Both the position numbers and the translations under genes were made by a program. The notes beneath the pieces were generated by a model. It saw only the letters and a program-made list of their open reading frames with translations. It was not told where the DNA came from and did no database searches. This document shows, in pieces, positions 1 to 64,000 of a DNA stretch of 64,000 nt. The number at the start of each line of letters is the position of its first letter. The first letter of the stretch is position 1. Where the stretch lies: positions 2,364,001 to 2,428,000 of the forward strand of contig JAWPMN010000001.1 of assembly GCA_033344895.1 (NCBI GenBank). The letters are read 5' to 3'. This DNA comes from Alphaproteobacteria bacterium. Its GTDB lineage: Bacteria > Pseudomonadota > Alphaproteobacteria > UBA8366 > Aestuariispiraceae.

Positions 1-815
1 TGCTGACCAACAGCCATGGTGTCGGCATGGCCCATCACGGCGCGACGCGCTGGATGCTGGAACACTATGCCGGCCCATGGCGCGACAACCACCTTTGGGC
101 CATGCCGGTGGTGGCGGAAACCTATGACGGCGTCCTGAACGACATCAACGGGCTGCATGTTACCGACGATCATGCGCTGGCGGCGATCCGGTCGGCGGCA
201 TCCGGACCGGTGGCAGAGGGCAATACCGGCGGCGGTGCCGGGATGATCTGCTATGAATTCAAGGGCGGGACCGGAACGGCGTCGCGGGTCTTGGAAATCG
301 ACGGACAGCGCTTCACGGTTGCGGCGCTGGTTCAGGCCAATCACGGCATCCGCCCGTGGCTGACCGTACTGGGCGTGCCGGTCGGCGTGGATATGATGGC
401 GGACCGCATTCCAGACCGCCCGGCGGAACTGGGCTCCATCGTCTGTATCCTGGCGACCGACCTGCCGATGACGCCGGGGCAGCTGGACCGGTTGGCACGG
501 CGGGCGACCATCGGGATCGGCCGGGGCGGCACGCCCGGGGGCAACAATTCCGGCGATCTGTTCCTCGCCTTCAGCACCGCCAATGCCGGACCGATGCCGC
601 AATTGTCGGGTGCCGCCTGGCGCCAATCCATCGCGCTCAGCGACGAATGCCTTGATCCGGTCTATATGGCCGCTGTGGAATCGGTGGAAGAAAGTGTCCT
701 GAACGCGGTGTTCATGGCGCAGGATGTGCCTCTGGCCCGCCCCCGTGGCGGAATCTGCAAGGCGGTCGACCCGGAAGGGGTTCTCGATCTGCTGCGCCGC
801 GCCGGAAGGCTTTAG
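1..815 (+). CDS. P1/DmpA-family aminopeptidase (S58), 5'-truncated by window
   Basis: C-terminal ~270 residues of a DmpA/BapA-type peptidase; the frame is open from base 3, before the first in-window ATG at 27, so the gene starts upstream (family members are usually 330-370 aa). These enzymes are made as precursors that self-cleave in front of a Ser nucleophile and then release N-terminal residues from peptides. The Gly-Ser of ELGSIVCILATD (Ser codon at 435) fits the cleavage site and nucleophile. EGNTGGGAGM carries the conserved Asn, and GGNNSGDLFLAFSTAN is the family's glycine-rich C-terminal signature. The stop overlaps the 3' end of the convergent MocR gene by 4 nt. Substrate is unknown. 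Confidence 0.88.
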   Translation, partial: LTNSHGVGMAHHGATRWMLEHYAGPWRDNHLWAMPVVAETYDGVLNDINGLHVTDDHALAAIRSAASGPVAEGNTGGGAGMICYEFKGGTGTASRVLEIDGQRFTVAALVQANHGIRPWLTVLGVPVGVDMMADRIPDRPAELGSIVCILATDLPMTPGQLDRLARRATIGIGRGGTPGGNNSGDLFLAFSTANAGPMPQLSGAAWRQSIALSDECLDPVYMAAVESVEESVLNAVFMAQDVPLARPRGGICKAVDPEGVLDLLRRAGRL

Positions 816-2248
816 ACCAGGCCGGCGACGGCTTCCTCGATCCGCTCGCGCCGGATCAATCCATAGCCGAAGACCAGTCCCGTTGGGGCGTCGGCGCGCC
901 GGGAATAGGTGCCCAGCGTATCGAGTCTGATCGACCGTTCCGCCGCCCGGCGGGATAGAGCCTCGGCCTCCTGTCCACTGTCGGTAACGGCGGACAGATG
1001 GACGCCCGCATGGGCCTCCAGGACCTGCAATCGGCCGCCGTGAAAATGCGAAAGGGCTGCCGTCAGGGTTTCGTGGCGGGCGGCGTATTCCCGGCGCATC
1101 TTGCGGACATGCCGGGCCAAATGGCCTTCGGTGATGAAATCGGTCAATGCCTGCTGCGTCAGCGAAGGGGCATGCCAGTCGGTGAGGTGCCGCGCGCCGG
1201 TCACGGCCGGTTTGGCCCAGTCGGGCACCGCGACGAAGCCCATGCGCAGCGCCGGAAACATGCTTTTCGAGAATGTCCCGACATAGAAGACGCGGCCGTT
1301 CCGGTCCAATGTCTGCAAGGCATCCAGCGGCCGGCCGCTCAACCGGTACTCGCTGTCGTAATCGTCTTCGATGATCGACGCGCCGAACGTCTCGGCAAAA
1401 TCCAACAGGGCGGCGCGCCGCTTCGCGCTCAACGTCACGCCCATCGGAAACTGGTGCGACGGGGTCACACAGACGACCCGGACGCTGGGGGGAATGCGCT
1501 CAACGATCAGGCCGTCCTCGTCGACCGGGATCGGCGCGATCCGCGCACCCGCCGCGGCGAAGGCGTTGCGGGTCGGCGCATAGCCTGGATCTTCCAAGGC
1601 GACTTCGGTCTGTCCGGGCGTTACCAGAACGCGCGCCAACAGGTCAAAGGCCTGGCGTGCGCCGGCCGTCACGACGATATCGTCGCTGGAACAGGCAACG
1701 GCCCGGGCAAAGGAAACGTGATTGGCGATGGCGTCGCGCAATCCGGGCTCGCCCGCCGGGTTGCCGGCATCGGCCGGTTGACGCGCCAGGGCGCGGGCTG
1801 CCCGTCCGGACAGGCGGTTCCAGATATCGAAGGGAAATTCCGTCGTGTCGGGATAGCCGCTTAGAAAATCGAAGGCGGGAGGGCGGGCGTTCGGCGAATA
1901 CTCGGGCGGTGGCTTTCCGCGCCAGAAAGGCGCCAGACGGGTATCGTCCTCCGGCTTCCGGTCCGGTGCCTTCGGTCGTTCCAGGCGCGGGCGGACATCC
2001 GCGACATAGGTTCCGGACCCGGCTCGGCCTTCCACATACCCTTCGCTCAATAACATGTCGTAGACGGCAACGGCGGTGTTCCGTGATACGCCGAGCCCCT
2101 CCGCCAGGGCCCGTGTTGGCGGCAGTCGCAGATCCGGCTTCAGCCGTCCGTCCAGGATGGCGTCACGCAGTTGCTGATGCAGTGACCGGACCAGATCGCG
2201 TGATCCGGCCGGCGGCAGTTCAATCGGAAATTCGAAAATTGGTTCCAT
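812..2248 (-). CDS. MocR/PdxR-type GntR regulator with aminotransferase-like domain
   Basis: One-component regulator of the MocR subfamily. An N-terminal GntR winged helix (about residues 15-80; LPPTRALAEGLGVSRNT is typical) is fused to a fold-type I aminotransferase domain (about 120-475). The PLP lysine is expected in GTFSKSMFPALRMG (about residue 328) and the PLP-anchoring Asp in IIEDDYDSEYR, so the effector domain looks able to bind PLP. The frame can be extended to a TTG at 2260, but ATG at 2248 is preferred. It is divergent from the GST/LysE pair and the gap holds a palindrome near a likely promoter, so it probably regulates itself and those two genes. MocR members control pyridoxal, GABA or taurine genes; the ligand here is unknown. 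Confidence 0.9.
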   Translation of the reverse strand: MEPIFEFPIELPPAGSRDLVRSLHQQLRDAILDGRLKPDLRLPPTRALAEGLGVSRNTAVAVYDMLLSEGYVEGRAGSGTYVADVRPRLERPKAPDRKPEDDTRLAPFWRGKPPPEYSPNARPPAFDFLSGYPDTTEFPFDIWNRLSGRAARALARQPADAGNPAGEPGLRDAIANHVSFARAVACSSDDIVVTAGARQAFDLLARVLVTPGQTEVALEDPGYAPTRNAFAAAGARIAPIPVDEDGLIVERIPPSVRVVCVTPSHQFPMGVTLSAKRRAALLDFAETFGASIIEDDYDSEYRLSGRPLDALQTLDRNGRVFYVGTFSKSMFPALRMGFVAVPDWAKPAVTGARHLTDWHAPSLTQQALTDFITEGHLARHVRKMRREYAARHETLTAALSHFHGGRLQVLEAHAGVHLSAVTDSGQEAEALSRRAAERSIRLDTLGTYSRRADAPTGLVFGYGLIRRERIEEAVAGLV

Positions 2249-2263
2249 GAAATTAGTCAATCC

Positions 2264-2282
2264 TGGTTCTTATAAAGGACCA
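2264..2282. promoter_or_regulatory. Candidate MocR operator (imperfect palindrome)
   Basis: TGGTTCTTATAAAGGACCA lies in the gap between the divergent MocR and GST genes. It forms an inverted repeat (TGGT-n-CTT/AAG-n-ACCA, 7 of 9 pairs) with an AT-rich centre that could also serve as a -10. TGGTCC/GGACCA-like half-sites are common for MocR regulators. Binding is inferred. Confidence 0.45.
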
Positions 2283-2350
2283 TAGATCGGCTCATTCTTC
2301 CGGGCAATGAAACGCGCCTGCTGGCGCATCCCACAAACGGGAGGATTGAG

Positions 2351-3043
2351 ATGATCGACCTGTATTACGCCCCGACGCCGAACGGCCAGAAGCTGAAGAT
2401 GTTTCTGGAGGAGGTCGGACTGCCGCACCGGATCGTCCCTGTTCGCCTCAGCGAGGGAGAGCAGTTCACACCGGAATTTCTTTCGATCTCCCCGAACAGC
2501 AAAATACCCGCGCTTGTCGATCACGATCCGGAGGATGGCGGCGGACCGGTATCGATGTTCGAATCCGGGGCAATGCTGCTGTATCTGGCGGAAAAAACCG
2601 GCAGGCTGCTGCCGCGTCATCCGCGCGACCGAAACGTCATGCTGCAATGGCTGTTCTGGCAATGCGCCGGTCTGGGGCCGATGGCCGGTCAGGTCGGATA
2701 CTTCAACGTCTATGCCGGGGAGCAAGTGCCCTTCGCCCTGGAACGCTACCGCCGGGAAGTGGCGCGGCTCTATGGGGTGCTGGACGGTTGGCTTGCCGGT
2801 CGCGATTTCATCGCCGGCGATTACTCCATTGCCGATATCGCCTGCTATCCCTGGATCGTGCCGCATGCGGGGCATCTGCAGACACTCGCGGATTTCCCGG
2901 AGCTGTCGCGCTGGTTTGAGGCGGTGGCCGAACGCCCGGCGACGATCCGCGCCTATGACGGGGTGCCTGACGTCTATGCCCCGAACCGGAAATCCCTGTC
3001 CGCTTCCGAGAATGCCACTCTTTTCGGCCGCCATACGGCGTGA
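2351..3043 (+). CDS. yfcG: Glutathione S-transferase, YfcG/Ure2p-like disulfide oxidoreductase
   Basis: 230-aa GST. The thioredoxin-like N-terminal domain (1-85) opens MIDLYYAPTPNG, very close to E. coli YfcG, whose Thr9 and Asn11 contact glutathione and are both present. NSKIPALVDH supplies the cis-Pro and FESGAMLLYLAEKTG the Glu-Ser gamma-glutamyl site. The all-helical C-terminal domain includes LQWLFWQCAGLGPM and DYSIADIACYPW. YfcG acts as a GSH-dependent disulfide reductase or peroxidase in the cytoplasm. The start has a good Shine-Dalgarno (GGGAGGATTGAG). It is followed 28 nt later by a LysE exporter and probably shares its promoter, opposite the MocR regulator. Confidence 0.93.
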   Translation: MIDLYYAPTPNGQKLKMFLEEVGLPHRIVPVRLSEGEQFTPEFLSISPNSKIPALVDHDPEDGGGPVSMFESGAMLLYLAEKTGRLLPRHPRDRNVMLQWLFWQCAGLGPMAGQVGYFNVYAGEQVPFALERYRREVARLYGVLDGWLAGRDFIAGDYSIADIACYPWIVPHAGHLQTLADFPELSRWFEAVAERPATIRAYDGVPDVYAPNRKSLSASENATLFGRHTA

Positions 3044-3070
3044 CCCGTCCCAATCCCGGAGGATGAAACC

Positions 3071-3688
3071 ATGTCGACCTGGATGCTGCTTCTATCGCTT
3101 GCCGCCATCGATATTCTGTCGATCGCCAGTCCCGGCCCCAACATTCTTCTGGTCAGTCAGACCGCCGTGGGGCAGGGGCGTGCACGCGCCCTGCTGACCG
3201 GTTATGGGCTGCTTGCCGCCAGCCTGGTCTGGGCCTGTATCGCGTTGCTGGGTCTGACGGCGCTGTTCGAAATCATGCCCTCGCTGCAGACCGGCATGCA
3301 GATCGCGGGTGCCTTGTTCCTGATCTATATCGGGATCCGCCTGTGGCGCAGCCCTGCGGACCCGGTGGCTGAAGACACCGTTGAGGTCGATCCGCATGCG
3401 TCGCGCAGGGCGATCCTGCGCGGTTTCGCGACCGGTATTCTGAACCCGAAATCGCTGACCTATTTCGCAACGATCTTCGTTCTGTTCATCCCGGCGGACG
3501 CGCCTATGGACCTGCGCCTTTCGGCGCTTGGGATCGTCGTGGTGGACGGGTTGCTGGTCTATGGTCTGGCGGCCTTCCTGTTTTCCCGGCCCGCAGTGAA
3601 AAAGGGGTATCTTGCCCTGCGCCGTCCGATCGACCGGATTTGCGGAACGGTCATGATGGTCTTTGCCGCCAAGCTGGCGATGTTCTGA
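3071..3688 (+). CDS. LysE/RhtB-family amino acid exporter
   Basis: 205-aa inner-membrane protein with about six hydrophobic segments. The N-terminal IASPGPNILLVSQTAVGQG is the RhtB/LysE signature, and GFATGILNPKSLTYFATIF is the second conserved block. The family exports amino acids (homoserine, threonine, lysine or similar) by proton antiport. It starts 27 nt after the GST stop with GGAGGATGAAACC in front of the ATG, so the pair is likely an operon under the MocR regulator. A GST-plus-exporter pair suits removal of an amino-acid-like or glutathione-derived compound, but the substrate is not deducible. Confidence 0.9.
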   Translation: MSTWMLLLSLAAIDILSIASPGPNILLVSQTAVGQGRARALLTGYGLLAASLVWACIALLGLTALFEIMPSLQTGMQIAGALFLIYIGIRLWRSPADPVAEDTVEVDPHASRRAILRGFATGILNPKSLTYFATIFVLFIPADAPMDLRLSALGIVVVDGLLVYGLAAFLFSRPAVKKGYLALRRPIDRICGTVMMVFAAKLAMF

Positions 3689-3700
3689 CCCGGTGCCTGT

Positions 3701-3730
3701 GCGGGAGGCGGAGTCCCCGGAACCTCCCGC
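3701..3730. terminator. Terminator-like hairpin between convergent lysE and YCII genes
   Basis: GCGGGAGG (3701-3708) pairs with CCTCCCGC (3723-3730), an 8-bp GC-rich stem with a 14-nt loop. It lies just past the lysE stop and just before the 3' end of the convergent YCII gene. No clear U-tract follows, so efficiency is uncertain. Confidence 0.4.
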
Positions 3731-3738
3731 GTGGCGGG

Positions 3739-4110
3739 TCAAAGCAGATCGAAGAGGCCGACGGGCCTGATTTCAATTCCCCCACCGAACAGATGGCTGA
3801 GTTTCGCGCCGGGATGCAGGCCGGCGATTTTTTCGGCCGCGTCCATATCTTCGGCTTCGATCATGAAGAAGGCGCCGATTGGCTCCTTGGTCTCGACATA
3901 AGGCTTGTCATCGGGAACCGTCCCGCCATCCAAGCTGCGCAGGGTGCGGGTTTCCTCTGGCATGCCCAGAGAACCGACAAATTTCAGATGTCCGCTGCCG
4001 CGCAGCGCCTCATCATGGGGCTTGCACTGTTCGATGATCGCCTGGATATCCGTCGGCGAGAGGTTCATGAACGCGTCGTGGTCATAGTAGCAGAGGCAGA
4101 GGTAGTTCAT
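3739..4110 (-). CDS. YCII-related (DGPF) domain protein
   Basis: 123-aa protein starting MNYLCLCYYDHDAF. The frame extends upstream to 4164, but the ATG at 4110 has AAAGGATCTGAAA in front and matches the domain start, so it is preferred. YCII/DGPF proteins form small ferredoxin-fold (dimeric alpha-beta barrel) dimers, often encoded near ECF sigma factors, VOC and SRPBCC proteins; their chemistry is mostly unknown. GTVPDDKPYVETKEPIGAFF and the EAEDMDAAEKIA helix are typical. It follows the esterase gene by 28 nt on the same strand, so the two may be co-transcribed. Function is not assigned. Confidence 0.8.
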   Translation of the reverse strand: MNYLCLCYYDHDAFMNLSPTDIQAIIEQCKPHDEALRGSGHLKFVGSLGMPEETRTLRSLDGGTVPDDKPYVETKEPIGAFFMIEAEDMDAAEKIAGLHPGAKLSHLFGGGIEIRPVGLFDLL

Positions 4111-4138
4111 TTTCAGATCCTTTCGGGTGCGGAAGAAA

Positions 4139-5326
4139 TTACGTGAGCGCCATGCGCCGTGCATGCCGCCAGAAGGCGCCGAAATGCACTGGCGGGGTCG
4201 GCGAACCGAACAGGCGCTGGGTCAGGATGACGCCGGCCGAGCCGGTCGCAGGGTCCCAGTAAAGGTTGGTTCCGGTCCCGCCGGCCCAGCCGATTCCGGC
4301 CGGGTCTGTCTCGTCCTTCGGATAGGAGATGCCGACGCCGTAGCCCCAACCGTTCCGGTCCCAGAAACCGGGCACGAAGGGAGATTTGCGGCGCTGATCC
4401 TCGGTGATCCTGTCCCGTGACATAAGATCCACGGCCCTGGCCGGGACAATCCGGCGCCCCCGCCATTCGCCCTTGTTCAGCATCATGCCGGCGAAGTTAA
4501 GCAAGTCGTCGGCCGTCGAAACCAGCCCGGCCGCGGTCGAATGAAATATCGGCGGTTTGGCGAAACGGGAACCGGGACCGGCCGGATCGTCGACCGATCC
4601 GTCTTCACGCGTTTCTTGCGGCAGACGGTGCAACTTTCCTGCAGGAACATGAAAGCCGGTATCGGTCATGCCCAGCGGTTCGAACACCCGTTGCCGGAAC
4701 AGGGTTTCCAGACTTTGGCCGGTCGCCCGTTCCAGAAAGATGCCCAACACGCTGAGCCCCGTGTCATAGCGCCAGACCGTTCCCGGTTGTTCCAGGAGGG
4801 GCAGTGTCCCCAGCTTCGCGATCCAGCTTTCGGTGGGTTCCAAAGGCGGATAGGGGCCCGGTGTCAGGGACAGGTCGGATAGTTTTTCCATCAACGGAAA
4901 CCGGCCCGGCTGCATGACGTGGCCCATGCCCATGCGACAGGTCAGCAGATCTTCGACCGTGATCGCTCGCGCTGCGGGGATGGTGTCGTCCAGAGCCGCA
5001 TCCGGGCTCCTGAGAACTCTCCGATCGGCCATTTCGGGGATCAGCCCGTCGATTGGGTCGTTCAACGCAAACAGGCCTTCCAAAGCCAGGGTTGTCGCGA
5101 GCAGTCCTGCAACCGGCTTGGTCATTGAGGCGATCCGAAAGATCGTGTCCCGGGCCATCGGCATTTCTACACCCGGCCCATGAGAGCCTAACGCGCCGAT
5201 GCGCCTCTCCGTGCCGCGCAGAAACCCGAAAACCATCCCGGGAGCCGTCCCGGATTGAACCAGTTCACCCAGGGCCACGGTTAGACCGTCAAAACCTTCG
5301 GGATCGCCTTCCGCCGGGAGAGACAT
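4139..5326 (-). CDS. Serine hydrolase, class C beta-lactamase/EstB-like
   Basis: 395-aa beta-lactamase-fold hydrolase. SMTK (Ser67-Lys70, within FRIASMTKPVAG) is the SxxK nucleophile/base motif. VWRYDTGLSVLG is the likely Tyr motif, and WAGGTGTNLYWDP near the C-terminus replaces the KTG box, as in EstB-type esterases. No signal peptide is visible, so a cytoplasmic esterase or transesterase is more likely than a true beta-lactamase. The frame is open to 5395; ATG at 5326 is preferred because GGAGTGAAAACG precedes it. The gene is divergent from an HxlR regulator, with palindromes in the gap, and is followed by the YCII gene. Confidence 0.87.
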   Translation of the reverse strand: MSLPAEGDPEGFDGLTVALGELVQSGTAPGMVFGFLRGTERRIGALGSHGPGVEMPMARDTIFRIASMTKPVAGLLATTLALEGLFALNDPIDGLIPEMADRRVLRSPDAALDDTIPAARAITVEDLLTCRMGMGHVMQPGRFPLMEKLSDLSLTPGPYPPLEPTESWIAKLGTLPLLEQPGTVWRYDTGLSVLGIFLERATGQSLETLFRQRVFEPLGMTDTGFHVPAGKLHRLPQETREDGSVDDPAGPGSRFAKPPIFHSTAAGLVSTADDLLNFAGMMLNKGEWRGRRIVPARAVDLMSRDRITEDQRRKSPFVPGFWDRNGWGYGVGISYPKDETDPAGIGWAGGTGTNLYWDPATGSAGVILTQRLFGSPTPPVHFGAFWRHARRMALT

Positions 5327-5354
5327 CGTTTTCACTCCAAACTGATTCAACATT

Positions 5355-5374
5355 GCAACCGGTTGCGATATCGC
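5355..5374. promoter_or_regulatory. Overlapping palindromes between HxlR and esterase genes
   Basis: GCAACCGGTTGC (5355-5366) is a perfect 12-bp palindrome and GCGATATCGC (5365-5374) a perfect 10-bp palindrome overlapping it by 2 bp. CTGATT/AATCAG (5379-5384 and 5394-5399) makes a further inverted repeat. All lie in the divergent gap and are candidate sites for the adjacent HxlR dimer. The CAACCGGTTG core recurs in the operator at 6030-6053. Confidence 0.45.
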
Positions 5375-5414
5375 ATGACTGATTTTAATATGCAATCAGA
5401 TTCTGGAGGGTCTC

Positions 5415-5927
5415 ATGACGTTGGATAACAAGTCCGGTTGCCCGATCAATTTGACGATGGAGGTGATCGGGGACCGGTGGAGCCTGATCATTCTGCGCGA
5501 CATGATGTTCGGAAATCGGCGTCATTTCCGCGAACTGCTGAAGCATTCGCTGGAGGGGATCGCGTCCAACATCCTGGCGGCCCGTCTGAAACGCCTGATG
5601 GAACTGGGGCTGATCACCCGAGCCGATGATCCCAGCCATAAGCAGAAGGCAATCTACAGCCTGTCGGAGCCGGCGATCCAACTTGTGCCGGTGATGGCGG
5701 TGATCGGCGGTTGGGGGCGCCGGCATCTGGCGGTCACCGAAGAATTGTCCATCCGGGCGCAGTTGCTGGAAGAGGGTGGGCCTGACCTCTGGAATGCGTT
5801 CATGGCGGAATTGCGGGCAATTCATCTGGGCGACCCGGAAAGCATCGCGCCTGAAAACTCAGTCCTGGCGCGCCTCAATGCGGCTTACGAGGATGTCGTC
5901 CGCCGGCAGAAGGAACAGCCGCGCTAA
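5415..5927 (+). CDS. HxlR-family transcriptional regulator
   Basis: 170-aa winged-helix regulator. GCPINLTMEVIGDRWSLIIL followed by RDMMFGNRRHFRELLK and the LAARLKRLMELGLITR recognition-helix region is the HxlR signature; a Cys lies at the family's usual N-terminal position. The C-terminal ~60 residues extend beyond the minimal ~110-aa domain. HxlR members often respond to electrophiles, aldehydes or quinones. The gene is divergent from the serine hydrolase gene, which is its most likely target, and lies upstream of the hydrolase operon starting at 6159, which may also belong to its regulon. The GGAGGGTCTC Shine-Dalgarno supports the start. Confidence 0.92.
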   Translation: MTLDNKSGCPINLTMEVIGDRWSLIILRDMMFGNRRHFRELLKHSLEGIASNILAARLKRLMELGLITRADDPSHKQKAIYSLSEPAIQLVPVMAVIGGWGRRHLAVTEELSIRAQLLEEGGPDLWNAFMAELRAIHLGDPESIAPENSVLARLNAAYEDVVRRQKEQPR

Positions 5928-6000
5928 GATTTCCCCACGTCGACGCTCTATCGGATCGTCAGGATTCTACAGGGACATGGAAAAATTTCGTGATTGCGTA

Positions 6001-6053
6001 TTGACGCCATACCAACTGGTCGGTAGAACACCATACCAACCGGTTGGTATGGT
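6001..6053 (+). promoter_or_regulatory. Promoter with 24-bp perfect palindrome plus second half-conserved operator
   Basis: TTGACG (6001-6006) and TAGAAC (6024-6029) are separated by 17 nt and look like a sigma-70 promoter for the downstream operon. ACCATACCAACC and its exact complement form a perfect 24-bp palindrome at 6030-6053, over the expected transcription start. A weaker copy, TACCAACTGGTCGGTA (6010-6025, 6 of 8 pairs), fills the spacer. The two centres are exactly 24 bp apart. The arrangement fits repression by a TetR-like (or HxlR) dimer pair. Confidence 0.6.
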
Positions 6054-6158
6054 TTTGTGATTGCCAAAGCGACCTTGGGCTTCGGCCCGCGCGGTTGGAT
6101 ACGGCGCTGACGAAACGCGGTTGGGCTCGTCGCTTCACCATTTTGGAGATCTGTGATC

Positions 6159-7139
6159 ATGGTGCGTGCATTTAAGGGGGGTGATCTTTCGTCGCGACTG
6201 TCCCGCATCGGTTCGCCCGAAGACTCATGGCGTGCCGATCTTGCATGGGCGCGGCATGGATTGGCCCTGCTGCTGGGGGCGGTCGCGGCCCTTCTTTTGG
6301 TTTTGGCCGAGCCGGGCCCGCTTCACGCCGCACCGGTCGAGACGGGCTATGCCCGGGTGGGTGACCTCGACATGTATTATGAAGTGCACGGTGACATGGA
6401 AGCGAAGGGTGAGCCGGTAATCGTCCTCCATGGCGCCTATATGACGACGGGCATGATGAGGCCCCTGGTCGATGGTCTGGCGACGGGCCGCAAAGTCTTC
6501 GTGGTGGATTTCCAGGGGCATGGCCGTACCGCCGACATTGACCGGCCGATCACCTATCAGGCGCTGGCGGATGATATCGCCGCCTTTATGAAGACCATGG
6601 GGCTGAAGCGTGCCGATATCGTCGGATATTCCATGGGCGGCGGCGTGGCCTATCAATTGGCGATTCGACACCCCGATCGGGTGCGGCGCATGACGGCGGC
6701 GGCGGCCAGTTTCCGCAAGGACGGTCTGTATCCGGAACTTCTGGAGATTTTTGAGACCATGACGGCGCAGAGTTTTGCGGGTACGCCATGGGAAAAGGCG
6801 TACAAGGAAGTGGCACCCGATCCCGATGGGTTTGAAGCCCTGGTGGAAAAGCTGGTCGAACTGGATTCGACCATCGAGGACTGGCCGGAGGCGGACATGG
6901 CGGCAATTGCGGCGCCGACCCTCGTCCTGTCCGGGGATGCGGACATCGTTCGCCCGGAACATTCCGTTCGGATCTATCGCCTCCTGGGAGGGGGGCCGAT
7001 TGCACCACATTTCATGGCGGCCTCGGTTGACGAACTCGCGATCCTGCCCGGCACGACGCATCTGGGCGTCATGGAACGGATGGATCTGGTCGTGCCGATG
7101 GTGAACGCCTTCTTTTCCAAGTCCAAGCCGTCGCAGTAA
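6159..7139 (+). CDS. Exported or membrane-anchored alpha/beta hydrolase
   Basis: 326-aa alpha/beta hydrolase. A hydrophobic segment near residues 30-50 (GLALLLGAVAALLLVLA) ending in LHAAPVE suggests a signal peptide or membrane anchor. The hydrolase core begins near residue 60, with oxyanion region VIVLHGAY, nucleophile elbow GYSMGGG, catalytic Asp in LVLSGDADIV and catalytic His in GTTHLGV. This is close to 3-oxoadipate enol-lactonase/RsbQ-type enzymes, but the substrate is unknown. A GTG at 6153 is also in frame; ATG at 6159 is chosen for spacing from TTGGAG. It is the first gene of a six-gene + strand run behind the palindrome-bearing promoter. Confidence 0.85.
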   Translation: MVRAFKGGDLSSRLSRIGSPEDSWRADLAWARHGLALLLGAVAALLLVLAEPGPLHAAPVETGYARVGDLDMYYEVHGDMEAKGEPVIVLHGAYMTTGMMRPLVDGLATGRKVFVVDFQGHGRTADIDRPITYQALADDIAAFMKTMGLKRADIVGYSMGGGVAYQLAIRHPDRVRRMTAAAASFRKDGLYPELLEIFETMTAQSFAGTPWEKAYKEVAPDPDGFEALVEKLVELDSTIEDWPEADMAAIAAPTLVLSGDADIVRPEHSVRIYRLLGGGPIAPHFMAASVDELAILPGTTHLGVMERMDLVVPMVNAFFSKSKPSQ

Positions 7140-7191
7140 CCGACGGTCAGTTTCAATCCGCCTACGGGCAAATCGGAAGGAAGTTCGGAAT

Positions 7192-7671
7192 ATGAGCATC
7201 GATACAACCATAGATCAGGATCGTGATCTGGTCCTCACACGCGTTGTGAATGTTTCCCGCGACAGTTTGTGGCGCGCCTGGTCCGATCCGGATCTCCTGA
7301 AAACCTGGTTCGCCCCGAAGCCCTGGTCGGTTCCGGAATGCGAAATTGATCTGCGGCCCGGCGGCATCTTCCGCACGGTCATGCAGGGGCCGAACGGCGA
7401 AAGCTTCGACAGCACAGGCTGCATTCTGGATGCGGTGGAGGGCACGCGTATCGTGTTCACCGACGCGCTGCAGCCCGGCTACCGTCCCTCGTCAGAGAGT
7501 TTCTTTACCGCGATCATCACGATGGAAACGGTCGAGGGCGGTACCCGCTACACCGCAGTCGCAAAGCATGCGACCGCGGACGCCTGTCAGAAGCACCGCG
7601 AGATGGGATTCCAGGAAGGCTGGGGCACCTGCCTCGAACAATTGGTCGCCGTCGCAAAGTCGCTCGGCTGA
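7192..7671 (+). CDS. SRPBCC / AHSA1-domain protein
   Basis: 159-aa START-like protein. Typical AHSA1 features are VLTRVVNVSRDSLWRAWSDP at the start, LLKTWFAPKPWSVPECEIDL, RPGGIFRTVM, a central beta-sheet and a C-terminal helix ending in LEQLVAVAKSLG. Prokaryotic AHSA1 proteins bind small hydrophobic ligands or act as uncharacterised hydrolases or chaperone-like factors; no catalytic assignment is possible. The start has GGAAGGAAGTTCGGAAT in front. It lies 52 nt after the hydrolase and 79 nt before the NTF2-like gene. Confidence 0.88.
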   Translation: MSIDTTIDQDRDLVLTRVVNVSRDSLWRAWSDPDLLKTWFAPKPWSVPECEIDLRPGGIFRTVMQGPNGESFDSTGCILDAVEGTRIVFTDALQPGYRPSSESFFTAIITMETVEGGTRYTAVAKHATADACQKHREMGFQEGWGTCLEQLVAVAKSLG

Positions 7672-7750
7672 GCGCTGAATGACCGGCGGGTCGATAAGGA
7701 CGACCGCCTCGACTGCGCCCATTGCAACCAAGAACCAGAGGGGAAATCAG

Positions 7751-8203
7751 ATGACACAGGCTTCCGCGGAACAGATCAAGGCCGATGAAGCGGAAGTTCG
7801 GTCCGTAGTTGCCGCATGGTCGCGTGCTGTCGAGGCTAAGGACGCCGATGCGCTGGTCGCGCGTTATCAGGCAGACACGGTCCTGTTCGACGCGATCCCA
7901 CCCTTTCGTAGCGTCGGAAAAGACGCCATCCGGCAGATCTGGAAGAATGTTCTGCCCCATTTTCCGGAACAGTTCCGGTCGGAGCACCGGGATTTGAGCG
8001 TTCATGTCGACGGCGACCTGGCGGTGGTCTACGGGCTGCACCACTTCGTCCCGGAGCCGGAGGACCACCCGGTGGGCATGACCTGGATGCGGATCACCGT
8101 TTGCCTGCATCGTGAAAACGGCGCCTGGCGCGTACTGCACGAACATGTATCCGTTCCCTTTGACCCCATGACCGGTCAGGCGTCCCTGACCCGCGATCTG
8201 TAA
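7751..8203 (+). CDS. NTF2-like (SnoaL/DUF4440-type) protein
   Basis: 150-aa protein of the NTF2-like fold: EVRSVVAAWSRAVEAKDADA, an RYQADTVLFDAIPP strand, FRSEHRDLSVHVDGDLAVVY and a closing WRVLHEHVSVPFD. Members serve as ketosteroid-isomerase-like enzymes or ligand-binding dimers. The frame is open to 7679, but ATG at 7751 has AGAGGGGAAATCAG before it and starts the recognisable domain. It is the third gene of the operon. No specific substrate can be read from the sequence. Confidence 0.85.
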   Translation: MTQASAEQIKADEAEVRSVVAAWSRAVEAKDADALVARYQADTVLFDAIPPFRSVGKDAIRQIWKNVLPHFPEQFRSEHRDLSVHVDGDLAVVYGLHHFVPEPEDHPVGMTWMRITVCLHRENGAWRVLHEHVSVPFDPMTGQASLTRDL

Positions 8204-8231
8204 CTCGATTTTCCTGATCTGGAGGAATGAT

Positions 8232-8723
8232 ATGACCAATGCCCGACAGCAGGCCGCCGATCTGGGCGTCCACGCCGTGTCCCCACACCTGATCTGCGCC
8301 GACGCCGCTGACGCGATAGATTTCTACAAGCAGGCCTTCGGCGCCGAAGAATTGATGCGGATTCCCGGGCCGGACGGGAAGCTGATGCATGCCTGTATCA
8401 CCATCAACGGCTCGTCGATCATGCTGGTGGACGAAAATCTGGACTGGGGTATGCGCGGGCCGAAATCCCTGGGCGGAAGCCCGGTTTCCGTTCACCTGAT
8501 CGTCGCAGACGCCGATGCCGACTTCGATCGCGCGGTGGCGGCCGGTGCGACACCGATCATGCCGATGGAAGACGCGTTTTGGGGTGATCGGTTCGGTCTG
8601 CTGGAAGATCCGTTTGGTCACCGATGGTCCCTGGCCACGCCCCAGAAGGTGCTGACGCAGGACGACATCCTGGCCGCCGCCCAGGACGCCATGCCGGACA
8701 TTCCCGGATGCGCCGATAACTAG
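8232..8723 (+). CDS. VOC-family glyoxalase-like protein (PhnB-like)
   Basis: 163-aa protein with the VOC betaalphabetabetabeta repeat: SPHLICADAADAIDFYKQAF, a central ACITINGSSIMLVDE strand, a second half starting PVSVHLIVADADADF and RFGLLEDPFGHRWSLATPQ at the C-terminus. This arrangement is the PhnB/YcdV type found beside SRPBCC and YCII proteins. Metal ligands for glyoxalase chemistry (His/Glu) are plausible (H at the start strand, E in LLEDPFG) but not proven. The Shine-Dalgarno is TGGAGGAATGAT. Fourth gene of the operon. Confidence 0.88.
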   Translation: MTNARQQAADLGVHAVSPHLICADAADAIDFYKQAFGAEELMRIPGPDGKLMHACITINGSSIMLVDENLDWGMRGPKSLGGSPVSVHLIVADADADFDRAVAAGATPIMPMEDAFWGDRFGLLEDPFGHRWSLATPQKVLTQDDILAAAQDAMPDIPGCADN

Positions 8724-8755
8724 GCCTGACACTGCCGTTCAGGAGGAGGCATGCC

Positions 8756-9412
8756 ATGATGATGCACGATGTCGTCTCGAAGGAGGACTGGCGGGCTGCC
8801 AGCAAGGCGTTTCGCGCCAAGGAAAAGGCCCTGACCCGGGCACAGGATGCCTTGGCGGCGGAGCGGCGCCGTTTACCGTGGTTGCTGGTGGATGGGGATT
8901 ACCGCTTCGAGGGGCCTCAGGGCGACTGTGCACTGGCGGACCTGTTCGAGGGGCGCCGTCAGTTGATCGTCTACCATCACATGCTCAAACCTGGAGACAC
9001 GGATCCCTGCGCCGGCTGCAGCATGTTTGCCGATACGGCGGGGCGCGTCGATCACATCAATCAGCGCGACACGACCGTTGTGCTGGTCTCCGCGGCACCG
9101 TTCGCCGAGATACGGACATTTCAGGAGAGGATGGCGTGGACGCTGCCCTGGTATGCGTGCGCCCCTGAATTCAACGGCGATTTCGATGTGTCCGGGGGCT
9201 TCGGTCTGAACGTCTTCCTGCGGGACGGCGATTGCATCTACCGAACCTATTTCACGACGGGGCGCGGCGTGGAAATGCTGGGAACAACCTGGGCCTTCCT
9301 CGACCTAACTCCGTTCGGGCGCCAGGAAAACTGGGAGGAGTCACCGCCCGGTACGCCGCAATCGGATCCTTATGTCTGGTGGCGGCTGCGCGACGAATAC
9401 CCTGGCTCCTGA
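8756..9412 (+). CDS. DUF899 thioredoxin-like protein
   Basis: 218-aa DUF899 family member. Family hallmarks are an N-terminal helix rich in charged residues ending in ERRRLPW, the strand RQLIVYHHMLKP, then DPCAGCSMFADT with a CxxC motif, and RTYFTTGRGVEMLGTTWAFLDL followed by PFGRQENWEESP at the C-terminus. The fold resembles thioredoxin/AhpC, so a redox role is plausible; no activity is established. AGGAGGAGG precedes the ATG; two more ATG codons follow, so the start may shift by 1-2 residues. Fifth gene of the operon. Confidence 0.9.
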   Translation: MMMHDVVSKEDWRAASKAFRAKEKALTRAQDALAAERRRLPWLLVDGDYRFEGPQGDCALADLFEGRRQLIVYHHMLKPGDTDPCAGCSMFADTAGRVDHINQRDTTVVLVSAAPFAEIRTFQERMAWTLPWYACAPEFNGDFDVSGGFGLNVFLRDGDCIYRTYFTTGRGVEMLGTTWAFLDLTPFGRQENWEESPPGTPQSDPYVWWRLRDEYPGS

Positions 9413-9447
9413 TTCCGATCTTCTTCATACCATGGAAAGGATGCGTC

Positions 9448-9933
9448 ATGACTGACGAAGCGAAAATCATACCCTGCCTCTGGTTCGATGCGAATGCGGA
9501 GGAAGCCGCCGACTTCTACATTTCCGTCTTTCGCGACGGCAAGGTGGTCGACGTCACGCGCAATAGCCCTGACGGTCCCGGTAAGGAAGGTACCGTTCTG
9601 GCGATGACATTCGAAGTGGCCGGGCAACGGTTTCAGGCGATCAATGGAGGGCCAGCCTTCACCTTCAGCGAGGCGATTTCGATGTCGATTCCCTGCAAGG
9701 ACCAGGATGAGGTTGACCATTACTGGCATGCCCTGCTGGAGGGCGGCGGCAAGGAGGCTCAGTGCGGCTGGTTGAAGGACCGGTTCGGGTTGAGTTGGCA
9801 GATCGTCCCAGAGGCACTGCCGCGTCTGCTGAAGACCGGTGACAGGGAACAGGTCGGTCGCGTCATGCAGGCGATGATGAAGATGGTAAAGCTCGACGTG
9901 GCGGCGCTGGAGGCCGCCTACGAAGGCAGGTGA
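9448..9933 (+). CDS. VOC/PhnB-like protein (3-dmu-9_3-mt domain)
   Basis: 161-aa protein starting MTDEAKIIPCLWFDANAEE, the standard opening of PhnB-like 3-demethylubiquinone-methyltransferase-labelled VOC proteins, followed by DFYISVFRDGKVVDVTR, FQAINGGPAFTFSEAISM, and GWLKDRFGLSWQIVP. Despite the family name these are not methyltransferases; they are VOC-fold proteins of unknown role. The open frame reaches back to 9232 inside the DUF899 gene, but ATG at 9448 with GGAAAGG in front is the real start. Last gene of the hydrolase operon; a strong hairpin follows. Confidence 0.88.
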   Translation: MTDEAKIIPCLWFDANAEEAADFYISVFRDGKVVDVTRNSPDGPGKEGTVLAMTFEVAGQRFQAINGGPAFTFSEAISMSIPCKDQDEVDHYWHALLEGGGKEAQCGWLKDRFGLSWQIVPEALPRLLKTGDREQVGRVMQAMMKMVKLDVAALEAAYEGR

Positions 9934-9939
9934 CCGGGC

Positions 9940-9969
9940 GGGGTCGGGCCCCGTCGTGGGCCCGGCCCC
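9940..9969. terminator. Strong bidirectional terminator-like hairpin
   Basis: A 12-bp GC-rich stem (9940-9951 with 9958-9969, one G-T pair) with a 6-nt loop lies between the end of the VOC gene (+) and the end of the DUF1772 gene (-). There is no T-run on either side, but stem strength and placement fit termination of both convergent units. Confidence 0.5.
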
Positions 9970-10023
9970 CAAACCCGGGTGGTTCAGTCTTCATGCCGCC
10001 GGAGCATCTTTGCCCGTCGCGTG

Positions 10024-10506
10024 TCAGGCGGCGATGGCGGCGATGAACAGGCCGCAGGCGACCAGGGATGCGACGGTCCGGACATGGTTCCAGAACACCC
10101 ACTCCTTCAGGTACCGGTTCCAGACCGCGGTGGCCTCCGCGCTGGCGCCGTCCATTGCGGCCAGGGCGTTGTTCAGCGGGACGTTGAAGACGATCGTGCT
10201 GGCAAACATGCACAATGCATAGATCAGGCCGCCGGCCAGCATCAGCGTGGCGCCGGGCCGGTCCCACTGGTAGAGCGCCCATCCCGCCAGAAACAGGCCG
10301 ATCAGCGTGGTGCCGAAGAACAGTGGCAGAAACAGGGACTTCACAATGGTCGTGTTGATCGATTGCATGGCCGAGATGCCGTGTGCCTGGGGGATCCGCG
10401 CAAAGGCGGTCATCAGGAAGGTCGAGAAGGCGAAATAGATTCCGGCCATCAGTCCGCTTCCCAAGGCGCAGACCCAAAGCAGGATCGTGATGATGGTATC
10501 GGTCAT
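10024..10506 (-). CDS. DUF1772 (anthrone oxygenase-like) membrane protein
   Basis: 160-aa protein with about four transmembrane helices: an N-terminal IITILLWVCALGSGLMAGIY, a middle pair (around TLIGLFLAGWALYQW and TLMLAGGLIYALCMF), and a C-terminal VASLVACGLFIAAIAA. FSTFLMTAFAR and VPLNNALAAMD are typical DUF1772 blocks. Fungal members are anthrone oxygenases; bacterial members mostly have no known function. The start overlaps the stop of the NmrA-like gene by 4 nt (ATGA), so the two are translationally coupled, suggesting a shared substrate or stress role. Confidence 0.85.
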   Translation of the reverse strand: MTDTIITILLWVCALGSGLMAGIYFAFSTFLMTAFARIPQAHGISAMQSINTTIVKSLFLPLFFGTTLIGLFLAGWALYQWDRPGATLMLAGGLIYALCMFASTIVFNVPLNNALAAMDGASAEATAVWNRYLKEWVFWNHVRTVASLVACGLFIAAIAA

Positions 10507-11333
10507 GTTCTCTGGCTCCAGATTCCCTGTGCCACGGTCCTCCGGACATAGTCCCGGAAATCCCGCGGCGGCCGGGCAAGAGCGTCCTCGACGCCGTGGG
10601 CAACCTTCGTGTTGCGGCCGTCCAGGACGGTCGTGAACAGGTCTTCCAGCAGCGCGACCAGATCTTCGGGAAGTGCCGCCTGCCGCAGGCCGCCGACAAA
10701 GGCATCGACCGGCACTTGTGTATACCGGATCGGGCGACCGGTCGCGACCGCGATCTCCGACACCGCCTCCGCAAAGGTGAGGGCGCGCGGGCCGGTCACT
10801 TCATAGACACGGCGGCGATTACCGGTTTCCGTCAGGACGGCGACTGCGACGTCCGCAATGTCATCCGCATCGACGAAGGGCTCCTTCACGTCGCCGGCGG
10901 GCAGGGCGATTTCGCCGGTCAATACGCCTTCCAGCAGGAAGTTTTCGCTGAAATTCTGGTTGAACCAGCTTGCCCGAACGATCGTCCAGTCGATCCCGGA
11001 GGCTTTCAGGGCCTCTTCGGCCCGTTGAGCACCGTCCTCACCCCGGCCGGACAGCAGCACGAGATGCTCCACCCCTTTTTTCTGGGCGAGGGCGCTGAAC
11101 GCTTCGATCGCTTCCGCACCTCCCGGCACGGCAAGATCGGGCTGAAAGCTGACATAGGCGGCGCGAACCCCTTCCAGGGCTGCAGCCCAGGTCGTCGGCC
11201 TTGTCCAGTCGAAGGGGGGCGTGGTTGAGCGCGAAACGGGGCGTGTGGCGATCCCAAGAGCCCTGAGCCGGGTATCGACACGGCGCCCGGTCTTGCCGTT
11301 GCCGCCGACGATGAGAACAGGTGCATCGGTCAT
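10503..11333 (-). CDS. NmrA-like NAD(P)-binding oxidoreductase (atypical SDR)
   Basis: 276-aa Rossmann protein. VLIVGGNGKTGRRV at residues 6-19 is the atypical-SDR dinucleotide motif; YVSFQPDLAVPGG and HLVLLSGRGEDGAQRAEEAL match NmrA/azoreductase-like members, which often lack the SDR Tyr-Lys pair and act as quinone reductases or redox sensors. IDWTIVRASWFNQNF is a family signature. A good Shine-Dalgarno (AAAGGAAATCCG) precedes the ATG. It is divergent from the TetR gene, with repeated operator-like sequences in the gap, and is followed by the coupled DUF1772 gene. Confidence 0.9.
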   Translation of the reverse strand: MTDAPVLIVGGNGKTGRRVDTRLRALGIATRPVSRSTTPPFDWTRPTTWAAALEGVRAAYVSFQPDLAVPGGAEAIEAFSALAQKKGVEHLVLLSGRGEDGAQRAEEALKASGIDWTIVRASWFNQNFSENFLLEGVLTGEIALPAGDVKEPFVDADDIADVAVAVLTETGNRRRVYEVTGPRALTFAEAVSEIAVATGRPIRYTQVPVDAFVGGLRQAALPEDLVALLEDLFTTVLDGRNTKVAHGVEDALARPPRDFRDYVRRTVAQGIWSQRT

Positions 11334-11357
11334 CGGATTTCCTTTCAGTCAAAAAGC

Positions 11358-11410
11358 GATAATGTCTCGTATTTGACAAAAGAGATAATGTCTCGCATTT
11401 TTTCTGTCAA
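11358..11410 (-). promoter_or_regulatory. TetR-type direct repeats overlapping a promoter
   Basis: GATAATGTCTCG occurs twice (11358-11369 and 11384-11395), 26 bp apart, in the gap between the NmrA-like gene and the TetR gene. The second copy sits within GAGATAATGTCTC, an imperfect palindrome. On the - strand TTGACA (11410-11405) and TATCTC (11387-11382) have a 17-nt spacer and look like the promoter of the NmrA/DUF1772 unit, which the second repeat would block. Likely operator of the adjacent TetR protein. Confidence 0.55.
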
Positions 11411-11433
11411 GTGATGATGGTTTGGAGGCGCCG

Positions 11434-12081
11434 ATGAATGTAAATGTGCCCGCGCGGCGGGGCGAACTGCCCGACATGCCGGTCTTTGCGCGCAAACTGC
11501 CGTCCCAGAAACGCAGCAAGGACCGTTTCGAGCGCATTTTGGATGTGTCTGTTGATATCCTGCGGGAAGCCGGCCCCGATGCGTTCAGGATGAGCGATGT
11601 CGTCGAGCGATCCGGCGTCGCCTTCGGGTCGCTTTACCAGTATTTCCCCGACAAAACGGCAATCTTCGGGACACTCGCATGCCGCTACAATGAGGTCGGG
11701 CATGCCTGTGTGCGTGACGGGCTTGCTGAGGTCAGAGAAGAAGAGGAACTGCACCCGGCCTTATGTGAAATCGTCGACGGCTATTATCGGCTGTTTCAGG
11801 ACGAGCCGGTCATGCAGGATCTTTGGCAGGCGACACAGGCGGATCGGGCCTTGCAGCATCTCGATACGGAGGATGTGAAGGTGCTTGCCGGATTCCTGGC
11901 GGACTGCCTGATCCGGCTCGACCCGGGACGGCGCCCGGATGAACTGACGGACGCGGCCCGGTTGTTGTTTGTCCTGATGGCAGCGGCCGTGCGCTACGCA
12001 ATCACTCTGCCTGATACGGAGGCGCAGCGGAATCTCGATCTGTTCAAGAGAATGCTGCCGCGCCGGGTTGCCGACATCTGA
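11434..12081 (+). CDS. TetR/AcrR-family regulator
   Basis: 215-aa regulator. The helix-turn-helix lies at about residues 25-75: ILDVSVDILREAGPDAFRMS, then DVVERSGVAFGSLYQYFPDK, the classic TetR recognition helix ending in YxYFPxK. The C-terminal ligand domain has no assignable effector. A TTG at 11422 is in frame, but ATG at 11434 has GGAGG five bases upstream. Divergent from the NmrA-like/DUF1772 pair and probably their repressor through the GATAATGTCTCG repeats. Confidence 0.92.
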   Translation: MNVNVPARRGELPDMPVFARKLPSQKRSKDRFERILDVSVDILREAGPDAFRMSDVVERSGVAFGSLYQYFPDKTAIFGTLACRYNEVGHACVRDGLAEVREEEELHPALCEIVDGYYRLFQDEPVMQDLWQATQADRALQHLDTEDVKVLAGFLADCLIRLDPGRRPDELTDAARLLFVLMAAAVRYAITLPDTEAQRNLDLFKRMLPRRVADI

Positions 12082-13266
12082 TCATTCCGGCTGCTGATGG
12101 CCGTTCCCAAGCTTGTCAGTATGAAGGTTGGCGGATCGGGCACGGGCGGAGTCGAGAATGGCGAGACCGACACATAGCGCGGAGGCCAGGGCGCAGGCGG
12201 TGAACCCGAACGCGTCGAAGAGCGGCCGGTAGGCCAGGGTGCCGAGAAAGAGGCTGAGATAACAGGTCGCGCTGTAGAGCCCCATGATGGACCCGTTCTG
12301 CCGCGGATCGAGATGACCCAGACGGCCCAGAATGAGATTCAGCCCGAGATGGTTCGCAACTCCCCACAGGACGCATAGTCCAATCAGGACCGGCATGGAC
12401 CACACGGTCAGGGACATGGCCAGATAGGTTGCGGCCAGCAGGCAGAAGATCGACACCGCTACCCGTTCCGGGCCGCGCCGGTCGATGATCCGGTCCAGTG
12501 GTACCGCCGCACCAAAGCCGACGCCATAGGCCAGAGACAACAGTCCCACCGCCGCAACCGGCTGATTCAGCACGATCTGCGCATGGGGGCCGATATAGGA
12601 ATACAAGGCGTAGAAGGCGGCCATGTAGCTGGCACAAACCAGCAGCGCCCGGGCCATGCCGGGAACCCGCAGCGCGGTCAGGGGGGTAGATTTCTGCTGC
12701 GGCAGTTCGGACGGGGGTGCCATGGACACGGCGAGCCGCAATACGATGACGATCAGGCCGGCCAGCACCGCCAGCCCGATGAAAACACCGCGCCAATGGG
12801 CGATCTCCGCGACCAGTGCCGACAGACTGACCCCCAGTACCAGGCTGACGGTCCAGCCGGTGATCACCAGCCCCATGGCTTCGCTTTCCCTGCCTTTCGG
12901 CGCGATCTGAGTTGCCAGCGCGTAGGTCGCAGGCAGTGCCAACCCCGCGGCGATACCGGCGAAGGCCTGCGCGGCACAAAGCAGCCACAGGGTCGGCGCC
13001 CAGGCACTGACCGCCAGTGCGAAAGCCAACCCGGTCATTGCCTGAACCAGTGCCCTGCCGGGGCCGATGCGGTCAATCCGGGGGGCCAGAGTCAGGGCGC
13101 TTGCCGCCGTTCCCAACCCGTAGCATGCCGCCGCGATCATGACGTCCGCTGCGTCGCTGCCGGAAAAGGACAGCGCGACGCTGCCCGAAATGGGACTGAG
13201 AACCAGGGAATTCGACCCGATGACCGCCACGGCGGCCAGCAGGCAGGACAGCAGCGAGTAGGGCAT
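12082..13266 (-). CDS. MFS transporter, drug/metabolite exporter type
   Basis: 394-aa inner-membrane protein with about 12 hydrophobic segments. The loop 2-3 region RIDRIGPGRALVQ and the segment RIIDRRGPERVAV in the second half are MFS loop motifs; TGWTVSLVLGVSLSALVAE resembles motif C of drug/H+ antiporters (DHA1). This suggests efflux, substrate unknown. It is divergent from an Lrp/AsnC-family regulator with a 68-nt gap, a layout common for regulators controlling an adjacent exporter. The end is 3 nt from the TetR stop on the other strand. Confidence 0.87.
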   Translation of the reverse strand: MPYSLLSCLLAAVAVIGSNSLVLSPISGSVALSFSGSDAADVMIAAACYGLGTAASALTLAPRIDRIGPGRALVQAMTGLAFALAVSAWAPTLWLLCAAQAFAGIAAGLALPATYALATQIAPKGRESEAMGLVITGWTVSLVLGVSLSALVAEIAHWRGVFIGLAVLAGLIVIVLRLAVSMAPPSELPQQKSTPLTALRVPGMARALLVCASYMAAFYALYSYIGPHAQIVLNQPVAAVGLLSLAYGVGFGAAVPLDRIIDRRGPERVAVSIFCLLAATYLAMSLTVWSMPVLIGLCVLWGVANHLGLNLILGRLGHLDPRQNGSIMGLYSATCYLSLFLGTLAYRPLFDAFGFTACALASALCVGLAILDSARARSANLHTDKLGNGHQQPE

Positions 13267-13334
13267 TGACCAACTCCGAAAGTTCGTGTTGGCCTGTCTC
13301 TAGATGGTGAATGATGTTCTGTGGAGATGAAAAA

Positions 13335-13880
13335 ATGCCGAATGAAATAAATTCGAATGCAATTCGGTCGCGCGGTGGCAAAGGCGCCGGACTCGACCTG
13401 ATCGACCGAAAGATATTAGGCGAGCTGAGCGTCAGTACGGATGTCGGTTATGCCGAACTGGGGGAGCGCGTCGGTCTGTCCGCGCCTGCCGTTCACGAAC
13501 GGGTCAAGCGTCTTCGCGCCGCCGGGATCATCAAACGCAACGTCGCCATCGTGGACGGGCCTGCGGTCGGGAAGGCCCTCCTGGCCTTTGTGCATGTCGA
13601 TACGACCGGCTGGGGCAAGACGGCTGGGTTGATGGATCTCGCGGTATTGCCGGAAATCGAGGAAATCCATTCGGTTACCGGCGACACCTGCATGATGCTG
13701 AAGGTGCGGGTCGCGGACAGTGTCGCGTTGGAAGGTCTGCTGGCCAAACTCTACGATCTGCCGGAAGTGCGGGGAACCCGGACCTATGTGGTACTGTCGA
13801 CCTATCTGGAGCGATCTCCCCAGCCCGGAATTACCGCTGATCTATCCAATCTGCAGACCCTGAAGCCGACCTCGGCGTGA
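13335..13880 (+). CDS. Lrp/AsnC-family transcriptional regulator
   Basis: 181-aa regulator. The N-terminal HTH (LDLIDRKILGELSVSTDVGY then LGERVGLSAPAVHERVKRLR) is followed by GIIKRNVAIVD and a RAM ligand domain (LLAFVHVDTTG to TYVVLSTYLERS). There is an unusual ~20-residue N-terminal extension and a ~20-residue tail. Upstream ATG/GTG codons exist to 13311; ATG at 13335 follows GTGGAGATGAAAAA. Lrp/AsnC members sense amino acids. It probably controls the divergent MFS exporter; the Rieske operon downstream has its own promoter. Confidence 0.9.
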   Translation: MPNEINSNAIRSRGGKGAGLDLIDRKILGELSVSTDVGYAELGERVGLSAPAVHERVKRLRAAGIIKRNVAIVDGPAVGKALLAFVHVDTTGWGKTAGLMDLAVLPEIEEIHSVTGDTCMMLKVRVADSVALEGLLAKLYDLPEVRGTRTYVVLSTYLERSPQPGITADLSNLQTLKPTSA

Positions 13881-13943
13881 TCGCGGCCTCCATGTTTCGA
13901 GTGACCGCCGGCAATTTTCAGGGTGACAAGTCGCGCCGATTTA

Positions 13944-13973
13944 TTTAATTTAATTGAACGCTCAAAAAAAATT
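13944..13973 (+). promoter_or_regulatory. Shared motif, copy A: BetI-type operator/promoter before Rieske gene
   Basis: TTTAATTTAA, then TTGAACGCTC, then a run of A ending AATT, lies 11 bases upstream of the Rieske ATG. TTGAACGCTCAA (13954-13965) is a near-palindrome resembling BetI-family sites (TTGAACGTTCAA-like). A closely related sequence occurs in the same orientation upstream of the FAD oxidoreductase operon (copy B, 25874-25902), matching at about 23 of 27 ungapped positions. Both copies stand out as AT-rich in GC-rich DNA. Confidence 0.6.
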
Positions 13974-13984
13974 AGTGGTGCGTT

Positions 13985-15202
13985 ATGACCAATGCCGCGA
14001 CGAACGTTCAGGTGCCTTCCGACTGGGATCGCAGGGGATTGCCTGCCTGGACCTATCACAATGAGGAATTGACGGAGATCGAGAAGGAAGTCCTTTTCCG
14101 CCGTCACTGGCAGATTGTCTGTCATGTCTCCAACGTGCCCAATCCGGGCGATTACATGTGCTTCGACATGGTCGGCGAGCGCGCGGTCGTCATGCGTGGG
14201 GACGATGGACGGATCCGGGCGTTCCACAATCTGTGCCGACATCGCGGCTCGCGTGTCCTTGCGGAGGAGCAGGGGCATTGCAAACGCGTGATCACCTGCC
14301 CCTTCCATGGGTGGAGCTACGGAACAGACGGCACGCTGCGCAACCCGGCGGTGCCGGACAGCCTGCCCAAACTGGACAAGGTGGAACACGGTCTGAAGCC
14401 GATCGAGCTGGACATCTGGATGGGGTTCATTTTCATCCGGTTCAAGGAAGGCGATCAGCCGCCGGTATCCGAACTGATGAAGCGGCATGAGGCGGAAGTC
14501 GCGCCCTATCAGACGGACGCCATGGTGCCCGCCTATGACCGTGTCTGGTCCCACGAAATGGACGTGAACTGGAAAGCGGTGCGGGATGTCGACAATGAAG
14601 GCTACCACGTGCCGATGGCTCACCCGGCCCTCCAGGACCTCTACGGCAAGAACTATTACGATGAAGCCCTGGTCGACGGCACGAACCGGTCGGTCGGTGC
14701 GTTAACGGAATCCGACGGACGGCTGTGGAGTGTGAAGAACTACAAGAAGATCCTGCCGGACCGGCCGAACCTGCCGGAGGAAAGCAAGCGGAAATGGCTG
14801 TATGTCGGCCTGTTCCCGAACACGGTGATCAGCTTCTACCCGGAAAGCGTGAACTTCTATCACGAATATCCGGTATCCGCCGGCAAGACGATCCAGCGGG
14901 GCATGTCCTATCGCTATGCCGATGAGGACCGTCAGTTGCGCCTGGCCCGGTATCTGGCCGAACGGATCGACAGGGATACCGTCGACGAGGATACGCAGCT
15001 GATCATCTGGAGCTGCGAGGCCATGGAATCCAGTGCGTTCGACGGAATCATTCTTTCCGATATGGAATATGGCGTGCGGTGCTATCATGACGCCCTGCGG
15101 GCGCGCATTCCGGTCATGAATCAGGACCACGCTCCGCCGTTGAACCAGGTTGCCGCGGCAAACGCCGCGTATTCCAGTCGCGATGCCGCGGTTGCGGAAT
15201 AG
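13985..15202 (+). CDS. Rieske non-heme iron oxygenase, alpha subunit
   Basis: 405-aa terminal oxygenase of the ring-hydroxylating/N-demethylating Rieske family. The [2Fe-2S] ligands are Cys84 and His86 (CRHRGS) and Cys105 and His108 (CPFHGW). The mononuclear iron site lies in DVDNEGYHVPMAH: His208 and His213, with the bridging Asp just before; a distal Asp is likely around 360. Members of this branch include betaine, stachydrine and carnitine oxygenases that oxidise an N-methyl group or cleave the C-N bond. No ferredoxin reductase component is visible nearby. It heads the operon with the ABC transporter (18 nt to the next gene). Substrate inferred only as N-methylated. Confidence 0.92.
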   Translation: MTNAATNVQVPSDWDRRGLPAWTYHNEELTEIEKEVLFRRHWQIVCHVSNVPNPGDYMCFDMVGERAVVMRGDDGRIRAFHNLCRHRGSRVLAEEQGHCKRVITCPFHGWSYGTDGTLRNPAVPDSLPKLDKVEHGLKPIELDIWMGFIFIRFKEGDQPPVSELMKRHEAEVAPYQTDAMVPAYDRVWSHEMDVNWKAVRDVDNEGYHVPMAHPALQDLYGKNYYDEALVDGTNRSVGALTESDGRLWSVKNYKKILPDRPNLPEESKRKWLYVGLFPNTVISFYPESVNFYHEYPVSAGKTIQRGMSYRYADEDRQLRLARYLAERIDRDTVDEDTQLIIWSCEAMESSAFDGIILSDMEYGVRCYHDALRARIPVMNQDHAPPLNQVAAANAAYSSRDAAVAE

Positions 15203-15220
15203 TTGGGGAGTGGGGGATAG

Positions 15221-16153
15221 GTGACGACGGCAGCGGAAGAGACGGATCCGTCCATAGGAAGGCCGCGCACAGCGCGCCAGTCATGGCTCAACAAGTTGGT
15301 CAGAAAGGAAGGGGTGCGGGGCTTCGCGCTGATGAGCCCGACCTTCTTCTATGCCTTGCTGCTGCTGGCGGTGCCGGTTGCCGTCACCATTACCTTCAGC
15401 TTCTGGACACAGAGCTACCTGGATCTCGACACGACCTTTACCCTGGCGAATTATCAGGAGGTCTGGTCGAAGCCGATCTATCGGGTCCTGATGCTGCGGT
15501 CCCTGATCATCGCCGGCATCGTCACGGCCGCGACGGTCATTCTGGCCTATCCGCTGGCCTACTACATCTCCTTCCATGTGAAGGAGCGTCAGGCCCTCTG
15601 GATCTTTCTGATCACGATCCCGTTCTGGACCAGCTATCTTCTGCGCATCTTCGCCTGGAAGCTGATCCTCGGCTATAACGGCGTCATCAATTCCTCCCTG
15701 ATGGAATTGGGCATCATTGCCGAGCCGCTGGAATTCATTCTTCACAATGCGAATGCGGTCGTACTGACCCTGTCCCATGCCTGGCTGCCCTTCGCGATCC
15801 TGCCGATATTCGTATCGCTGCAGAAGATCGACCGCAGCCTGCTGGAAGCGGCGAACGATCTGGGCGACGGTCCGGTCATGCGCTTCCTTCGGGTGACGCT
15901 GCCGCTGTCGCTTCCCGGTGTGATCGCGGCGTCCCTGATCGTCTTCATCCCGACCATCGGCGACTACGTGACACCAAAGCTTGTCGGCGGTAGCGATGGG
16001 CTGATGATCGCGAACATGATCCAGGTTCAGTTCGGCAAGGCCAACAACTGGCCCCTGGGCGCGGCGCTGGCCATGACCTCCATGCTGCTGGTGACGGCGG
16101 TATCCGTGGCCTTCATCCTGATTACACGGTTCCTGGGGGGGCGGGTGCGATGA
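15221..16153 (+). CDS. ABC transporter permease, PotB-like
   Basis: 310-aa permease with six predicted membrane helices. The cytoplasmic EAA loop is EAANDLGDGPVMRFLRVTLP. The sequence is typical of polyamine/opine/phosphonate-type (PotB/HMW family) importers with GDYVTPKLVGGSDGLMIANM near the end. It begins with GTG, preceded by GGGGGA. The stop overlaps the next permease ATG by 4 nt. With the PotC-like permease, the ATPase and the separately encoded binding protein at 18895 it forms one importer, most likely for a charged amine or quaternary ammonium compound used by the surrounding enzymes. Confidence 0.92.
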   Translation: MTTAAEETDPSIGRPRTARQSWLNKLVRKEGVRGFALMSPTFFYALLLLAVPVAVTITFSFWTQSYLDLDTTFTLANYQEVWSKPIYRVLMLRSLIIAGIVTAATVILAYPLAYYISFHVKERQALWIFLITIPFWTSYLLRIFAWKLILGYNGVINSSLMELGIIAEPLEFILHNANAVVLTLSHAWLPFAILPIFVSLQKIDRSLLEAANDLGDGPVMRFLRVTLPLSLPGVIAASLIVFIPTIGDYVTPKLVGGSDGLMIANMIQVQFGKANNWPLGAALAMTSMLLVTAVSVAFILITRFLGGRVR

Positions 16154-16950
16154 AAATCAAGTTCCTGACGATCTATGCCGTCGGCTTCATGATCTTTCTC
16201 TATCTGCCCGTCCTGTTCCTTCCGGTCTTCTCCTTCAACGACAGTGCCATCGTCGCCTTTCCGCTGAAGGGGTTCACCCTGCAATGGTACGAGAATCTGG
16301 CCAACGAGCCGGCGATGCATCAGGCACTGATGAACAGCCTGAAGGTCGGCATCGCAACCAGCGTGATTTCGACAATCCTTGGCATCTGCGGGGCGCGGGC
16401 AGTAACGCGTTATGAGTTCTTCGCCAAGAAATCGATCACCAGTTTCGTGATGCTGCCGCTGGTTCTCCCGGAAATCCTGGTCGCGATTTCCATGCTGGTC
16501 GTTCTGCTGCAGCTTGGCTTCAGCCTGTCACTGGTCAGCGTGGCGCTGGGTCACATCCTGATGTGCGTGCCGTTCTCCATGGCGATCCTGATCTCCAGTT
16601 TCGAAGGCTTCGACAAGTCGCTCGAAGAGGCGTCGATGGACCTGGGGGAAGGGCCGCTGATGACCTTCTTCAGGGTCACCCTTCCGGTGGTGGCGCCTGG
16701 CATCGTGTCCAGCCTGCTGATTACCTTCACCATCTCGCTGGATGAGTTCATCGTCGCCTTCTTCCTCAGCGGCACGGAACCGACATTGCCGATCTTCATC
16801 TGGGGGCAACTGCGCTTCATTGCGAAACTGCCCAACATCCTGGCCCTGGGAAGTCTGATGCTGCTGGCATCCTTCATCCTGCTCTGTGCGGCCGAATATT
16901 TCCGCCGGCGCGCCCAGCGCCGCACCGGTACCGGGGATTCTGTACTATGA
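16150..16950 (+). CDS. ABC transporter permease, PotC-like
   Basis: 266-aa second permease with six predicted helices. It starts MKIKFLTIYAVGFMIFLYLP and contains the PotC-type FSFNDS region and the EAA loop EEASMDLGEGPLMTFFRVTL, followed by FTISLDEFIVAFFLSG. Overlaps the PotB-like gene by 4 nt and the ATPase gene by 4 nt, so all three subunits are translationally coupled. Confidence 0.92.
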   Translation: MKIKFLTIYAVGFMIFLYLPVLFLPVFSFNDSAIVAFPLKGFTLQWYENLANEPAMHQALMNSLKVGIATSVISTILGICGARAVTRYEFFAKKSITSFVMLPLVLPEILVAISMLVVLLQLGFSLSLVSVALGHILMCVPFSMAILISSFEGFDKSLEEASMDLGEGPLMTFFRVTLPVVAPGIVSSLLITFTISLDEFIVAFFLSGTEPTLPIFIWGQLRFIAKLPNILALGSLMLLASFILLCAAEYFRRRAQRRTGTGDSVL

Positions 16951-18032
16951 GCACACATCCGATCATTCAGGTTCGTGGCGTCTCGCGTCTGTTCGGGGCT
17001 TTCACGGCACTGGACAATATCAGCGTCGACATCCGCGGCGGTGAGTTCTTTTCCCTGCTGGGGCCGTCAGGCTGCGGCAAGACCACCCTGCTGCGGATGA
17101 TCGCCGGTTTCGATGACCCGACCCATGGCGACATCCTGATCGACGGTCAGCCGATGGCAGGCGTTCCGGCCAACCGACGTCCCACCAACATGGTGTTTCA
17201 ATCCTATGCGGTCTTTCCGCATCTGACCGTCGCCCAGAATGTCGCCTACGGGCTGCGGCGTCAGCGACTGGACAAGAAGGAACAGGCCGACCGCGTTCAG
17301 AAGGCGCTCGATCAGGTCGGCATGGGCGCGCTGGGCGAGCGGCGATCCAACGAACTGTCCGGCGGCCAGCGCCAGCGCGTCGCCCTGGCACGGGCACTGA
17401 TCATGCGTCCGAAGGTTCTGCTGCTCGACGAGCCGTTGTCGGCGCTGGACAAGAAGCTGCGTGAGCATATGCAGGTCGAACTGAGACAACTTCAGCGTCA
17501 GGTTGGGATCACCTTCATCCTGGTCACCCACGATCAGGAAGAGGCGCTGACCATGTCGGACCGGATCGCGGTCATGTTCAACGGCGATATTGCCCAATGC
17601 GACACGCCGGAACAGATCTATCAGCACCCGAAGAGCAAGGCGGTGGCGGAATTCATCGGCGGAATGAACTTCGTCGATGCGCGGATATCAGAACGCAATG
17701 GCAAGAGCATCACCGTCGATACAGCCTGCTTCGGGCGGGTCCGGATCGCAAACCCTCATGGTCAGGACTTTGCCTCGGACTTCACGGTCGGTGTTCGTCC
17801 GGAACGCCTGACGCTGCTGATCGAAGAAAGCGACCGCGCCGAGCACGAAATGCCGGGTCGCATCGTCGATGCCTCCTATTACGGCGACATGACCTATTAT
17901 TCCATCGCGGTCGATGGCCGGGATGAGCCGATTACCGTGTCGATGCGCAATACCGTCGGCCGGCGTATCCTCAACTCGCAGGAGCCGGTCCGGATCGGCT
18001 GGGGGCCGGAAAGTCTCGTCCCACTATCCTGA
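16947..18032 (+). CDS. ABC transporter ATP-binding protein, PotA-like
   Basis: 361-aa ATPase. Walker A is GPSGCGKTT (residues 39-47), the ABC signature LSGGQ (137-141), Walker B LLLDEP (158-163) and the switch His in [17 protein letters not shown]-terminal TOBE domain (about 270-360: FTVGVRPERLTLL onwards) is standard for polyamine-type importers. Coupled to the two permease genes; ends 10 nt before the convergent methyltransferase gene. Confidence 0.94.
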   Translation: MSTHPIIQVRGVSRLFGAFTALDNISVDIRGGEFFSLLGPSGCGKTTLLRMIAGFDDPTHGDILIDGQPMAGVPANRRPTNMVFQSYAVFPHLTVAQNVAYGLRRQRLDKKEQADRVQKALDQVGMGALGERRSNELSGGQRQRVALARALIMRPKVLLLDEPLSALDKKLREHMQVELRQLQRQVGITFILVTHDQEEALTMSDRIAVMFNGDIAQCDTPEQIYQHPKSKAVAEFIGGMNFVDARISERNGKSITVDTACFGRVRIANPHGQDFASDFTVGVRPERLTLLIEESDRAEHEMPGRIVDASYYGDMTYYSIAVDGRDEPITVSMRNTVGRRILNSQEPVRIGWGPESLVPLS

Positions 18033-18042
18033 GGTTCCTGTT

Positions 18043-18822
18043 TCAGCCGGGTTTGGTGGCGCGGAAGTGATGCGGGCAATGTTCGCCCGACCGCAGCACG
18101 ATGAGCATTGCCCGCCAGGTTTCGATCATTCCGTCGAGTTCGGACTCCCCGATCGCCTCCGCAAAGAGCGGACGGTCCGGACCTGACAGGCGCTCCAGCT
18201 CCTGCTGTGCGACATCGCGATACCACGGATTACGGTTTGTCAGCCTGACATCAACGAAGCCGGCATCCTCCAGCGCCTTCTGATAGCGGTCCGGTGACGC
18301 CATGCCGAAATCCAGATCTTCCTTGGCGATGTAGTCGGCCATTTCGGGGGAGGGCGTTCCATCATGCGAAATCAGCCAGTCCGACGCCGCAAACAGGCCG
18401 CCGGGCTTCAGAACCCGATAGGCATCGCGCGCCAGGCTTTCCTTGTCCGGGATGTGGACGATGGCGTCCTTGCTGAACACCATGTCGACGGACCCATCCT
18501 CGAGGGGCAGCGGCCCCGGCTCGATCTGGCGGATCTCGACGCGATCCGATAGATCGGCCTGCGCGACCTTGCGTCGGGCATGTGCACAGACGGAGGCCTC
18601 GACATCCAGGCCGATCACCCGCCCGGCCCCGTAGTCGCGCGCCAGAGCAATGGTGATGCCGCCGGCGCCGCTGCCGATATCCACGACGGTGCGCCCCGTC
18701 AGGTCCAACCCGTCCAGCAGGCGTGCGACTTCTTCCGGTCCTCCCGGGGACAGGTAGCCCTCGCCCCAAAGGGCCTCCAGAAAGGCGATGTGGCTGTCGT
18801 CGTAGTTCTCGTCGGTGTTCAT
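18043..18822 (-). CDS. SAM-dependent methyltransferase, phosphoethanolamine N-MTase-like
   Basis: 259-aa class I methyltransferase. SAM motif I is VVDIGSGAGGITIALA; the acidic loop is VIGLDVEAS. FLEALWGEGYLSPGGPEEV, FSKDAIVHIPDKESLARDAY, RVLKPGGLFAASDWL and MADYIAKEDLDFGMASPDRY resemble plant-type phosphoethanolamine methyltransferases (the WGEGY-S-GG and KPGG-SDW blocks), suggesting a small amine acceptor. It is last in the - strand operon, 72 nt after the binding-protein gene, behind a strong hairpin that may lower its expression. A methyltransferase in an otherwise demethylation-like cluster is unexpected. Substrate unproven. Confidence 0.82.
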   Translation of the reverse strand: MNTDENYDDSHIAFLEALWGEGYLSPGGPEEVARLLDGLDLTGRTVVDIGSGAGGITIALARDYGAGRVIGLDVEASVCAHARRKVAQADLSDRVEIRQIEPGPLPLEDGSVDMVFSKDAIVHIPDKESLARDAYRVLKPGGLFAASDWLISHDGTPSPEMADYIAKEDLDFGMASPDRYQKALEDAGFVDVRLTNRNPWYRDVAQQELERLSGPDRPLFAEAIGESELDGMIETWRAMLIVLRSGEHCPHHFRATKPG

Positions 18823-18842
18823 AGCGTGCCTCCAAATGCGGA

Positions 18843-18869
18843 CGGCCGCTCCGAGGAACGGAGCGGCCG
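18843..18869 (-). terminator. Intercistronic hairpin after the binding-protein gene
   Basis: GGCCGCTCC (18844-18852) pairs with GGAGCGGCC (18860-18868), extended by one C-G pair, with a 7-nt loop. It lies between the binding-protein stop and the methyltransferase start. There is no T-tract, so it may be a partial terminator or an mRNA-stabilising 3' end, often seen after binding-protein genes. Confidence 0.5.
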
Positions 18870-18894
18870 CGCGATTATGGCCCCGGATCGAAAG

Positions 18895-19962
18895 TCAGAA
18901 GCCGACTTTGATCTGTTCGAACTCTGCGATCATCTTTTCGCGCAGTTCATACGGGACGGGGGCCTGCCACAGGGTCTTCGACCGGAAGGCTTCCAGATTG
19001 CTGTATCCCATGCTTTCCAGCACCGCCGGGTCGATCTTGTCCAGACCAGCCTGGTTGGAGTGGCCGTAGCCCCAGGCGTTGACCATGTAGTCGGCGGAGG
19101 CCTCACCCAGGAAGGCGTTGATGTAGTCATAGGCCTTTTCGTCACTGCCTTCGCCATTGGTCAGTTTGGAGAAGCCGCAGACCCAGGTTGACAGGCCTTC
19201 CTTGGTGTCGCGCTTCATGGCGACCGGATGACCTTCGGCCTGCATCGTCACCGGGGTCTCGTTCCAGGCCCAGGCCAGCGTGACCTCGCCGGCGGACATG
19301 GACTGCGCCAGTGTCGCACCGTCCTGCCAGTAGAAGCGGACATTCTGGTGAACCTTGCGCAGGAAGTCCGACGCCGCCTGGAACTGTTCGTCGGTCGCCT
19401 TGGTCCAGTCCGTCACGCCGACGGCCAGGAAGCCCAGCGCATATGCATCGTCGACATTGTCGCCGATCGATACCTTGCCCTGAAATTTCGGATCCGCGAA
19501 TGCCTGCAGGGACGCGACCTCCGACTCGTCGATTTCATCGGTTCGGTAGACCAGTGCTGTATTGCCCCAATCGATCGGCACGAACCAGACCTTGCCGTCC
19601 TCGTTGAAGCCCTGCATGTCGCGCAGACCCGGGATCAGCGTGTCATAGGCGGTGATTTTCGCCGGATCCATGGGCTCGATCAGCCCGGCATCCTTCCACC
19701 GTTCGACGCTTTGCGAACAGGGATGCGCCAGATCTGCCTTGAAGCCGGCACGCAGCTTCTGGAAGGCTTCCTCCTCGTCGCCGAAATAGGCGAAGGTCGG
19801 GCTGGCGCCGTACTTTTCGGTATAGGGCTTGTGGAATTCCGGATCTCCATATCCCGACCAGTCGAATACGATCAGGTCCTCGTCCTGTGCCGACGCCGCA
19901 CCCGCGGTGAAGACAATGGCAGTCGCGGCGAGGATCGCCGCGCGTATCGACGCTATCTTCAT
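18895..19962 (-). CDS. Periplasmic substrate-binding protein, PotD/PotF-like
   Basis: 355-aa type II binding protein. A Sec signal peptide (basic start, then AAILAATAIVFTAGAASA, cleavage near residue 25) precedes DEDLIVFDWSGYGDPEFHKP, the usual opening of polyamine/opine binding proteins. VWFVPIDWGNTALVYRTDEI and GEVTLAWAWNETPVTMQAEG are also typical. It should deliver ligand to the permeases encoded at 15221-18032 on the opposite strand, which lack their own binding protein. The Shine-Dalgarno is GGGAGAGTTAGAT. Located between the aminotransferase and methyltransferase genes. Ligand unknown. Confidence 0.92.
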   Translation of the reverse strand: MKIASIRAAILAATAIVFTAGAASAQDEDLIVFDWSGYGDPEFHKPYTEKYGASPTFAYFGDEEEAFQKLRAGFKADLAHPCSQSVERWKDAGLIEPMDPAKITAYDTLIPGLRDMQGFNEDGKVWFVPIDWGNTALVYRTDEIDESEVASLQAFADPKFQGKVSIGDNVDDAYALGFLAVGVTDWTKATDEQFQAASDFLRKVHQNVRFYWQDGATLAQSMSAGEVTLAWAWNETPVTMQAEGHPVAMKRDTKEGLSTWVCGFSKLTNGEGSDEKAYDYINAFLGEASADYMVNAWGYGHSNQAGLDKIDPAVLESMGYSNLEAFRSKTLWQAPVPYELREKMIAEFEQIKVGF

Positions 19963-20016
19963 ATCTAACTCTCCCAGTTCAGTTGGTCCCTTGGTGACCC
20001 CGCCTTGGCGGCGGTG

Positions 20017-21420
20017 TTATGCAAATCCACCCTTCGCATCGGATTCCACCGCGCGAATGGCCTCCTCCAGAATGTCGAACATGTCGTCGATCTGGTCCTT
20101 GGTGATGATCAGCGGCGGTGAGAAAACGCACATGTTGATAAGCGGCCGCACGATCAGGCCCAGCTCTTCGCATTTCCGGTCGACGCGATTGCCGAATTCA
20201 TGGTCCAGCGCCAGGCGGTCGCCATCCGCCGCGATCCGCCCCTCGACACAGCCGACCAGACCGACACCGCGCGTGTCTCCCACGACCGGCGAGTCCCGCA
20301 GGGCGTGAAGCCGTTTCAGGAAATACGGTGAGACTTCCCGGACATGTTCCAGCAAACCGTCACGTTCCATGATCTCGATGTTCTTGAGGGCCGCGGCGCA
20401 GGACACCGGATGACCGGAATAAGTATAGCCGTTTGAGAACATGATGTCCTCCTGTCCCTTGCCGGTGATCGGCTCCAGGACGCGGTCGGAAATCAGGCAG
20501 GCGCCGAGCGGAAGATAGCCGGAGGTCAGCCCCTTGGCGCAGGTGATGATGTCCGGCACGATGCCGAAGACATCCTCCGACGCGAACCAGTGTCCCAGTC
20601 GGCCGAAGCCGGTCACGACCTCATCCGAGATGTAGAGGATGTCGTTGGCGCGGCAGATTTCGTGACAACGCTGATGGTAGCCCGGGGGCGGAATGATGAC
20701 CCCGCCGGAAGCCAGGATCGGCTCCGCGATAAAGGCGCCGACATTTTCAGGCCCCGCTTCCGCGATTGCATTTTCCAGATCGGCGATCTTGGCGTCGCAC
20801 CAGTCTTCGATGCTCATGCCCTCGGGGCGGATCGACGGGTTGACGTTCGGCAGCAGAATGGCGTTTTCGCGGTCCAGATCGAACCAGCTCTTGCTGCGTT
20901 CCTTGCCGGTAACCGACGCGGCCAGATAGGTCGACCCGTGATACGCCTTCTCCCGCGAGATCACGATCTTCTTGTTCGGGCGACCCAGTCGGTTGTTGTA
21001 GAAATGCATGAAGCGGATCGCGGTATCGACCGCAGTGGAGCCGCCGGTGGTGAAGAACACGGTGTTCAGGTCACCCGGCGCCAGATCTGCCAGTTTCTTG
21101 GCAAGGATCGCCGACGGTTCGCTCGCCGTGTTCCACGGGGAATGATAGGCTAGTTGCATGACCTGTTCGGCGATGGCGTCCGCCATTTCGCGGTTGGCGT
21201 AGCCGATCTGGGTGCACCACATGCCGCCGGGCCCGTCGATCAGCCGCTTGCCGTTCTGGTCGTAGACATAGATGCCCTCGGCGCGTGCCGAGATCGTGCG
21301 ATCGGCACCGTCTTCGACCCACATCGCCTCCCAGGGATGCATGTAGTGCTTGTTGTCGTAGTCGCGGATGGTCGCCGCGGAATTGCTCAGTCCCGGATTG
21401 GACTTTTCCTCGATAAGCAT
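20017..21420 (-). CDS. Class III PLP aminotransferase
   Basis: 467-aa fold-type I aminotransferase of class III (omega-amino acid/taurine:pyruvate-like). The PLP lysine is Lys296 (TCAKGLTSGYLPLGA), the Asp pairing with the pyridine N is Asp266 (ISDEVVTGFGR), and FTTGGSTAVDTAIR forms the phosphate cup. A spurious frame extension reaches 21621; the true ATG at 21420 overlaps the GcvT-like stop by one base (TGATG), so the two are coupled. Omega-aminotransferases remove terminal amino groups from diamines, beta-alanine or taurine. Here it probably acts on the demethylated or deaminated product of the pathway. Confidence 0.92.
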   Translation of the reverse strand: MLIEEKSNPGLSNSAATIRDYDNKHYMHPWEAMWVEDGADRTISARAEGIYVYDQNGKRLIDGPGGMWCTQIGYANREMADAIAEQVMQLAYHSPWNTASEPSAILAKKLADLAPGDLNTVFFTTGGSTAVDTAIRFMHFYNNRLGRPNKKIVISREKAYHGSTYLAASVTGKERSKSWFDLDRENAILLPNVNPSIRPEGMSIEDWCDAKIADLENAIAEAGPENVGAFIAEPILASGGVIIPPPGYHQRCHEICRANDILYISDEVVTGFGRLGHWFASEDVFGIVPDIITCAKGLTSGYLPLGACLISDRVLEPITGKGQEDIMFSNGYTYSGHPVSCAAALKNIEIMERDGLLEHVREVSPYFLKRLHALRDSPVVGDTRGVGLVGCVEGRIAADGDRLALDHEFGNRVDRKCEELGLIVRPLINMCVFSPPLIITKDQIDDMFDILEEAIRAVESDAKGGFA

Positions 21421-22625
21421 CAGTACCTTCCCGGCGGGGTCGCCCCCCGCCTCGCATGTTTGAAGAAGGGGCGTTCCGCGACCGTCGCGCGGGCCATCAC
21501 CCGTTCCCATTTGCCTTCCTTGTGGTGATAGATCTCGGCCCAGAGGTCCGAGAGGATGTCGGTTCCATAGGGAACCTTCAGTTCCGCTACTGCCAGGTTC
21601 CGCTTGCAGGTAGGCGACCATAGTGCGGATGTGACATGACCCGCTTCCTTCTTCTTGCGGTGATAGACGAATGCGCCGTCGGCGGGCTTGTGGCCTTCGA
21701 TATCCAGACCGACGAGGGCGTAGCGCGGGCCGCGCTTCCGAGCTTCCAACAAGGCCCGCCTTCCGTTGAAGTGCCCCTTGTCGAAGGCGACCAGTCGGCC
21801 GAATCCCAGTTCGAACGGCGTGCGGCCCCTTGTGGGGCGCAATGCATGGTGACTGGACTGGAAATCGACGCCCGGCGCGATGAAGCCGGCTTCGATCCGT
21901 GCCATGTTCAGGGCGTCGAAACCGATCGGGCGCAAGCCATAATCCGCGCCCGCCGGCCAGAGCCTGTCGAACAGTGTCTCCGCCTTGTCGGCGGGAACCC
22001 AGATCTCGTAGCCCAGATCCCCGGTAAAGCCCGTGCGGGAGATCATCGTATCGCCATCGGCATGCATCATGTCGAACGGCTTCAGGACCTCGACGCCTTC
22101 AAAGCCGGCGCGCTCGAGAACGGCGTAGCTGGTTGGTCCCTGCAGGGACAACCCGGCCACGGAATGGCTTTCATCCGTGATGTCGACGTCGAACCCCCAG
22201 GCGATATCGTGCAGCCAACTGAATTGCGGCTCCTGGCAGCACAGTCGATAATCCGACGGGGAGAAGCGGAAAACGGTGCCGTCGTCGATCACATGCCCGT
22301 CCTCGTCGCACCACAACGAATAGCCGACGCGCATGTCGCGCATCTTCTCGACATTCCGGGTGACAAGTCGATTGATGACACGGGTCGCGTCCGGCCCAGT
22401 TACCCGATACTTGTGCATCGGCGAGATATCGAACAGCGTCGCCTGGTTGCGGATCGCGAAATACTCTGCCTCCACCGTGTCGTAACGGCGCGGCGAGATG
22501 TAGCCCGCCCAGGGCATCCAGTCTTCATGCAGGCTGAACGGTCTCAGGCGCGCATCAAAGGGCGAGGGGATCAAACCGCGCGGGACGGCGGTAGCCTCGG
22601 TTCGGGTCGGTTTGATGACGGTCAT
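21420..22625 (-). CDS. GcvT-like aminomethyltransferase (folate-binding)
   Basis: 401-aa stand-alone GcvT-family protein without a fused dehydrogenase. Typical blocks are EYFAIRNQATLFDISPMHKY, GPDATRVINRLVTRNV, WCDEDGHVIDDGTVFRFS (region of the catalytic Asp) and ISRTGFTGDLGYEIWVP. The C-terminal barrel is present. GcvT-fold enzymes pass a one-carbon unit from an amine, methyl ether or sulfonium to tetrahydrofolate, e.g. glycine cleavage T-protein, LigM or DmdA. No GcvH/GcvP genes are nearby, so a dedicated demethylase is more likely. Coupled by overlap to both neighbours. Confidence 0.9.
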   Translation of the reverse strand: MTVIKPTRTEATAVPRGLIPSPFDARLRPFSLHEDWMPWAGYISPRRYDTVEAEYFAIRNQATLFDISPMHKYRVTGPDATRVINRLVTRNVEKMRDMRVGYSLWCDEDGHVIDDGTVFRFSPSDYRLCCQEPQFSWLHDIAWGFDVDITDESHSVAGLSLQGPTSYAVLERAGFEGVEVLKPFDMMHADGDTMISRTGFTGDLGYEIWVPADKAETLFDRLWPAGADYGLRPIGFDALNMARIEAGFIAPGVDFQSSHHALRPTRGRTPFELGFGRLVAFDKGHFNGRRALLEARKRGPRYALVGLDIEGHKPADGAFVYHRKKKEAGHVTSALWSPTCKRNLAVAELKVPYGTDILSDLWAEIYHHKEGKWERVMARATVAERPFFKHARRGATPPGRY

Positions 22626-24181
22626 GCCGCAACCCTCCGCTTCTCATCGGCCAGGACAATTCTGGCCGCGTTGCAGCCGGGCAGCGCGGTGACATCGCCG
22701 CCGGGATGGCAGGACGCACCGCAGAGAAAGAGGCCGCCGACCGGCAGCGCGTAGCGATCAATCCCGGGCGCAGGTCGGAGCATCAGCATTTGGTCTGCGA
22801 TCATCTCGCCATGATGCCAATGACCGCCCGGCGCGCCGGTCATCCGCTCGATGTCCATCGGTGTCAGGATCTGCGTCCCGACCACATGGCCACCCAAACC
22901 GGAATCGTAACGCGCGAGGGTGTCTATGACGATGTCCGCCAACGCGGCACGGGTCTTGTCCGACCAGCCCTCTTTCAATTCATAGGGGGTGTATTGCACA
23001 ACGACTGAAACGATATGCTTTCCGTCCCGCGCCAGTGACGGGTCGGACAGAGTGGGAATGGTTACTTCCAGGACCGGGTCGTCGGGCAACTCGCCGTATT
23101 TCGCGCGGTTGAAGGCCAGTTCCATTCGGTCGAGCGACGGCGTCACCAGCAGGCGTCCGGCCATATGCCCGGCTGTCAGCCCGGCGAATCTGGGGGCAGC
23201 GTCAAGAACGAGATTGACCTTTGCGGTGCAGCCCTTGGCCCGGATCTTCCGGATGCGGCGCACCATCTCCGCATCGAAATGCGCCGGGCCGGCCAGCATC
23301 ATCGTGCTGCGCGGGTCGAGGCTGGACAGGACGCTGCCTGCGGCGATTTCGCTGCCATCTTCCAGAACCACACCGGTGACGCGATCGTCTTCGACCGAAA
23401 TGGCCCGCACACCGGCGCCACAGCGGATTTCCGCACCCGCGGCCTGCGCCGATTTCTCGAACGCGCGCAGGGCGCCGCCCACGCCGCCCTGGGGCACATG
23501 GCGCGCGCCACCACCGATCAGGCGGTACATCATTGTCAGAACGGTGCCGGGAGAGCGCGGTCCGATATGACCGCCCATCACGGCATCGATACCCAGCGCG
23601 CCGGCCAGTGGCCCGTCATCGATTTCGTCGAGAATCGCATCATAGGCGTTGGACAGAAGGACGCGCAGGAACTCACGCGCGTCGGCCTTACCCATTCCGC
23701 GAATGCCGAAAGCCAGTTTTGCCAGGGAGGCGGCTTCTCCCAGATCGAGTCCGTCCAGGCGAGGCGGTGGCCGATGTGTCAGGGTGGCGAGCTTGTCTCC
23801 GAACCGGGCCATGCGCTTGCGCAGCGCCCTGAAGGCTTCGGCATCCGGATGGGAAACGCCGTCGGCAAAGCTAGCGTCGTCCCCGTCCAGCAGGATATGG
23901 CGTCCGCCTTCGTCCAGAACGACGGTTGGGATGGACCGGGCTGCGAAGTTCAGGCCATGGCGTTTCAGGTCCAGGGCGTCGATCTCGGATTTGCCGAGGC
24001 CGCCCAGGAGATGCGCCAGTTGCGGCCCCGCCACGCCCGCGGCGATCTCGCCATTGGCGGCCATCCCGCCGGGAACAGCGTTCTTTTCCAGAACCAGAAC
24101 CGACTTTCCCTGCTTCGCCAGAAGGATCGCGGCGGCAAGGCCGTTATGGCCGGCACCGATGACAATGGTGTCGTATTGCAT
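22622..24181 (-). CDS. FAD-dependent oxidoreductase, phytoene desaturase-like (first copy)
   Basis: 519-aa flavoprotein. The N-terminal Rossmann motif is IVIGAGHNGLAAAILLAKQG with VLVLEKN closing the beta-alpha-beta unit. The C-terminal FAD motif is GLFLCGASCHPGGDVTALPG. This is the CrtI/PYROXD2 branch, which includes enzymes of unknown substrate in non-carotenoid clusters; no carotenoid genes are nearby. Start and stop overlap the neighbours (TGATG at 24181, ATGA at 22622-22625). About half the conserved positions match the next gene, so the pair probably arose by duplication. Confidence 0.9.
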   Translation of the reverse strand: MQYDTIVIGAGHNGLAAAILLAKQGKSVLVLEKNAVPGGMAANGEIAAGVAGPQLAHLLGGLGKSEIDALDLKRHGLNFAARSIPTVVLDEGGRHILLDGDDASFADGVSHPDAEAFRALRKRMARFGDKLATLTHRPPPRLDGLDLGEAASLAKLAFGIRGMGKADAREFLRVLLSNAYDAILDEIDDGPLAGALGIDAVMGGHIGPRSPGTVLTMMYRLIGGGARHVPQGGVGGALRAFEKSAQAAGAEIRCGAGVRAISVEDDRVTGVVLEDGSEIAAGSVLSSLDPRSTMMLAGPAHFDAEMVRRIRKIRAKGCTAKVNLVLDAAPRFAGLTAGHMAGRLLVTPSLDRMELAFNRAKYGELPDDPVLEVTIPTLSDPSLARDGKHIVSVVVQYTPYELKEGWSDKTRAALADIVIDTLARYDSGLGGHVVGTQILTPMDIERMTGAPGGHWHHGEMIADQMLMLRPAPGIDRYALPVGGLFLCGASCHPGGDVTALPGCNAARIVLADEKRRVAA

Positions 24182-25803
24182 CAGGCGGCCCTCTCCACGG
24201 ATTTGCTGCCGGATTGCCGGCCCAGATCGCCCAGGATTTCACGGGCGGCGTTGGCGCCCGGTGCGGCCATGACGCCGCCGCCCGGATGGGAGGAGGACCC
24301 GCAGACATAAAGCCCCTTGATCGGCGAGCGATAGTCCGCATAGCCGGGCACCGGTCTGTTGAACAGCAACTGGTCGAAGGTCAGTTCTCCCTGGAAGATG
24401 TTGCCCTCGGTCAGGCCGACCTCGCGTTCGATGTCCCAGGGGGTGCGGACTTCCTTGTGCACGATCAGATCGCGGAAGCCTGGCGCGTGGCGTTCGATCT
24501 TGTCGATGACCGTATCGGCGAAGGCTTCCCGGTTCGGTCCGTCCCAGCTTTCGCCGCCGGCCAGTTCATAGGGCGCATACTGGACGAACAGTGTCATCAT
24601 ATGCTTGCATGGCGGCGCCATTGTCGGATCTATATAAGTCGGTATCAGCATGTCGAAATACGGTTCCTGCGACCATCGACCGGCCTTCCAGTCGTCGTAG
24701 GCGCGATCCAGTTCGTCCAGGCTGTCCGATGCGTGCAGATCGCCTTTCAGGAAGGCCGCGTTCTTCGGTGCGGCGATGAAGTCGGGGGCGCCGTCCAGGG
24801 CGACATTGATCTTGCCGGAGGATCCGCGGATCTTGAATCGCCGCACCGCCTTCTTGAAATCGTCCGGCAGATCGCCGCCGTCGACATGCTTCAGGAATGT
24901 GCGCCGGACGTCCATGTTGGACACAACGGTCGGCGCGGTGATCTCGTCGCCGTTTTCCAGCACGACGCCGGTGACGCGCCCGCCATTCACCAGGAAGCGG
25001 TCAATGGCGCTGCCGGTGCGGATTTCGCCGCCTGCTTCGCGGAAGGCATTGGCCAGTGCGGCGCTGACCCCGCCCATGCCGCCGCGGGTAAAGCCCCAGG
25101 CGCCGATACTGCCGTCGACCTCACCCATGTAGTGATGCAGCAGGACGTAGGCCGTGCCCGGCGAATAGACGCCCAACCCGGTTCCGATGATGCCGGAACC
25201 CGCGATATGGGCCTTGATCACGTCGCTTTCGAAGAAATCGTCCAGGAATTCGCCGACCGACATGGTCCAGAAGCGCAGCGTGTCCGCCATCTCCCGCGGC
25301 CCGAGGTCGTGGAAGCGCCGGGCGAGGTACAGCATCTCCTGGATGTCACGCGGTTTCAGCCTCACCGGGTCCGGCGGCGTGCGCATCAGCAGCGGCTTGA
25401 TGAAGCGGCATTGCCGCGTCACGAAGCGCGAGTACCGGTCATAAGCGTCGACATCCTTCTTCGAATGGCGCGCAATTTCGCGGCGCAGCGCATCGTGATC
25501 CGAATAATAGGCGAAATAGTCGCCGTTCCGCATGAAGGTTGCGCCGCTCTCATACGGGATCACCTGCAGGCCGTGGCGTGGCAGATCCAGTTCGCGCTGA
25601 ACTTCGGGCCGCAGCAGACTGCAGACATAGGAGCAATTGGAATAGGTCCAGCCAGGATGCAGTTCACGGCTGACCGCCGCGCCGCCGACATAGTCGTTAC
25701 GCTCCACGACCAGGACCTTCAGTCCGCTCCTGGCCAGATAGCAGGCCGTGGTGAGACCGTTATGCCCCGCACCGACCACGATTGCGTCGTACCGATTAGC
25801 CAT
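24181..25803 (-). CDS. FAD-dependent oxidoreductase, phytoene desaturase-like (second copy)
   Basis: 540-aa flavoprotein of the same family. YDAIVVGAGHNGLTTACYLA at the N-terminus and GLYVCGSSSHPGGGVMAAPG at the C-terminus bind FAD; GWTYSNCSYVCSLLRPEV lies in the substrate domain. It is first gene of the five-enzyme operon, 70 nt downstream of the shared motif copy B. Being first and adjacent to a paralogue suggests a two-subunit or sequential oxidation of a C-N bond. The family name does not imply carotenoid chemistry. Confidence 0.9.
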   Translation of the reverse strand: MANRYDAIVVGAGHNGLTTACYLARSGLKVLVVERNDYVGGAAVSRELHPGWTYSNCSYVCSLLRPEVQRELDLPRHGLQVIPYESGATFMRNGDYFAYYSDHDALRREIARHSKKDVDAYDRYSRFVTRQCRFIKPLLMRTPPDPVRLKPRDIQEMLYLARRFHDLGPREMADTLRFWTMSVGEFLDDFFESDVIKAHIAGSGIIGTGLGVYSPGTAYVLLHHYMGEVDGSIGAWGFTRGGMGGVSAALANAFREAGGEIRTGSAIDRFLVNGGRVTGVVLENGDEITAPTVVSNMDVRRTFLKHVDGGDLPDDFKKAVRRFKIRGSSGKINVALDGAPDFIAAPKNAAFLKGDLHASDSLDELDRAYDDWKAGRWSQEPYFDMLIPTYIDPTMAPPCKHMMTLFVQYAPYELAGGESWDGPNREAFADTVIDKIERHAPGFRDLIVHKEVRTPWDIEREVGLTEGNIFQGELTFDQLLFNRPVPGYADYRSPIKGLYVCGSSSHPGGGVMAAPGANAAREILGDLGRQSGSKSVERAA

Positions 25804-25873
25804 GAACCCGCCTGTTTGCCGACTTTGCCTTCCGTCGATTTCAAGGCTAGTGCAGCGCGCCTCTTCCGTCTAT

Positions 25874-25902
25874 AATTTTTTTGAGCAGTTATTTAAATTA
25901 AA
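25874..25902 (-). promoter_or_regulatory. Shared motif, copy B: operator/promoter before FAD-oxidoreductase operon
   Basis: Read on the - strand, TTTAATTTAA is followed by ATAACTGCTC and an A-run ending in ATT, then TATAGA (25874-25869) which could be a -10 with TTTAAA 17 nt upstream. It matches copy A at 13944-13973 in sequence and in orientation toward the catabolic operon. It lies in the divergent gap between this operon and the BetI-like regulator gene. Confidence 0.6.
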
Positions 25903-25970
25903 GATCGGCTTGCGAACCCTTGGCCACTGCGGCATAGCGAAGGCGCAGGTGCGGAACATTGGGACGGAAC

Positions 25971-26654
25971 ATGGCGGACGCGAACAGCCCGACGCGCAAA
26001 CCGATCGGTCGCCCGAGAGGCGAGCAGTCCGAAAATGCCGCGCGGCGCAGGCAGCAACTGGTCGAGGCCGCGATCGAGTCGATCGTCGAGTTGGGGATGT
26101 CCGCGACAACGCTGGCCACTGTTGCCAAGGCGGCCGGGCTGTCCCAGGGCGTCGCGGTGTTCTACTTCAAGGGCAAGGAAAACCTGCTGGTGGCGACGCT
26201 GCGCCATCACTACGAGGAATACACCAATCTCTGGAAGTCGGCGGTCGCCAAGGCTTCTGACGATCCGATTGATCGGGTGATGGCCCTGATCCTGGCTGAT
26301 CTCGATCCGCGCATCTGCACCGCGCGTAACCTGTCGCTTTGGAACTCGTTCTGGGGAGAGGCCGCTGCCCGGCCGCGGTTTGCGGAACTGTGTGAGGCCT
26401 ATGACAAGGAGCGCTATGACATGCTGGTCTCGCTCTGCAAGGAAGCGTCCGGGCTCGCCATCGAAGGTTGGTCGCCCATCGATGTGGCCGATGCCTTCGA
26501 CAGCATGACGGACGGCATGTGGATCCGGATGCATATCACGCCGGATTTCATGGATCTGAATGCCGGGCGTAAGCTGCTGGCACGGCAGGCCTGCACCATC
26601 TATCCGTCCCATGCAAAGCGGATTGTCGAACTGGCCGACGCCGCGCTGGACTGA
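25971..26654 (+). CDS. TetR-family regulator, BetI-like
   Basis: 227-aa TetR regulator. The N-terminal domain RRQQLVEAAIESIVELGMSA, then LATVAKAAGLSQGVAVFYFK, resembles BetI, and the C-terminal domain has BetI_C character (LWNSFWGEAAARPRFAELCE, then DGMWIRMHITP). BetI senses choline and represses betaine-synthesis genes. Here the ligand is probably the N-methylated substrate of the cluster. A TTG start at 25959 is in frame, but ATG at 25971 after GGGACGGAAC is preferred. Divergent from the FAD oxidoreductase operon, with motif copy B between; motif copy A makes the Rieske/ABC operon a second likely target. Confidence 0.9.
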   Translation: MADANSPTRKPIGRPRGEQSENAARRRQQLVEAAIESIVELGMSATTLATVAKAAGLSQGVAVFYFKGKENLLVATLRHHYEEYTNLWKSAVAKASDDPIDRVMALILADLDPRICTARNLSLWNSFWGEAAARPRFAELCEAYDKERYDMLVSLCKEASGLAIEGWSPIDVADAFDSMTDGMWIRMHITPDFMDLNAGRKLLARQACTIYPSHAKRIVELADAALD

Positions 26655-26669
26655 GTACGGCCGTCCGCC

Positions 26670-27737
26670 TTACTTGTCCGTTCGCCCGAATTCTTCAATC
26701 GAAGACAGCAATTCCCGGGCATGCCGCGTGGCCGCAGCGGTCGTGACACATATGTCCGGGAGGATCAGCCATTCCAGGGTCCAGGCACTGCCGGAACGTT
26801 CCTGCTCATGAATCAGGGCGTCATGCATTCCCGGCAGCAGGGTCGCGGCGTATCGGGCCAGCGTGACAAGGACTTCGGCCCGAATCGGGTTTGACTTATG
26901 CGGCATGGCCGAGGAGCCGCCACCGCCGGCCAGCCGGATTTCCTCCGGACCGCCCTGCGCCATGAGGGCGATGTCCTGTCCGATCTTCCCCAGGACTCCG
27001 CAGGTGCCGGACAGCCAGTTGGCGAAATCCGCCAGGGCCGTGCGGTCGGTTTGCCAGGACCCGCCCGGATCCCCCAATCCAAGCGCCTCGGCGAGGGCTG
27101 CGCGCAGCTCGACCGCGTGATCCCCAAACCCTTCCGCCGTGCCGACCGGACCGGCGAGCTGCAGTCGCAGAAGGCCGGGAGTCAATGCATCCAGGGCGTC
27201 GAGACGGCCGGCAATGGGGGCTGCCCAGATCTCGATGCGATCGTCACCGCGAATGGGGAGTGCGGCCTGCATTCGGGTGCGTCCCATCAGCGTGCGGTCG
27301 CCGAACTTCGCCGACAGTTCGCTCAGGGCCTGTTGAACCTCTTCCAGCCGTCCCCGGATCAGCTTCAAGAAATCCGCGAGACGCAGTGTCAGCGCCGTAT
27401 CAATGGCGTCCTGGCTGGTTGTGCCGAAATGCAGATACTCGGCGTGCGGCTCCCCGATTTCGGCACGCAGTTGCTTGATCAGTCCAGGGACGGCAAGGCC
27501 GTCGCGCGCCATTGCGTGGACAAGGTTCTTCGGGTCCGCCTCGAACCCGGTGCAAACCGCGCGAATCCGATCCGCTGCAGCATCGGGGATGAGGCCCAGT
27601 TCCGATTGCGCCACCGCGAGCGCGGATTCGAAGCGCAGAATGGCCTGCCGCTCGGCCAGATCGGTGAAGAGAGCCTCGGCCGCCGGGTCACCGGCGAGCT
27701 GAGAGAGGAGCGGTTCGGATCTGATCGTGAAACTCAT
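26670..27737 (-). CDS. pcaB: 3-carboxy-cis,cis-muconate cycloisomerase-like lyase (PcaB)
   Basis: 355-aa fumarase/aspartase superfamily enzyme. The signature loop GGGGSSAMPHKSNPIRAE carries the catalytic Ser; EYLHFGTTSQDAIDTALTLR and RTRMQAALPI are the other active-site blocks. Closest familiar type is PcaB, the beta-ketoadipate enzyme that lactonises 3-carboxymuconate, but at 355 aa it is shorter than many PcaB (about 350-450) and no pcaHGCDIJ genes are nearby. It ends 15 nt from the stop of the convergent BetI-like gene. A different elimination substrate linked to the neighbouring cluster is possible. Confidence 0.78.
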   Translation of the reverse strand: MSFTIRSEPLLSQLAGDPAAEALFTDLAERQAILRFESALAVAQSELGLIPDAAADRIRAVCTGFEADPKNLVHAMARDGLAVPGLIKQLRAEIGEPHAEYLHFGTTSQDAIDTALTLRLADFLKLIRGRLEEVQQALSELSAKFGDRTLMGRTRMQAALPIRGDDRIEIWAAPIAGRLDALDALTPGLLRLQLAGPVGTAEGFGDHAVELRAALAEALGLGDPGGSWQTDRTALADFANWLSGTCGVLGKIGQDIALMAQGGPEEIRLAGGGGSSAMPHKSNPIRAEVLVTLARYAATLLPGMHDALIHEQERSGSAWTLEWLILPDICVTTAAATRHARELLSSIEEFGRTDK

Positions 27738-27829
27738 ACACTCGGTCTAATCGCGATCGAACGCGGCGGCAAGGGGCGTCGGGATGGCTGTGTATGAGAG
27801 ACCGACACCCAGCGCGATGCGGCGAACCG

Positions 27830-27849
27830 GCCGGCGGGCGCTCGCCGGC
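27830..27849 (-). terminator. Hairpin downstream of matR
   Basis: GCCGGCG (27830-27836) pairs with CGCCGGC (27843-27849) around a 6-nt loop, just past the matR stop. The surrounding 27738-27861 segment holds no gene I can support. No T-tract is seen, so it is only terminator-like. Confidence 0.35.
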
Positions 27850-27861
27850 GGGCCTGCCGCG

Positions 27862-28536
27862 CTAGCTCGCCAGCTTGGCGGGGCCCTTGCTGTAGCTGGC
27901 CATCAGGTCGGTGAACTTCTTGCCCTGGATGGCGATATGCGAATGCACGGTCTGGGCTGCTTTGGCCTCATCACCGGCCTTGATCGCCGTCAGGATGTCG
28001 CGGTGTTCGTCCATCGACTGCTTCAGGCGGCCGCGAACACGCAACTGCATGCGCCGGAACGGCTGCAGCCGCTTGTGCAGGCGGGAGGCTTCCGCGGCGA
28101 GGAAGCTGTTGCCGCTCGCCCGGTAGAGCGCGTTGTGAAAGATCTCATTGGCCCGATAGTAGACATCCGCATCCCCTGATTCCAGGGCACGGTCGCAATC
28201 GTCGGCCGCCGCGTGCAGGCGTCTCAGGTCGTCTTCGGTGCACAGTCTTGCTGCCAGGCGACCGCACATTGCCTCCAACTCGGCCATGACCTCGAACATC
28301 TCGAACATCTGGACGACGTCGGGCTGTCGCACGAAGGCGCCGCGGCGCGGGATCAATTCTACCAGTCCGGTTGCGGACAGCATCTGAAATGCTTCGCGAA
28401 GTGGGGTGCGGGACACGCCAAGCCGCGCGGACAGTCGGGTCTCGTCGAGGCGTTCTCCGTCCTCGAACTCTCCGGAGAGGATCATCTGCTCCAGGGATTC
28501 CCGAAGTGTATCCGCCGTTCTTCCGCTCATGGACAA
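27862..28536 (-). CDS. matR: GntR/FadR-type regulator of malonate genes (MatR)
   Basis: 224-aa GntR regulator of the FCD subfamily. The winged helix is in residues 8-75 (LSARLGVSRTPLREAFQMLS, then TGLVELIPRRGAFVR), and the helical FCD ligand domain follows; EIFHNALYRASGN and the late His residues are typical metal/carboxylate-binding positions. It is divergent from a TRAP transporter and malonyl-CoA synthetase operon, the arrangement of rhizobial mat loci, and a TTGTATACAA palindrome lies in the gap. MatR represses mat genes in the absence of malonate. Confidence 0.85.
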   Translation of the reverse strand: MSMSGRTADTLRESLEQMILSGEFEDGERLDETRLSARLGVSRTPLREAFQMLSATGLVELIPRRGAFVRQPDVVQMFEMFEVMAELEAMCGRLAARLCTEDDLRRLHAAADDCDRALESGDADVYYRANEIFHNALYRASGNSFLAAEASRLHKRLQPFRRMQLRVRGRLKQSMDEHRDILTAIKAGDEAKAAQTVHSHIAIQGKKFTDLMASYSKGPAKLAS

Positions 28537-28573
28537 ACCTTACCATCGGGCCCCGCATGCGACAATGAAGTTC

Positions 28574-28583
28574 TTGTATACAA
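28574..28583. promoter_or_regulatory. Candidate MatR operator
   Basis: TTGTATACAA is a perfect 10-bp palindrome, preceded by TTC so that the left arm reads TCTTGTA. The described Rhizobium MatR site, as I recall it, is TCTTGTA/TACACGA, so the left arm matches fully and the right arm partly. It lies 38 nt from the matR start and 107 nt from the TRAP binding-protein start. Confidence 0.7.
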
Positions 28584-28690
28584 TCTGTTTGACTTTGAAC
28601 ACATGCACGGTACCTTCGATGCGACCGGACGCAGAGCCGGACCGACGGAATCCCCGTCCGAAAACGACAATCGTCTACTGGGAGGTAGAA

Positions 28691-29680
28691 ATGAAATTCA
28701 AGCTGAGTGCCGCCGTCGCGGCTGTTGCCCTGGCCGCCGGCCTCGCCGGTCCGGCGTCCGCTGTCGAGCTGCGCCTGTCCCACCAATGGTCGACCGCCGA
28801 TGTCCGTCACAAGGTGGCGCAGATTGTCGCCGATGAGGTGGCGGCCGCCGGTGTCGACCTGTCGATCAAGATCTTCCCGTCCAAATCGCTGTTCAAGCCG
28901 CGCGAGCAGTATAAGCCCCTGTCACGCGGCCAGTTGGACATGACGGTCTTCCCGCTGTCCTATGCCGGCGGTCAGCGTCCGGAATTCAACCTGACCCTGA
29001 TGCCGGGTCTGGTGAAGAACCATGACCATGCGGCGCGCCTCAATGAATCGCCGTTCATGGAGAAGATCGAAGGCCTGATGGCTGAAGACGATGTCATGGT
29101 TCTGGTTCACGGCTATCTGGCGGGCGGATTCGTCGGCGTGGACAAATGCATTACCTCGCCGGATGACGTGGCCGGGCTCCAGACCCGTGCCGCGGGCAAG
29201 GCCTTCGAACAGATGCTGGCCGCGGCCGGTGCCTCGATCGCCTCGATGGCGTCTTCGGAAATCTACAATGCCATGCAGACCGGTGTGCTGCAGGCGGCGA
29301 ATACCTCGTCCTCGTCCTTCGTGTCCTACCGAATCTACGAGCAGGTGAAGTGCTACACCCCGGCGGGCGATGTCGCGTTGTGGTTCATGTATCAGCCGCT
29401 TCTGATGAACAAGTCGGCTTATGAAGCGCTGAACGACGAACAGCGGGCGGCCCTGGATGCCGCGGCGGCAAAGGCCGAAGCCTTTTACCTGGAGGAAGCC
29501 AAGAAGCAGGATGCCGCATCGGTCAAGGTGTTCCAGGATGCCGGTGTGGAGATCGCGAACATGACCCAGGACGAATTCAATGCCTGGCGCGAGATCGCGA
29601 AGAAGTCCTCCTACAAGAACTTTGTCGAGAATGTCCCGAACGGACAGGAACTGCTCGACATGGCTCTGGCCGTGGAGTGA
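28691..29680 (+). CDS. matP: TRAP transporter substrate-binding protein (malonate, DctP-type)
   Basis: 329-aa periplasmic DctP-family protein. A Sec signal (KFKLSAAVAAVALAAGLAG, cleavage after PASA near residue 24) is followed by VELRLSHQWSTADVRHKVAQ, the usual TRAP opening. The strongly conserved Arg contacting a ligand carboxylate is expected in LQTRAAGKAFEQML. An upstream frame extension to 28406 overlaps matR and is rejected; the ATG at 28691 has GGGAGGTAGAA. With the two membrane subunits and matB downstream, malonate or a similar dicarboxylate is the likely ligand. Confidence 0.9.
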   Translation: MKFKLSAAVAAVALAAGLAGPASAVELRLSHQWSTADVRHKVAQIVADEVAAAGVDLSIKIFPSKSLFKPREQYKPLSRGQLDMTVFPLSYAGGQRPEFNLTLMPGLVKNHDHAARLNESPFMEKIEGLMAEDDVMVLVHGYLAGGFVGVDKCITSPDDVAGLQTRAAGKAFEQMLAAAGASIASMASSEIYNAMQTGVLQAANTSSSSFVSYRIYEQVKCYTPAGDVALWFMYQPLLMNKSAYEALNDEQRAALDAAAAKAEAFYLEEAKKQDAASVKVFQDAGVEIANMTQDEFNAWREIAKKSSYKNFVENVPNGQELLDMALAVE

Positions 29681-29760
29681 TCCGACCGGGGCGGGGCGGT
29701 GCAGTGGCATCGCCCCGCCTTCCGTCCTGAACCGGGGTTCAACAGGCTGGGGCTTTCGGC

Positions 29761-30312
29761 ATGTTTTCTTTTGACGATGGCGGTACGGCACCGACCGGCG
29801 GGAACGTGATCCTGCGGATCATCGGTGCCATTTCAACGATCTGCGGCTGGTTTGCCGCCTTGCTGATCGTGTTGTCGGTGGCGGTCACCTGCGAGATGAT
29901 CTTCGTGCGCGGTGTCCTGAACCAGTCGACGATCTGGCAGACCGAAGCCGTCGTCTACATGATGATCGCGGCGACCCTGCTGGGACTGCCCTATGTCCAG
30001 CGTCTGCGCGGTCATGTGAACGTCGATCTCCTGCCGATGCTGCTGCCACCTGGACCGCGCAAGGCCCTGATCGTCCTGACGCTTGTCGCCGCTGTCGTCG
30101 TTATTGCCCTGGTTCTGTATTACGGCATCCATCAATGGTACGAGGCCTGGTCCCGGAACTGGCGGTCCGACACCGTCTGGGGCGTGCGGCTGTGGATTCC
30201 CTATCTCGCCATTCCCGTCGGCTTCGGACTGTATCTGTTGCAGCTGGTGGCGGATCTCTATGCGGTGATCGTCGGGATTGACCGCAATTACGGTATCTCG
30301 GAGCACAACTGA
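29761..30312 (+). CDS. matQ: TRAP transporter small permease (DctQ-type)
   Basis: 183-aa membrane protein with four predicted helices. FAALLIVLSVAVTCEMIFVR and WQTEAVVYMMIAATLLGLPY are typical DctQ segments. It starts 80 nt after matP and overlaps the large permease gene by one base (TGATG). Together the subunits form the Na+-driven membrane complex of the TRAP transporter. Confidence 0.9.
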   Translation: MFSFDDGGTAPTGGNVILRIIGAISTICGWFAALLIVLSVAVTCEMIFVRGVLNQSTIWQTEAVVYMMIAATLLGLPYVQRLRGHVNVDLLPMLLPPGPRKALIVLTLVAAVVVIALVLYYGIHQWYEAWSRNWRSDTVWGVRLWIPYLAIPVGFGLYLLQLVADLYAVIVGIDRNYGISEHN

Positions 30313-31628
30313 TGGATCCGCTGCTGCTGGGCGCCATCGTCGCCATCGCCACGATCGCTGTTCTCTTTTCCGGTATTTCCGTTGCCAACGGACTGCTGGT
30401 CGTCGCCGCCGCCTTCATCCTGATCTTCGACGGCGCGCGGTCGCTGGAACTGATGCCGGAAATCCTGTTCGGGAAGCTGGATAATTTCGCGCTGCTGTCG
30501 ATTCCCATGTTCATCATCATGGGGGCGTCCATCGCTTCCACGCGTGCGGGAGCGGATCTGTACGAGGCCCTGGACCGCTGGCTGACGCGGGTGCCGGGCG
30601 GGTTGGTGATCTCCAACCTGGGCGCCTGCGCTTTGTTCGCGGCGATGTCGGGATCGTCCCCCGCGACCTGTGCCGCCATCGGCAAGATGGGCATTCCGGA
30701 AATGCGCAAGCGTGGTTATCCGGACGGGGTCGCGTCCGGCTCCATCGCGGCCGGCGGGACACTGGGCATCCTGATTCCGCCCTCCGTCACGATGATCGTC
30801 TACGGCATTGCGACGGAGACATCGATCGGCCGTCTGTTCCTGGCCGGCGTGTTCCCCGGCCTGCTGCTAGTGGGCCTGTTCATGGCATGGTCGCTGTTCG
30901 ACACGTGGCGGAACGGCGATTCCCAGACCTTGCTGCCGACCCGCTTCACCCTGCGCCAGAAGCTTGAGATCCTGCCCCGGGTGGTGCCCTTCCTGGCAAT
31001 CATCCTGGGCGTGCTGATCGCCATGTATGGCGGCTATGCGACACCGTCGGAAACGGCGGCGGTCGGGGCGCTGCTCTGCCTGGGCGTGGCGATTGTGATC
31101 TATCGCCTTTGGAATGCGAAGGCATTGTGGGCTGTCTTGCGGGATTCGACGCGCGAAAGCGTGATGATCCTGTTCATCATCGCGGCGGCCGGCGTCTTCT
31201 CCTACATGCTGTCCAGCCTGTTCATCACCCAGTCGATTGCGCAATGGATCGGTACGCTGGACGTCAATCCCTGGGTCCTGATGCTGTGCATCAACATTTT
31301 CCTGCTGATCGCCGGATTTTTCCTGCCGCCGGTGGCGGTAATCCTGATGGCGGCGCCGATCCTGCTGCCGATCGTGGTGTCGGCCGGTTTCGATCCGTAC
31401 TGGTTCGCTGTCATCCTGACCATCAACATGGAGATCGGGCTGATTTCTCCCCCGGTCGGATTGAACCTCTATGTCATCAACGGTATTGCACCGGACATTC
31501 CACTGAAGACGATCCTGCTCGGCTCGTTGCCTTATGTTCTGTGCATGGTTGCGGCGATCGTCATCCTTTGCATCTTCCCCTGGCTCGCCACCGGATTGCC
31601 GGAAGCGGTGCTGGGGCCGGCGGTCTGA
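30312..31628 (+). CDS. matM: TRAP transporter large permease (DctM-type)
   Basis: 438-aa DctM subunit with about 12 hydrophobic segments. SIPMFIIMGASIAST, AAMSGSSPATCAAIGKMGIP, and AAGGTLGILIPPSVTMIVYG are DctM signatures; GLISPPVGLNLYVINGI is the C-terminal one. It is translationally coupled to the small permease and lies 15 nt before matB. Confidence 0.94.
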   Translation: MDPLLLGAIVAIATIAVLFSGISVANGLLVVAAAFILIFDGARSLELMPEILFGKLDNFALLSIPMFIIMGASIASTRAGADLYEALDRWLTRVPGGLVISNLGACALFAAMSGSSPATCAAIGKMGIPEMRKRGYPDGVASGSIAAGGTLGILIPPSVTMIVYGIATETSIGRLFLAGVFPGLLLVGLFMAWSLFDTWRNGDSQTLLPTRFTLRQKLEILPRVVPFLAIILGVLIAMYGGYATPSETAAVGALLCLGVAIVIYRLWNAKALWAVLRDSTRESVMILFIIAAAGVFSYMLSSLFITQSIAQWIGTLDVNPWVLMLCINIFLLIAGFFLPPVAVILMAAPILLPIVVSAGFDPYWFAVILTINMEIGLISPPVGLNLYVINGIAPDIPLKTILLGSLPYVLCMVAAIVILCIFPWLATGLPEAVLGPAV

Positions 31629-31643
31629 CGGAGTACCAAGATC

Positions 31644-33155
31644 ATGGCGAACCCGCTTTACGACGCCCTGTTCGGTCCGCATCAGGACAGTGATCGGGTC
31701 TTTCTGGAACTGGCGGACGGCCGTGCGTGGCAGTATCGGGATTTCCTGGCCTGCGCCGACCGTTTCGCCAACGTCTTCACCGCAGCAGGTGTGGGGCCGG
31801 GCGACCGCATTGCCGTCCAGATCGCCAAGTCGCCGGAGGCACTCGCGGTCTATGCGGCCTGTGTGAAGGCGGGAATTGTCTTCCTACCGCTGAACACCGC
31901 CTATACCGCCGACGAGATCGACTATTTCGTGGGCGATGCCACACCCGGTATTCTGATCTGCGATCCGGCGAATGCCGGCGCCCTGACCGATGTCGCGGCC
32001 CGGCATGGTGCCCGACTTTTGACACTCGACGGGCAGGGGCAGGGTACCCTTCCCGAGGCCGCGTCATCGGCCCCGGACCGGTTCGAAACCCGGGATCGCA
32101 ATGCGTCCGATCTGGCGGCCTTTCTCTACACGTCGGGTACCACGGGGCGCTCCAAGGGCGCGATGCTGACCCAGGAGAACCTGCTGTCCAATGCAGAATC
32201 TCTGGTCGACTATTGGCGGTTCACCAAGGATGACGTGCTGCTGCACGCCCTTCCAATCTTTCACACCCATGGGCTGTTCGTTGCGACGAATGTCTGTCTG
32301 TTGGCCGGGGCGCGCATGATCTTCCTGCCGGCCTTCGACCCGGATGCGATGATCGCGAACCTACCCCGGTCGACGACGATGATGGGGGTTCCGACCTTCT
32401 ATACACGCCTGCTGGACGATCCGCGTCTGACCCGGGAACTCGTCGGTCATATGCGTCTGTTCGTGTCGGGCAGTGCGCCGCTGCTGGCCGAAACGCATGT
32501 GGAGTTCGAGAGCCGGACCGGGCATCGCATCCTGGAACGTTACGGCATGACGGAAACCAACATGAACACGTCGAACCCCTATGACGGGGAACGCCGTGCC
32601 GGGACGGTGGGGTTCCCGCTGCCCGGCGTCGACCTGCGCATCGCCGACCCGGATACCGGTGCCCCGGTGGCGAATGGCGAGATCGGCGGGATCGAAGTGC
32701 GGGGTCCCAATGTCTTTGTCGGCTATTGGCAGATGCTCGAGAAGACGGCGGAGGATTTCCGCGATGACGGCTTCTTCAAGACCGGGGATCTGGGAAAGAT
32801 CGATGCCGATGGCTATGTCCATATCGTCGGCCGCTCGAAAGATCTGATCATCTCCGGTGGCTACAACATCTATCCGAAGGAAATCGAACTGCTGCTGGAT
32901 GAGCAGGAAGGCGTGAAGGAATCCGCCGTGATCGGCGTTCCGCATTCGGATTTCGGCGAAGGCGTGGTGGGCGTCCTTGTCGCCGCCGACGGGGACCTGG
33001 ACACGGATGCCGTCTCGGCGGCGATCCGGTCCCGCATCGCGCGGTTCAAGCAGCCCAAGGCGCTGTTCGTGGTGGACGAACTGCCGCGCAATACCATGGG
33101 CAAGGTTCAGAAGAACGTCTTGCGTGACCGCTACAAGGACACGTTCGCGAAGTAG
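31644..33155 (+). CDS. matB: Malonyl-CoA synthetase (MatB)
   Basis: 503-aa acyl-CoA synthetase (ANL superfamily) of MatB type. The P-loop is YTSGTTGRSKGAML; RYGMTETNMNTSNPYDGERR matches the malonate-binding Arg-containing region of MatB; the hinge is GRSKDLIISGGYNIYPKEIE; and PRNTMGKVQKNVLR carries the catalytic lysine. It makes malonyl-CoA from malonate, CoA and ATP in the cytoplasm. The next gene is an unrelated - strand hydrolase only 8 nt away; malonyl-CoA decarboxylase (MatA), its usual partner, is not in the window. Confidence 0.93.
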   Translation: MANPLYDALFGPHQDSDRVFLELADGRAWQYRDFLACADRFANVFTAAGVGPGDRIAVQIAKSPEALAVYAACVKAGIVFLPLNTAYTADEIDYFVGDATPGILICDPANAGALTDVAARHGARLLTLDGQGQGTLPEAASSAPDRFETRDRNASDLAAFLYTSGTTGRSKGAMLTQENLLSNAESLVDYWRFTKDDVLLHALPIFHTHGLFVATNVCLLAGARMIFLPAFDPDAMIANLPRSTTMMGVPTFYTRLLDDPRLTRELVGHMRLFVSGSAPLLAETHVEFESRTGHRILERYGMTETNMNTSNPYDGERRAGTVGFPLPGVDLRIADPDTGAPVANGEIGGIEVRGPNVFVGYWQMLEKTAEDFRDDGFFKTGDLGKIDADGYVHIVGRSKDLIISGGYNIYPKEIELLLDEQEGVKESAVIGVPHSDFGEGVVGVLVAADGDLDTDAVSAAIRSRIARFKQPKALFVVDELPRNTMGKVQKNVLRDRYKDTFAK

Positions 33156-33163
33156 CTCGCCTG

Positions 33164-34396
33164 TCAGCTCGTCAGGGCATCCCGCACGGCAAAAACCGCG
33201 TTCAGCGTGTCGACCGTGAAATTGGTGATCAGATAATCCGGCCAGGTCGACAGCTTGACGGCCAGGAAGTCCGCTTCCGGATCGATGTAGATCAATTGGC
33301 CGAAGACTCCGCGCGCCATGTAGTCGCCACGTTCGACATCGTGAATCCACCACATCCTGCGGTATGCGCCGTTGGGCGAGGTAATGTCATAGGGATCGTT
33401 GAACCGCGTCGGGTCGCCCGTACGGCAGGAATCGACCCAGCTTTCGGGCACGATCTGCCTTCCGCCATGCCGACCGCCGTTCAGCATCATCAGTCCGAAG
33501 CGGGCGAAATCGCGCAGGGTGGCGTTGAAGCCGCCATCCGCCAGGGCGGTGCCGGCGGAATCCACCGTGAAATACGCGTCCCGATCCATGCCCAGCCGTG
33601 ACCAGATGCGATCACTCAGCAACTGGGCCAGCGATGCACCCGCTTCGCGTTCCATGACCCAGGCCAGTACATCGGTTTCGATCGACCGATAACTGAAATC
33701 GCCGCCATGGGGACGCTCCTGCGGCAGGGTCAGGATGACATCGCGGATCGTCGGAACCGACTCTCCCGGCCGTGGTGGCCGCCAGCCGCTGGCAATGTCG
33801 ATCCGCGTCATGTCGGAATAGGGCTCGCCGTAGTCTTCCACGAAACGAACGCCGGACTGCATGTCCAATACCTGGTTCAGGGTGGCATCGGCATAGCCGC
33901 AGCGGCCAAGTTCCGGCACCCGATCGCGCAGCGGCGCATCCAGATCCAGCTTGCCTTCACCGTGCAGGATGCCGGCCACCGCCCCCGTAACGGATTTCGA
34001 TACGGATTGCGACAGATGCGGTGTCGAGGCCTGCATGTCGTTGAAATACTGTTCCAGCACGACACGCCCACGGTGGCAGATCAGGATGCCGTCGGTATAG
34101 GTTTCGGTCAGACAGTCGGCGAAGGTCTTGGTCGACCCGTCCGCGGCCTGGTAACGGACCTGCCCGAGAGGCTGGTGATCGGCTGGCAGATCGGATGCCG
34201 ATCCGCTGCCGCGCATGACATCGACTGTCGGGATCAGGCTGCGAACGTTCTGGAAGGACCAGCGATTGAACGGCGGCAGGTCCCAGTTTTCCATGGTCGG
34301 GCGCTTTTCCGGAGGGGGCGGAAAGCCACGCATGATCCCCAATTCACGCGCCGTTCTGGGCCGGTGACTGGGGAGCGTGGGGTTGGTAATCGCCAT
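33164..34396 (-). CDS. Serine hydrolase, class C beta-lactamase family
   Basis: 410-aa beta-lactamase/PBP4*-fold protein. SVSK (Ser131-Lys134 in LSQSVSKSVTG) is the SxxK pair; FSYRSIETDVLAWVME holds the second-motif Tyr near residue 238. No clear KTG is visible; the C-terminal region ends MARGVFGQLIYIDPEADFLA, where esterase-like members have G-x-x-G-Q. No signal peptide is visible at this start, so it is likely cytoplasmic. It belongs to the 6-aminohexanoate-dimer hydrolase/EstB group by shape. Located downstream of potD on the same strand but separated by a hairpin, and convergent with matB. Confidence 0.85.
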   Translation of the reverse strand: MAITNPTLPSHRPRTARELGIMRGFPPPPEKRPTMENWDLPPFNRWSFQNVRSLIPTVDVMRGSGSASDLPADHQPLGQVRYQAADGSTKTFADCLTETYTDGILICHRGRVVLEQYFNDMQASTPHLSQSVSKSVTGAVAGILHGEGKLDLDAPLRDRVPELGRCGYADATLNQVLDMQSGVRFVEDYGEPYSDMTRIDIASGWRPPRPGESVPTIRDVILTLPQERPHGGDFSYRSIETDVLAWVMEREAGASLAQLLSDRIWSRLGMDRDAYFTVDSAGTALADGGFNATLRDFARFGLMMLNGGRHGGRQIVPESWVDSCRTGDPTRFNDPYDITSPNGAYRRMWWIHDVERGDYMARGVFGQLIYIDPEADFLAVKLSTWPDYLITNFTVDTLNAVFAVRDALTS

Positions 34397-34474
34397 CTCT
34401 GAAAATCCGCCCTTTTAGGATTGTCTCTTTTGTCTTGCCCGGCTTGTTGTCGTCCGGGTTCTCAAGGTCCGGTC

Positions 34475-34498
34475 GGGGTGGGCCGGTCAGCCCACCCC
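34475..34498 (-). terminator. Terminator-like hairpin after potD
   Basis: GGGGTGGGC (34475-34483) pairs with GCCCACCCC (34490-34498) around a 6-nt loop, 20 nt past the potD stop. It probably ends the potABCD transcript and insulates the hydrolase gene. No T-run follows. Confidence 0.5.
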
Positions 34499-34518
34499 AG
34501 TTCCGGTCAGGTCTCGCC

Positions 34519-35553
34519 TTACTGCTTCAGGCGGGTCCAGATCTTGTTGTACATGTCCACGGTTTCCTGCGGGCACGGCTTCACGAAGTCCGGCGTCGGT
34601 GCGTCTGCCGGCATATTGATTTCCGGCGCGTCCAGCATTTCCGGATCCATGTAGGCCTCGCTGCCCTTGATGCCGTTCGCGTAGCGCGCGAAGTTCGAGA
34701 TCAGGGCGGCGTTCTCCGGCGCCATGATGAAGTTCACGAAAAGCTTCGCGTTTTCCATGTTCGGCGCGTCGGACAGGACGGCGACATTGTCCATCCAGCC
34801 GGTGAAGCCTTCCTTCGGATAGGCGTACTGCAGGGTCGGGCGCTGGGCACGGGCACGCATCGCGGCGCCGTTCCAGTTCTGCGACAGATCGACATCCTTC
34901 GACGTCAGCTTCTCGATCGTGCTGTAGTCCATGGTGCGCCAGTACTGCTTTGCGTTCAGCAGCAGCTCGGTCACTTCCTTCAACTGCTCCTTGTCGCCGT
35001 TGCAGCGCGGATAGCCCAGATAGCGCAGACCGGCGTTGATCACGTCGTTCATGTCATTAAGCATGTTGATCCGGCCATGCAGCTCCGGCGGCGGCTCAAA
35101 CAGCAGCGCCAGGGTATTGATGTCCCCGGAATAGACTTCGGTATCGACGGTGAAGGAGGTCGTGCCCCACTGCCACGGCACGGAATAGTTCCGGCCCGGA
35201 TCCCACCAGACATCGACCCATTTCGGGTCCATATGTTTGAAGTTCTCCATTTCGTTCGGCTTGATTTCGGCCAGCAGGCCTTCACCGATCATGATCTTGA
35301 TCATGTAGTCGCCGGGCACGACGATATCGTAGCCCGTGCCGCCTTCCTTGACCTTCGCGAGCATGGTCTCGTTCGAGTCGTAACCGTCGAGCGTCACCTC
35401 GACGTCGTACTCCTTGGAGAACTTCTCAATCAGTTCCGGGTTCGTATAGTTGCCCCAGTTGTAGATGTTCAGCTTGCCCTCGGCTGCGGCCGGGCCGGCC
35501 CATGCCAGACCGACGGCGGCAACCGCGGTCAGGCTCGTCAACATACGCTTCAT
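34519..35553 (-). CDS. potD: Polyamine ABC transporter substrate-binding protein (PotD-like)
   Basis: 344-aa periplasmic binding protein. The signal peptide (MKRMLTSLTAVAAVGLAWAG, cleavage at PAAA near residue 23) is followed by GKLNIYNWGNYTNPELIEKF, the classic PotD/PotF opening. YDIVVPGDYMIKIMIGEGLL and VPWQWGTTSFTVDTEVY are polyamine-binding-protein blocks with the expected aromatic and acidic residues. A GTG at 35556 is in frame; ATG at 35553 is better spaced from GAGGAGG. Last gene of potABCD, 74 nt after potC. Spermidine/putrescine-type ligand is inferred, supported by the adjacent acetylpolyamine enzymes. Confidence 0.92.
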   Translation of the reverse strand: MKRMLTSLTAVAAVGLAWAGPAAAEGKLNIYNWGNYTNPELIEKFSKEYDVEVTLDGYDSNETMLAKVKEGGTGYDIVVPGDYMIKIMIGEGLLAEIKPNEMENFKHMDPKWVDVWWDPGRNYSVPWQWGTTSFTVDTEVYSGDINTLALLFEPPPELHGRINMLNDMNDVINAGLRYLGYPRCNGDKEQLKEVTELLLNAKQYWRTMDYSTIEKLTSKDVDLSQNWNGAAMRARAQRPTLQYAYPKEGFTGWMDNVAVLSDAPNMENAKLFVNFIMAPENAALISNFARYANGIKGSEAYMDPEMLDAPEINMPADAPTPDFVKPCPQETVDMYNKIWTRLKQ

Positions 35554-35627
35554 CACATTACCTCCTCTGTTTTCGGGGCCGAGTTCTTATCAACGGTACG
35601 GCCGACCCCCGGATTTGAATGCCGTAG

Positions 35628-36476
35628 CTACTTGCGCCGTCTTCCCAGCAGGAAGAACAACGTTACGAACGCGATCGACAGCCCCAGAAGCAGTGTCGAA
35701 ACCGCGTTGATCTCGGGCGTGATGCCGCGACGGATCTGGCCCAGGATGTAAATTGGCAGCGTCGTTTCGCCGGGTCCCGCCACCAGCAGGGTGATGATGA
35801 CGTCGTCCAGCGACACGACGAAGGCCAGCATCGCGCCGGCGACAATACCGGGCATCAGCAGCGGCAGGGTGACCCGACGAAAGACCTGGAACGGCGGTGC
35901 ATACAGATCTGCCGCTGCCTGCTCCATCGTCAGGTTCATATCCTCCAGTCGTGCCCGAATGGGCATGTAGGCAAAGGGGATGCAGAACACCGTATGGGCC
36001 AGCATCAGATAGCCGATCCCATTCACCCCGGTCAGCTGCTTGATCAAGGAGAAGAAGGCGAGCGTCGACACCGCCGTCACGATTTCGGGGATCATCAGGG
36101 GCTGGTTGATGATGGCGTAGGCCAGTGTCTGCCCCTTGAACGGCTGTGTGCGCGTTGTCGCCAGGGCGGCCATTGTTGCGAAGATCGTGGAGAAGACCGT
36201 CGCGACGGCGGCGACTTCCAGGGACACGATTGTTGCCTTGCGAATGCCTTCGTTGCCGAACGCTTCGACATACCAGCGGAAACTGAACTCGGTCCACAGC
36301 ACGACGGAGCGGTTGTCGTTGAACGAGAACACGATCAGCACAAGGATCGGCGCATACAGAATGAAGATGCAGGCCCAGGCGACCTGATTGAAACCGGGCT
36401 GCTTCTTCAGGTCCACCATGGGGCGGCGCTTCCTGCCGCTTTCGGGCAGGGACGACTGGACTGTCGTGTCAGCCAT
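35628..36476 (-). CDS. potC: Polyamine ABC transporter permease (PotC-like)
   Basis: 282-aa permease, six helices. PILVLIVFSFNDNRSVVLW is the PotC opening; the EAA loop is EQAAADLYAPPFQVFRRVTL and it is followed by FVVSLDDVIITLLVAG. The frame extends to 36500, but ATG at 36476, preceded by AAGGAGGG, is preferred and overlaps the potB stop by 8 nt. Confidence 0.92.
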   Translation of the reverse strand: MADTTVQSSLPESGRKRRPMVDLKKQPGFNQVAWACIFILYAPILVLIVFSFNDNRSVVLWTEFSFRWYVEAFGNEGIRKATIVSLEVAAVATVFSTIFATMAALATTRTQPFKGQTLAYAIINQPLMIPEIVTAVSTLAFFSLIKQLTGVNGIGYLMLAHTVFCIPFAYMPIRARLEDMNLTMEQAAADLYAPPFQVFRRVTLPLLMPGIVAGAMLAFVVSLDDVIITLLVAGPGETTLPIYILGQIRRGITPEINAVSTLLLGLSIAFVTLFFLLGRRRK

Positions 36477-37419
36477 GGCGTGCGCCCTCCTTGCCGGCAT
36501 TCCGGATGTAGATCAGCAGGGCGACCATCACGACCGCCATCAGGATCAGGGCCGCGGCCGAGCCGAACGGCCAGTTGCGCGAACTGCCGAACTGAAGTGC
36601 GATCAGGTTACCGATCATCAGATGCTTACCGCCGCCCAGCAGTTCGGGCGTGATGTAGGCGCCGAGACCGGGGATGAAGACCAGGATGCAGCCCGCGACG
36701 ATGCCGGGCTTCGCCATCGGCACGATGACGCGGCGCAAGACCTGCAGGCGGTTGGCGTAAAGATCGTAGGCGGCCTCCACGAGGCGGAAATCCAGCTTCT
36801 CCAGCGACGCATAGAGCGGCAGTACCATGAAGGGCAGGTAGGAATAGATCAGCCCCATGAAGACCGCGGTGTCAGTATAGAGGATGCTGACCGGCTGCTC
36901 GACGATGCCGATGCCCATCAGGCTCAGGTTGATGATGCCCTCGTCCCGGATGATCAGCAGCATGGCATAGGTGCGGATCAGGAGGTTGGTCCAAAACGGC
37001 AGGGTGATCAGGAACAGCCACAGGTTTCGCTGCTCGCGCGGCTTGCTGGCGATGAAGTAGGCCGTCGGAAATCCGATCAGCAGCGCGCCGATAGTGGTGA
37101 CGAAGGCAAGACCGATGGAGCGACCGTAGATCTGCAGATAGGAGGACGAGAAGGTCAGCGTCTCGTCGAAGATATCCCGTTCGAAGAGAAACTGGACATA
37201 GGCCTCACCGGACAGTTCCCAGGTAACCCCGCCATAGGTGCCGGGGGACAGAACGGAGTAGATCATCGTGATCGTCAGCGGGAACAGTCCGACGATACCA
37301 ATTGTCAGAATGGCCGGGGACAGAAGGAGGCGCCGGGTGCGCGTTTCGCGCGCCGCGTGCAGCCGCTTGGCTTCCGCCAGCCGGCCGTCTGTGGCGTTAG
37401 GGTCGGTGGCGTCAGTCAT
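36469..37419 (-). CDS. potB: Polyamine ABC transporter permease (PotB-like)
   Basis: 316-aa permease, six helices. LLLSPAILTIGIVGLFPLTI begins the first helix, and EAAYDLYANRLQVLRRVIVP is the EAA loop; LGAYITPELLGGGKHLMIGN is typical PotB. The ATG shares one base with the potA stop (TGATG), so the operon is translationally coupled. Confidence 0.93.
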   Translation of the reverse strand: MTDATDPNATDGRLAEAKRLHAARETRTRRLLLSPAILTIGIVGLFPLTITMIYSVLSPGTYGGVTWELSGEAYVQFLFERDIFDETLTFSSSYLQIYGRSIGLAFVTTIGALLIGFPTAYFIASKPREQRNLWLFLITLPFWTNLLIRTYAMLLIIRDEGIINLSLMGIGIVEQPVSILYTDTAVFMGLIYSYLPFMVLPLYASLEKLDFRLVEAAYDLYANRLQVLRRVIVPMAKPGIVAGCILVFIPGLGAYITPELLGGGKHLMIGNLIALQFGSSRNWPFGSAAALILMAVVMVALLIYIRNAGKEGARHG

Positions 37420-38540
37420 CAGTCGATCAGGACCTGAAGGTGTCGGTCCGGCAGCACCACGCCGACGCGCTCGCCCGGAGCGCCCGCCTCTCCCGAACTG
37501 CGGGCGACCAGCGTGCCGCCGCCATCCAGGGCAATATGCGTATTGGTGCCCGATCCGAAATAGACCGCGTTCTCGATTGTGCCGGTCGCGGTGCGGCTGC
37601 CGTCATCGGCACCGCAAAGGCTGACATTCTCCGGTCGAATGGCGATGCTGATCCGGCCCGGCTTCATGGAATCGGCGGAAAGATGGGCCTTCACTGTGGC
37701 GCCTGAGGCGAGTTTCACGTCCCCGACGGACCCGCTGACGGAGATCATTTCGGCTTCGAGGATGTTGATGTCGCCGATGAAATCCGCCACGAAACGACGT
37801 GCCGGCCGGTCGTAAATTTCCTTCGGGTCACCGACCTGCAGGATATGGCCCGTGTCCATGACCGCAATCCGGTCCGACATCGTCAGCGCCTCTTCCTGGT
37901 CATGGGTCACGAAGACAAAGGTGATGCCGGTTTCCGACTGCAGCCGCTTCAGTTCGATCTGCATCTCCTTGCGCAGCTTCAGATCCAGGGCGGACAACGG
38001 CTCGTCGAGCAGCAGGACCTTGGGGTGTGGCGCCAGGGCCCGGGCCAGGGCGACGCGCTGCTGCTGCCCGCCGGACAGCTGATCGGTGCGCCGGGTTGCC
38101 AGATGCTCCATGCGGACCATGGCCAGCATCTTTTCGACCGTGCCGTCGACTTCCGATTTCGGCTTGCCCTGCATCTCCAGACCGAAGGCGATGTTCTGGG
38201 CGACGGTCATATGCGGGAACAGCGCGTAGTTCTGAAACACCGTGTTGACCGGCCGCTTATAGGGGGGCAGGTGACCGATCTCCTCCCCGTCCAGCAGGAT
38301 CTGTCCGCTGGTCGGCAGTTCGAAGCCGGCGATCAACCGCAACAAGGTCGTCTTGCCGCAGCCCGATGGGCCGAGAAGGGTGAAGAACTCGTTCTCGCGG
38401 ATTTTCACCGACACGTCGTCCAGGGCGGTGACCAGATGGTTGCCGCTCCCGAAGCTCTTGATGACGTGGTCCACGGAAATCATGGTGCGATCGGACGCGG
38501 ATTTGCCTGCGCCAACCGTCGCTTTTGGTTCGTCCGGCAT
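37419..38540 (-). CDS. potA: Polyamine ABC transporter ATP-binding protein (PotA-like)
   Basis: 373-aa ATPase: Walker [10 protein letters not shown], signature [15 protein letters not shown], Walker [12 protein letters not shown], switch His in [14 protein letters not shown], plus a C-terminal TOBE domain. A frame extension reaches 38627; ATG at 38540 follows GGGAGACCGC and is preferred. First gene of potABCD. The 17-bp motif at 38667-38683 and a CCCCCGGGGG palindrome (38681-38690) lie upstream. Confidence 0.94.
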
Positions 38541-38666
38541 GCGGTCTCCCTGTTCTGCCGACCCCGCACGCGCCCGGTTGCCGAATTCGTTTCGGTGCTC
38601 GGCGACTTCATCCGGATGCGCGTTCAAGCCGTTCCTGTCACAGAAAAAGGGTAAGTCCGAAACCGG

Positions 38667-38683
38667 TCATGCGTAAATATCCC
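38667..38683 (-). promoter_or_regulatory. 17-bp motif, copy 1 (upstream of potA)
   Basis: On the - strand this reads GGGATATTTACGCATGA, identical over 17 bases to the copy at 39555-39571 upstream of aphA and in the same orientation relative to the gene it precedes. It is 126 nt from the potA start and merges with a palindromic block (ATA-n-CCCCCGGGGG-n-TAT, 38677-38694). Likely a shared activator or repressor site. Confidence 0.65.
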
Positions 38684-38700
38684 CCGGGGGGTATGACGGA

Positions 38701-39543
38701 TCAGACCTCGTCCCGCCCGGACAAGGCGTTGAGAAACAGGGAGAATAATTCGCTCTGGGATGAAATGTTCAGTTTCCGATAGGTGTTCTTGCGGTGGATC
38801 TTGACCGTGCCGGGACTGATCGAAATCGTTCGTGCGATGGATTTTGTCGAGTGGCCGCGCAGAATTAGCCCCGCGATCTCGCGCTCGCGCTCGGTCAGTT
38901 TTTCGGTTCCGAATTTCTCAAGTGCGGCATCGATTTCCTCCGGCGCGATTCCGTCCTCCGCGGGATGCGCGCCGTAGGATTCGTTTGCGAAGTGCCGCCG
39001 GTTCAGGGCGGCGAAGACCGGCAGCACCCGGCGCAGATTTGCGACGTCCCGCGAACTGAACCGGTTTTCGTCCCGGAGGCGACCGATGGAATAGAATAGA
39101 TGTCGTCCGGTAGGCAGATCGATCAGGATCGCCAATTCGTCCCGCAGGCGGATCGTGCCGTAATACTCCTTGAAATAGGTCGATTGCTGGAATCGGTCCG
39201 GGGCGACGTCCTTCAACTGAAGGACGGCACAGGGCGCGGATTTGCGATAGGCGACGTAGAATGGGTCCAGCAGATAAGCCCCGTCCAGATAGCGCTCGAT
39301 GACTTCGGAGCGGCGCTCGGCGCGAACATTATCGAACACATGGACGGGTCGCCGCGCGCCCTGCAACGCGGTCAGGAAGCAGCCCCGAAACGGGGCGTTG
39401 AGGCGGAGATAGTCCAGCGCGGACGGCACGAACGACGCCGTGCCGACCGCCGTGATGGCGGCCGCCAGTGCCTCTTCGCCCGTCGCAAATTTAGGTCCGT
39501 CCGATCGATACACGCCGGTTTCGACCCTTTCCCCTGACGCCAC
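38701..39543 (-). CDS. LuxR-family (GerE HTH) transcriptional regulator
   Basis: 280-aa regulator with a C-terminal LuxR-type helix-turn-helix (about 215-275: LTEREREIAGLILRGHSTKS, then ISISPGTVKIHRKNTYRKLN). The N-terminal ~200 residues match no receiver, PAS or acyl-HSL domain that I can recognise; they may bind a small ligand such as a polyamine. It starts with GTG at 39543. It lies between the potABCD operon and the aphA/aguB pair, both preceded by the same 17-bp motif, so it is the leading candidate for their common regulator. Confidence 0.85.
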   Translation of the reverse strand: MASGERVETGVYRSDGPKFATGEEALAAAITAVGTASFVPSALDYLRLNAPFRGCFLTALQGARRPVHVFDNVRAERRSEVIERYLDGAYLLDPFYVAYRKSAPCAVLQLKDVAPDRFQQSTYFKEYYGTIRLRDELAILIDLPTGRHLFYSIGRLRDENRFSSRDVANLRRVLPVFAALNRRHFANESYGAHPAEDGIAPEEIDAALEKFGTEKLTEREREIAGLILRGHSTKSIARTISISPGTVKIHRKNTYRKLNISSQSELFSLFLNALSGRDEV

Positions 39544-39554
39544 CCATCCCCAAA

Positions 39555-39588
39555 GGGATATTTACGCATGATGATCCACCCCATCATG
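39555..39588 (+). promoter_or_regulatory. 17-bp motif, copy 2, plus adjoining inverted repeat (upstream of aphA)
   Basis: GGGATATTTACGCATGA (39555-39571) equals copy 1. It overlaps CATGATG (39567-39573), which pairs with CATCATG (39582-39588). It lies 58 nt before aphA and 11 nt before the divergent LuxR-type gene, so it could also control that gene. Confidence 0.65.
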
Positions 39589-39629
39589 GTATGCATCCGA
39601 AAACCGATTGAGAAGGGGGAGTTGGGCGA

Positions 39630-40658
39630 ATGCTGACGGTTCAGACAGACAGGCACCAGTTGCGCAACGTGAAGACGGAGTTGCATGGTGGTCTGCTGGT
39701 TCCTCCCTTCGAATGTCCGGCCCGGGTCGACCGCATCCTGAGCCGCGTCAAATCGATCAATCTGGGGGAGGTTATCGAGCCGCGCGACTTCGGGATGGAT
39801 CCGATCCGCCGCATTCACGACGCAGGCTTTCTGGATTTTCTCGCGACCTGCTGGACCGACTGGCAGGCTGCGGGCTTCAAGGGGGAGGCGATGGCCAATG
39901 TCTGGCCCGCACGCCGCATGCGGGAGACGCCGCCGAAATTCATTGACGGCAAGATCGGCTATTATGCCCTGGCCGCCGAAACCGCGATCGGCGACGGTAC
40001 CTGGGAGGCGGCGCTGGCCAGCGCGAATGTTGCCCTGACCGCGCAGGCTGTGATGGCCGAAGGTGCGGATTCTGCCTTCGCCCTCTGCCGGCCGCCCGGG
40101 CATCATGCCACCTCGGACATGTTCGGCGGCTATTGCTTCATCAACAATGCGGCGGTGGCAGCCCAGGCCTTTTTGGATCAGGGGGCATCCCGCGTTGCCA
40201 TTCTGGACGTCGATTTTCACCATGGAAACGGCACGCAGGATATCTTCTACGGCCGGGATGATGTTTTGTTCCTGTCACTTCATGGACAGCCGGAAGATGC
40301 CTTCCCGTACTTTCTGGGCTACGCCGACGAAACCGGCAAGGCAGGCGGTGAAGGCTTTACCGCTAACTATCCGCTGCCGCCGGGAACAGGATATGCCGCC
40401 TGGGAGGAGGCGCTGAAAACCGCGTTGGCAAGGATCGATGCCTATGGTCCCGATGCGGTCGTCATCTCGCTGGGGGTCGATACGTTCAAGGACGATCCGA
40501 TCTCCTTCTTCAAATTGGAGAGTGACGACTACAAGCGCTACGGCAAGCGGATCGCGGGCCTGAACCGACCAACGCTCTTCGTCATGGAGGGCGGTTATGC
40601 CGTTGACGAAATCGGCATCAACGCTGTCAACGTTCTGACCGGGTTCGAAGACCGATGA
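39630..40658 (+). CDS. aphA: Acetylpolyamine amidohydrolase (class II HDAC-like)
   Basis: 342-aa zinc amidohydrolase. The general-base His pair is His158-His159 (RPPGHHA); zinc ligands are Asp195 and His197 (LDVDFHHGNGTQ) and Asp284 (SLGVDTFKDDP); the transition-state Tyr is Tyr323 (MEGGYAVDE). These positions coincide with the numbers I recall for Mycoplana ramosa APAH (158, 159, 195, 197, 284, 323). The enzyme deacetylates acetylputrescine, acetylcadaverine or acetylspermidine. It is next to a polyamine importer and overlaps aguB by 4 nt. GGGGGAG precedes the ATG. Confidence 0.93.
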   Translation: MLTVQTDRHQLRNVKTELHGGLLVPPFECPARVDRILSRVKSINLGEVIEPRDFGMDPIRRIHDAGFLDFLATCWTDWQAAGFKGEAMANVWPARRMRETPPKFIDGKIGYYALAAETAIGDGTWEAALASANVALTAQAVMAEGADSAFALCRPPGHHATSDMFGGYCFINNAAVAAQAFLDQGASRVAILDVDFHHGNGTQDIFYGRDDVLFLSLHGQPEDAFPYFLGYADETGKAGGEGFTANYPLPPGTGYAAWEEALKTALARIDAYGPDAVVISLGVDTFKDDPISFFKLESDDYKRYGKRIAGLNRPTLFVMEGGYAVDEIGINAVNVLTGFEDR

Positions 40659-41536
40659 GCGGTCGGATGATGAAGGTCGCCGCGACCCAATTCGCCTGCG
40701 ACTGGAACCTGGACGGAAATCTGGACAAGGCGGAAGCGCTCGTCCGCGATGCAGCGGCGCAGGGTGCCAAGCTGATTTTGCTGCAGGAGCTGTTTGCCAC
40801 GCCCTATTTCTGCCCGGACCAGAAGCAGGATTACTTTGCGTTGGCGGCACCACTGGAAAGTCATCCCGTCGTGGCGCGTTTCGCCGATCTGGCGCGGGAA
40901 CTGGGCGTCGTCCTGCCGATCAGCTTCTTTGAGCGTGCGAACAATGCCTACTACAACAGCATCGCCATCGCGGATGACAATGGCAGCATCCTGGGCATTT
41001 ACCGCAAGAGCCATATTCCCGACGGACCGGGATATCAGGAAAAATTCTACTTCAATCCAGGGGACACAGGGTTCCGGGTCTGGGATACCGCGGTCGGCCG
41101 GATCGGAGTCGGCATCTGCTGGGATCAATGGTTCCCCGAATGCGCCAGATCCATGGCGCTGATGGGGGCGGAGATCCTGCTCTATCCGACCGCCATCGGC
41201 AGCGAACCGCAGGACCCCACCCTGAACTCGAAAGATCATTGGCAGCGCGTGATGCAGGGCCATGCCGGCGCCAACCTGACGCCGCTGCTGGCCAGTAACA
41301 GGATCGGTGCAGAGGCGAACGATGCCGCCGAAATGCGGTTCTACGGCCATTCCTTCATTGCCGACGAAACTGGAGCGAAGGTTGCCGAGGCGGATGGTCA
41401 GAGCGCCGGTGTGATTGTCGGCGATTTTGACCTGGATGCCGTGCGTGCCCGTCGTGCGTCCTGGGGGCTGTTCCGGGACCGACGCCCCGAGCTTTACGAT
41501 CCGGTTCTCAGTCTGGACGGTGCGCCAAAACGGTAA
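40655..41536 (+). CDS. aguB: N-carbamoylputrescine amidohydrolase
   Basis: 293-aa nitrilase-superfamily amidase. The catalytic triad is Glu45 (LLQELFATPYF), Lys118 (YRKSHIPDGPGY) and Cys155 (GVGICWDQWFPE), with the AguB/plant CPA context DGPGYQEKFYFNPGDTGF. It hydrolyses N-carbamoylputrescine to putrescine, CO2 and ammonia. Its ATG overlaps the aphA stop (ATGA), so both are made together, giving putrescine from acetylated or agmatine-derived precursors. Agmatine deiminase (AguA) is not in the window. Confidence 0.92.
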   Translation: MSGRMMKVAATQFACDWNLDGNLDKAEALVRDAAAQGAKLILLQELFATPYFCPDQKQDYFALAAPLESHPVVARFADLARELGVVLPISFFERANNAYYNSIAIADDNGSILGIYRKSHIPDGPGYQEKFYFNPGDTGFRVWDTAVGRIGVGICWDQWFPECARSMALMGAEILLYPTAIGSEPQDPTLNSKDHWQRVMQGHAGANLTPLLASNRIGAEANDAAEMRFYGHSFIADETGAKVAEADGQSAGVIVGDFDLDAVRARRASWGLFRDRRPELYDPVLSLDGAPKR

Positions 41537-41555
41537 GGAAGGTTTTGGGGGCGAC

Positions 41556-44453
41556 CTATCCTGGTCGCGTTCCTTTTACGGCTTCTTCGATCTGGTCGAG
41601 CAGATCGCCGATCACGAACGGCTTCTGAACGAATCTGGCCCGCTCAATGCCGGAGTAGCGGGCCCGTATGGCAGCGGCACTGCCGCCGGACACGACGACA
41701 ACCGGACCGTTTGGAACCAGTTCGCGATATCGTGCGGCCAACTCCCACCCCTGAAGCTTCGGCATGCTGTCATCCGTAACCAGCACGTCAAACCGCGCCG
41801 GATCATCCTCCAGGAAGGCAAGGGCAGACTCAGGGTCTTCAAAGCTCTGCACTTCGTGTCCCGCACGTTCGAGCAGCCGGATCGCCATGGCGTTGTTCTC
41901 GACCTCGTCGTCGACGAAGACGATCCGGTAGCGAATGCCGGGGGCGTCACTTGCGGGAATCGGATCCGTCGGGCCCGGTTCCGTCGTCGGGCGCGTTACC
42001 GCTTCGGTTGGCAGAAGGACCGAGAACGTGCTGCCCGTTCCAGGCGTGCTGTCGACCAGAATGGTGCCGCGCATCGCGTCGACGATTCCCCGGCAGGTGG
42101 ACAGCCCAAACCCGGTGCCGCGGCCGGATCCCTTGGTGGTGAAATAGGGTTCGAATATCTTGCCCAGAACATCTTTCGGAATGCCGCAGCCGGTGTCGGT
42201 GACGTCGACGCGAACAACCTCTCCCGGTGCCACAGTCGGGTTCATCAAGGCGAGATCTTCAGACACATGGGTTCTGGATGCCCGGATGTCGATCCGACCT
42301 TCCTGGTCACCGATCGCGTGATAGGCATTGGTGATCAGGTTCATCAGGACCTGATCGAATTTGCCGGGATCGCCCAACAGCATCGGAATGCTGTCTTCGA
42401 TTTCAATGGATACCCGAATGCCGGCCGGGATCGATGACGACATGAACTTTACCGATCCCCGGATCAGGGGGTCGACGCTGAAGGGCACGGCGTGTTCGGT
42501 GTCGCTGCGCCGGGAGAAGGCGAGGATCTGCTCCACCATGCGCTTGGCCCGTTGCGCGCCCCGGAAAATAGCCTCGGCATCCTCGTGGGATTGGGACCCC
42601 GGGGCAGAATCCTCCATCAGCATCTCCGAATAACCGAGGATCGGCGTCAGCACGTTATTGAAGTCATGCGCGATTCCGCCAGCCAGCGCCCCCATGGTTT
42701 CCAGGCGTTGGGAGTGCAGCAATTGATGCTGCAGTTCTGCGCGTTCCTCTTCGGCCCGCATGCGGTTGAGTTCGGCGGCGGCGCGGACGGAAAACACGGA
42801 AAGCAGGGAACGGACGAGTTCAGGATCCCGCACCGGTCTGTCGATCATGACGACCAGCAGACCGACCACCCGGCCCTTGCCATCGCGCAGCGGCACACCG
42901 CCATAACTCTCTATCCCGCATTCGCGCAGATAGGCATCGCGTGGATACAGATCCGCGACACCGGAATCATGAAGCACCATGTGGCCTTGAACGACCTCCG
43001 CACATGGCGCGCCGTCGATCGGATAGGAGAAGGGCTCCATCGGCCCTTGGCCGTTCGCCGCGGCCAGAATTTCGACCCGGGACCCGTCGCTTCGGCTGAC
43101 ACGACCGATCCAGGCTGTCTGGTTGCCCAGTTCCACCAGGGCCGCCACCGCATCGGCCAGGAAGGCCTGACCGATGCCACCGGACACCGTCGCCTGAATC
43201 GCGCGCTGTACCGTCTCCTCGCGGTACTTCTCCAGGATGTCCCGGCCGGTGCCGCGATATCCCAGAAAGCGACCGTCCTTGTCGAAGATCGGTATGCCGC
43301 TGACGGCAACGATGGTCTCGGACCCGTCGTGCTTCCAGCCCCTGACCGCAAGGTCGCGGAACGGCTCTCGGGCCTTCATCCGGTCCAGCCGCACACGACA
43401 GCCTTCATCGGTTGCATCGAAACCGGGCGTTTCTGCGATGTGCACGCCGATCACACCGCCATCAGTCGAGGTCGGTCCGTCCCGGTCCGAGAGGAATGTG
43501 TATTTGAGATCCGCATCGCATTCCCAGAAGAAGTCGGAGGCGGCGCGGGAGAAGTCGCGAAACCTGGCATCCTGCTCATCGAGTTCCCGATCGGCCCGGG
43601 CAATCTTCTGGCGGGCGTAGACCAGCAGCAGCAGGTCGCCGACGGAGTGAATGAAACTAATTTCCTCCGGCGCCCAAACGCGTTCCTCGCCCACCGTTTC
43701 GAAGCAAATGATACCGCGGCTTCCGTCCTGCAGGTCCAGTTCGACGTCGCACAGCGCGGTGACGCCCGTGGCCGGCAGATAGTCCGAACGGAAATCCTGG
43801 GTGCGATGATCCTCCCAACAGTTGGAGACTGCCAGAACGTGGTCTCCTCTCAATCCGGCGAAATAGGACGGATAGTCGTCTTCGCGCAGCGTCATGCCGA
43901 CACCGTCATCTCCGCCGTGCCGAACGAAAGCGGCAACGCATTCAACCTGAAGTCTGTCCGGCCCGCCGAACCAGATTCCGGCCCTGTCGACCTGCAGGGC
44001 GTCCGCCGCAACCTCCAGAACCTTCCTGTCGAAATCTTCCCGGTTCTCTTCGGCGATGGACACGAAACGGCGCAGCGTCCGGCGGAAGATTTCACTCTTG
44101 GTTCGGCGATCGGTCAGTTCTGCACGCGTGGCGATCAGATCCTCCACAAGGCGGTCGCGCTCCTGACTCCTGAACATCAAATACCCGATCGATGCCAGGG
44201 CAAGTGCCGCCCCGACGAATCTCAGCGTCTCCGGTATAACGACCATGTCCGGGGTCTGGTCTTCGCCCGACACGGCGGTGCGGAGGATCTGTACGGCCAA
44301 CAATATCGCGAGCGAGGCCACGACGACGGCTTCGATCGTCACCGAACGGTTCTGCGACTGCCGGTAGGTGTAGATCGATGCAGCCAGCAGGCCGGCAGCG
44401 AACAGCACTATGAAGGGTATGCTCAACGACACCGCGTTTCGATTCCTTATCAT
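41556..44453 (-). CDS. Hybrid sensor histidine kinase (GAF-PAS-GAF-HK-REC)
   Basis: 965-aa multidomain kinase. Order: three N-terminal hydrophobic segments (about 10-28, 42-60, 78-95) with little periplasmic loop; coiled coil (100-125); GAF domain (130-285); PAS domain (295-410: DADLKYTFLSDRDG to YRGTGRDI); second GAF (420-565); HisKA with phospho-acceptor His596 (GGIAHDFNNVLTPILGYSE); HATPase (N-box MNLITNAYHAIGD, G-boxes DTGCGIPKDV and GRGTGFGLSTC); and a C-terminal receiver (about 845-960; Asp in LVTDDSMPKLQG). The FNNVLTPILGY class is typical of soil and marine bacteria. No obvious output gene adjoins it. Signal unknown. Confidence 0.9.
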   Translation of the reverse strand: MIRNRNAVSLSIPFIVLFAAGLLAASIYTYRQSQNRSVTIEAVVVASLAILLAVQILRTAVSGEDQTPDMVVIPETLRFVGAALALASIGYLMFRSQERDRLVEDLIATRAELTDRRTKSEIFRRTLRRFVSIAEENREDFDRKVLEVAADALQVDRAGIWFGGPDRLQVECVAAFVRHGGDDGVGMTLREDDYPSYFAGLRGDHVLAVSNCWEDHRTQDFRSDYLPATGVTALCDVELDLQDGSRGIICFETVGEERVWAPEEISFIHSVGDLLLLVYARQKIARADRELDEQDARFRDFSRAASDFFWECDADLKYTFLSDRDGPTSTDGGVIGVHIAETPGFDATDEGCRVRLDRMKAREPFRDLAVRGWKHDGSETIVAVSGIPIFDKDGRFLGYRGTGRDILEKYREETVQRAIQATVSGGIGQAFLADAVAALVELGNQTAWIGRVSRSDGSRVEILAAANGQGPMEPFSYPIDGAPCAEVVQGHMVLHDSGVADLYPRDAYLRECGIESYGGVPLRDGKGRVVGLLVVMIDRPVRDPELVRSLLSVFSVRAAAELNRMRAEEERAELQHQLLHSQRLETMGALAGGIAHDFNNVLTPILGYSEMLMEDSAPGSQSHEDAEAIFRGAQRAKRMVEQILAFSRRSDTEHAVPFSVDPLIRGSVKFMSSSIPAGIRVSIEIEDSIPMLLGDPGKFDQVLMNLITNAYHAIGDQEGRIDIRASRTHVSEDLALMNPTVAPGEVVRVDVTDTGCGIPKDVLGKIFEPYFTTKGSGRGTGFGLSTCRGIVDAMRGTILVDSTPGTGSTFSVLLPTEAVTRPTTEPGPTDPIPASDAPGIRYRIVFVDDEVENNAMAIRLLERAGHEVQSFEDPESALAFLEDDPARFDVLVTDDSMPKLQGWELAARYRELVPNGPVVVVSGGSAAAIRARYSGIERARFVQKPFVIGDLLDQIEEAVKGTRPG

Positions 44454-44842
44454 CCGGCACGATTTGACGGCTTTGATCAGCCATTCCGACCTGTCCCGGC
44501 GTGGCTGGTTCTATTCCCTTGCTCTTAAGAAATCGTGAAAACCACGTGTCTCGGCCCCAGCGACCAGGTGTCAAATCCAACCGGGCCGAGTGTTATTTTC
44601 CGATCGGGTAACCTTTTGTTCAGTCTTCGGGCTGTAAGGTTCGATGTGGAGGGGCCCCGGGCCCGGCTCTGTTTGCCGGGCGCGTTGTGTATCAATTGGT
44701 CGAACCGCATGGCTCGGCCACAAATCTGCGGGGTCGCAAGAATGAGACTTCCTGTCCGTCAGGAAAGCGCATTGGCTTCCGGCTTCATTGCTGGAAGGAC
44801 TCGGCGTGCGCACCGTTTCCAGCCCTTCGGTCCGGACGCGTC
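44454..44842. other. 389-nt intergenic region
   Basis: Divergent gap between the hybrid kinase (-) and the REC-GGDEF-EAL gene (+). I see no protein-coding signal in it: the reading frame open from 44687 runs into the REC gene but carries no recognisable domain before the ATG at 44843. TTCCTG/CAGGAA forms a small inverted repeat near 44750. A promoter for each gene must lie here but none is convincing by eye. Confidence 0.6.
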
Positions 44843-46609
44843 ATGAACGCGGGGACGCTCGATGCCCTCAGAGGGGAAGACAAGGTTCAGACACCGCACA
44901 TTCTTGTCGTAGATGACGAGGAGGCGAACCGCGCGCTGATCCAGCGTCTGCTTGGCAGCATGGGATACGACGCGGTATCGACGGCGGCGAACGGTCTTGA
45001 GGCGCTGGAACGGTTGCGAGCGCCGGAATCCGCATTCGACATGGTGCTGCTGGATGTCATGATGCCGGGATGCGATGGCGTGTCGGTGATCGAAGCGATG
45101 CGCGACGACGGCCGATTGAAGTCGATCCCCGTGATCATGATCTCTGCCCTCGGGGACCGGGAAGCCGTCCGTCGTTGCATCGAACTCGGCGCGGATGACT
45201 TCCTGCAAAAGCCATTCGACAAGTCGATTTTCCAGGCACGGGTCAATGCGACCCTGGAGAAGAAGAAATCCTTCGACCGGACAATCTCGCGGCTGCGGGA
45301 TTTCGATAACGTCACCGGAATGCGCCGCCTTCCCCGGTTGATTGCCGACGTCAATCAGCTGTTCGTCAGCGCGAACAGGGATCGGTTTGGTATTGTCGCT
45401 TTCGGCGTCAAGATCGATCAGACCGCAAATGTCGGCAGCGCGCATGGCAGCGCGGCTGCCGACCGCTTCTTGGCCCAGATTGCGGAAGATCTGGATCAGT
45501 TCTTCCCGGACGATTGCCTGTCCGGCGTGCCGGCGCGCGGAGAGTTTGCATTCGTCCTGCGCACCGACCTGAATACGGCCACGGAGGAAGCGGTGGCGCT
45601 GATACGGCGTTTGTCTACAACGTTGGCTGAGAAGCGCGTTTCGATCGGTACCCGAACCGTTGGGATTACCGCGAGCATCGGGCTGGCATTTCGCAGTCCC
45701 GGCGGGCGTTGTGATGCAGATACCCTTCTGAATCGTGCCAGCCTGGCCATGCGGGAAGTCATAAACTCCGGCGGCAACGGGTACACGGTCTTCGATACCG
45801 GCATGCATGATCGGGTCATTGAAAGATTGTATCTTGAGGCTGACCTGATCGGCGTCACAGAGCGCAACGAGCTGCAGACCTATTTTCAGCCGATCATCTC
45901 AGCGTCGGACGGGCAGATCGTCGGATTCGAATCCCTGCTGCGATGGTCGCATCCGGAAATCGGCATGATTTCCCCCGGCGCGTTCATTCCCATAGCGGAA
46001 GAGATGGGCGAGATCGGCAAGATGGGGAATTGGGTTCTCAACGATTCACTTCGTGCCGTGTCGAGTTGGCCGAAATTCGGCGGCAAGAGGGTCGTCAATA
46101 TCAACGTATCCGGCCGACAGCTGACGCTGCCTGGCTATGCCGGCACGGTGATCAGATCCATCGAAAGTGCCGGAATCGCGCCGGAGCAAGTGAAGCTGGA
46201 AGTCACGGAAAGTGCGCTGATGGCCGAAAGCGATCGCGGCATGGCCGTTCTGAGAGCGCTGGAGGAAGCGGGCGTTCAATTGGCCATCGATGATTTCGGA
46301 ACGGGCTATTCCTCCTTCAAGATTCTTCTCTCCTTCCCCTTCGATACACTCAAGATCGATCGCAGTTTTGTCAGCGGGATCGAAGGGAACCCACGCAACC
46401 GAAAAATCGTCGGCACGATTACAATGATGGCGCACGATGTCGGAATGGACGTGGTTGCCGAGGGTGTCGAAACGGAAAGCGAGTTCGCGGCTATCGCAGA
46501 GCAGGGCGTTGACTATGCCCAAGGCTACTATTTTGCCCGTCCGATGTCGGCGGTAGATGCAAACGCCCTTTTGGACGAGGGGCCGACCTGGAACCGAACC
46601 GGAGTATAG
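44843..46609 (+). CDS. Response regulator with degenerate GGDEF and intact EAL domains
   Basis: 588-aa protein. Receiver at 18-135 (VVDDEE acidic pair, phospho-acceptor Asp71 in LLDVMMPG, Lys123 in LQKPF). GGDEF-like domain at about 150-325 whose signature is ARGEF (231-235), lacking the GGD metal/active-site residues, so cyclase activity is unlikely. EAL domain at about 340-580 with Glu363 (FESLLRW), Asn in NINVSG, IDDFGTGYSS, LKIDRSF and AEGVETE; the key metal ligands and lysine are kept, so c-di-GMP phosphodiesterase activity is plausible, perhaps controlled by phosphorylation. Located between two histidine kinase genes and 18 nt before a lone receiver gene. The Shine-Dalgarno at the start is weak. 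Confidence 0.9.
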   Translation: MNAGTLDALRGEDKVQTPHILVVDDEEANRALIQRLLGSMGYDAVSTAANGLEALERLRAPESAFDMVLLDVMMPGCDGVSVIEAMRDDGRLKSIPVIMISALGDREAVRRCIELGADDFLQKPFDKSIFQARVNATLEKKKSFDRTISRLRDFDNVTGMRRLPRLIADVNQLFVSANRDRFGIVAFGVKIDQTANVGSAHGSAAADRFLAQIAEDLDQFFPDDCLSGVPARGEFAFVLRTDLNTATEEAVALIRRLSTTLAEKRVSIGTRTVGITASIGLAFRSPGGRCDADTLLNRASLAMREVINSGGNGYTVFDTGMHDRVIERLYLEADLIGVTERNELQTYFQPIISASDGQIVGFESLLRWSHPEIGMISPGAFIPIAEEMGEIGKMGNWVLNDSLRAVSSWPKFGGKRVVNINVSGRQLTLPGYAGTVIRSIESAGIAPEQVKLEVTESALMAESDRGMAVLRALEEAGVQLAIDDFGTGYSSFKILLSFPFDTLKIDRSFVSGIEGNPRNRKIVGTITMMAHDVGMDVVAEGVETESEFAAIAEQGVDYAQGYYFARPMSAVDANALLDEGPTWNRTGV

Positions 46610-46627
46610 CGAAGAGCGGTTAGAGGA

Positions 46628-47020
46628 ATGCGAAAGCGGATCCTGATCATCGAAGACGATGCCGATGTGCGTGACCTTGTTGCGCGCTACTGCACGCGGC
46701 TGGGATACACACCGGCGCTCATGGCGGAATCACGTTTCTTCGATGTCGGCCTCGATATCGGACCGTTGGACGATCTGGCCGCCGTCATCACGGATATCTT
46801 CATGCCCGGAAAGAGCGGCATTCAGATTATCCGCGAAATTCGGTCCCGTTCCGAGATGGTGAAGATCATCGCGATGTCGGGCGGCTGGAGCACACAGGGC
46901 AGTCGGGAGGACGCCTTGCAGGCTGCGGGCGTGCTGGGGGTCGATGCCGCGTTGCCGAAACCCTTCACGATGGAAGAGTTCAGGTCCTGCCTGAAGGACA
47001 TCGGCCTGCCGGCCTCCTGA
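46628..47020 (+). CDS. Single-domain response regulator (receiver)
   Basis: 130-aa stand-alone receiver: RILIIEDDADVRDLVARYCT acidic pair, phospho-acceptor Asp in VITDIFMPG (near residue 57), Ser/Thr switch in IIAMSGG and Lys in LPKPF. No output domain, so it likely relays phosphate or acts through protein contacts. Good Shine-Dalgarno (AGAGGA). It follows the REC-EAL gene by 18 nt and is convergent with the CHASE kinase gene, 20 nt away; the kinase, the REC-EAL protein and this receiver may form one phosphorelay. Confidence 0.92.
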   Translation: MRKRILIIEDDADVRDLVARYCTRLGYTPALMAESRFFDVGLDIGPLDDLAAVITDIFMPGKSGIQIIREIRSRSEMVKIIAMSGGWSTQGSREDALQAAGVLGVDAALPKPFTMEEFRSCLKDIGLPAS

Positions 47021-47040
47021 TGTCAGACTCTTGATTCCGG

Positions 47041-48750
47041 TCAGTCGGATCCCGGCGGGTTCACACGGTCGGCCGGAATGGTCAGGGTGACCCGCGTCCA
47101 CTTGCCCAGTTCGCTTTCGATCCGCAGGTTACCGCCGGGGGCATCCAGCATCCGCTTCGAGATACTGAGCCCCAGACCGGTGCCTTCATAGGCAATTTCG
47201 GAAGAGGCCCGTCCCTGGGCGAAGGGTTCCAGAATGCGGTCCAGATCTTCCGGCGCGATTCCCTTCCCCGTGTCCTGCACGGACAGTTCCAGCTCGCCCG
47301 CCTCGGTCAGCCCCGCGGTGATGGTGATCCGGCCGCCGTCGGGGGTGAACTTGATCGAGTTCGACAGCAGGTTCATCAGCGCCTGGCGAAGCATCCGGTT
47401 GTCCGCCGAAATCGGGGGCAGGTCTTCCGGAACCGCGACCTCGATCGTCTGTCCCTTCTGATCCGCCCGTGCCCGGGTGAGGCGCAGCGATGCGTCGACA
47501 AGGGCCCTGACCGAGAAAACCTGTTCGTGCAGTTCCATCTCACCGGCTTCAACACGGGTGATGTCCAGAATATCGCCGATAACGTCCAGAAGGTGCTGGG
47601 AGGATGCGAGGATGTCCTTCAGGTATTCCTCGTATTTCGAGTTGTTGATGCGACCCAGCAACCCACCGATCATGATCTGCGAGAAGCCGATGATGGCGTT
47701 CAGCGGCGTCCGCAATTCGTGGCTCATATTGGCCAGGAACTGAGTCTTGGCACGGTTGGCGCTTTCGGCAATCGAGCGTGCGGCATCGGCTTCGCGCTTT
47801 GCCGTTTCAAGCTGGACCGCCAGGCGGATCAGGGCATTTTCAAAGCGCATCCCGACGATGATCAGATAGGAGCCGATCACCAGCGCTATAATGGCAACGA
47901 TGACGGTCTGCCAGAATCGGTTGGAATGTTTTGGCCATCCCCCTTTCGGGGTCGCGCTGATGCTCCAGGATGTCCCGACGAGGGCGATGTCCAGTGCGAC
48001 CGGATCGCTTCCCAGCGTCGACGCATCGCCCAGAAACGGCTGATCCGAGACGACGCCGGATTCGACATGATACAGGGCGAGGTCGTAGCGCTGTGAGAAA
48101 TGGGTAAACCGGACTTTCTGGAGGAGAAGATTGAAGTCGATGACCATAGACGCAATGCCCCACAATTCCGGGGCAATGGTTTCTGTCGTGGAACGGTAGA
48201 CGGGAAAGCGCGCAATAATGCCGGTTCCGCCCTGAATGAGGTTGATCGGCCCGGCGATGAAAATCCGGTTCTCATCGACCGTTTTCTTGACCATCGGATA
48301 CTGGTCTTTCAGGTCGATATACGCCACGCCGAGGACCGAGGCGTTTCCTTCGAGCGGATGGACATGCGAGATGACGAGGTCTTTTGCGAGAGCGAGATTA
48401 CGGATGATGTTGTTGTCCTGCGACATCAGATACGAGGCGAGCCGCTCGAACTCGATCTGTCCCAGATCTGGCCTCACACGCACATAACTCACCAGCCCGC
48501 GCACCAACTGGACATCCCGGTTGACCTGTCTTTCGATCTCGACCCGCAGACGGTTCAGGTCCTCGCGTGCATCGACCCGTGCCTGGGCGACCGTTTCCCG
48601 ATATGCGGAAATTTCCAGCAGAGTGGGAAGCCCGATGCACATGAGGGCAAGTAGCGCCATGCGCAGGGCTGTCTTGCGCCAGACAGTGCCGGTGCGGATG
48701 TCCAGATTTTCGTCCAGAAGGCCGCTGCGAGATAGGAACTGGTACGACAT
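47041..48750 (-). CDS. Membrane sensor histidine kinase with CHASE domain
   Basis: 569-aa kinase. TM1 (about 28-48), periplasmic sensor (50-278) of CHASE type (IERQVNRDVQLVRGLVSYV at its start, INLIQGGTGIIARFPVY in the middle), TM2 (281-301), coiled linker, HisKA with His344 (FLANMSHELRTPLNAIIGFS), and HATPase (N-box MNLLSNSIKFTPDGG; G-boxes DTGKGIAPED and YEGTGLGLSISKRM). No receiver, so it needs a partner; the convergent lone receiver or the REC-EAL protein are nearest. CHASE domains sense small extracellular ligands. Confidence 0.92.
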   Translation of the reverse strand: MSYQFLSRSGLLDENLDIRTGTVWRKTALRMALLALMCIGLPTLLEISAYRETVAQARVDAREDLNRLRVEIERQVNRDVQLVRGLVSYVRVRPDLGQIEFERLASYLMSQDNNIIRNLALAKDLVISHVHPLEGNASVLGVAYIDLKDQYPMVKKTVDENRIFIAGPINLIQGGTGIIARFPVYRSTTETIAPELWGIASMVIDFNLLLQKVRFTHFSQRYDLALYHVESGVVSDQPFLGDASTLGSDPVALDIALVGTSWSISATPKGGWPKHSNRFWQTVIVAIIALVIGSYLIIVGMRFENALIRLAVQLETAKREADAARSIAESANRAKTQFLANMSHELRTPLNAIIGFSQIMIGGLLGRINNSKYEEYLKDILASSQHLLDVIGDILDITRVEAGEMELHEQVFSVRALVDASLRLTRARADQKGQTIEVAVPEDLPPISADNRMLRQALMNLLSNSIKFTPDGGRITITAGLTEAGELELSVQDTGKGIAPEDLDRILEPFAQGRASSEIAYEGTGLGLSISKRMLDAPGGNLRIESELGKWTRVTLTIPADRVNPPGSD

Positions 48751-48877
48751 GCCTCATTTCGATCGAGTTTGGACAGCGTTATGGTTGCACCGATCCTTAT
48801 GCATCGCAATGTCCAACGCTGGTATTACACTCATTACGGTACCACAATATGGATTGCGCGTTTCAGGAGGTTGTATC

Positions 48878-49279
48878 ATGTCTTCGTCGCAGGGTAGACG
48901 GTGTTTAGCAATCGGCATTTTCGCCGTTTTTGCCTCTGCTTTCGGAAGTGTTGCGGGATCTTCGACCGGCCTCGCCGGGGAACTTGAGAATGGCGTGGTT
49001 CTGGCCAAGAAGCATTGCGCGCGGTGCCATTTGATTGGCGACGGGCGGACCATGAATGGCCTGGGCTCGGCGCCGTCCTTTCGCGGCCTCGTCAACAACC
49101 TTGACGATTGGGAAGAAAGGTTTGCGACATTCTTCGCGCGGCCGCCGCACCCGGCCTTCGTTCGTCTGGAAGGAGTGGAACCGCCGACCGCCTTGCCGCC
49201 TTCGGCTGCACCCGTCGAAATGACGGCGGCGGAAGCCGATACGATTCAGCTTTATGCCCGGTCGCTTCGCGCGCAATGA
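48878..49279 (+). CDS. Small monoheme c-type cytochrome
   Basis: 133-aa protein with an N-terminal signal sequence (hydrophobic CLAIGIFAVFASAFGSVAG; cleavage near GLAGE, residue 33) and a single CARCH heme-binding motif (KKHCARCHLIGDG). MNGLGSAPSFRGL and a C-terminal DTIQLYARSLRAQ helix complete a class I-like fold; the axial Met is uncertain (Met in GRTMNG or VEMTAA). CAGGAGG precedes the ATG. The multicopper oxidase gene starts 40 nt later on the same strand, so it may donate electrons to, or accept them from, that enzyme in the periplasm. Confidence 0.88.
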   Translation: MSSSQGRRCLAIGIFAVFASAFGSVAGSSTGLAGELENGVVLAKKHCARCHLIGDGRTMNGLGSAPSFRGLVNNLDDWEERFATFFARPPHPAFVRLEGVEPPTALPPSAAPVEMTAAEADTIQLYARSLRAQ

Positions 49280-49319
49280 TGACATTGCCCGACCGGGGGT
49301 GAACCCTATCTGAGGTCAC

Positions 49320-50741
49320 ATGTTCACACGACGAAAATTTCTGGGCCTGGGCGCCGTGGCTTGCTTCGCGGCAACTCTTGGGCCGTCATCGGTTCGGCCT
49401 GCGTCGGCGGACGCAAGGCATCTTCTTTCGGCCCGGCCCGCATCGGTCCGTTTCGCGGGGCCGGATGTGCCGGCTACCGACATTTGGGCCTATGGCGGCA
49501 CAGTCCCCGGCCCGCTGCTGAGATATCGGGTCGGCGACGATCTCGATGTGCGGCTGGAAAACGGGTTGGAACAGCCGACCACGGTTCACTGGCATGGATT
49601 GCGCCCACCGGTAGACATGGATGGTGTTCCGTTCATCAGCCAGCCGCCAACCCGGCCCGGGGAAGGCTTCGATTATCGGTTCCGGCTCACGGAACCCGGA
49701 ACATACTGGTACCATCCACATTTCCAGGGATCCGAACAGATCGGCAGGGGGCTCCACGGTGTGCTGATCGTCGATGAGGACGAGGCAATTGCGGTCGATC
49801 GGGAGATCGTCTGGGTACTGGACGACTGGCGGATGGATGCCAACGCGGCCATCGCGGCATTCGGTGCTGGACATGATAAGAGCCATGCCGGCCGAATCGG
49901 CAATGTCGTGACCGTGAACGGGTCGCTGGACACGGTGGAGCCTGTCCGGGCAGGGGAACGCATTCGGTTGCGCCTGGTGAACGTCGCGAATGCGCGGCTG
50001 TTTGCCCCCGAGTTCCCGGTCGGCGATACCTGGGTCGTGGCACTGGACGGCCATCCGGTTCCGCCCTATCGCCCGAAGGACGGGCGGGTCTGGCTTGGGC
50101 CCGGCGAACGCGCGGACCTGATCGTCGACATGTCGGAAGACCCAGGCGCGACGATTCGGATCGAAGATGCCGCCTATGGCGAACAGCGACGCTTTCATCT
50201 TATGTCGTTCGAATACGGGGGGAAGGCCCGACTATCGGGGCGCGACAATCCGGCGGCGCCGACCGCACTCCGCCCGCATGACCTGCCGGAACCGGATGTC
50301 GAGAAGGCGGAGCGGCATCAGATAGTTTTCGAAGGTGGCGCCATGGGCGGGATGCAGGGCGCTCATATGGGCGATAAGTTCCTGTCGATGCGGGAACTTG
50401 TCCAGGCTGGCCGCTTCTGGGCGATGAACGGTACCGTTCCGACCAGCATGACCGAGCCGGAACCGTTGCTCTCTCTGCCGTTGGGCAGCAGTCAGGTTCT
50501 GGAAATGGCGAATCTGACGGCGTTCCCACACCCGATACATCTTCATGGCCACGTCTTTCAGGTGGTGAGCATCAACGGCAAGCCCCTGGAAAACAGGCCC
50601 TGGCGTGACACGGTCCTGCTGTGGCCGGACATGACGGCGGAAATCGCCTTCGTCGCCGATAATCCCGGGCGGTGGATGTTCCACTGCCACATATTGGAGC
50701 ATCAGGAGAGCGGCATGATGGCGGTCGTCGACATTGCTTGA
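49320..50741 (+). CDS. Tat-exported multicopper oxidase
   Basis: 473-aa three-cupredoxin-domain oxidase. A Tat signal (FTRRKFLGLGAVACFAATLG) is present. All four copper-binding segments are seen: HWHG, YWYHPH, HPIHLHGH and HCHILEHQESGMM; the last has Cys, His and the axial Met of a type 1 site. A Met-rich stretch (GGAMGGMQGAHMGDKFLSM) in domain 3 resembles the copper-binding insert of CueO-type cuprous oxidases. It could oxidise Cu(I), phenols or metal ions in the periplasm. Located directly after the c-type cytochrome gene. GAGG lies upstream of the ATG. Confidence 0.92.
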   Translation: MFTRRKFLGLGAVACFAATLGPSSVRPASADARHLLSARPASVRFAGPDVPATDIWAYGGTVPGPLLRYRVGDDLDVRLENGLEQPTTVHWHGLRPPVDMDGVPFISQPPTRPGEGFDYRFRLTEPGTYWYHPHFQGSEQIGRGLHGVLIVDEDEAIAVDREIVWVLDDWRMDANAAIAAFGAGHDKSHAGRIGNVVTVNGSLDTVEPVRAGERIRLRLVNVANARLFAPEFPVGDTWVVALDGHPVPPYRPKDGRVWLGPGERADLIVDMSEDPGATIRIEDAAYGEQRRFHLMSFEYGGKARLSGRDNPAAPTALRPHDLPEPDVEKAERHQIVFEGGAMGGMQGAHMGDKFLSMRELVQAGRFWAMNGTVPTSMTEPEPLLSLPLGSSQVLEMANLTAFPHPIHLHGHVFQVVSINGKPLENRPWRDTVLLWPDMTAEIAFVADNPGRWMFHCHILEHQESGMMAVVDIA

Positions 50742-50790
50742 CCGACGGGCCCGGGTCCTCTCCCATTGTCGACAGTTCTTGTCAGGTCGA

Positions 50791-50803
50791 TTGGTAATAC
50801 CAG
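50791..50803. promoter_or_regulatory. GntR-type palindrome, site 1 (upstream of moaA)
   Basis: TTGGTAATACCAG contains the exact inverted repeat TGGTA-A-TACCA. It lies 88 nt before moaA. TTGGT-N3-ACCAA-type sites are the usual targets of FadR-subfamily GntR regulators. Similar sites precede the DUF3305 gene (60514-60528) and the TorD gene (61889-61907). Confidence 0.6.
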
Positions 50804-50891
50804 TTGATGTGGTGGGAGCCACTCATTAGATTGATTCTAACAAGGGCCACCAAGAGACGGTGCCGACAAGGGGTGGAAGGATAGTTCGTTC

Positions 50892-51893
50892 ATGGCGCAA
50901 CTGATCGATCCGTTCGGGCGCACGGTTGATTATCTCAGGATTTCGGTGACGGATCGCTGCGACTTCCGCTGTGTGTACTGCATGTCGGAGGATATGACCT
51001 TCCTCCCGAAATCGGATCTGCTGACACTGGAGGAACTGGATCGTGTGAGCTCCGCCTTTGTCCGCCATGGTGTGCGCAAACTGCGGATCACCGGCGGCGA
51101 GCCGCTGGTACGGCGCAATATCATGTCCTTGTTCAAGTCGCTTGGCCGTCATCTGGAATCAGGGGCTCTGAGTGAACTGACCCTGACCACGAACGGCAGC
51201 CAGCTGGCGCGCTTCGCGGATGACCTTTACGCCTGCGGTGTCCGGCGGGTGAATGTTTCCATCGACACCTTGGACCCGGACAAGTTCACGGCCATTACCC
51301 GCTGGGGCAAGTTCGATCAGGTGATGGACGGGCTTATGGCTGCCAAGCGCGCCGGCCTGCATGTCAAGATCAATGCTGTAGCCCTGAAGGGCGTCAACGA
51401 CAGCGAAATCCACGACATGGTGTCCTGGTGCGGCGGCGAAGGGTTCGATCTGACCTTCATCGAAGTCATGCCTATGGGCGATATCGGGAACGAGCAGCGT
51501 ATTGATCAGTATTGGCCGCTCAGCATGGTTCGCGCGGAACTCGCATCGCGCTGGACGCTGGAAGAGTCGGACTATGTGACCGGGGGGCCGGCGCGTTACG
51601 TAACGGTAAAGGAAACCGGTGGACGGATCGGGTTCATCACGCCGCTGACCCACAATTTCTGTGAAAGCTGCAATCGCGTGCGCCTGAGTTGTACCGGGAC
51701 GCTGTATATGTGCCTGGGGCAGGACGATGCCGCGGACTTGCGGGCGCCGGTGCGCGCGTCCGAAGGCGATCAGCTTCTGGATGAGGCGATTTTCGAAGCC
51801 ATAACCCGCAAGCCCAAAGGGCATGATTTCGTTATCGACCGCCGTCGGGGCGCCAAGAGCGTCGCCCGGCACATGAGCGTGACCGGGGGCTGA
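50892..51893 (+). CDS. moaA: GTP 3',8-cyclase (MoaA), molybdenum cofactor synthesis
   Basis: 333-aa radical SAM enzyme making the first Moco intermediate from GTP. The N-terminal [4Fe-4S] motif is CDFRCVYC (Cys23, 27, 30). The second cluster motif is C-x2-C-x13-C ([14 protein letters not shown] to LYMC). The C-terminal Gly-Gly tail needed for activity is present (SVTGG). GGAAGGA precedes the ATG. The stop overlaps the next small ORF by one base. Its place at the head of a formate dehydrogenase accessory operon suggests dedicated cofactor supply; other moa genes are not in the window. Confidence 0.96.
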
Positions 51894-52159
51894 TGGCGAT
51901 GGCGGTCCCGCCGATACCGGGCCAGATGCGGGTCTTTCCGCTGGACTGTTACCCGGATCCGGATGCCGATCCCAGCGTGGTCATGATCGTTTGCGCCGAA
52001 AGCGAGCAGCAGGCGATCCAGATTGCCTTCGATCATCCGAACGCGTCCCAGTATAAGGCGGTGTCCCTGAACAAGGGGAAGAAGCATAAGAAAGCCCCCG
52101 GCATGACCCCCGGTGTACACGGCTTTGTCAGTTGGCCTGCCTTCCAGGCGCTGGGATAG
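51893..52159 (+). CDS. Small conserved-looking hypothetical protein in FDH locus
   Basis: 88-aa soluble protein, one-base overlap with moaA (TGATG), 10 nt before the poly-ferredoxin gene. No signal peptide or metal motif; the sequence has an IVCAESEQQAIQIAFDHPNA segment like a small alpha/beta domain, then a basic stretch (KGKKHKKAPGM). I do not recognise the family. Tight coupling to moaA and the Fe-S protein implies a role in formate dehydrogenase maturation or regulation. Confidence 0.75.
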   Translation: MAMAVPPIPGQMRVFPLDCYPDPDADPSVVMIVCAESEQQAIQIAFDHPNASQYKAVSLNKGKKHKKAPGMTPGVHGFVSWPAFQALG

Positions 52160-52169
52160 GGAGAAGGGA

Positions 52170-54197
52170 ATGAAGCTGGGCGACAGCACGGTACTGGTTT
52201 GCGACTGCGCGGGGACAATGCCGCTTGACGGCGCGGAGATCGCCAAGGCCTGTGGGGCGGAGAATTGTGCTGTCAGTCGCCTCCTTTGCCGCGATCAGAT
52301 CGGCAAGGTCGCCACCGCGGCGCGGTCCGGCGGTGACCTCGTGATCGCCTGCACCCAGGAAGGCGCCGCTTTCGCCGAAGCGATCGAAGACGCCGGACTC
52401 GATACCGTTCCGAAACTGGTCAACATCCGGGAAACCGGCGGGTGGTCACGGGAGGCCGAACGTGCCACGCCGAAAATTGCCGCCCTTCTGAAGGAAGCCG
52501 CGCTGAAGGCGCCGGACGTCCAGACCGTTGAAATGCCGTCCTCCGGAATCTGCCTCGTATACGGTGCCGGACAGGTTGCTCTCGATGCCGCGCGGCAACT
52601 CGAAGGTCGGATGACGGTTTCGCTGCTGCTGACCGATACCGAAGATCTGCTGCCGCTCGGCATGATGGATCTGATGACAGCGACGGGACGCGTTGCGGCC
52701 GCGCAAGGACATCTGGGTGATTTCGAGATCAACGTCGACAGTTATGCGCCGCTGAATCCGGCGTCGCGCGACACCCTGACCTTCGGACGGGCCGCCAATG
52801 GCGCCGCGGCGAAATGCGATGTCATTCTGGACCTGTCCGGGCGCGCGCCGATGTTTCCGTCCCATGAGCGCCGCGACGGGTATCTGCGCGCCGATCCTGC
52901 AGACCCGGTAGCCGTGCAGAAGGCCATCTTCGCGGCATCGGATCTGGTCGGCGAGTTCGAGAAACCGCGCTATGTCGCGTTCCGGTCCGAACTATGCGCC
53001 CATTCCCGTAGCCGGATCACCGGCTGTACCCGCTGTCTGGACGTCTGTCCCGCATCGGCCATTCAGCCGGACGGGGAATCCGTTGCGATCGATCCCTATC
53101 TGTGCGGGGGCTGCGGGTCGTGCAACAGCGTGTGCCCGACCCAGGCGGCGTCCTACACCTATCCTTCGGACCAGTTTCTTGCCGAGCGTACGCGTACGCT
53201 TCTCTCGACCTATCTGGCCAGCGGCGGGAAACGGCCGGTCCTGGTCGTGCACGCAGCGGAGCATGGGGGCGGCCTGATCGATGCCAGCGCGCGGTTCGGC
53301 AGGGGGCTTCCGGCCCGGGCGATCCCCTTTGCCGTAAACGAGACGACCGCTGTGAATGCGGAGTTTCTGCTGACCGCCTTTGCCTATGGTGCGGAACGCA
53401 TCGTGCTGCTGGCCGGTGAGAAACGACGTGCGGAACTGGACGGGCTGGCGCAGCAGGCCGGGCTGGCGGAAGCGATCCTTACCGGGTTGGGCTACGATTC
53501 CGGACTTGTCGATGTACTCGTCACGGATGATCCGGATGGGTTGGAAGACGCGCTGTGGGATGCCCGCAAGCCGAAGCACGGGGTCAAGGCTGCCGCGAGT
53601 TTCCTGCCGCAACCGGAAAAGCGCACGAACATGCGCCTTGCGACCGAACACCTGCGAAAGCATGCGCCGGATGCGGCGGATCACGTGTCCCTGCCGCCGG
53701 GCAGCGCCTTCGGGCGGCTGCGGATCGATGCCGAGAATTGCACGCTCTGCCTTTCCTGCGTAGGGGCCTGTCCGACAAACGCCCTGACGGACAACCCGGA
53801 CAGGCCGCAACTGGGTTTCCAGGAAAGCGCCTGCATCCAGTGTGGACTTTGCAAGAACACCTGTCCGGAGAAGGTCATCGCACTGGAACCGCGGTACCGG
53901 TTCGGCGAGGGCGCGAACGAGCGGGAAATCGTCAAGGAAGAAGAGCCCTTCGAGTGCATTTCGTGCGGTAAACCCTTTGCGGCGAAATCGACCATCGACA
54001 AGATGATTGCGACGCTGGGCGGCAAGCACTGGATGTTCCAGGGGACCGGGGCGGATCGGCTGAAAATGTGCGAGGATTGCCGCGTCCAGGCGGTCTTCAC
54101 TGAGGAGCCGCATCTGGCGGCCGGCGGGCGCCCCATGCCCCGCACGACCGATGACTATCTGGCGGCCCGGGATCGCGGGGAAGAAGACCTCGACTGA
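52170..54197 (+). CDS. Multi-[4Fe-4S] poly-ferredoxin of formate dehydrogenase locus
   Basis: 675-aa soluble Fe-S protein. The N-terminal ~300 residues carry scattered Cys (C11, C13, C28, C33, C40) and a possible nucleotide-fold segment (GICLVYGAGQVALDAARQL). Two 4Fe-4S ferredoxin modules follow in the middle (CTRCLDVCP and CGGCGSCNSVCP) and two near residue 530-575 (CTLCLSCVGACP and CIQCGLCKNTCP). A C-terminal CISCGKPF/CEDCRVQ pair may bind zinc or iron. The set-up suggests an electron-transfer hub, perhaps for formate dehydrogenase. The frame extends to 52113; ATG at 52170 follows AGGGAGAAGGGA. Convergent with the small membrane protein gene, 6 nt apart. Confidence 0.88.
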   Translation: MKLGDSTVLVCDCAGTMPLDGAEIAKACGAENCAVSRLLCRDQIGKVATAARSGGDLVIACTQEGAAFAEAIEDAGLDTVPKLVNIRETGGWSREAERATPKIAALLKEAALKAPDVQTVEMPSSGICLVYGAGQVALDAARQLEGRMTVSLLLTDTEDLLPLGMMDLMTATGRVAAAQGHLGDFEINVDSYAPLNPASRDTLTFGRAANGAAAKCDVILDLSGRAPMFPSHERRDGYLRADPADPVAVQKAIFAASDLVGEFEKPRYVAFRSELCAHSRSRITGCTRCLDVCPASAIQPDGESVAIDPYLCGGCGSCNSVCPTQAASYTYPSDQFLAERTRTLLSTYLASGGKRPVLVVHAAEHGGGLIDASARFGRGLPARAIPFAVNETTAVNAEFLLTAFAYGAERIVLLAGEKRRAELDGLAQQAGLAEAILTGLGYDSGLVDVLVTDDPDGLEDALWDARKPKHGVKAAASFLPQPEKRTNMRLATEHLRKHAPDAADHVSLPPGSAFGRLRIDAENCTLCLSCVGACPTNALTDNPDRPQLGFQESACIQCGLCKNTCPEKVIALEPRYRFGEGANEREIVKEEEPFECISCGKPFAAKSTIDKMIATLGGKHWMFQGTGADRLKMCEDCRVQAVFTEEPHLAAGGRPMPRTTDDYLAARDRGEEDLD

Positions 54198-54203
54198 TTC
54201 CCG

Positions 54204-54461
54204 CTACTGTCCGGGCGCTGCCGTCGCCCGGCACAGGGCCTCCGCCCGTGACAGGAACAGTGCCGCCTGCTGCTCGGAGATTGTGCCGTCGCCGCGCATT
54301 GTCTCGATGCCCTCGGCGCGGTCCTTCAGGCAGGCACTGAAGGCCGCTTCCGCGGGGTCCAGCGGCACTTCCGGGGCCGGCATCAGGTCCGCGCGGTGGT
54401 AATAGGCCAGCATCCCAGCCGACCCGACCATCACCAGAAGAGCAATCACGCGGCCCAGCAT
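54204..54461 (-). CDS. Small N-terminally anchored hypothetical protein
   Basis: 85-aa protein with one N-terminal membrane segment (VIALLVMVGSAGMLAYYH) and a charged periplasmic tail containing two Cys (FSACLKDR and AEALCRAT), which could form a disulfide. Family not recognised. It is the last gene of the - strand run with the ligase-like, DUF6352 and DUF6494 genes, 9 nt after the DUF6494 stop. Confidence 0.6.
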   Translation of the reverse strand: MLGRVIALLVMVGSAGMLAYYHRADLMPAPEVPLDPAEAAFSACLKDRAEGIETMRGDGTISEQQAALFLSRAEALCRATAAPGQ

Positions 54462-54470
54462 GGCGTTTGC

Positions 54471-54668
54471 CTACTTCAGTTCGATCGTGCCGTCGATCGC
54501 GACTTCCAGATCGACCCCATCGACCGTCAGCACGACCTTGGCGTTCAGGGTGCCCGGCAGAGCGTCGGTATCGGCGTCGCGGATGGCGGTTTCGATCTCG
54601 CGCTGGGAGGTCACGCCGACCTTCTTCAGGAACTTCCGGATCGACATGTTCATCGCGTCTTCATTCAT
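54471..54668 (-). CDS. DUF6494-family small protein
   Basis: 65-aa protein, MNEDAMNMSIRKFLKKVGVT then QREIETAIRDAD and a C-terminal beta segment VVLTVDGVDLEVAIDG. I recognise the pattern as DUF6494, a small protein family of proteobacteria found at formate dehydrogenase loci; its function is unknown. GGAGATGCGAG precedes the ATG. It sits 17 nt after the DUF6352 gene. Confidence 0.75.
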   Translation of the reverse strand: MNEDAMNMSIRKFLKKVGVTSQREIETAIRDADTDALPGTLNAKVVLTVDGVDLEVAIDGTIELK

Positions 54669-54685
54669 CTCGCATCTCCTCGTGT

Positions 54686-55708
54686 TTAGGCGGCTTCGCT
54701 GATCGGCAGATTGACCAGCAGGTTTTGCGGCTTCATGCGCAGGGTCCCGGAAGAATCCATGGCCAGTCCCAGATAGATCGGTCGGCCGCGCACGCGGTCG
54801 ATCACGGCGTCCTCGCTCTTGATCTCCATCCGGAACAGCGACAGCAGCCGCGCCAGTCTATCCTCCTCCGGCTCCTCCCCGCGATAGAGATCGTTCAACA
54901 GCGCAGAGGAATCCGCATCCAGGCCGGTATGCCAGACCCATCGCTCGTCCCGGATCGATTGAACCGGATGGATGCGCGTCTCCAGGCTCAGGAAATAGGC
55001 GACCCATTTCTCCAGGACGCGGCAAAACGCATCGAGTCCGGGGCGGGGGAAGGTCAGGTCCAGCACCGTGTCGAACCGGTCGGAGCGGGCCCAGTACATC
55101 TGTCCGTTTTCCTCGGTCAGCACGTCCAGGTCGACCTCCCGCATGGCGGTGTTGCTTTCCTTCAGCAGCCGGCCCAGATCGCCGAAGCCGCCGGTCGTCG
55201 CAAAGCGGTCCACCGTTTCCTCGTCGGCCATCATGATCTGACCGTCCTGGATCGTGACCCGCTGGCTTCGGAACAGCAGCTCCGCCGCCCGGGCCTGCAA
55301 CGGGTTTTGGTTGTCGTCCAGAATGTGGCGGATCAGGGCGTGGACAAGTTGATCCATGAACAGGCCCGGAACGGGAAAGTCGACCCCGCGGACCAGACGC
55401 GAATAGGCGGCTTCCAGCGTGCCGGCGTCGAGCAGCAAATTCCGGAACTGCAGGAAGATGCCGTAATTGTATGCCGTGTCGCTGTCTTCGAATGACGCAA
55501 GCCGGGTGTCGTCGACGGTTTGCCGGGGATCGTCGATCAGCGCGGCGTGGACGTCCCGTTCGGCGGAACAGGATTCCGCAACCGGTGCCAGTTCCGGCCG
55601 TGCCAGATAGGCACGCAGCAGGTCGTCGGTAACCGGCAGTTGGCCCGATGCGTTCGGGGGGGTCAGGCCATATCCTGACGAGATCCAGAAATCCGGACGT
55701 GCGGCCAT
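54686..55708 (-). CDS. DUF6352-family protein
   Basis: 340-aa soluble protein, MAARPDFWISSGYGLTPPNA at the start, a mostly helical body (DSDTAYNYGIFLQFRNLLLD) and a C-terminal beta part ending RMKPQNLLVNLPISEAA. Matches my memory of DUF6352, a family seen in alphaproteobacterial formate dehydrogenase clusters beside the ligase-like protein. ATG at 55708 is used rather than 55723 because GGGAG is better spaced; it starts 2 nt after the upstream stop. Function unknown. Confidence 0.8.
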   Translation of the reverse strand: MAARPDFWISSGYGLTPPNASGQLPVTDDLLRAYLARPELAPVAESCSAERDVHAALIDDPRQTVDDTRLASFEDSDTAYNYGIFLQFRNLLLDAGTLEAAYSRLVRGVDFPVPGLFMDQLVHALIRHILDDNQNPLQARAAELLFRSQRVTIQDGQIMMADEETVDRFATTGGFGDLGRLLKESNTAMREVDLDVLTEENGQMYWARSDRFDTVLDLTFPRPGLDAFCRVLEKWVAYFLSLETRIHPVQSIRDERWVWHTGLDADSSALLNDLYRGEEPEEDRLARLLSLFRMEIKSEDAVIDRVRGRPIYLGLAMDSSGTLRMKPQNLLVNLPISEAA

Positions 55709-55710
55709 GA

Positions 55711-56454
55711 TTACAACTCCCAACTGGGGCCGTGCAGGACCCCGGACAGAGGCAATGAACAGGTGTCTTCACCAACCTTGAGTGTCAGATCACCCGATTC
55801 GGATAATCCGGTGACCCGGCCGGAAACGGGTCGATCTTCCGCCGGGAAGGTTTGGTCGGATTCCCGACCCGCGGCGCGGTCCAGCCAGGCCGTCGCCACG
55901 GCCGACATGCCGCCACGCTGCCATCGATCCAGCCAACTCATGAAGTGGCGGCAATAGGCCTGCAGCAACGCCGGTGCGGAGGCTTCGCCCGCGCCCTCTT
56001 CGTAGAGCGATGTCCGGTCGACCCGCCGGCCCGGGTCGGGGTCGTGCGGGGCGCCCATGATGTCGATGCGAATCCGTGCCAGCATCCAGTCCGGCACGGC
56101 CGACAGGTCCTGCTGCTCCGTGAACAATGCGACGCCTCCGGCCAGGGCGCCGTTGACCAGAAACCGGTCGGGCCAGGCCATGTGAACCCCGACCCCGGGC
56201 GGCATGATGGCGCCCAGGGCATCGTTTCCGGCAAGATTCATCGGATAGATGACCTGGATGGCTTGTTGGAGGGGCATTTCCGGTGCCAGGACCAGAATCG
56301 CGTCCAACTGGTCCGGGCGCTCCGAATAGCAGACCGTTCCGGGATCGAGCCGTCCCCGGCGGGCACGGTAGAGAGTTTCGCTCGGCAGGTCCGCTTCGGC
56401 GGAAAACCCCATCGGGGTCAGCAGGGGCGGCAGGGTCAGGTCTGACTGGGTCAC
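55711..56454 (-). CDS. Biotin/lipoate-protein-ligase-like protein
   Basis: 247-aa protein with a BirA/LplA-like catalytic fold: ILVLAPEMPLQQAIQVIYPM, GVGVHMAWPDRFLVNGALAG (the usual KWPND motif of biotin ligases is here WPDRF, with the lysine missing) and GGVALFTEQ. The C-terminal part (GRVTGLSESGDLTLKVGEDT) is an SH3-like domain as in BirA. The altered active-site motif argues against plain biotin ligation. It starts with GTG. First gene of the four-gene - strand unit and divergent from the HTH-binding-protein regulator, which may control it. Confidence 0.8.
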   Translation of the reverse strand: MTQSDLTLPPLLTPMGFSAEADLPSETLYRARRGRLDPGTVCYSERPDQLDAILVLAPEMPLQQAIQVIYPMNLAGNDALGAIMPPGVGVHMAWPDRFLVNGALAGGVALFTEQQDLSAVPDWMLARIRIDIMGAPHDPDPGRRVDRTSLYEEGAGEASAPALLQAYCRHFMSWLDRWQRGGMSAVATAWLDRAAGRESDQTFPAEDRPVSGRVTGLSESGDLTLKVGEDTCSLPLSGVLHGPSWEL

Positions 56455-56548
56455 GGATTCCCGCTTTCACACTGGATCGTGCGTTGTAGGATGGCGTTCA
56501 AGAGTCTTTGTTCCAATAGGTTTAGGGTATCCGTCCGGACCTTTCCAG

Positions 56549-57463
56549 ATGTCGCAGCAGCATCTTATGACAACGGCCGAAGTCGCCGACTATCTTCGGA
56601 TCAAGGAGCGCAAGGTCTATGACCTGGTTGCGACTGATCGGATTCCTTGTACCCGCGTGACCGGCAAACTCCTGTTTCCGAAACCGCTGATCGACCTCTG
56701 GGTTGCCTCAGGCACTTCTGGCATCTCCGTAGACCGCGGCACGCCCCGTCCGATGATCGCGGCAGGAAGCCACGATCCCCTGTTGGAATGGGCCCTGCGC
56801 CGAGCCGATGCCGGGATCGCCATGCTTTTCGAGGGAAGCCTGAATGGATTGCGCCGGTTTCTGGATGGGGATGCGCTCTTCTGCGGACTGCATGTGCCGA
56901 GGCTTAGCGGCTCCCATCCAATCGGCGGGGAAGCCAATACCCATCTGTTCTCGGACGGTGGGCAGGGCGGCGTCGCCGCATCGCAGGTCGTGCTGATCGA
57001 GTGGGCACGGCGCGAGCAGGGGCTGATCCTGCCCGCGGGAAATCCGAAAGGGATAAAATCGCTATCGGATCTGGCGCAGAAGGGGGCGGTTCTGCGTCCG
57101 CGTCAGCCGGAGGCGGGTAGCCGGGTATTGTTGGAAGGGCTTGTCGCCCAGGCGGGCCTGGCGTCGGGCCGTCTCAAACTGGACGAAACCGTCGCCCAGA
57201 GCGAGACGGAGGCGGCGACGGCGGTCGCGGACGGGGAGGCCGATGCGGCCTTCGGAATTGCGGCGGCGGCGAAGCGGTTCAATCTGGCTTTCGTGCCGCT
57301 GGCGACGGAGCGCTATGATATCGCCGTAGATCGGCGGGACTATTTCGAGCCGCCGTTCCAGGCGCTGTTGGCGGTTTCCCGCAGTCAGACGTTCCGGTCG
57401 CAGGCCGAGAAACTTGGAGGTTATGATGTCTCGTCCTGCGGCCGGGTCGTCATGAACGGGTAG
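56549..57463 (+). CDS. HTH regulator fused to a periplasmic-binding-protein-like domain
   Basis: 304-aa one-component regulator. The N-terminal excisionase/MerR-like HTH (MTTAEVADYLRIKERKVYDL) spans residues 7-60. The rest is a PBP-fold ligand domain (PF12727-like): MIAAGSHDPLLEWALRRADA, then GLILPAGNPKGIKSLSDLAQ and ATAVADGEADAAFGIAAAAK. This architecture resembles one-component oxyanion (molybdate/tungstate) sensors. It lies between the formate dehydrogenase accessory genes and the tup genes, so tungstate or molybdate sensing is the best guess. A second ATG at 56567 could be the start; neither has a strong Shine-Dalgarno. Confidence 0.82.
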   Translation: MSQQHLMTTAEVADYLRIKERKVYDLVATDRIPCTRVTGKLLFPKPLIDLWVASGTSGISVDRGTPRPMIAAGSHDPLLEWALRRADAGIAMLFEGSLNGLRRFLDGDALFCGLHVPRLSGSHPIGGEANTHLFSDGGQGGVAASQVVLIEWARREQGLILPAGNPKGIKSLSDLAQKGAVLRPRQPEAGSRVLLEGLVAQAGLASGRLKLDETVAQSETEAATAVADGEADAAFGIAAAAKRFNLAFVPLATERYDIAVDRRDYFEPPFQALLAVSRSQTFRSQAEKLGGYDVSSCGRVVMNG

Positions 57464-57466
57464 GAC

Positions 57467-57850
57467 TTACTCCTCGAAAGCCTTTTCCAGACGATCGATG
57501 GCATCGTCAAAGCCCGCCTTGGCGTCGTCCCAGGTTTCCTCGGACGCGTCCTTCACTTCGCCCCAGGCGCTTTTCACATTCGCCCAGGCCTTCGATGCGG
57601 CGTCGCCAGCGTCGTTACCGGCACCTTCTGCGGTCTCGCCGACCTTCTCGGCCCATTCTTCGAAAGTTTCCTTCACGGCGGCTTTCTCATCGGCAAGACT
57701 GCCGTTCTTCTTCACTTCCGCGACCTGAATGACGCCACTGTCCGCATGGGCGGCCGGGTTGGGCGTCTGGACGGCGCCGACGGATGCGGCGGTCGCACCG
57801 GCAGCGGGGATCATTGCAATCGCGGCGGCAGCAAGAAGTACGCGTTTCAT
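57467..57850 (-). CDS. Secreted acidic helical (LEA/apolipoprotein-like) protein
   Basis: 127-aa protein with a Sec signal (KRVLLAAAAIAMIPAAGATA, cleavage near residue 22) and an acidic, Ala/Glu/Asp/Trp-rich tail with repeated helical heptads (FEEWAEKVGETAEG, ASKAWANVKSAWGEVKDASE, WDDAKAGFDDAIDRLEKAFE). The tail should be amphipathic and probably coiled coil, as in LEA-like or phasin-like proteins. Ends 3 nt from the HTH-PBP gene stop. No known function; envelope stress or surface association are possibilities. Confidence 0.7.
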   Translation of the reverse strand: MKRVLLAAAAIAMIPAAGATAASVGAVQTPNPAAHADSGVIQVAEVKKNGSLADEKAAVKETFEEWAEKVGETAEGAGNDAGDAASKAWANVKSAWGEVKDASEETWDDAKAGFDDAIDRLEKAFEE

Positions 57851-58052
57851 GTGTGTTCTCCATCATTGTGGACGGGACCGGACACGGGATCGGTCTCGCT
57901 TTCCACCGCAGCCGGGGAAATTCCGGACGACTGCGGTGCGGGCCCGATGATGCAGGCATCCGACTGCCAAATGACATATGTGTGGATCGGCTGATTTCAT
58001 CTGAAAAGATTTCATGCAACCAAATCGAACCATACCCTGGTAGGAGAACGCC

Positions 58053-58075
58053 CCGCCGGCGCGTTCGGCCGGCGG
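58053..58075 (-). terminator. Terminator-like hairpin after tupA
   Basis: CCGCCGGC (58053-58060) pairs with GCCGGCGG (58068-58075) around a 7-nt loop, 40 nt past the tupA stop on the - strand. No U-tract. The remaining 57851-58115 segment shows no gene I can support. Confidence 0.4.
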
Positions 58076-58115
58076 TGCGTTGCCGCAATGCGAATTCTCG
58101 ATCTGGGGCTGTTTT

Positions 58116-58946
58116 TCAGCTCCCTTGCGACGGGGCATTGGGGAAGAAAAGCTGCGTGCCGCCCAGCTTGTACGCGGCGATCGCGGCCTGCCCATCCTTC
58201 GATGTGATCCAGGTCACGAAGGCTGTCGCATCATCGATCTTAACGTGGGGAAAGCGGTCGGCGCTGACCGCGATGACGCCGTACTGGTTGAACAGGCGCT
58301 TGTCGCCTTCATGAACGATATCGAAGCCGTCCTTGTTCTTGAAAGACAGCCATGTCGCCCGGTCGGTCAGCGCATAGGCACCCATGCCATGCGCAATATT
58401 CAACGTGGCGCCCATGCCGGACCCGGTTTCGCGATACCAGTCACCGGACGGGCTTTCCAGGCCGGCGGCCGCCCACAGCGCGCGCTCCCGCTTGTGCGTG
58501 CCACTGTCGTCGCCGCGCGATGCGAAGGCCGCGCCACGGTGCGCAATTGTTTGCAGCGCGGCCAGAATGTCGTCGGCATCTTTTACCATGGCCGGATCGT
58601 CATCCGGCCCGACAAGGACGAAGTCGTTGTACATGACGTCGACACGCTCCACGCCGAATCCCTCGGCGACGAATTTCTCCTCCGACGGTTTGTGATGGAC
58701 GAAGAGGACGTCCGCATCGCCGTTGCGCGCCAGCTTGATTGCCTGGCCGGTGCCGACGGCCACGACCCGTACTTCGATCCCTGTCTTTTCGGTAAAGGCC
58801 GGCAGCAAATGATCAAACAGGCCGGAATTCGCCGTTGAAGTGGTCGACGCAACGGTGATGAAGCGGTCGGCCGCGTGGCCGGTCTGCAGGCTGGCGACCA
58901 TCAGTGCAGTGGCCAGCACCAAGCCGGGCAGGAACTTCTTCAGCAT
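58116..58946 (-). CDS. tupA: Tungstate ABC transporter substrate-binding protein (TupA)
   Basis: 276-aa periplasmic binding protein. A signal peptide (residues 1-25, ending GHAA) precedes TVASTTSTANSGLFDHLLPA, carrying the TTST oxyanion motif of TupA. VVAVGTGQAIKLARNGDADV, LFVHHKPSEEKFVAEGFG and GDDSGTHKRERALW are TupA signatures. TupA binds tungstate with very high affinity. Its ATG overlaps the tupC stop by 7 nt. Third gene of tupBCA, the likely metal supply for the formate dehydrogenase encoded downstream. Confidence 0.93.
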   Translation of the reverse strand: MLKKFLPGLVLATALMVASLQTGHAADRFITVASTTSTANSGLFDHLLPAFTEKTGIEVRVVAVGTGQAIKLARNGDADVLFVHHKPSEEKFVAEGFGVERVDVMYNDFVLVGPDDDPAMVKDADDILAALQTIAHRGAAFASRGDDSGTHKRERALWAAAGLESPSGDWYRETGSGMGATLNIAHGMGAYALTDRATWLSFKNKDGFDIVHEGDKRLFNQYGVIAVSADRFPHVKIDDATAFVTWITSKDGQAAIAAYKLGGTQLFFPNAPSQGS

Positions 58947-59686
58947 ATCAGGTCTCCTCTCAGGAAGGCTTCGAGTTCTGGTGTCTTCGGTGCGTCGAAT
59001 ATTGTGGGCAGGGGACCGGATTCGATCGCGCGACCGGCATTCAGGAACAGCACGCGGTCGGCCAGACGGCGAACCTGTCCCATCTCGTGCGACGAAAGGA
59101 TCACGGCGATCCCTTCGCCGGCGATTTCCGCCATTATGGCCTCCAGCGATGCGGCGGCCGCAGGATCCAGCCCCGCGGTCGGCTCATCCAGCAGCAGCAC
59201 GCGCGGTGCCTGGGCCAGGGCCTGGGCAAGCGCCAGCCGCCGTTGCTGACCGCCGGACAAGTGGCGCGCCACGGCATTGCGGCGGTCGGACAGTCGCGCC
59301 CGGTCGAGCAGGTGGTCGATGCGATTTTGGCGCTCGGCCTTGTCCAGTCCCTTGCGCTTGAGCACAAAATCGAGATTGGCCGACACGGTCCGGCGCAGCA
59401 GAACCGGGTTTTGCAGAAGGATCGCTCGCGGGGGCGCCCCGTTCCCCGGCCATTCCAGACGTCCGGAATCCGGCCGGACCAGATCGTGCAGCAGCCTCAG
59501 CAGCGTCGTCTTGCCCGCTCCGTTGGGGCCGATCAGGGCTGTCACACCGCCGGTGAGGGGCAGGGACCAGCTCTGAATGTCCAGTATGTTGCGTCCGCCA
59601 CGTCGGACACGGACGTCATGGATAGAAACCAGATCGGTTTCTGCCGCAGCGCCCCTGACGCCCGAACTCGTCACGTCGCGCGGCAT
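58940..59686 (-). CDS. tupC: Tungstate ABC transporter ATP-binding protein (TupC)
   Basis: 248-aa ATPase: Walker A GPNGAGKTT, signature LSGGQQRRLALAQALA, Walker B VLLLDEPTAGLD, switch His in ILSSHEMGQVRRLADR. It lacks the regulatory C-terminal domain of ModC. Start shares a base with the tupB stop (TGATG). No TOBE domain, as usual in TupC. Confidence 0.92.
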   Translation of the reverse strand: MPRDVTSSGVRGAAAETDLVSIHDVRVRRGGRNILDIQSWSLPLTGGVTALIGPNGAGKTTLLRLLHDLVRPDSGRLEWPGNGAPPRAILLQNPVLLRRTVSANLDFVLKRKGLDKAERQNRIDHLLDRARLSDRRNAVARHLSGGQQRRLALAQALAQAPRVLLLDEPTAGLDPAAAASLEAIMAEIAGEGIAVILSSHEMGQVRRLADRVLFLNAGRAIESGPLPTIFDAPKTPELEAFLRGDLIC

Positions 59687-60417
59687 CAGGTTTCTCCCGG
59701 GGCGCGGGTTTCGCCGGCCGCACGGCGGCCGTATTCGCGCGCAAGGGAGGCGGCAGCATTCACGGCAATTGCAATGGCGATCAGGACGATGCCGAGTGCG
59801 AGAGCGAGCGCGAGGTCACCCTTGCTGGTTTCCAGGGCAATTGCGGTTGTCATGACACGCGTCACACCGGCGATGTTTCCGCCGACGATCATCACTGCAC
59901 CGACTTCAGCGACCGCCCGCCCGAATCCGGCGAGGATTGCGGTGGCCAGACTGAAACGCGCTTCCACCAGGAGAGTCTGCGCCCGTTCCCACCGCGAAAG
60001 CCCCAGGGCACGGAGCTGTTCGGCATATTCGGCGTCGAAATCTTCCAGGCTGCGGAGTCCGATTGCGGTAACGATCGGGGTGATCAGGATGGTTTGTGCG
60101 ATCACCATCGCGGCCGGCGTGAACAGAAGGCCGAGATCGCCCAGCGGACCGGCCCGCGACAGGGACAGGTAGACGAACAGGCCGACCACCACCGGCGGCA
60201 GTCCCAGCAAGGCGTTCAGGACGGTCACGACCGCGCCGCGTCCCGGAAAGCGGGCAATGGCCAGCCATGCCGCGAGCGGCAGGCCTACAAAAGTCGCGAT
60301 CAGTGTCGCGATCAGGCTGACCTGCAGCGACAGTCCGATGATTCCGTAGAGCTGATAATCGCCTTCCAGAACCAGTCTGACGGCCAGCATCACCGCTGAA
60401 TCGTGATTGTCCATCAT
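59686..60417 (-). CDS. tupB: Tungstate ABC transporter permease (TupB)
   Basis: 243-aa permease with five or six helices. The EAA-type loop is AEQLRALGLSRWERAQTLLV, and the short length and FSLATAILAGFGRAVAEVGA segment are typical of TupB/WtpB. It is the first gene of tupBCA, which is divergent from the DUF3305 gene. Two Met codons at 60417 and 60414 are possible starts. Confidence 0.9.
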   Translation of the reverse strand: MMDNHDSAVMLAVRLVLEGDYQLYGIIGLSLQVSLIATLIATFVGLPLAAWLAIARFPGRGAVVTVLNALLGLPPVVVGLFVYLSLSRAGPLGDLGLLFTPAAMVIAQTILITPIVTAIGLRSLEDFDAEYAEQLRALGLSRWERAQTLLVEARFSLATAILAGFGRAVAEVGAVMIVGGNIAGVTRVMTTAIALETSKGDLALALALGIVLIAIAIAVNAAASLAREYGRRAAGETRAPGET

Positions 60418-60513
60418 GTGCCCTGCAAAACAATGTGATGATATGTTCTATTTCCGGAATCACCATGAATCAAGATTATACACAGTATTGTCTAAGGGGT
60501 GGTGCGTGGCAAG

Positions 60514-60528
60514 ATTGGTCAGACCAAT
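60514..60528. promoter_or_regulatory. GntR-type palindrome, site 2 (tupB / DUF3305 gap)
   Basis: ATTGGTCAGACCAAT is a perfect 15-bp palindrome (ATTGGTC-A-GACCAAT) 79 nt before the DUF3305 start and 96 nt before tupB on the other strand. It is one of three TTGGT/ACCAA sites in the formate dehydrogenase region. Confidence 0.65.
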
Positions 60529-60607
60529 TCTAAACTGTACTGCAAAGGTCGGATTTTCGGACGGAATTCCGAAAGCGGCCGAAACAGGGAAGGAGGCACC
60601 CCGGTCG

Positions 60608-61186
60608 ATGCCCAATCAGAAGTCGGATGCCTTCGATGCCCGCGAGATTCGCATGCCTCTGGGGATCGTGGTGGAAAAGCGCCCCGCGACCAGTCGCTGG
60701 ATCAGTCATACGTGGCGGCCAGTCGCCGTGTTGCCCGGTGCATCGGAAATCACCGAATGGAAACTGCTGGACCAGACGGACGGCGTTGAACGGTTTCAAA
60801 TCGCGACTCTGGAGCTGGAACTGCACCGCAAGGAAACCGAGGCCTATCTGGTGAACCTCGCGAATGAGGTGCCGTCGATCTATGTCGTTCTGCGCGCGCC
60901 GGATCCGGAAGATGACGACCCCGAGGCACCCGAGATTTCCGCTGTCCGGGCCACGGCATCACCCTTCGAGGCCCAGGACTTCCTGGATTGCGGGGAAGAT
61001 ATCGTGGAGCCGGTGCCGATGACGGAAGGCCTCATCGCCTGGGTGCAGGCCTTTGTGGATCGGCATCATCAGGAGGCGCCGTTCAAGAAGCGCAAGCGCA
61101 AGGATTTCCGGCGTGAGGAACCTGCTTTCGGGAAGGTTCTGCATCCGATCGAACAGCGCTTCTATGACAAGTCCAAGCTGAACTGA
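60608..61186 (+). CDS. DUF3305-family protein
   Basis: 192-aa protein: RMPLGIVVEKRPATSRWISH, then WRPVAVLPGA and FQIATLELELHRKETEAYLV, VPSIYVVLRAPD. I recognise this as DUF3305, found in formate dehydrogenase gene clusters next to DUF3306. The lysine-rich tail (FKKRKRKDFRREE) could bind nucleic acid or the partner. The frame extends upstream to 60407; ATG at 60608 is supported by AGGGAAGGAGG with a long (~12-nt) spacer. It is 4 nt before DUF3306. Function unknown, presumed maturation factor. Confidence 0.82.
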   Translation: MPNQKSDAFDAREIRMPLGIVVEKRPATSRWISHTWRPVAVLPGASEITEWKLLDQTDGVERFQIATLELELHRKETEAYLVNLANEVPSIYVVLRAPDPEDDDPEAPEISAVRATASPFEAQDFLDCGEDIVEPVPMTEGLIAWVQAFVDRHHQEAPFKKRKRKDFRREEPAFGKVLHPIEQRFYDKSKLN

Positions 61187-61190
61187 ACCC

Positions 61191-61886
61191 ATGTCACAGG
61201 ATCGTTTCCTCAGCCGCTGGTCGCGGCGCAAGGCCCAGAACAGGCGGTCGAAGCCGGTAGCCGGCGTTGCCGTCGCCGAGGCGGAGGATGCGCGGGACGA
61301 CGGGCTGCAGACCCTGGATGTCTCTGCCGAGGCGCCGGTGAAAACCAAACCGCCCGCACGCGACGATCGCGCCGGTGCGGCGCCCGAAGAAGGGGCGCCA
61401 CAGGAGCCCGTCGAGCTGACCGAGGGCGAGTTGCGGCGGCAGGCCGAGGAACTGGGATTGCCGGATCCTGAAACCTTGGGCCCCGATTCGGATTTCAAGC
61501 AGTTCATGGCCCCTGATGTGCCCGGGCAGTTGCGCAATCTGGCGCTCCGCCGGCTCTGGCGCAGCAATCCCGTGCTCGCCAATCTGGATGGCCTGGTGGA
61601 TTACGGCGAAGATTTCACGGATGCCGCCCGTGTCGTCGCAAACATGCAGACTGCCTATCAGGTCGGTCGGGGCTATCGACGGGACGAACCGGAAGAGGAA
61701 GAAGTCGCCGAAACCGAAACCGTCGAAGAGCTTCAGGAGGCTGGCGGCGATCCCGATGGCGGTCAGTCTGCCGAGACGGACGAGGAAACCGCCGAGGAAG
61801 GTGAAGACGCCTCTGTGGAAATCGCGGAAGTAGAAGATCCAGAGGGTGAAACCGACCGTAGACAGGATGACGGTGATCGGACATAA
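61191..61886 (+). CDS. DUF3306-family protein
   Basis: 231-aa protein with a basic N-terminus (RFLSRWSRRKAQNRR), an acidic disordered linker, a short conserved core (PDVPGQLRNLALRRLWRSNP, VLANLDGLVDYGEDFTDA) and a very acidic tail (EEEEVAETETVEELQEAGG onwards). This is the DUF3306 layout; the core resembles a helical hairpin, while the tails look unstructured. Its close coupling to DUF3305 and location before the TorD-like gene indicate a role in formate dehydrogenase assembly, not catalysis. Confidence 0.82.
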   Translation: MSQDRFLSRWSRRKAQNRRSKPVAGVAVAEAEDARDDGLQTLDVSAEAPVKTKPPARDDRAGAAPEEGAPQEPVELTEGELRRQAEELGLPDPETLGPDSDFKQFMAPDVPGQLRNLALRRLWRSNPVLANLDGLVDYGEDFTDAARVVANMQTAYQVGRGYRRDEPEEEEVAETETVEELQEAGGDPDGGQSAETDEETAEEGEDASVEIAEVEDPEGETDRRQDDGDRT

Positions 61887-61888
61887 TG

Positions 61889-61907
61889 AAATTGGTAATG
61901 CCAATTT
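61889..61907. promoter_or_regulatory. GntR-type palindrome, site 3 (upstream of TorD-like gene)
   Basis: AAATTGGTAATGCCAATTT is a 19-bp palindrome with one mismatched pair, starting 3 nt after the DUF3306 stop and 159 nt before the TorD-like GTG start. It is the longest of the three TTGGT/ACCAA sites. TCGCAA repeats follow at 61909-61914 and 61959-61964, and TTGCGA/TCGCAA makes an inverted repeat at 61948-61964. Confidence 0.65.
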
Positions 61908-62066
61908 TTCGCAACAAAATTGTGGCTTTATGCTCAAAGTTGGAACGTTGCGAATAAGTCGCAATAACAAAGCGTCGGGTCGATCTGAAATAGCATTGCC
62001 GTCATGGTGATCGAACCCGATGCGGGGTGTGTCTCAGACGCGCTCCGACGAATAGGAGGGGACACG

Positions 62067-62702
62067 GTGACAGGCACGCGAGACAATCTCGCCCTGGAGA
62101 CCTCAAGTCAGCCTGATCGCACGCCGGAGGAACTGGCGCGTCAGGCGCTTTATGCTTTTCTGACCCGGGCGCTGGCGCGCCCGCTCTCAGCGTCCGAACA
62201 GACGGCGCTGTCTCCCTTCGTGAGTTCCGAAACCGACCTCGGCTCGGCAGCCGGCGCGCTTGTCGAAGCGTTGGGCACGGCGGAAGCGGCCAGCCTGTCG
62301 CGCGAGTATCAGGACCTCTTCATCGGCGTCGGGCGCGGTGAGTTGCTGCCCTTCGCTTCGTACTACCTGACGGGTTTCCTGAACGAGAAGCCGCTGGCGG
62401 AATTGCGGGGCGACATGCGTCGCCTGGGATTCGCGCGTCCGGCCTCGGTCAAGGAGCCGGAAGATCACATCGGATCGCTCTGTGACATCATGTGCCATCT
62501 GATCGAAGGCACCGCGACGGGCGATTTCGACATCTACGATCAGGACCAGTTCTTTGCGGCCCATCTGAAACCCTGGGCCGGGAAATTCTTCGCCGATCTT
62601 GAAAAGGCGAAGACAGCCGATGCGTACCGACATGTCGGTCGGATCGGTCGGATCTTCATGACGATCGAGGAACAGAGCTTCGGGATGATTGCCCGGGCAT
62701 GA
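62067..62702 (+). CDS. TorD/DmsD-family formate dehydrogenase chaperone
   Basis: 211-aa cytoplasmic chaperone of the TorD family: LARQALYAFLTRALARPLSA, LSREYQDLFIGVGRGELLPF, ASYYLTGFLNEKPLAELRGD and FFAAHLKPWAGKFFADLEKA. These bind Tat signal peptides and help insert the molybdopterin cofactor. ATG at 62004 gives a 232-aa version but has no Shine-Dalgarno; GTG at 62067 with AGGAGGGG is preferred. It precedes the Tat-signal protein by 58 nt and the FDH alpha gene by 407 nt. Confidence 0.9.
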   Translation: MTGTRDNLALETSSQPDRTPEELARQALYAFLTRALARPLSASEQTALSPFVSSETDLGSAAGALVEALGTAEAASLSREYQDLFIGVGRGELLPFASYYLTGFLNEKPLAELRGDMRRLGFARPASVKEPEDHIGSLCDIMCHLIEGTATGDFDIYDQDQFFAAHLKPWAGKFFADLEKAKTADAYRHVGRIGRIFMTIEEQSFGMIARA

Positions 62703-62760
62703 CCGCAGTCGGTGTGAGGGTTCTTTTTGGACCAACCCTTTTGAAAGGGAGGATGTCAGC

Positions 62761-62955
62761 ATGAGCGATAAGGACGATAGCGTCAGCCGTCGCCAGTTCT
62801 TCGGGGCCGCCGGAAAGGGCGCCGCCGTGGGAGCCGGTGCGGTAGCCGCCGCCATCGGTGTCGCCCCCGCACAGGCGGAGGAGATCATCGAAGGGGCGGG
62901 CGACTATCGGGAATCCGCGCATGTGAAGACCTATTACGACCTCGCCCGGTTCTGA
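62761..62955 (+). CDS. Small Tat-signal protein of FDH locus (TIGR02811-like)
   Basis: 64-aa protein consisting of a Tat signal (VSRRQFFGAAGKGAAVGAGA) and a short mature part that ends EEIIEGAGDYRESAHVKTYY plus DLARF. It matches what I know as the formate dehydrogenase region TAT target, TIGR02811. The frame continues upstream to 62689; the ATG at 62761 follows AAGGGAGG. CCCTTT/AAAGGG (62736-62749) forms a small hairpin over the Shine-Dalgarno, possibly affecting translation. Role unknown, probably an FDH assembly or anchoring peptide. Confidence 0.85.
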   Translation: MSDKDDSVSRRQFFGAAGKGAAVGAGAVAAAIGVAPAQAEEIIEGAGDYRESAHVKTYYDLARF

Positions 62956-63109
62956 TCGAGCCGGCGCGGGCCCGTCGCTAACGGGTCGGATGCGCAGCGT
63001 CCCGGGGACGCGAAACAGGTAGCGTTTTCGATATCGATAAAGGAGGGGCCGGACGGCCGGCGCAACAGGCGCTCGGACGGGACCGGTCAAAAAAAGGAAA
63101 GGGAGAGAC

Positions 63110-64000
63110 ATGCTCCGGAAAAAGACCAGCGGGGTTGCAAATGGCCCCCGTTCGGCAGCGGCCTTCACGGCCGTGTCCGGGAATGCGGTGGATCGACGTA
63201 CCTTCCTGAAGCGCTCGGGCCTGACGGCCGGCGGGATCGCGGTGGCTGCCGCGGCTCCGGCGGGGCTGATGACCAAGCGTGCGGAAGCGGCGAACGCGCC
63301 CGGCACCGGCGAGAATGTCCAGACCGTAAAATCGGTCTGCACGCATTGCTCCGTCGGCTGCACCGTCATGGCCGAGGTGGAAAACGGTGTTTGGACCGGG
63401 CAGGAGCCCGGCTTCGACAGCCCGTTCAATCTCGGTGCCCATTGTGCGAAAGGGGCTTCGGTCCGCGAGCACGCCCATGGCGAACGTCGGCTGAAATATC
63501 CGACCAAGCTGGTGGACGGAAAATGGACGCAGGTTTCCTGGGATCAGGCGATCGAGGAAATCGGCGACAAGATGCTCGAAATCCGTGAGCAGTCGGGACC
63601 GGATTCGGTCTATTGGCTGGGCTCCGCGAAGCACAATAACGAGCAGTCCTATCTGTTCCGGAAGTTCTACGCCTTCTGGGGGACCAATAACGGGGACCAC
63701 CAGGCGCGTATCTGTCACTCCACCACGGTCGCGGGTGTTGCCAACACCTGGGGCTATGGCGCGATGACGAACTCCTACAACGATATCCACAATTCGCGCG
63801 CCATCTTCCTGATCGGGGGCAACCCGGCGGAAGCGCATCCGGTCTCGCTGCTGCATCTGCTGCGGGCCAAGGAGATGAACAATGCGCCGATGATCGTGTG
63901 CGACCCGCGCTTCACGCGTACGGCCGCGCATGCCGACGAATATGTCCGGTTCCGCCCGGGCACCGATGTCGGCCTGGTCTGGGGTATCCTGTGGCACATC
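63110..64000 (+). CDS. fdhA: Formate dehydrogenase alpha (molybdopterin) subunit, 3'-truncated
   Basis: First ~297 residues of a ~950-1000-aa Tat-exported formate dehydrogenase large subunit; the window ends in the gene. The signal holds [10 protein letters not shown] (28-37). The [4Fe-4S] cluster ligands are Cys77, Cys80 and Cys84 (CTHCSVGC) and Cys112 (GAHCAKG). [11 protein letters not shown] places Cys202 where FdnG has selenocysteine, followed by the catalytic His203, so this is a Cys enzyme and no UGA/SECIS is needed. [20 protein letters not shown] is typical. AAAGGGAGAG precedes the ATG. Electron partners, if encoded next, lie beyond the window. Confidence 0.94.

Follow-up and report, generated by a model that had tools for sequence, protein, structure and literature searches.

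How might two operons that converge on each other, and that share one ABC importer split between them, be switched together? This question is raised by a window of 64,000 nucleotides (the whole stretch of DNA that was analysed) from an alphaproteobacterium, in which one operon begins with a Rieske oxygenase gene and the other with a FAD-oxidoreductase gene (Table 1). The initial annotation had proposed that a shared AT-rich motif and a BetI-like regulator bind the Rieske oxygenase, importer, GcvT, aminotransferase, two flavoproteins and methyltransferase into one regulon. Our analysis indicates that the shared element is very probably the operator of the BetI-like TetR regulator and is common to both operons. 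Conservation, dyad symmetry, co-occurrence with the regulator and position relative to conserved promoter-like boxes are shown; binding, repression, ligand class and substrate are inferred.

Table 1. Genes and predicted control elements of the two operons (window coordinates).
Feature	Position	Strand	Remarks
Lrp/AsnC protein gene	13311-13880		Adjoins copy A
Predicted Rieske promoter	13923-13951	+	GTGACA-N17-TAATTT, -10 box within operator A; read by eye, seven orthologous promoters
Predicted operator, copy A	13945-13970	+	26-bp imperfect dyad, centre between 13957 and 13958, 5' of Rieske/potBCA operon
Rieske non-heme iron oxygenase, catalytic subunit (GbcA/CntA-like)	13985-15202	+	Rieske motif, bridging Glu205, His208, His213
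ABC permease, PotB-like	15221-16153	+	
ABC permease, PotC-like	16150-16950	+	
ABC ATPase, PotA family	16947-18032	+	TIGR01187 over cut-off
SAM-dependent methyltransferase	18043-18822	-	Last gene of minus-strand operon
PotD-like solute-binding protein	18895-19962	-	Completes importer with plus-strand permeases and ATPase
Class-III aminotransferase	20017-21420	-	Start ATG 21420, chosen by comparison with orthologues
GcvT-like folate-dependent methyl/aminomethyl transferase	21420-22625	-	Best solved match: TMAO demethylase
FAD2, second CrtO-like flavoprotein	22622-24181	-	
FAD1, CrtO/phytoene-desaturase-like flavoprotein	24181-25803	-	First gene of minus-strand operon
Predicted FAD-operon promoter	25844-25872	-	TAGACG-N17-TAGCCT, begins 3 bp downstream of operator B; by eye
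Predicted operator, copy B	25876-25901	-	26-bp imperfect dyad, centre between 25888 and 25889
BetI-like TetR-family regulator	25971-26654	+	PF00440 and PF13977; likely DNA-binding partner

Results

The full copies, TTTAATTTAATTGAACGCTCAAAAAAAATTA (copy A, 13944-13974, plus strand) and TTTAATTTAAATAACTGCTCAAAAAAATTAT (copy B, 25872-25902, minus strand), are identical at 24 of 31 ungapped positions, in line with the roughly 23 of 27 reported earlier, and contain 26/31 and 27/31 A+T against 38% for the window. Copy A points to the Rieske gene, which starts at 13985, and copy B to the FAD gene, which starts at 25803; the latter copy lies between the FAD-oxidoreductase operon and the divergent TetR gene, whose ATG at 25971 is about 70 bp from the element. 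The initial annotation had thus correctly given the places of both copies, the strong AT-richness in GC-rich DNA, the orientation of each copy toward its own operon and the adjoining BetI-like TetR gene. A joint pattern with up to three mismatches matches the 4.64-Mb genome exactly twice, at copies A and B; the reversed control and 100 dinucleotide shuffles of the window gave no matches. Because this pattern was derived from the two copies themselves, independent tests weigh more than its counts. Copy B is the best match to copy A elsewhere in the window, and the maximum in 30 Markov-simulated 64-kb sequences was 19/31. A weight matrix of 13 sites from five other genomes only, with the window copies left out, ranked both copies at the top (copy B 47.7 bits, copy A 37.1 bits, next unrelated window site 6.1). 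The most conserved 26-mer upstream of each operon is its operator copy.

The search for the motif in front of orthologous operons, which the initial annotation had suggested, found the element before the Rieske gene as well as before the FAD-oxidoreductase gene in all seven genomes with cluster orthologues, and the comparison supports the proposal that both operons would form one regulon. The element is retained even in G002, G003 and G005, three genomes whose FAD operon sits on a contig apart from the TetR and Rieske genes, with no TetR gene beside it. The best 26-mer common to the Rieske and FAD upstream regions falls on the element in 7/7 genomes (offset at most 4 bases), and each genome has the TetR gene linked to one or other of the operons. 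A relaxed pattern, shaped from known sites, is present in 7/7 family genomes with a TetR orthologue (63-100% identity) and in 0/7 family genomes otherwise; across the order (43 genomes), just one of the other 36 has matches, both at three mismatches. The seven genomes are not independent, six of them belonging to one genus. Three of the FAD sites are identical to one another, and that of G004 is identical to the window's. Among 14 more distant FAD1 promoters, a palindrome was seen by eye in 8 or 9 and none in L113, L114, L119, L121 and L122; a BetI-like TetR match was found in 12 of these 14 FAD1 stretches.

The geometry of the element was analysed over 16 sites. The 26-bp dyad has the best centre of those tested (purine/pyrimidine symmetry 0.837, 13 pairs), and its Watson-Crick score was reached by 25 of 20,000 column shuffles; the dyad is imperfect, with only 7/13 exact pairs in each window copy. 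A TTGA-N4-TCAA palindrome was considered first because copy A contains TTGAACGCTCAA, which fits this spacing and occurs in copy A alone. Over nine pairs, the N8 centre (15.5) scores better than the N4 centre (17.5) by both purine/pyrimidine symmetry (0.896 versus 0.681) and Watson-Crick pairing (0.528 versus 0.451), and the N8 dyad is favoured over the N4 form. Centre 9.5 is second by Watson-Crick pairing (0.500) and reaches 0.674 by purine/pyrimidine symmetry.

A loose 18-bp core with at most one mismatch was no commoner than its reversed control among the matches listed for 14 family genomes, and zero-mismatch copies of it also occur elsewhere, for example in G009, in G011 and at a second place in G008. 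Only the full 26-bp form, AT flanks included, is specific. At three mismatches this form gave 9 and 9 real matches in its own genome against 10 and 9 for the control, whose counts are not broken down by mismatch number, so only the four zero-mismatch 26-bp loci were used, three of which had helped to shape the pattern. A one-mismatch site at 2778758 was dropped since it has no clear promoter context. The matches G002:C238 and G001:C12 are candidates only.

Promoter boxes were read by eye at both operons. GTGACA is kept in 7/7 orthologous Rieske promoters, its first base always 22 bases from the operator, and the seven orthologous FAD promoters read TRGACG with N17-18, where the operator lies just upstream of the predicted -35 box with a gap of 2 to 4 bp between genomes. 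At both operons, then, a dyad overlaps or lies beside the predicted promoter, as expected for a TetR-type operator. Operator A covers the predicted -10 box and start region and therefore fits direct repression. Sites of simple repressors do not usually lie outside the core promoter; since operator B does, upstream of the predicted -35 box, repression at the FAD promoter is proposed less firmly.

A more relaxed pattern adds two loci in the same genome, 1303896 and 3584042. An unlinked amine-dehydrogenase-like gene (3.58 Mb, 1.2 Mb away) is preceded by a close copy of site B in which 13 consecutive letters are unchanged; the gene product matches histamine dehydrogenase at 668 bits and trimethylamine dehydrogenase at 508 bits, nearly over its full length. 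The sites of the orthologues in G004 and G001 are weaker, and the G001 score (25.7) falls in the range of AT-rich stretches elsewhere (up to 27.5 in L112 and 22.2 in L111); in G008 (Hwanghaeella) the orthologue lies directly after the TetR gene on the same strand. This trimethylamine/histamine-dehydrogenase-like gene probably belongs to the regulon. Site 1303896 precedes a FAD1 paralogue and was not counted in the regulon, because a second BetI-like TetR in the genome could own it.

The regulator carries PF00440 (38.2 bits) and PF13977 (56.7 bits), both over their gathering scores, and its AlphaFold model (pLDDT 90.6) retrieved 451 PDB chains at E ≤ 0.001, of which the best 50 are transcription regulators by title or protein name. 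Both domains and the fold place it in the TetR superfamily with a BetI-type C-terminal domain. The earlier "BetI-like" label stands to this extent, but the protein falls below both curated BetI cut-offs (TIGR03384, 112.5 bits versus 201.3; PRK00767, 105.6 bits versus 118), and it is BetI-like, not BetI, by these models. No protein match in its own genome passes the TIGR03384 cut-off, and neither betA nor betB was found among the scanned cluster and flanking proteins. Among the best 50 of the 451 chains (14-22% identity) are regulators whose structures were determined with choline, with a methylated amine (N,N-dimethylmet...) and with TMAO, and also fatty-acid, sterol, efflux and quorum-sensing regulators, which makes the modelled fold a generic pointer to an amine ligand. 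All seven regulators share the recognition-helix stretch AGLSQGVAVFYFK; it is different in relatives whose FAD1 is preceded by other palindromes, TTGAATCTTCATTCAA in the case of the AGLSQGIVNFYF relatives. The second BetI-like TetR, at 1.435 Mb, reaches 124 bits against TIGR03384, shares 31% identity with the cluster TetR and has the recognition helix ETSAGIVHHYFGDK; the palindrome TTGAACGATCAATCAA, with the same half-site spacing, lies at its own gene start.

No reductase was found among the cluster proteins scanned. Among the matches listed from the open-licence literature, no matching cluster was found for the homarine, betaine or N-methylproline pathways.

Discussion

A mechanism is proposed where a dimer of the regulator would bind the 26-bp dyad at both promoters and hold both convergent operons off until an inducer arrives. 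A cationic or methylated amine, imported via the shared Pot-like importer, may bind the regulator and cause its release. At the Rieske promoter, an operator over the predicted -10 box and start would repress directly; at the FAD promoter, repression would act from a site upstream of the predicted -35 box and is less firmly proposed. Such a switch, which probably serves the use of a methylated or cationic amine, is well supported but conventional.

The element could instead be part of the promoters themselves, such as an AT-rich UP element or a -10 region common to both. It is AT-rich, it includes the predicted Rieske -10 box, and at the FAD promoter it occupies the usual place of an UP element, immediately upstream of the predicted -35 box. 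We nevertheless rejected an UP element or bare promoter as the main explanation, and regard it as very improbable, because the element takes a different position relative to each predicted promoter and its conserved letters are dyad-symmetric. Its confinement to the seven of 14 family genomes with a TetR orthologue (in the order of 43, besides two three-mismatch matches) and the recurrence of 13 letters in a row at the unlinked amine-dehydrogenase-like gene also argue against a promoter part. That the operator belongs to another factor is improbable as well. The two alternative factors compared were the Lrp/AsnC protein, whose gene adjoins copy A, and the second BetI-like TetR, whose TIGR03384 score and equally spaced palindrome would suit such a role. 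Lrp/AsnC was rejected as the shared regulator because, within the stretches examined, its gene lies beside the cluster in just one of six other genomes (G004, the nearest relative). The second TetR differs in its recognition helix and resembles the cluster TetR distantly, and it is the cluster TetR that is linked to one of both operons in every genome with the element upstream of both.

The placement of the two operators, one over a predicted -10 box and start, the other just before a predicted -35 box, could also reflect a single TetR with two actions, a repressor at the Rieske promoter and an activator at the FAD promoter. A TetR-type precedent with both actions is V. harveyi LuxR (PMC2628434). 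The operator to -35 gap of 2-4 bp across genomes is loose for an activator that touches the polymerase, and in 4/7 genomes site B may double as a site for the divergent TetR gene; we consider this dual action rather unlikely. The wider proposal of a bifunctional TetR switch for an undescribed amine-degradation regulon, which would repress the oxygenase and importer, activate FAD/GcvT and reach the amine-dehydrogenase-like gene and the FAD1 paralogue (both unlinked), seems doubtful. The preferred reading remains a common operator of the cluster TetR.

The regulon is now defined with a predicted operator. It ties together enzymes whose common pathway cannot readily be read from their annotation: a Rieske oxygenase, two CrtO-like flavoproteins, a GcvT-like protein, a class-III aminotransferase and a TMADH-like protein. 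The releasing compound of the regulator would in turn name the pathway substrate. Other families of the class also have FAD1-type genes, in 12 of the 14 distant stretches together with a BetI-like TetR match, so the answer may carry over.

Comparison with known systems

BetI is a choline-responsive TetR repressor of the bet genes (E. coli; Ruegeria pomeroyi BetI1/BetI2). The regulator described here resembles it in its TetR fold with the BetI-type domain PF13977 and in a palindromic operator near the promoter, but the operons contain Rieske, GcvT-like and flavoprotein genes, not betABC. In R. pomeroyi, BetI1 also governs betB, outside the bet cluster (PMC12442346), which parallels the control proposed here of a gene outside the regulator's own cluster. 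The BetI1 box given there, ATTGACG*CGTCAAT, has four bases between TTGA and TCAA, whereas eight are favoured here. The same paper notes that the boxes of BetI2, too, deviate from the consensus (PMC12442346); a BetI is therefore not excluded on the strength of the box alone.

TetR-type LuxR of V. harveyi is similar in combining a long dyad, its 21-bp operator, with a single factor that activates or represses at many promoters (PMC2628434). As a global quorum-sensing regulator it differs from the present case, where the suggested regulon is small and catabolic.

The best solved sequence match of the Rieske protein is CntA, a group V quaternary-ammonium oxygenase like GbcA; the NCBIfam GbcA score of the Rieske protein is 131 bits against a cut-off of 670. 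An aromatic residue (CntA Y203, pi-cation) marks quaternary-ammonium Rieske oxygenases, and E205 of CntA has the role of bridging glutamate (PMC7948474). Position 203 is Asp in 8/8 orthologues, so that the aromatic mark of group V is missing; all eight orthologues examined retain the bridging glutamate (at the E205 position) and both histidines.

The shared element and the two operons

The initial annotation had described an AT-rich motif of about 30 bp that occurs twice, 12 kb apart, with each copy facing an operon and a BetI-like regulator gene beside one of them, and this is confirmed. Both copies are present and identical at 24/31 positions; copy A precedes the Rieske operon, and copy B precedes the FAD operon and separates it from the divergent regulator gene (cluster TetR).

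Features of the cluster in the window
Feature	Position	Strand	Remark
Copy A of the element	13944-13974	+	located in window sequence
Rieske oxygenase, then PotB-, PotC- and PotA-like ABC proteins	13985-18032	+	Rieske operon, behind copy A
Two CrtO-like flavoproteins (FAD1, FAD2), GcvT-like protein, class-III aminotransferase, PotD-like binding protein, methyltransferase	25803 down to 18043	-	FAD operon, behind copy B
Copy B of the element	25872-25902	-	located in window sequence
Cluster TetR, BetI-like	25971-26654	+	ATG at 25971

A+T accounts for 26/31 and 27/31 positions in copies A and B, against 38% for the window. Elsewhere in the window copy B is the top match to copy A (24/31), whereas 30 Markov-simulated 64-kb sequences reached a maximum of 19/31. 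A joint pattern of both copies, with up to three mismatches allowed, matched exactly twice in the 4.64-Mb genome, at A and B, with no match for the reversed control or over 100 window shuffles.

The two operons are convergent, and a Pot-like importer is split over them, with permeases and ATPase in the Rieske operon and the binding protein in the FAD operon. Judging by spacing and strand, each gene run would form a single transcript. The longest ORF of the aminotransferase (20017-21621) overlaps the GcvT gene, and orthologues favour the ATG at 21420 as the true start. Directly upstream of the Rieske operon lies an Lrp/AsnC-type regulator (13311-13880); within the flanking stretches compared, the nearest relative was the one other genome found to have this gene next to the cluster. 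Further polyamine genes occupy 36469-41536, among them an N-carbamoylputrescine amidase above its curated cut-off and ABC proteins resembling PotB and PotA. At 28406-33155, genes for a TRAP transporter (DctP-DctQ-DctM) precede a malonyl-CoA synthase-like gene.

Conservation in related genomes

An orthologue search over 144 relatives found close orthologues (TetR protein 63-100%) in seven genomes, counting that of the window; six belong to one genus and the seventh is the Hwanghaeella genome G008. The whole cluster is kept in the window, its nearest relative G004 and G001; G008 has more distant importer genes in place of the cluster's own, and the draft assemblies G002, G003 and G005 have the FAD operon on a contig separate from the one that holds both the TetR and the Rieske gene. 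The motif that the initial annotation proposed to seek before orthologous operons is present upstream of both FAD1 and Rieske in 7/7 genomes, by reading and then by weight matrix.

For each window operon, all 26-mers of the 260-bp upstream region were compared with five of the six other genomes (G004 omitted), and the most conserved was exactly this element at both operons. Its mean was 23.0/26 upstream of FAD1, where the best stretch not overlapping it reached 15.2, and 20.8/26 upstream of Rieske, where the runner-up, a -35-like GTGACA region, reached 17.8. It is also the best 26-mer common to a genome's own two promoters in 7/7 genomes (20-22/26, shifted by at most 4 bases). Thirteen sites from five genomes besides the window's own went into a weight matrix. 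They include duplicates: G002, G003 and G005 have the same FAD-site sequence, and G003 and G005 the same Rieske-site sequence. The matrix scored copy B at 47.7 and copy A at 37.1; the next window site scored 6.1, leaving aside shifted or reversed readings of A and B. A relaxed pattern made from known sites matched 7/14 family genomes, the same seven, with one control match in total, and 8/43 genomes of the order, the eighth (G017) with two matches at three mismatches.

The element is retained at the separate FAD operons of G002, G003 and G005, where a search of the flanking stretches at E 1e-10 revealed no adjacent TetR homologue. These three genomes also have an extra site, with the Rieske gene on one side and a second Pot-like importer, divergent from it, on the other; the site could serve either. 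Taken at the sequence level, the reading of the two operons as one regulon under a predicted operator is supported and extended.

Architecture of the element

Dyad symmetry was scored on the 16 different sites that were left after removal of identical rows, three paralogue-promoter sites and the G002:C238 site. The best centre corresponds to TTnnTTTRAnYRn|nYRYTYARAnnAA and has a purine/pyrimidine symmetry of 0.837 over 13 pairs; its Watson-Crick score of 0.558 was reached in 25 of 20,000 column shuffles. Each window copy has 7/13 exact pairs, and a loose 18-bp core alone is nonspecific, being no commoner than its reversed control across 14 genomes.

The promoter boxes were assigned by eye and from conservation only. 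At Rieske, GTGACA-N17-TAWTTT occurs in 7/7 genomes at a constant distance from the element, so the predicted operator would cover both the start region and the -10 box assigned there. The FAD1 promoter has a TRGACG box 2-4 bp downstream of the element and, after another 17-18 bp, a box of the TAGCCT or TATCYT type.

Further sites

The 26-bp dyad has four zero-mismatch loci in the window's genome: A, B, 3584042 and 1303896. Site 3584042 (CTTTTGTTTAAATAACTGCTCAGATAAA; matrix score 39.1) has AAATAACTGCTCA in common with copy B and lies 64 bp ahead of the likely ATG of a 677-aa flavoprotein, whose sequence aligns along almost its full length with histamine dehydrogenase (668 bits) and with trimethylamine dehydrogenase (508 bits). 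Among eight genomes searched, orthologues of at least 71% occur in G004, G001 and G008. The preceding sites score 32.0 in G004 and 25.7 in G001, the latter a value that AT-rich DNA elsewhere also approaches or exceeds (27.5 in L112 and 22.2 in L111, stretches around more distant FAD1 genes). In G008 the flavoprotein and TetR genes share a strand, and the flavoprotein match starts 46 bases beyond the point where the TetR match ends. Homologues in G002, G003 and G013 are just 47-48% identical and have no site before them, and G005 gave no match at the threshold used. This unlinked, trimethylamine dehydrogenase-like gene is likely a third member of the predicted regulon.

The remaining dyad (G000:C1:1303896-1303921, locus L147 6897, outside the window) is found immediately ahead of a paralogue of FAD1 (about 41% identity), and genes for MFS and TRAP transporters lie beyond it. 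The site was seen in the window's genome and G004 and not in five other genomes, in one of which a contig end truncates the region inspected. Cluster TetR is not its sole candidate owner, because a second BetI-like TetR (G000:C1:1434981-1435550, locus L193), with another recognition helix, has a related palindrome of its own, TTGAACGATCAATCAA. In G001 (C12, locus L149 6407) a strong dyad of 38.7 bits precedes a different Rieske gene, so other oxygenases may belong to that genome's regulon.

Regulator and likely substrate class

Cluster TetR has TetR_N and BetI-type C-terminal domains; it falls below both curated BetI cut-offs, and no match in the window's genome passes TIGR03384. Its recognition-helix stretch, AGLSQGVAVFYFK, is identical in the seven orthologues, and relatives with GIVIFHF (L111, L112) or GIVNFYF (L115-L118) have other palindromes before FAD1. 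Inspection by eye of 14 distant FAD1 promoters revealed a palindrome in L111, L112, L115-L118, L120 and L123, a repeated GAATAAGCATTC in L124, and no palindrome in L113, L114, L119, L121 and L122. Because a palindrome is seen in only part of this set, the co-variation with the helix is suggestive only; regulator and operator may possibly have co-evolved in these more distant families. In L115-L118, L120 and L123 the palindromes (for example TTGATTGAATCTTCATTCAAT) lie just ahead of a TGGAC-type -35-like box, with a BetI-like TetR gene near FAD1.

An AlphaFold model of cluster TetR (pLDDT 90.6, 15 aligned sequences) has the standard TetR fold. The 50 PDB matches listed include structures solved with choline (4kwa), with TMAO (7acm) and with a methylated amine (4nel, N,N-dimethylmet...), at 15-18% identity and among fatty-acid, sterol, efflux and quorum-sensing regulators; for the ligand class these structural neighbours give a hint and no more.

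The best solved sequence match of the Rieske protein is CntA. The bridging glutamate of CntA is common to both and kept in 8/8 Rieske orthologues examined, whereas Asp stands at the position of the pi-cation Tyr203 (residue roles as described in PMC7948474). The best solved match of the GcvT-like protein is TMAO demethylase. Since a polyamine-type importer, a GcvT-like protein, an aminotransferase and a trimethylamine dehydrogenase-like enzyme occur alongside the CntA-like Rieske protein, our best guess is that the substrate would be a cationic or N-methylated amine.

Comparison with known systems

No paper on this regulon was found among the matches listed from the open-licence literature. 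According to the account in PMC12442346, the box bound by R. pomeroyi BetI1 is ATTGACG*CGTCAAT, this regulator also controls betB, outside the bet cluster, and the BetI2 boxes deviate from consensus. V. harveyi LuxR, a TetR-type protein, is described in PMC2628434 as recognizing a 21-bp dyad and acting as both activator and repressor.
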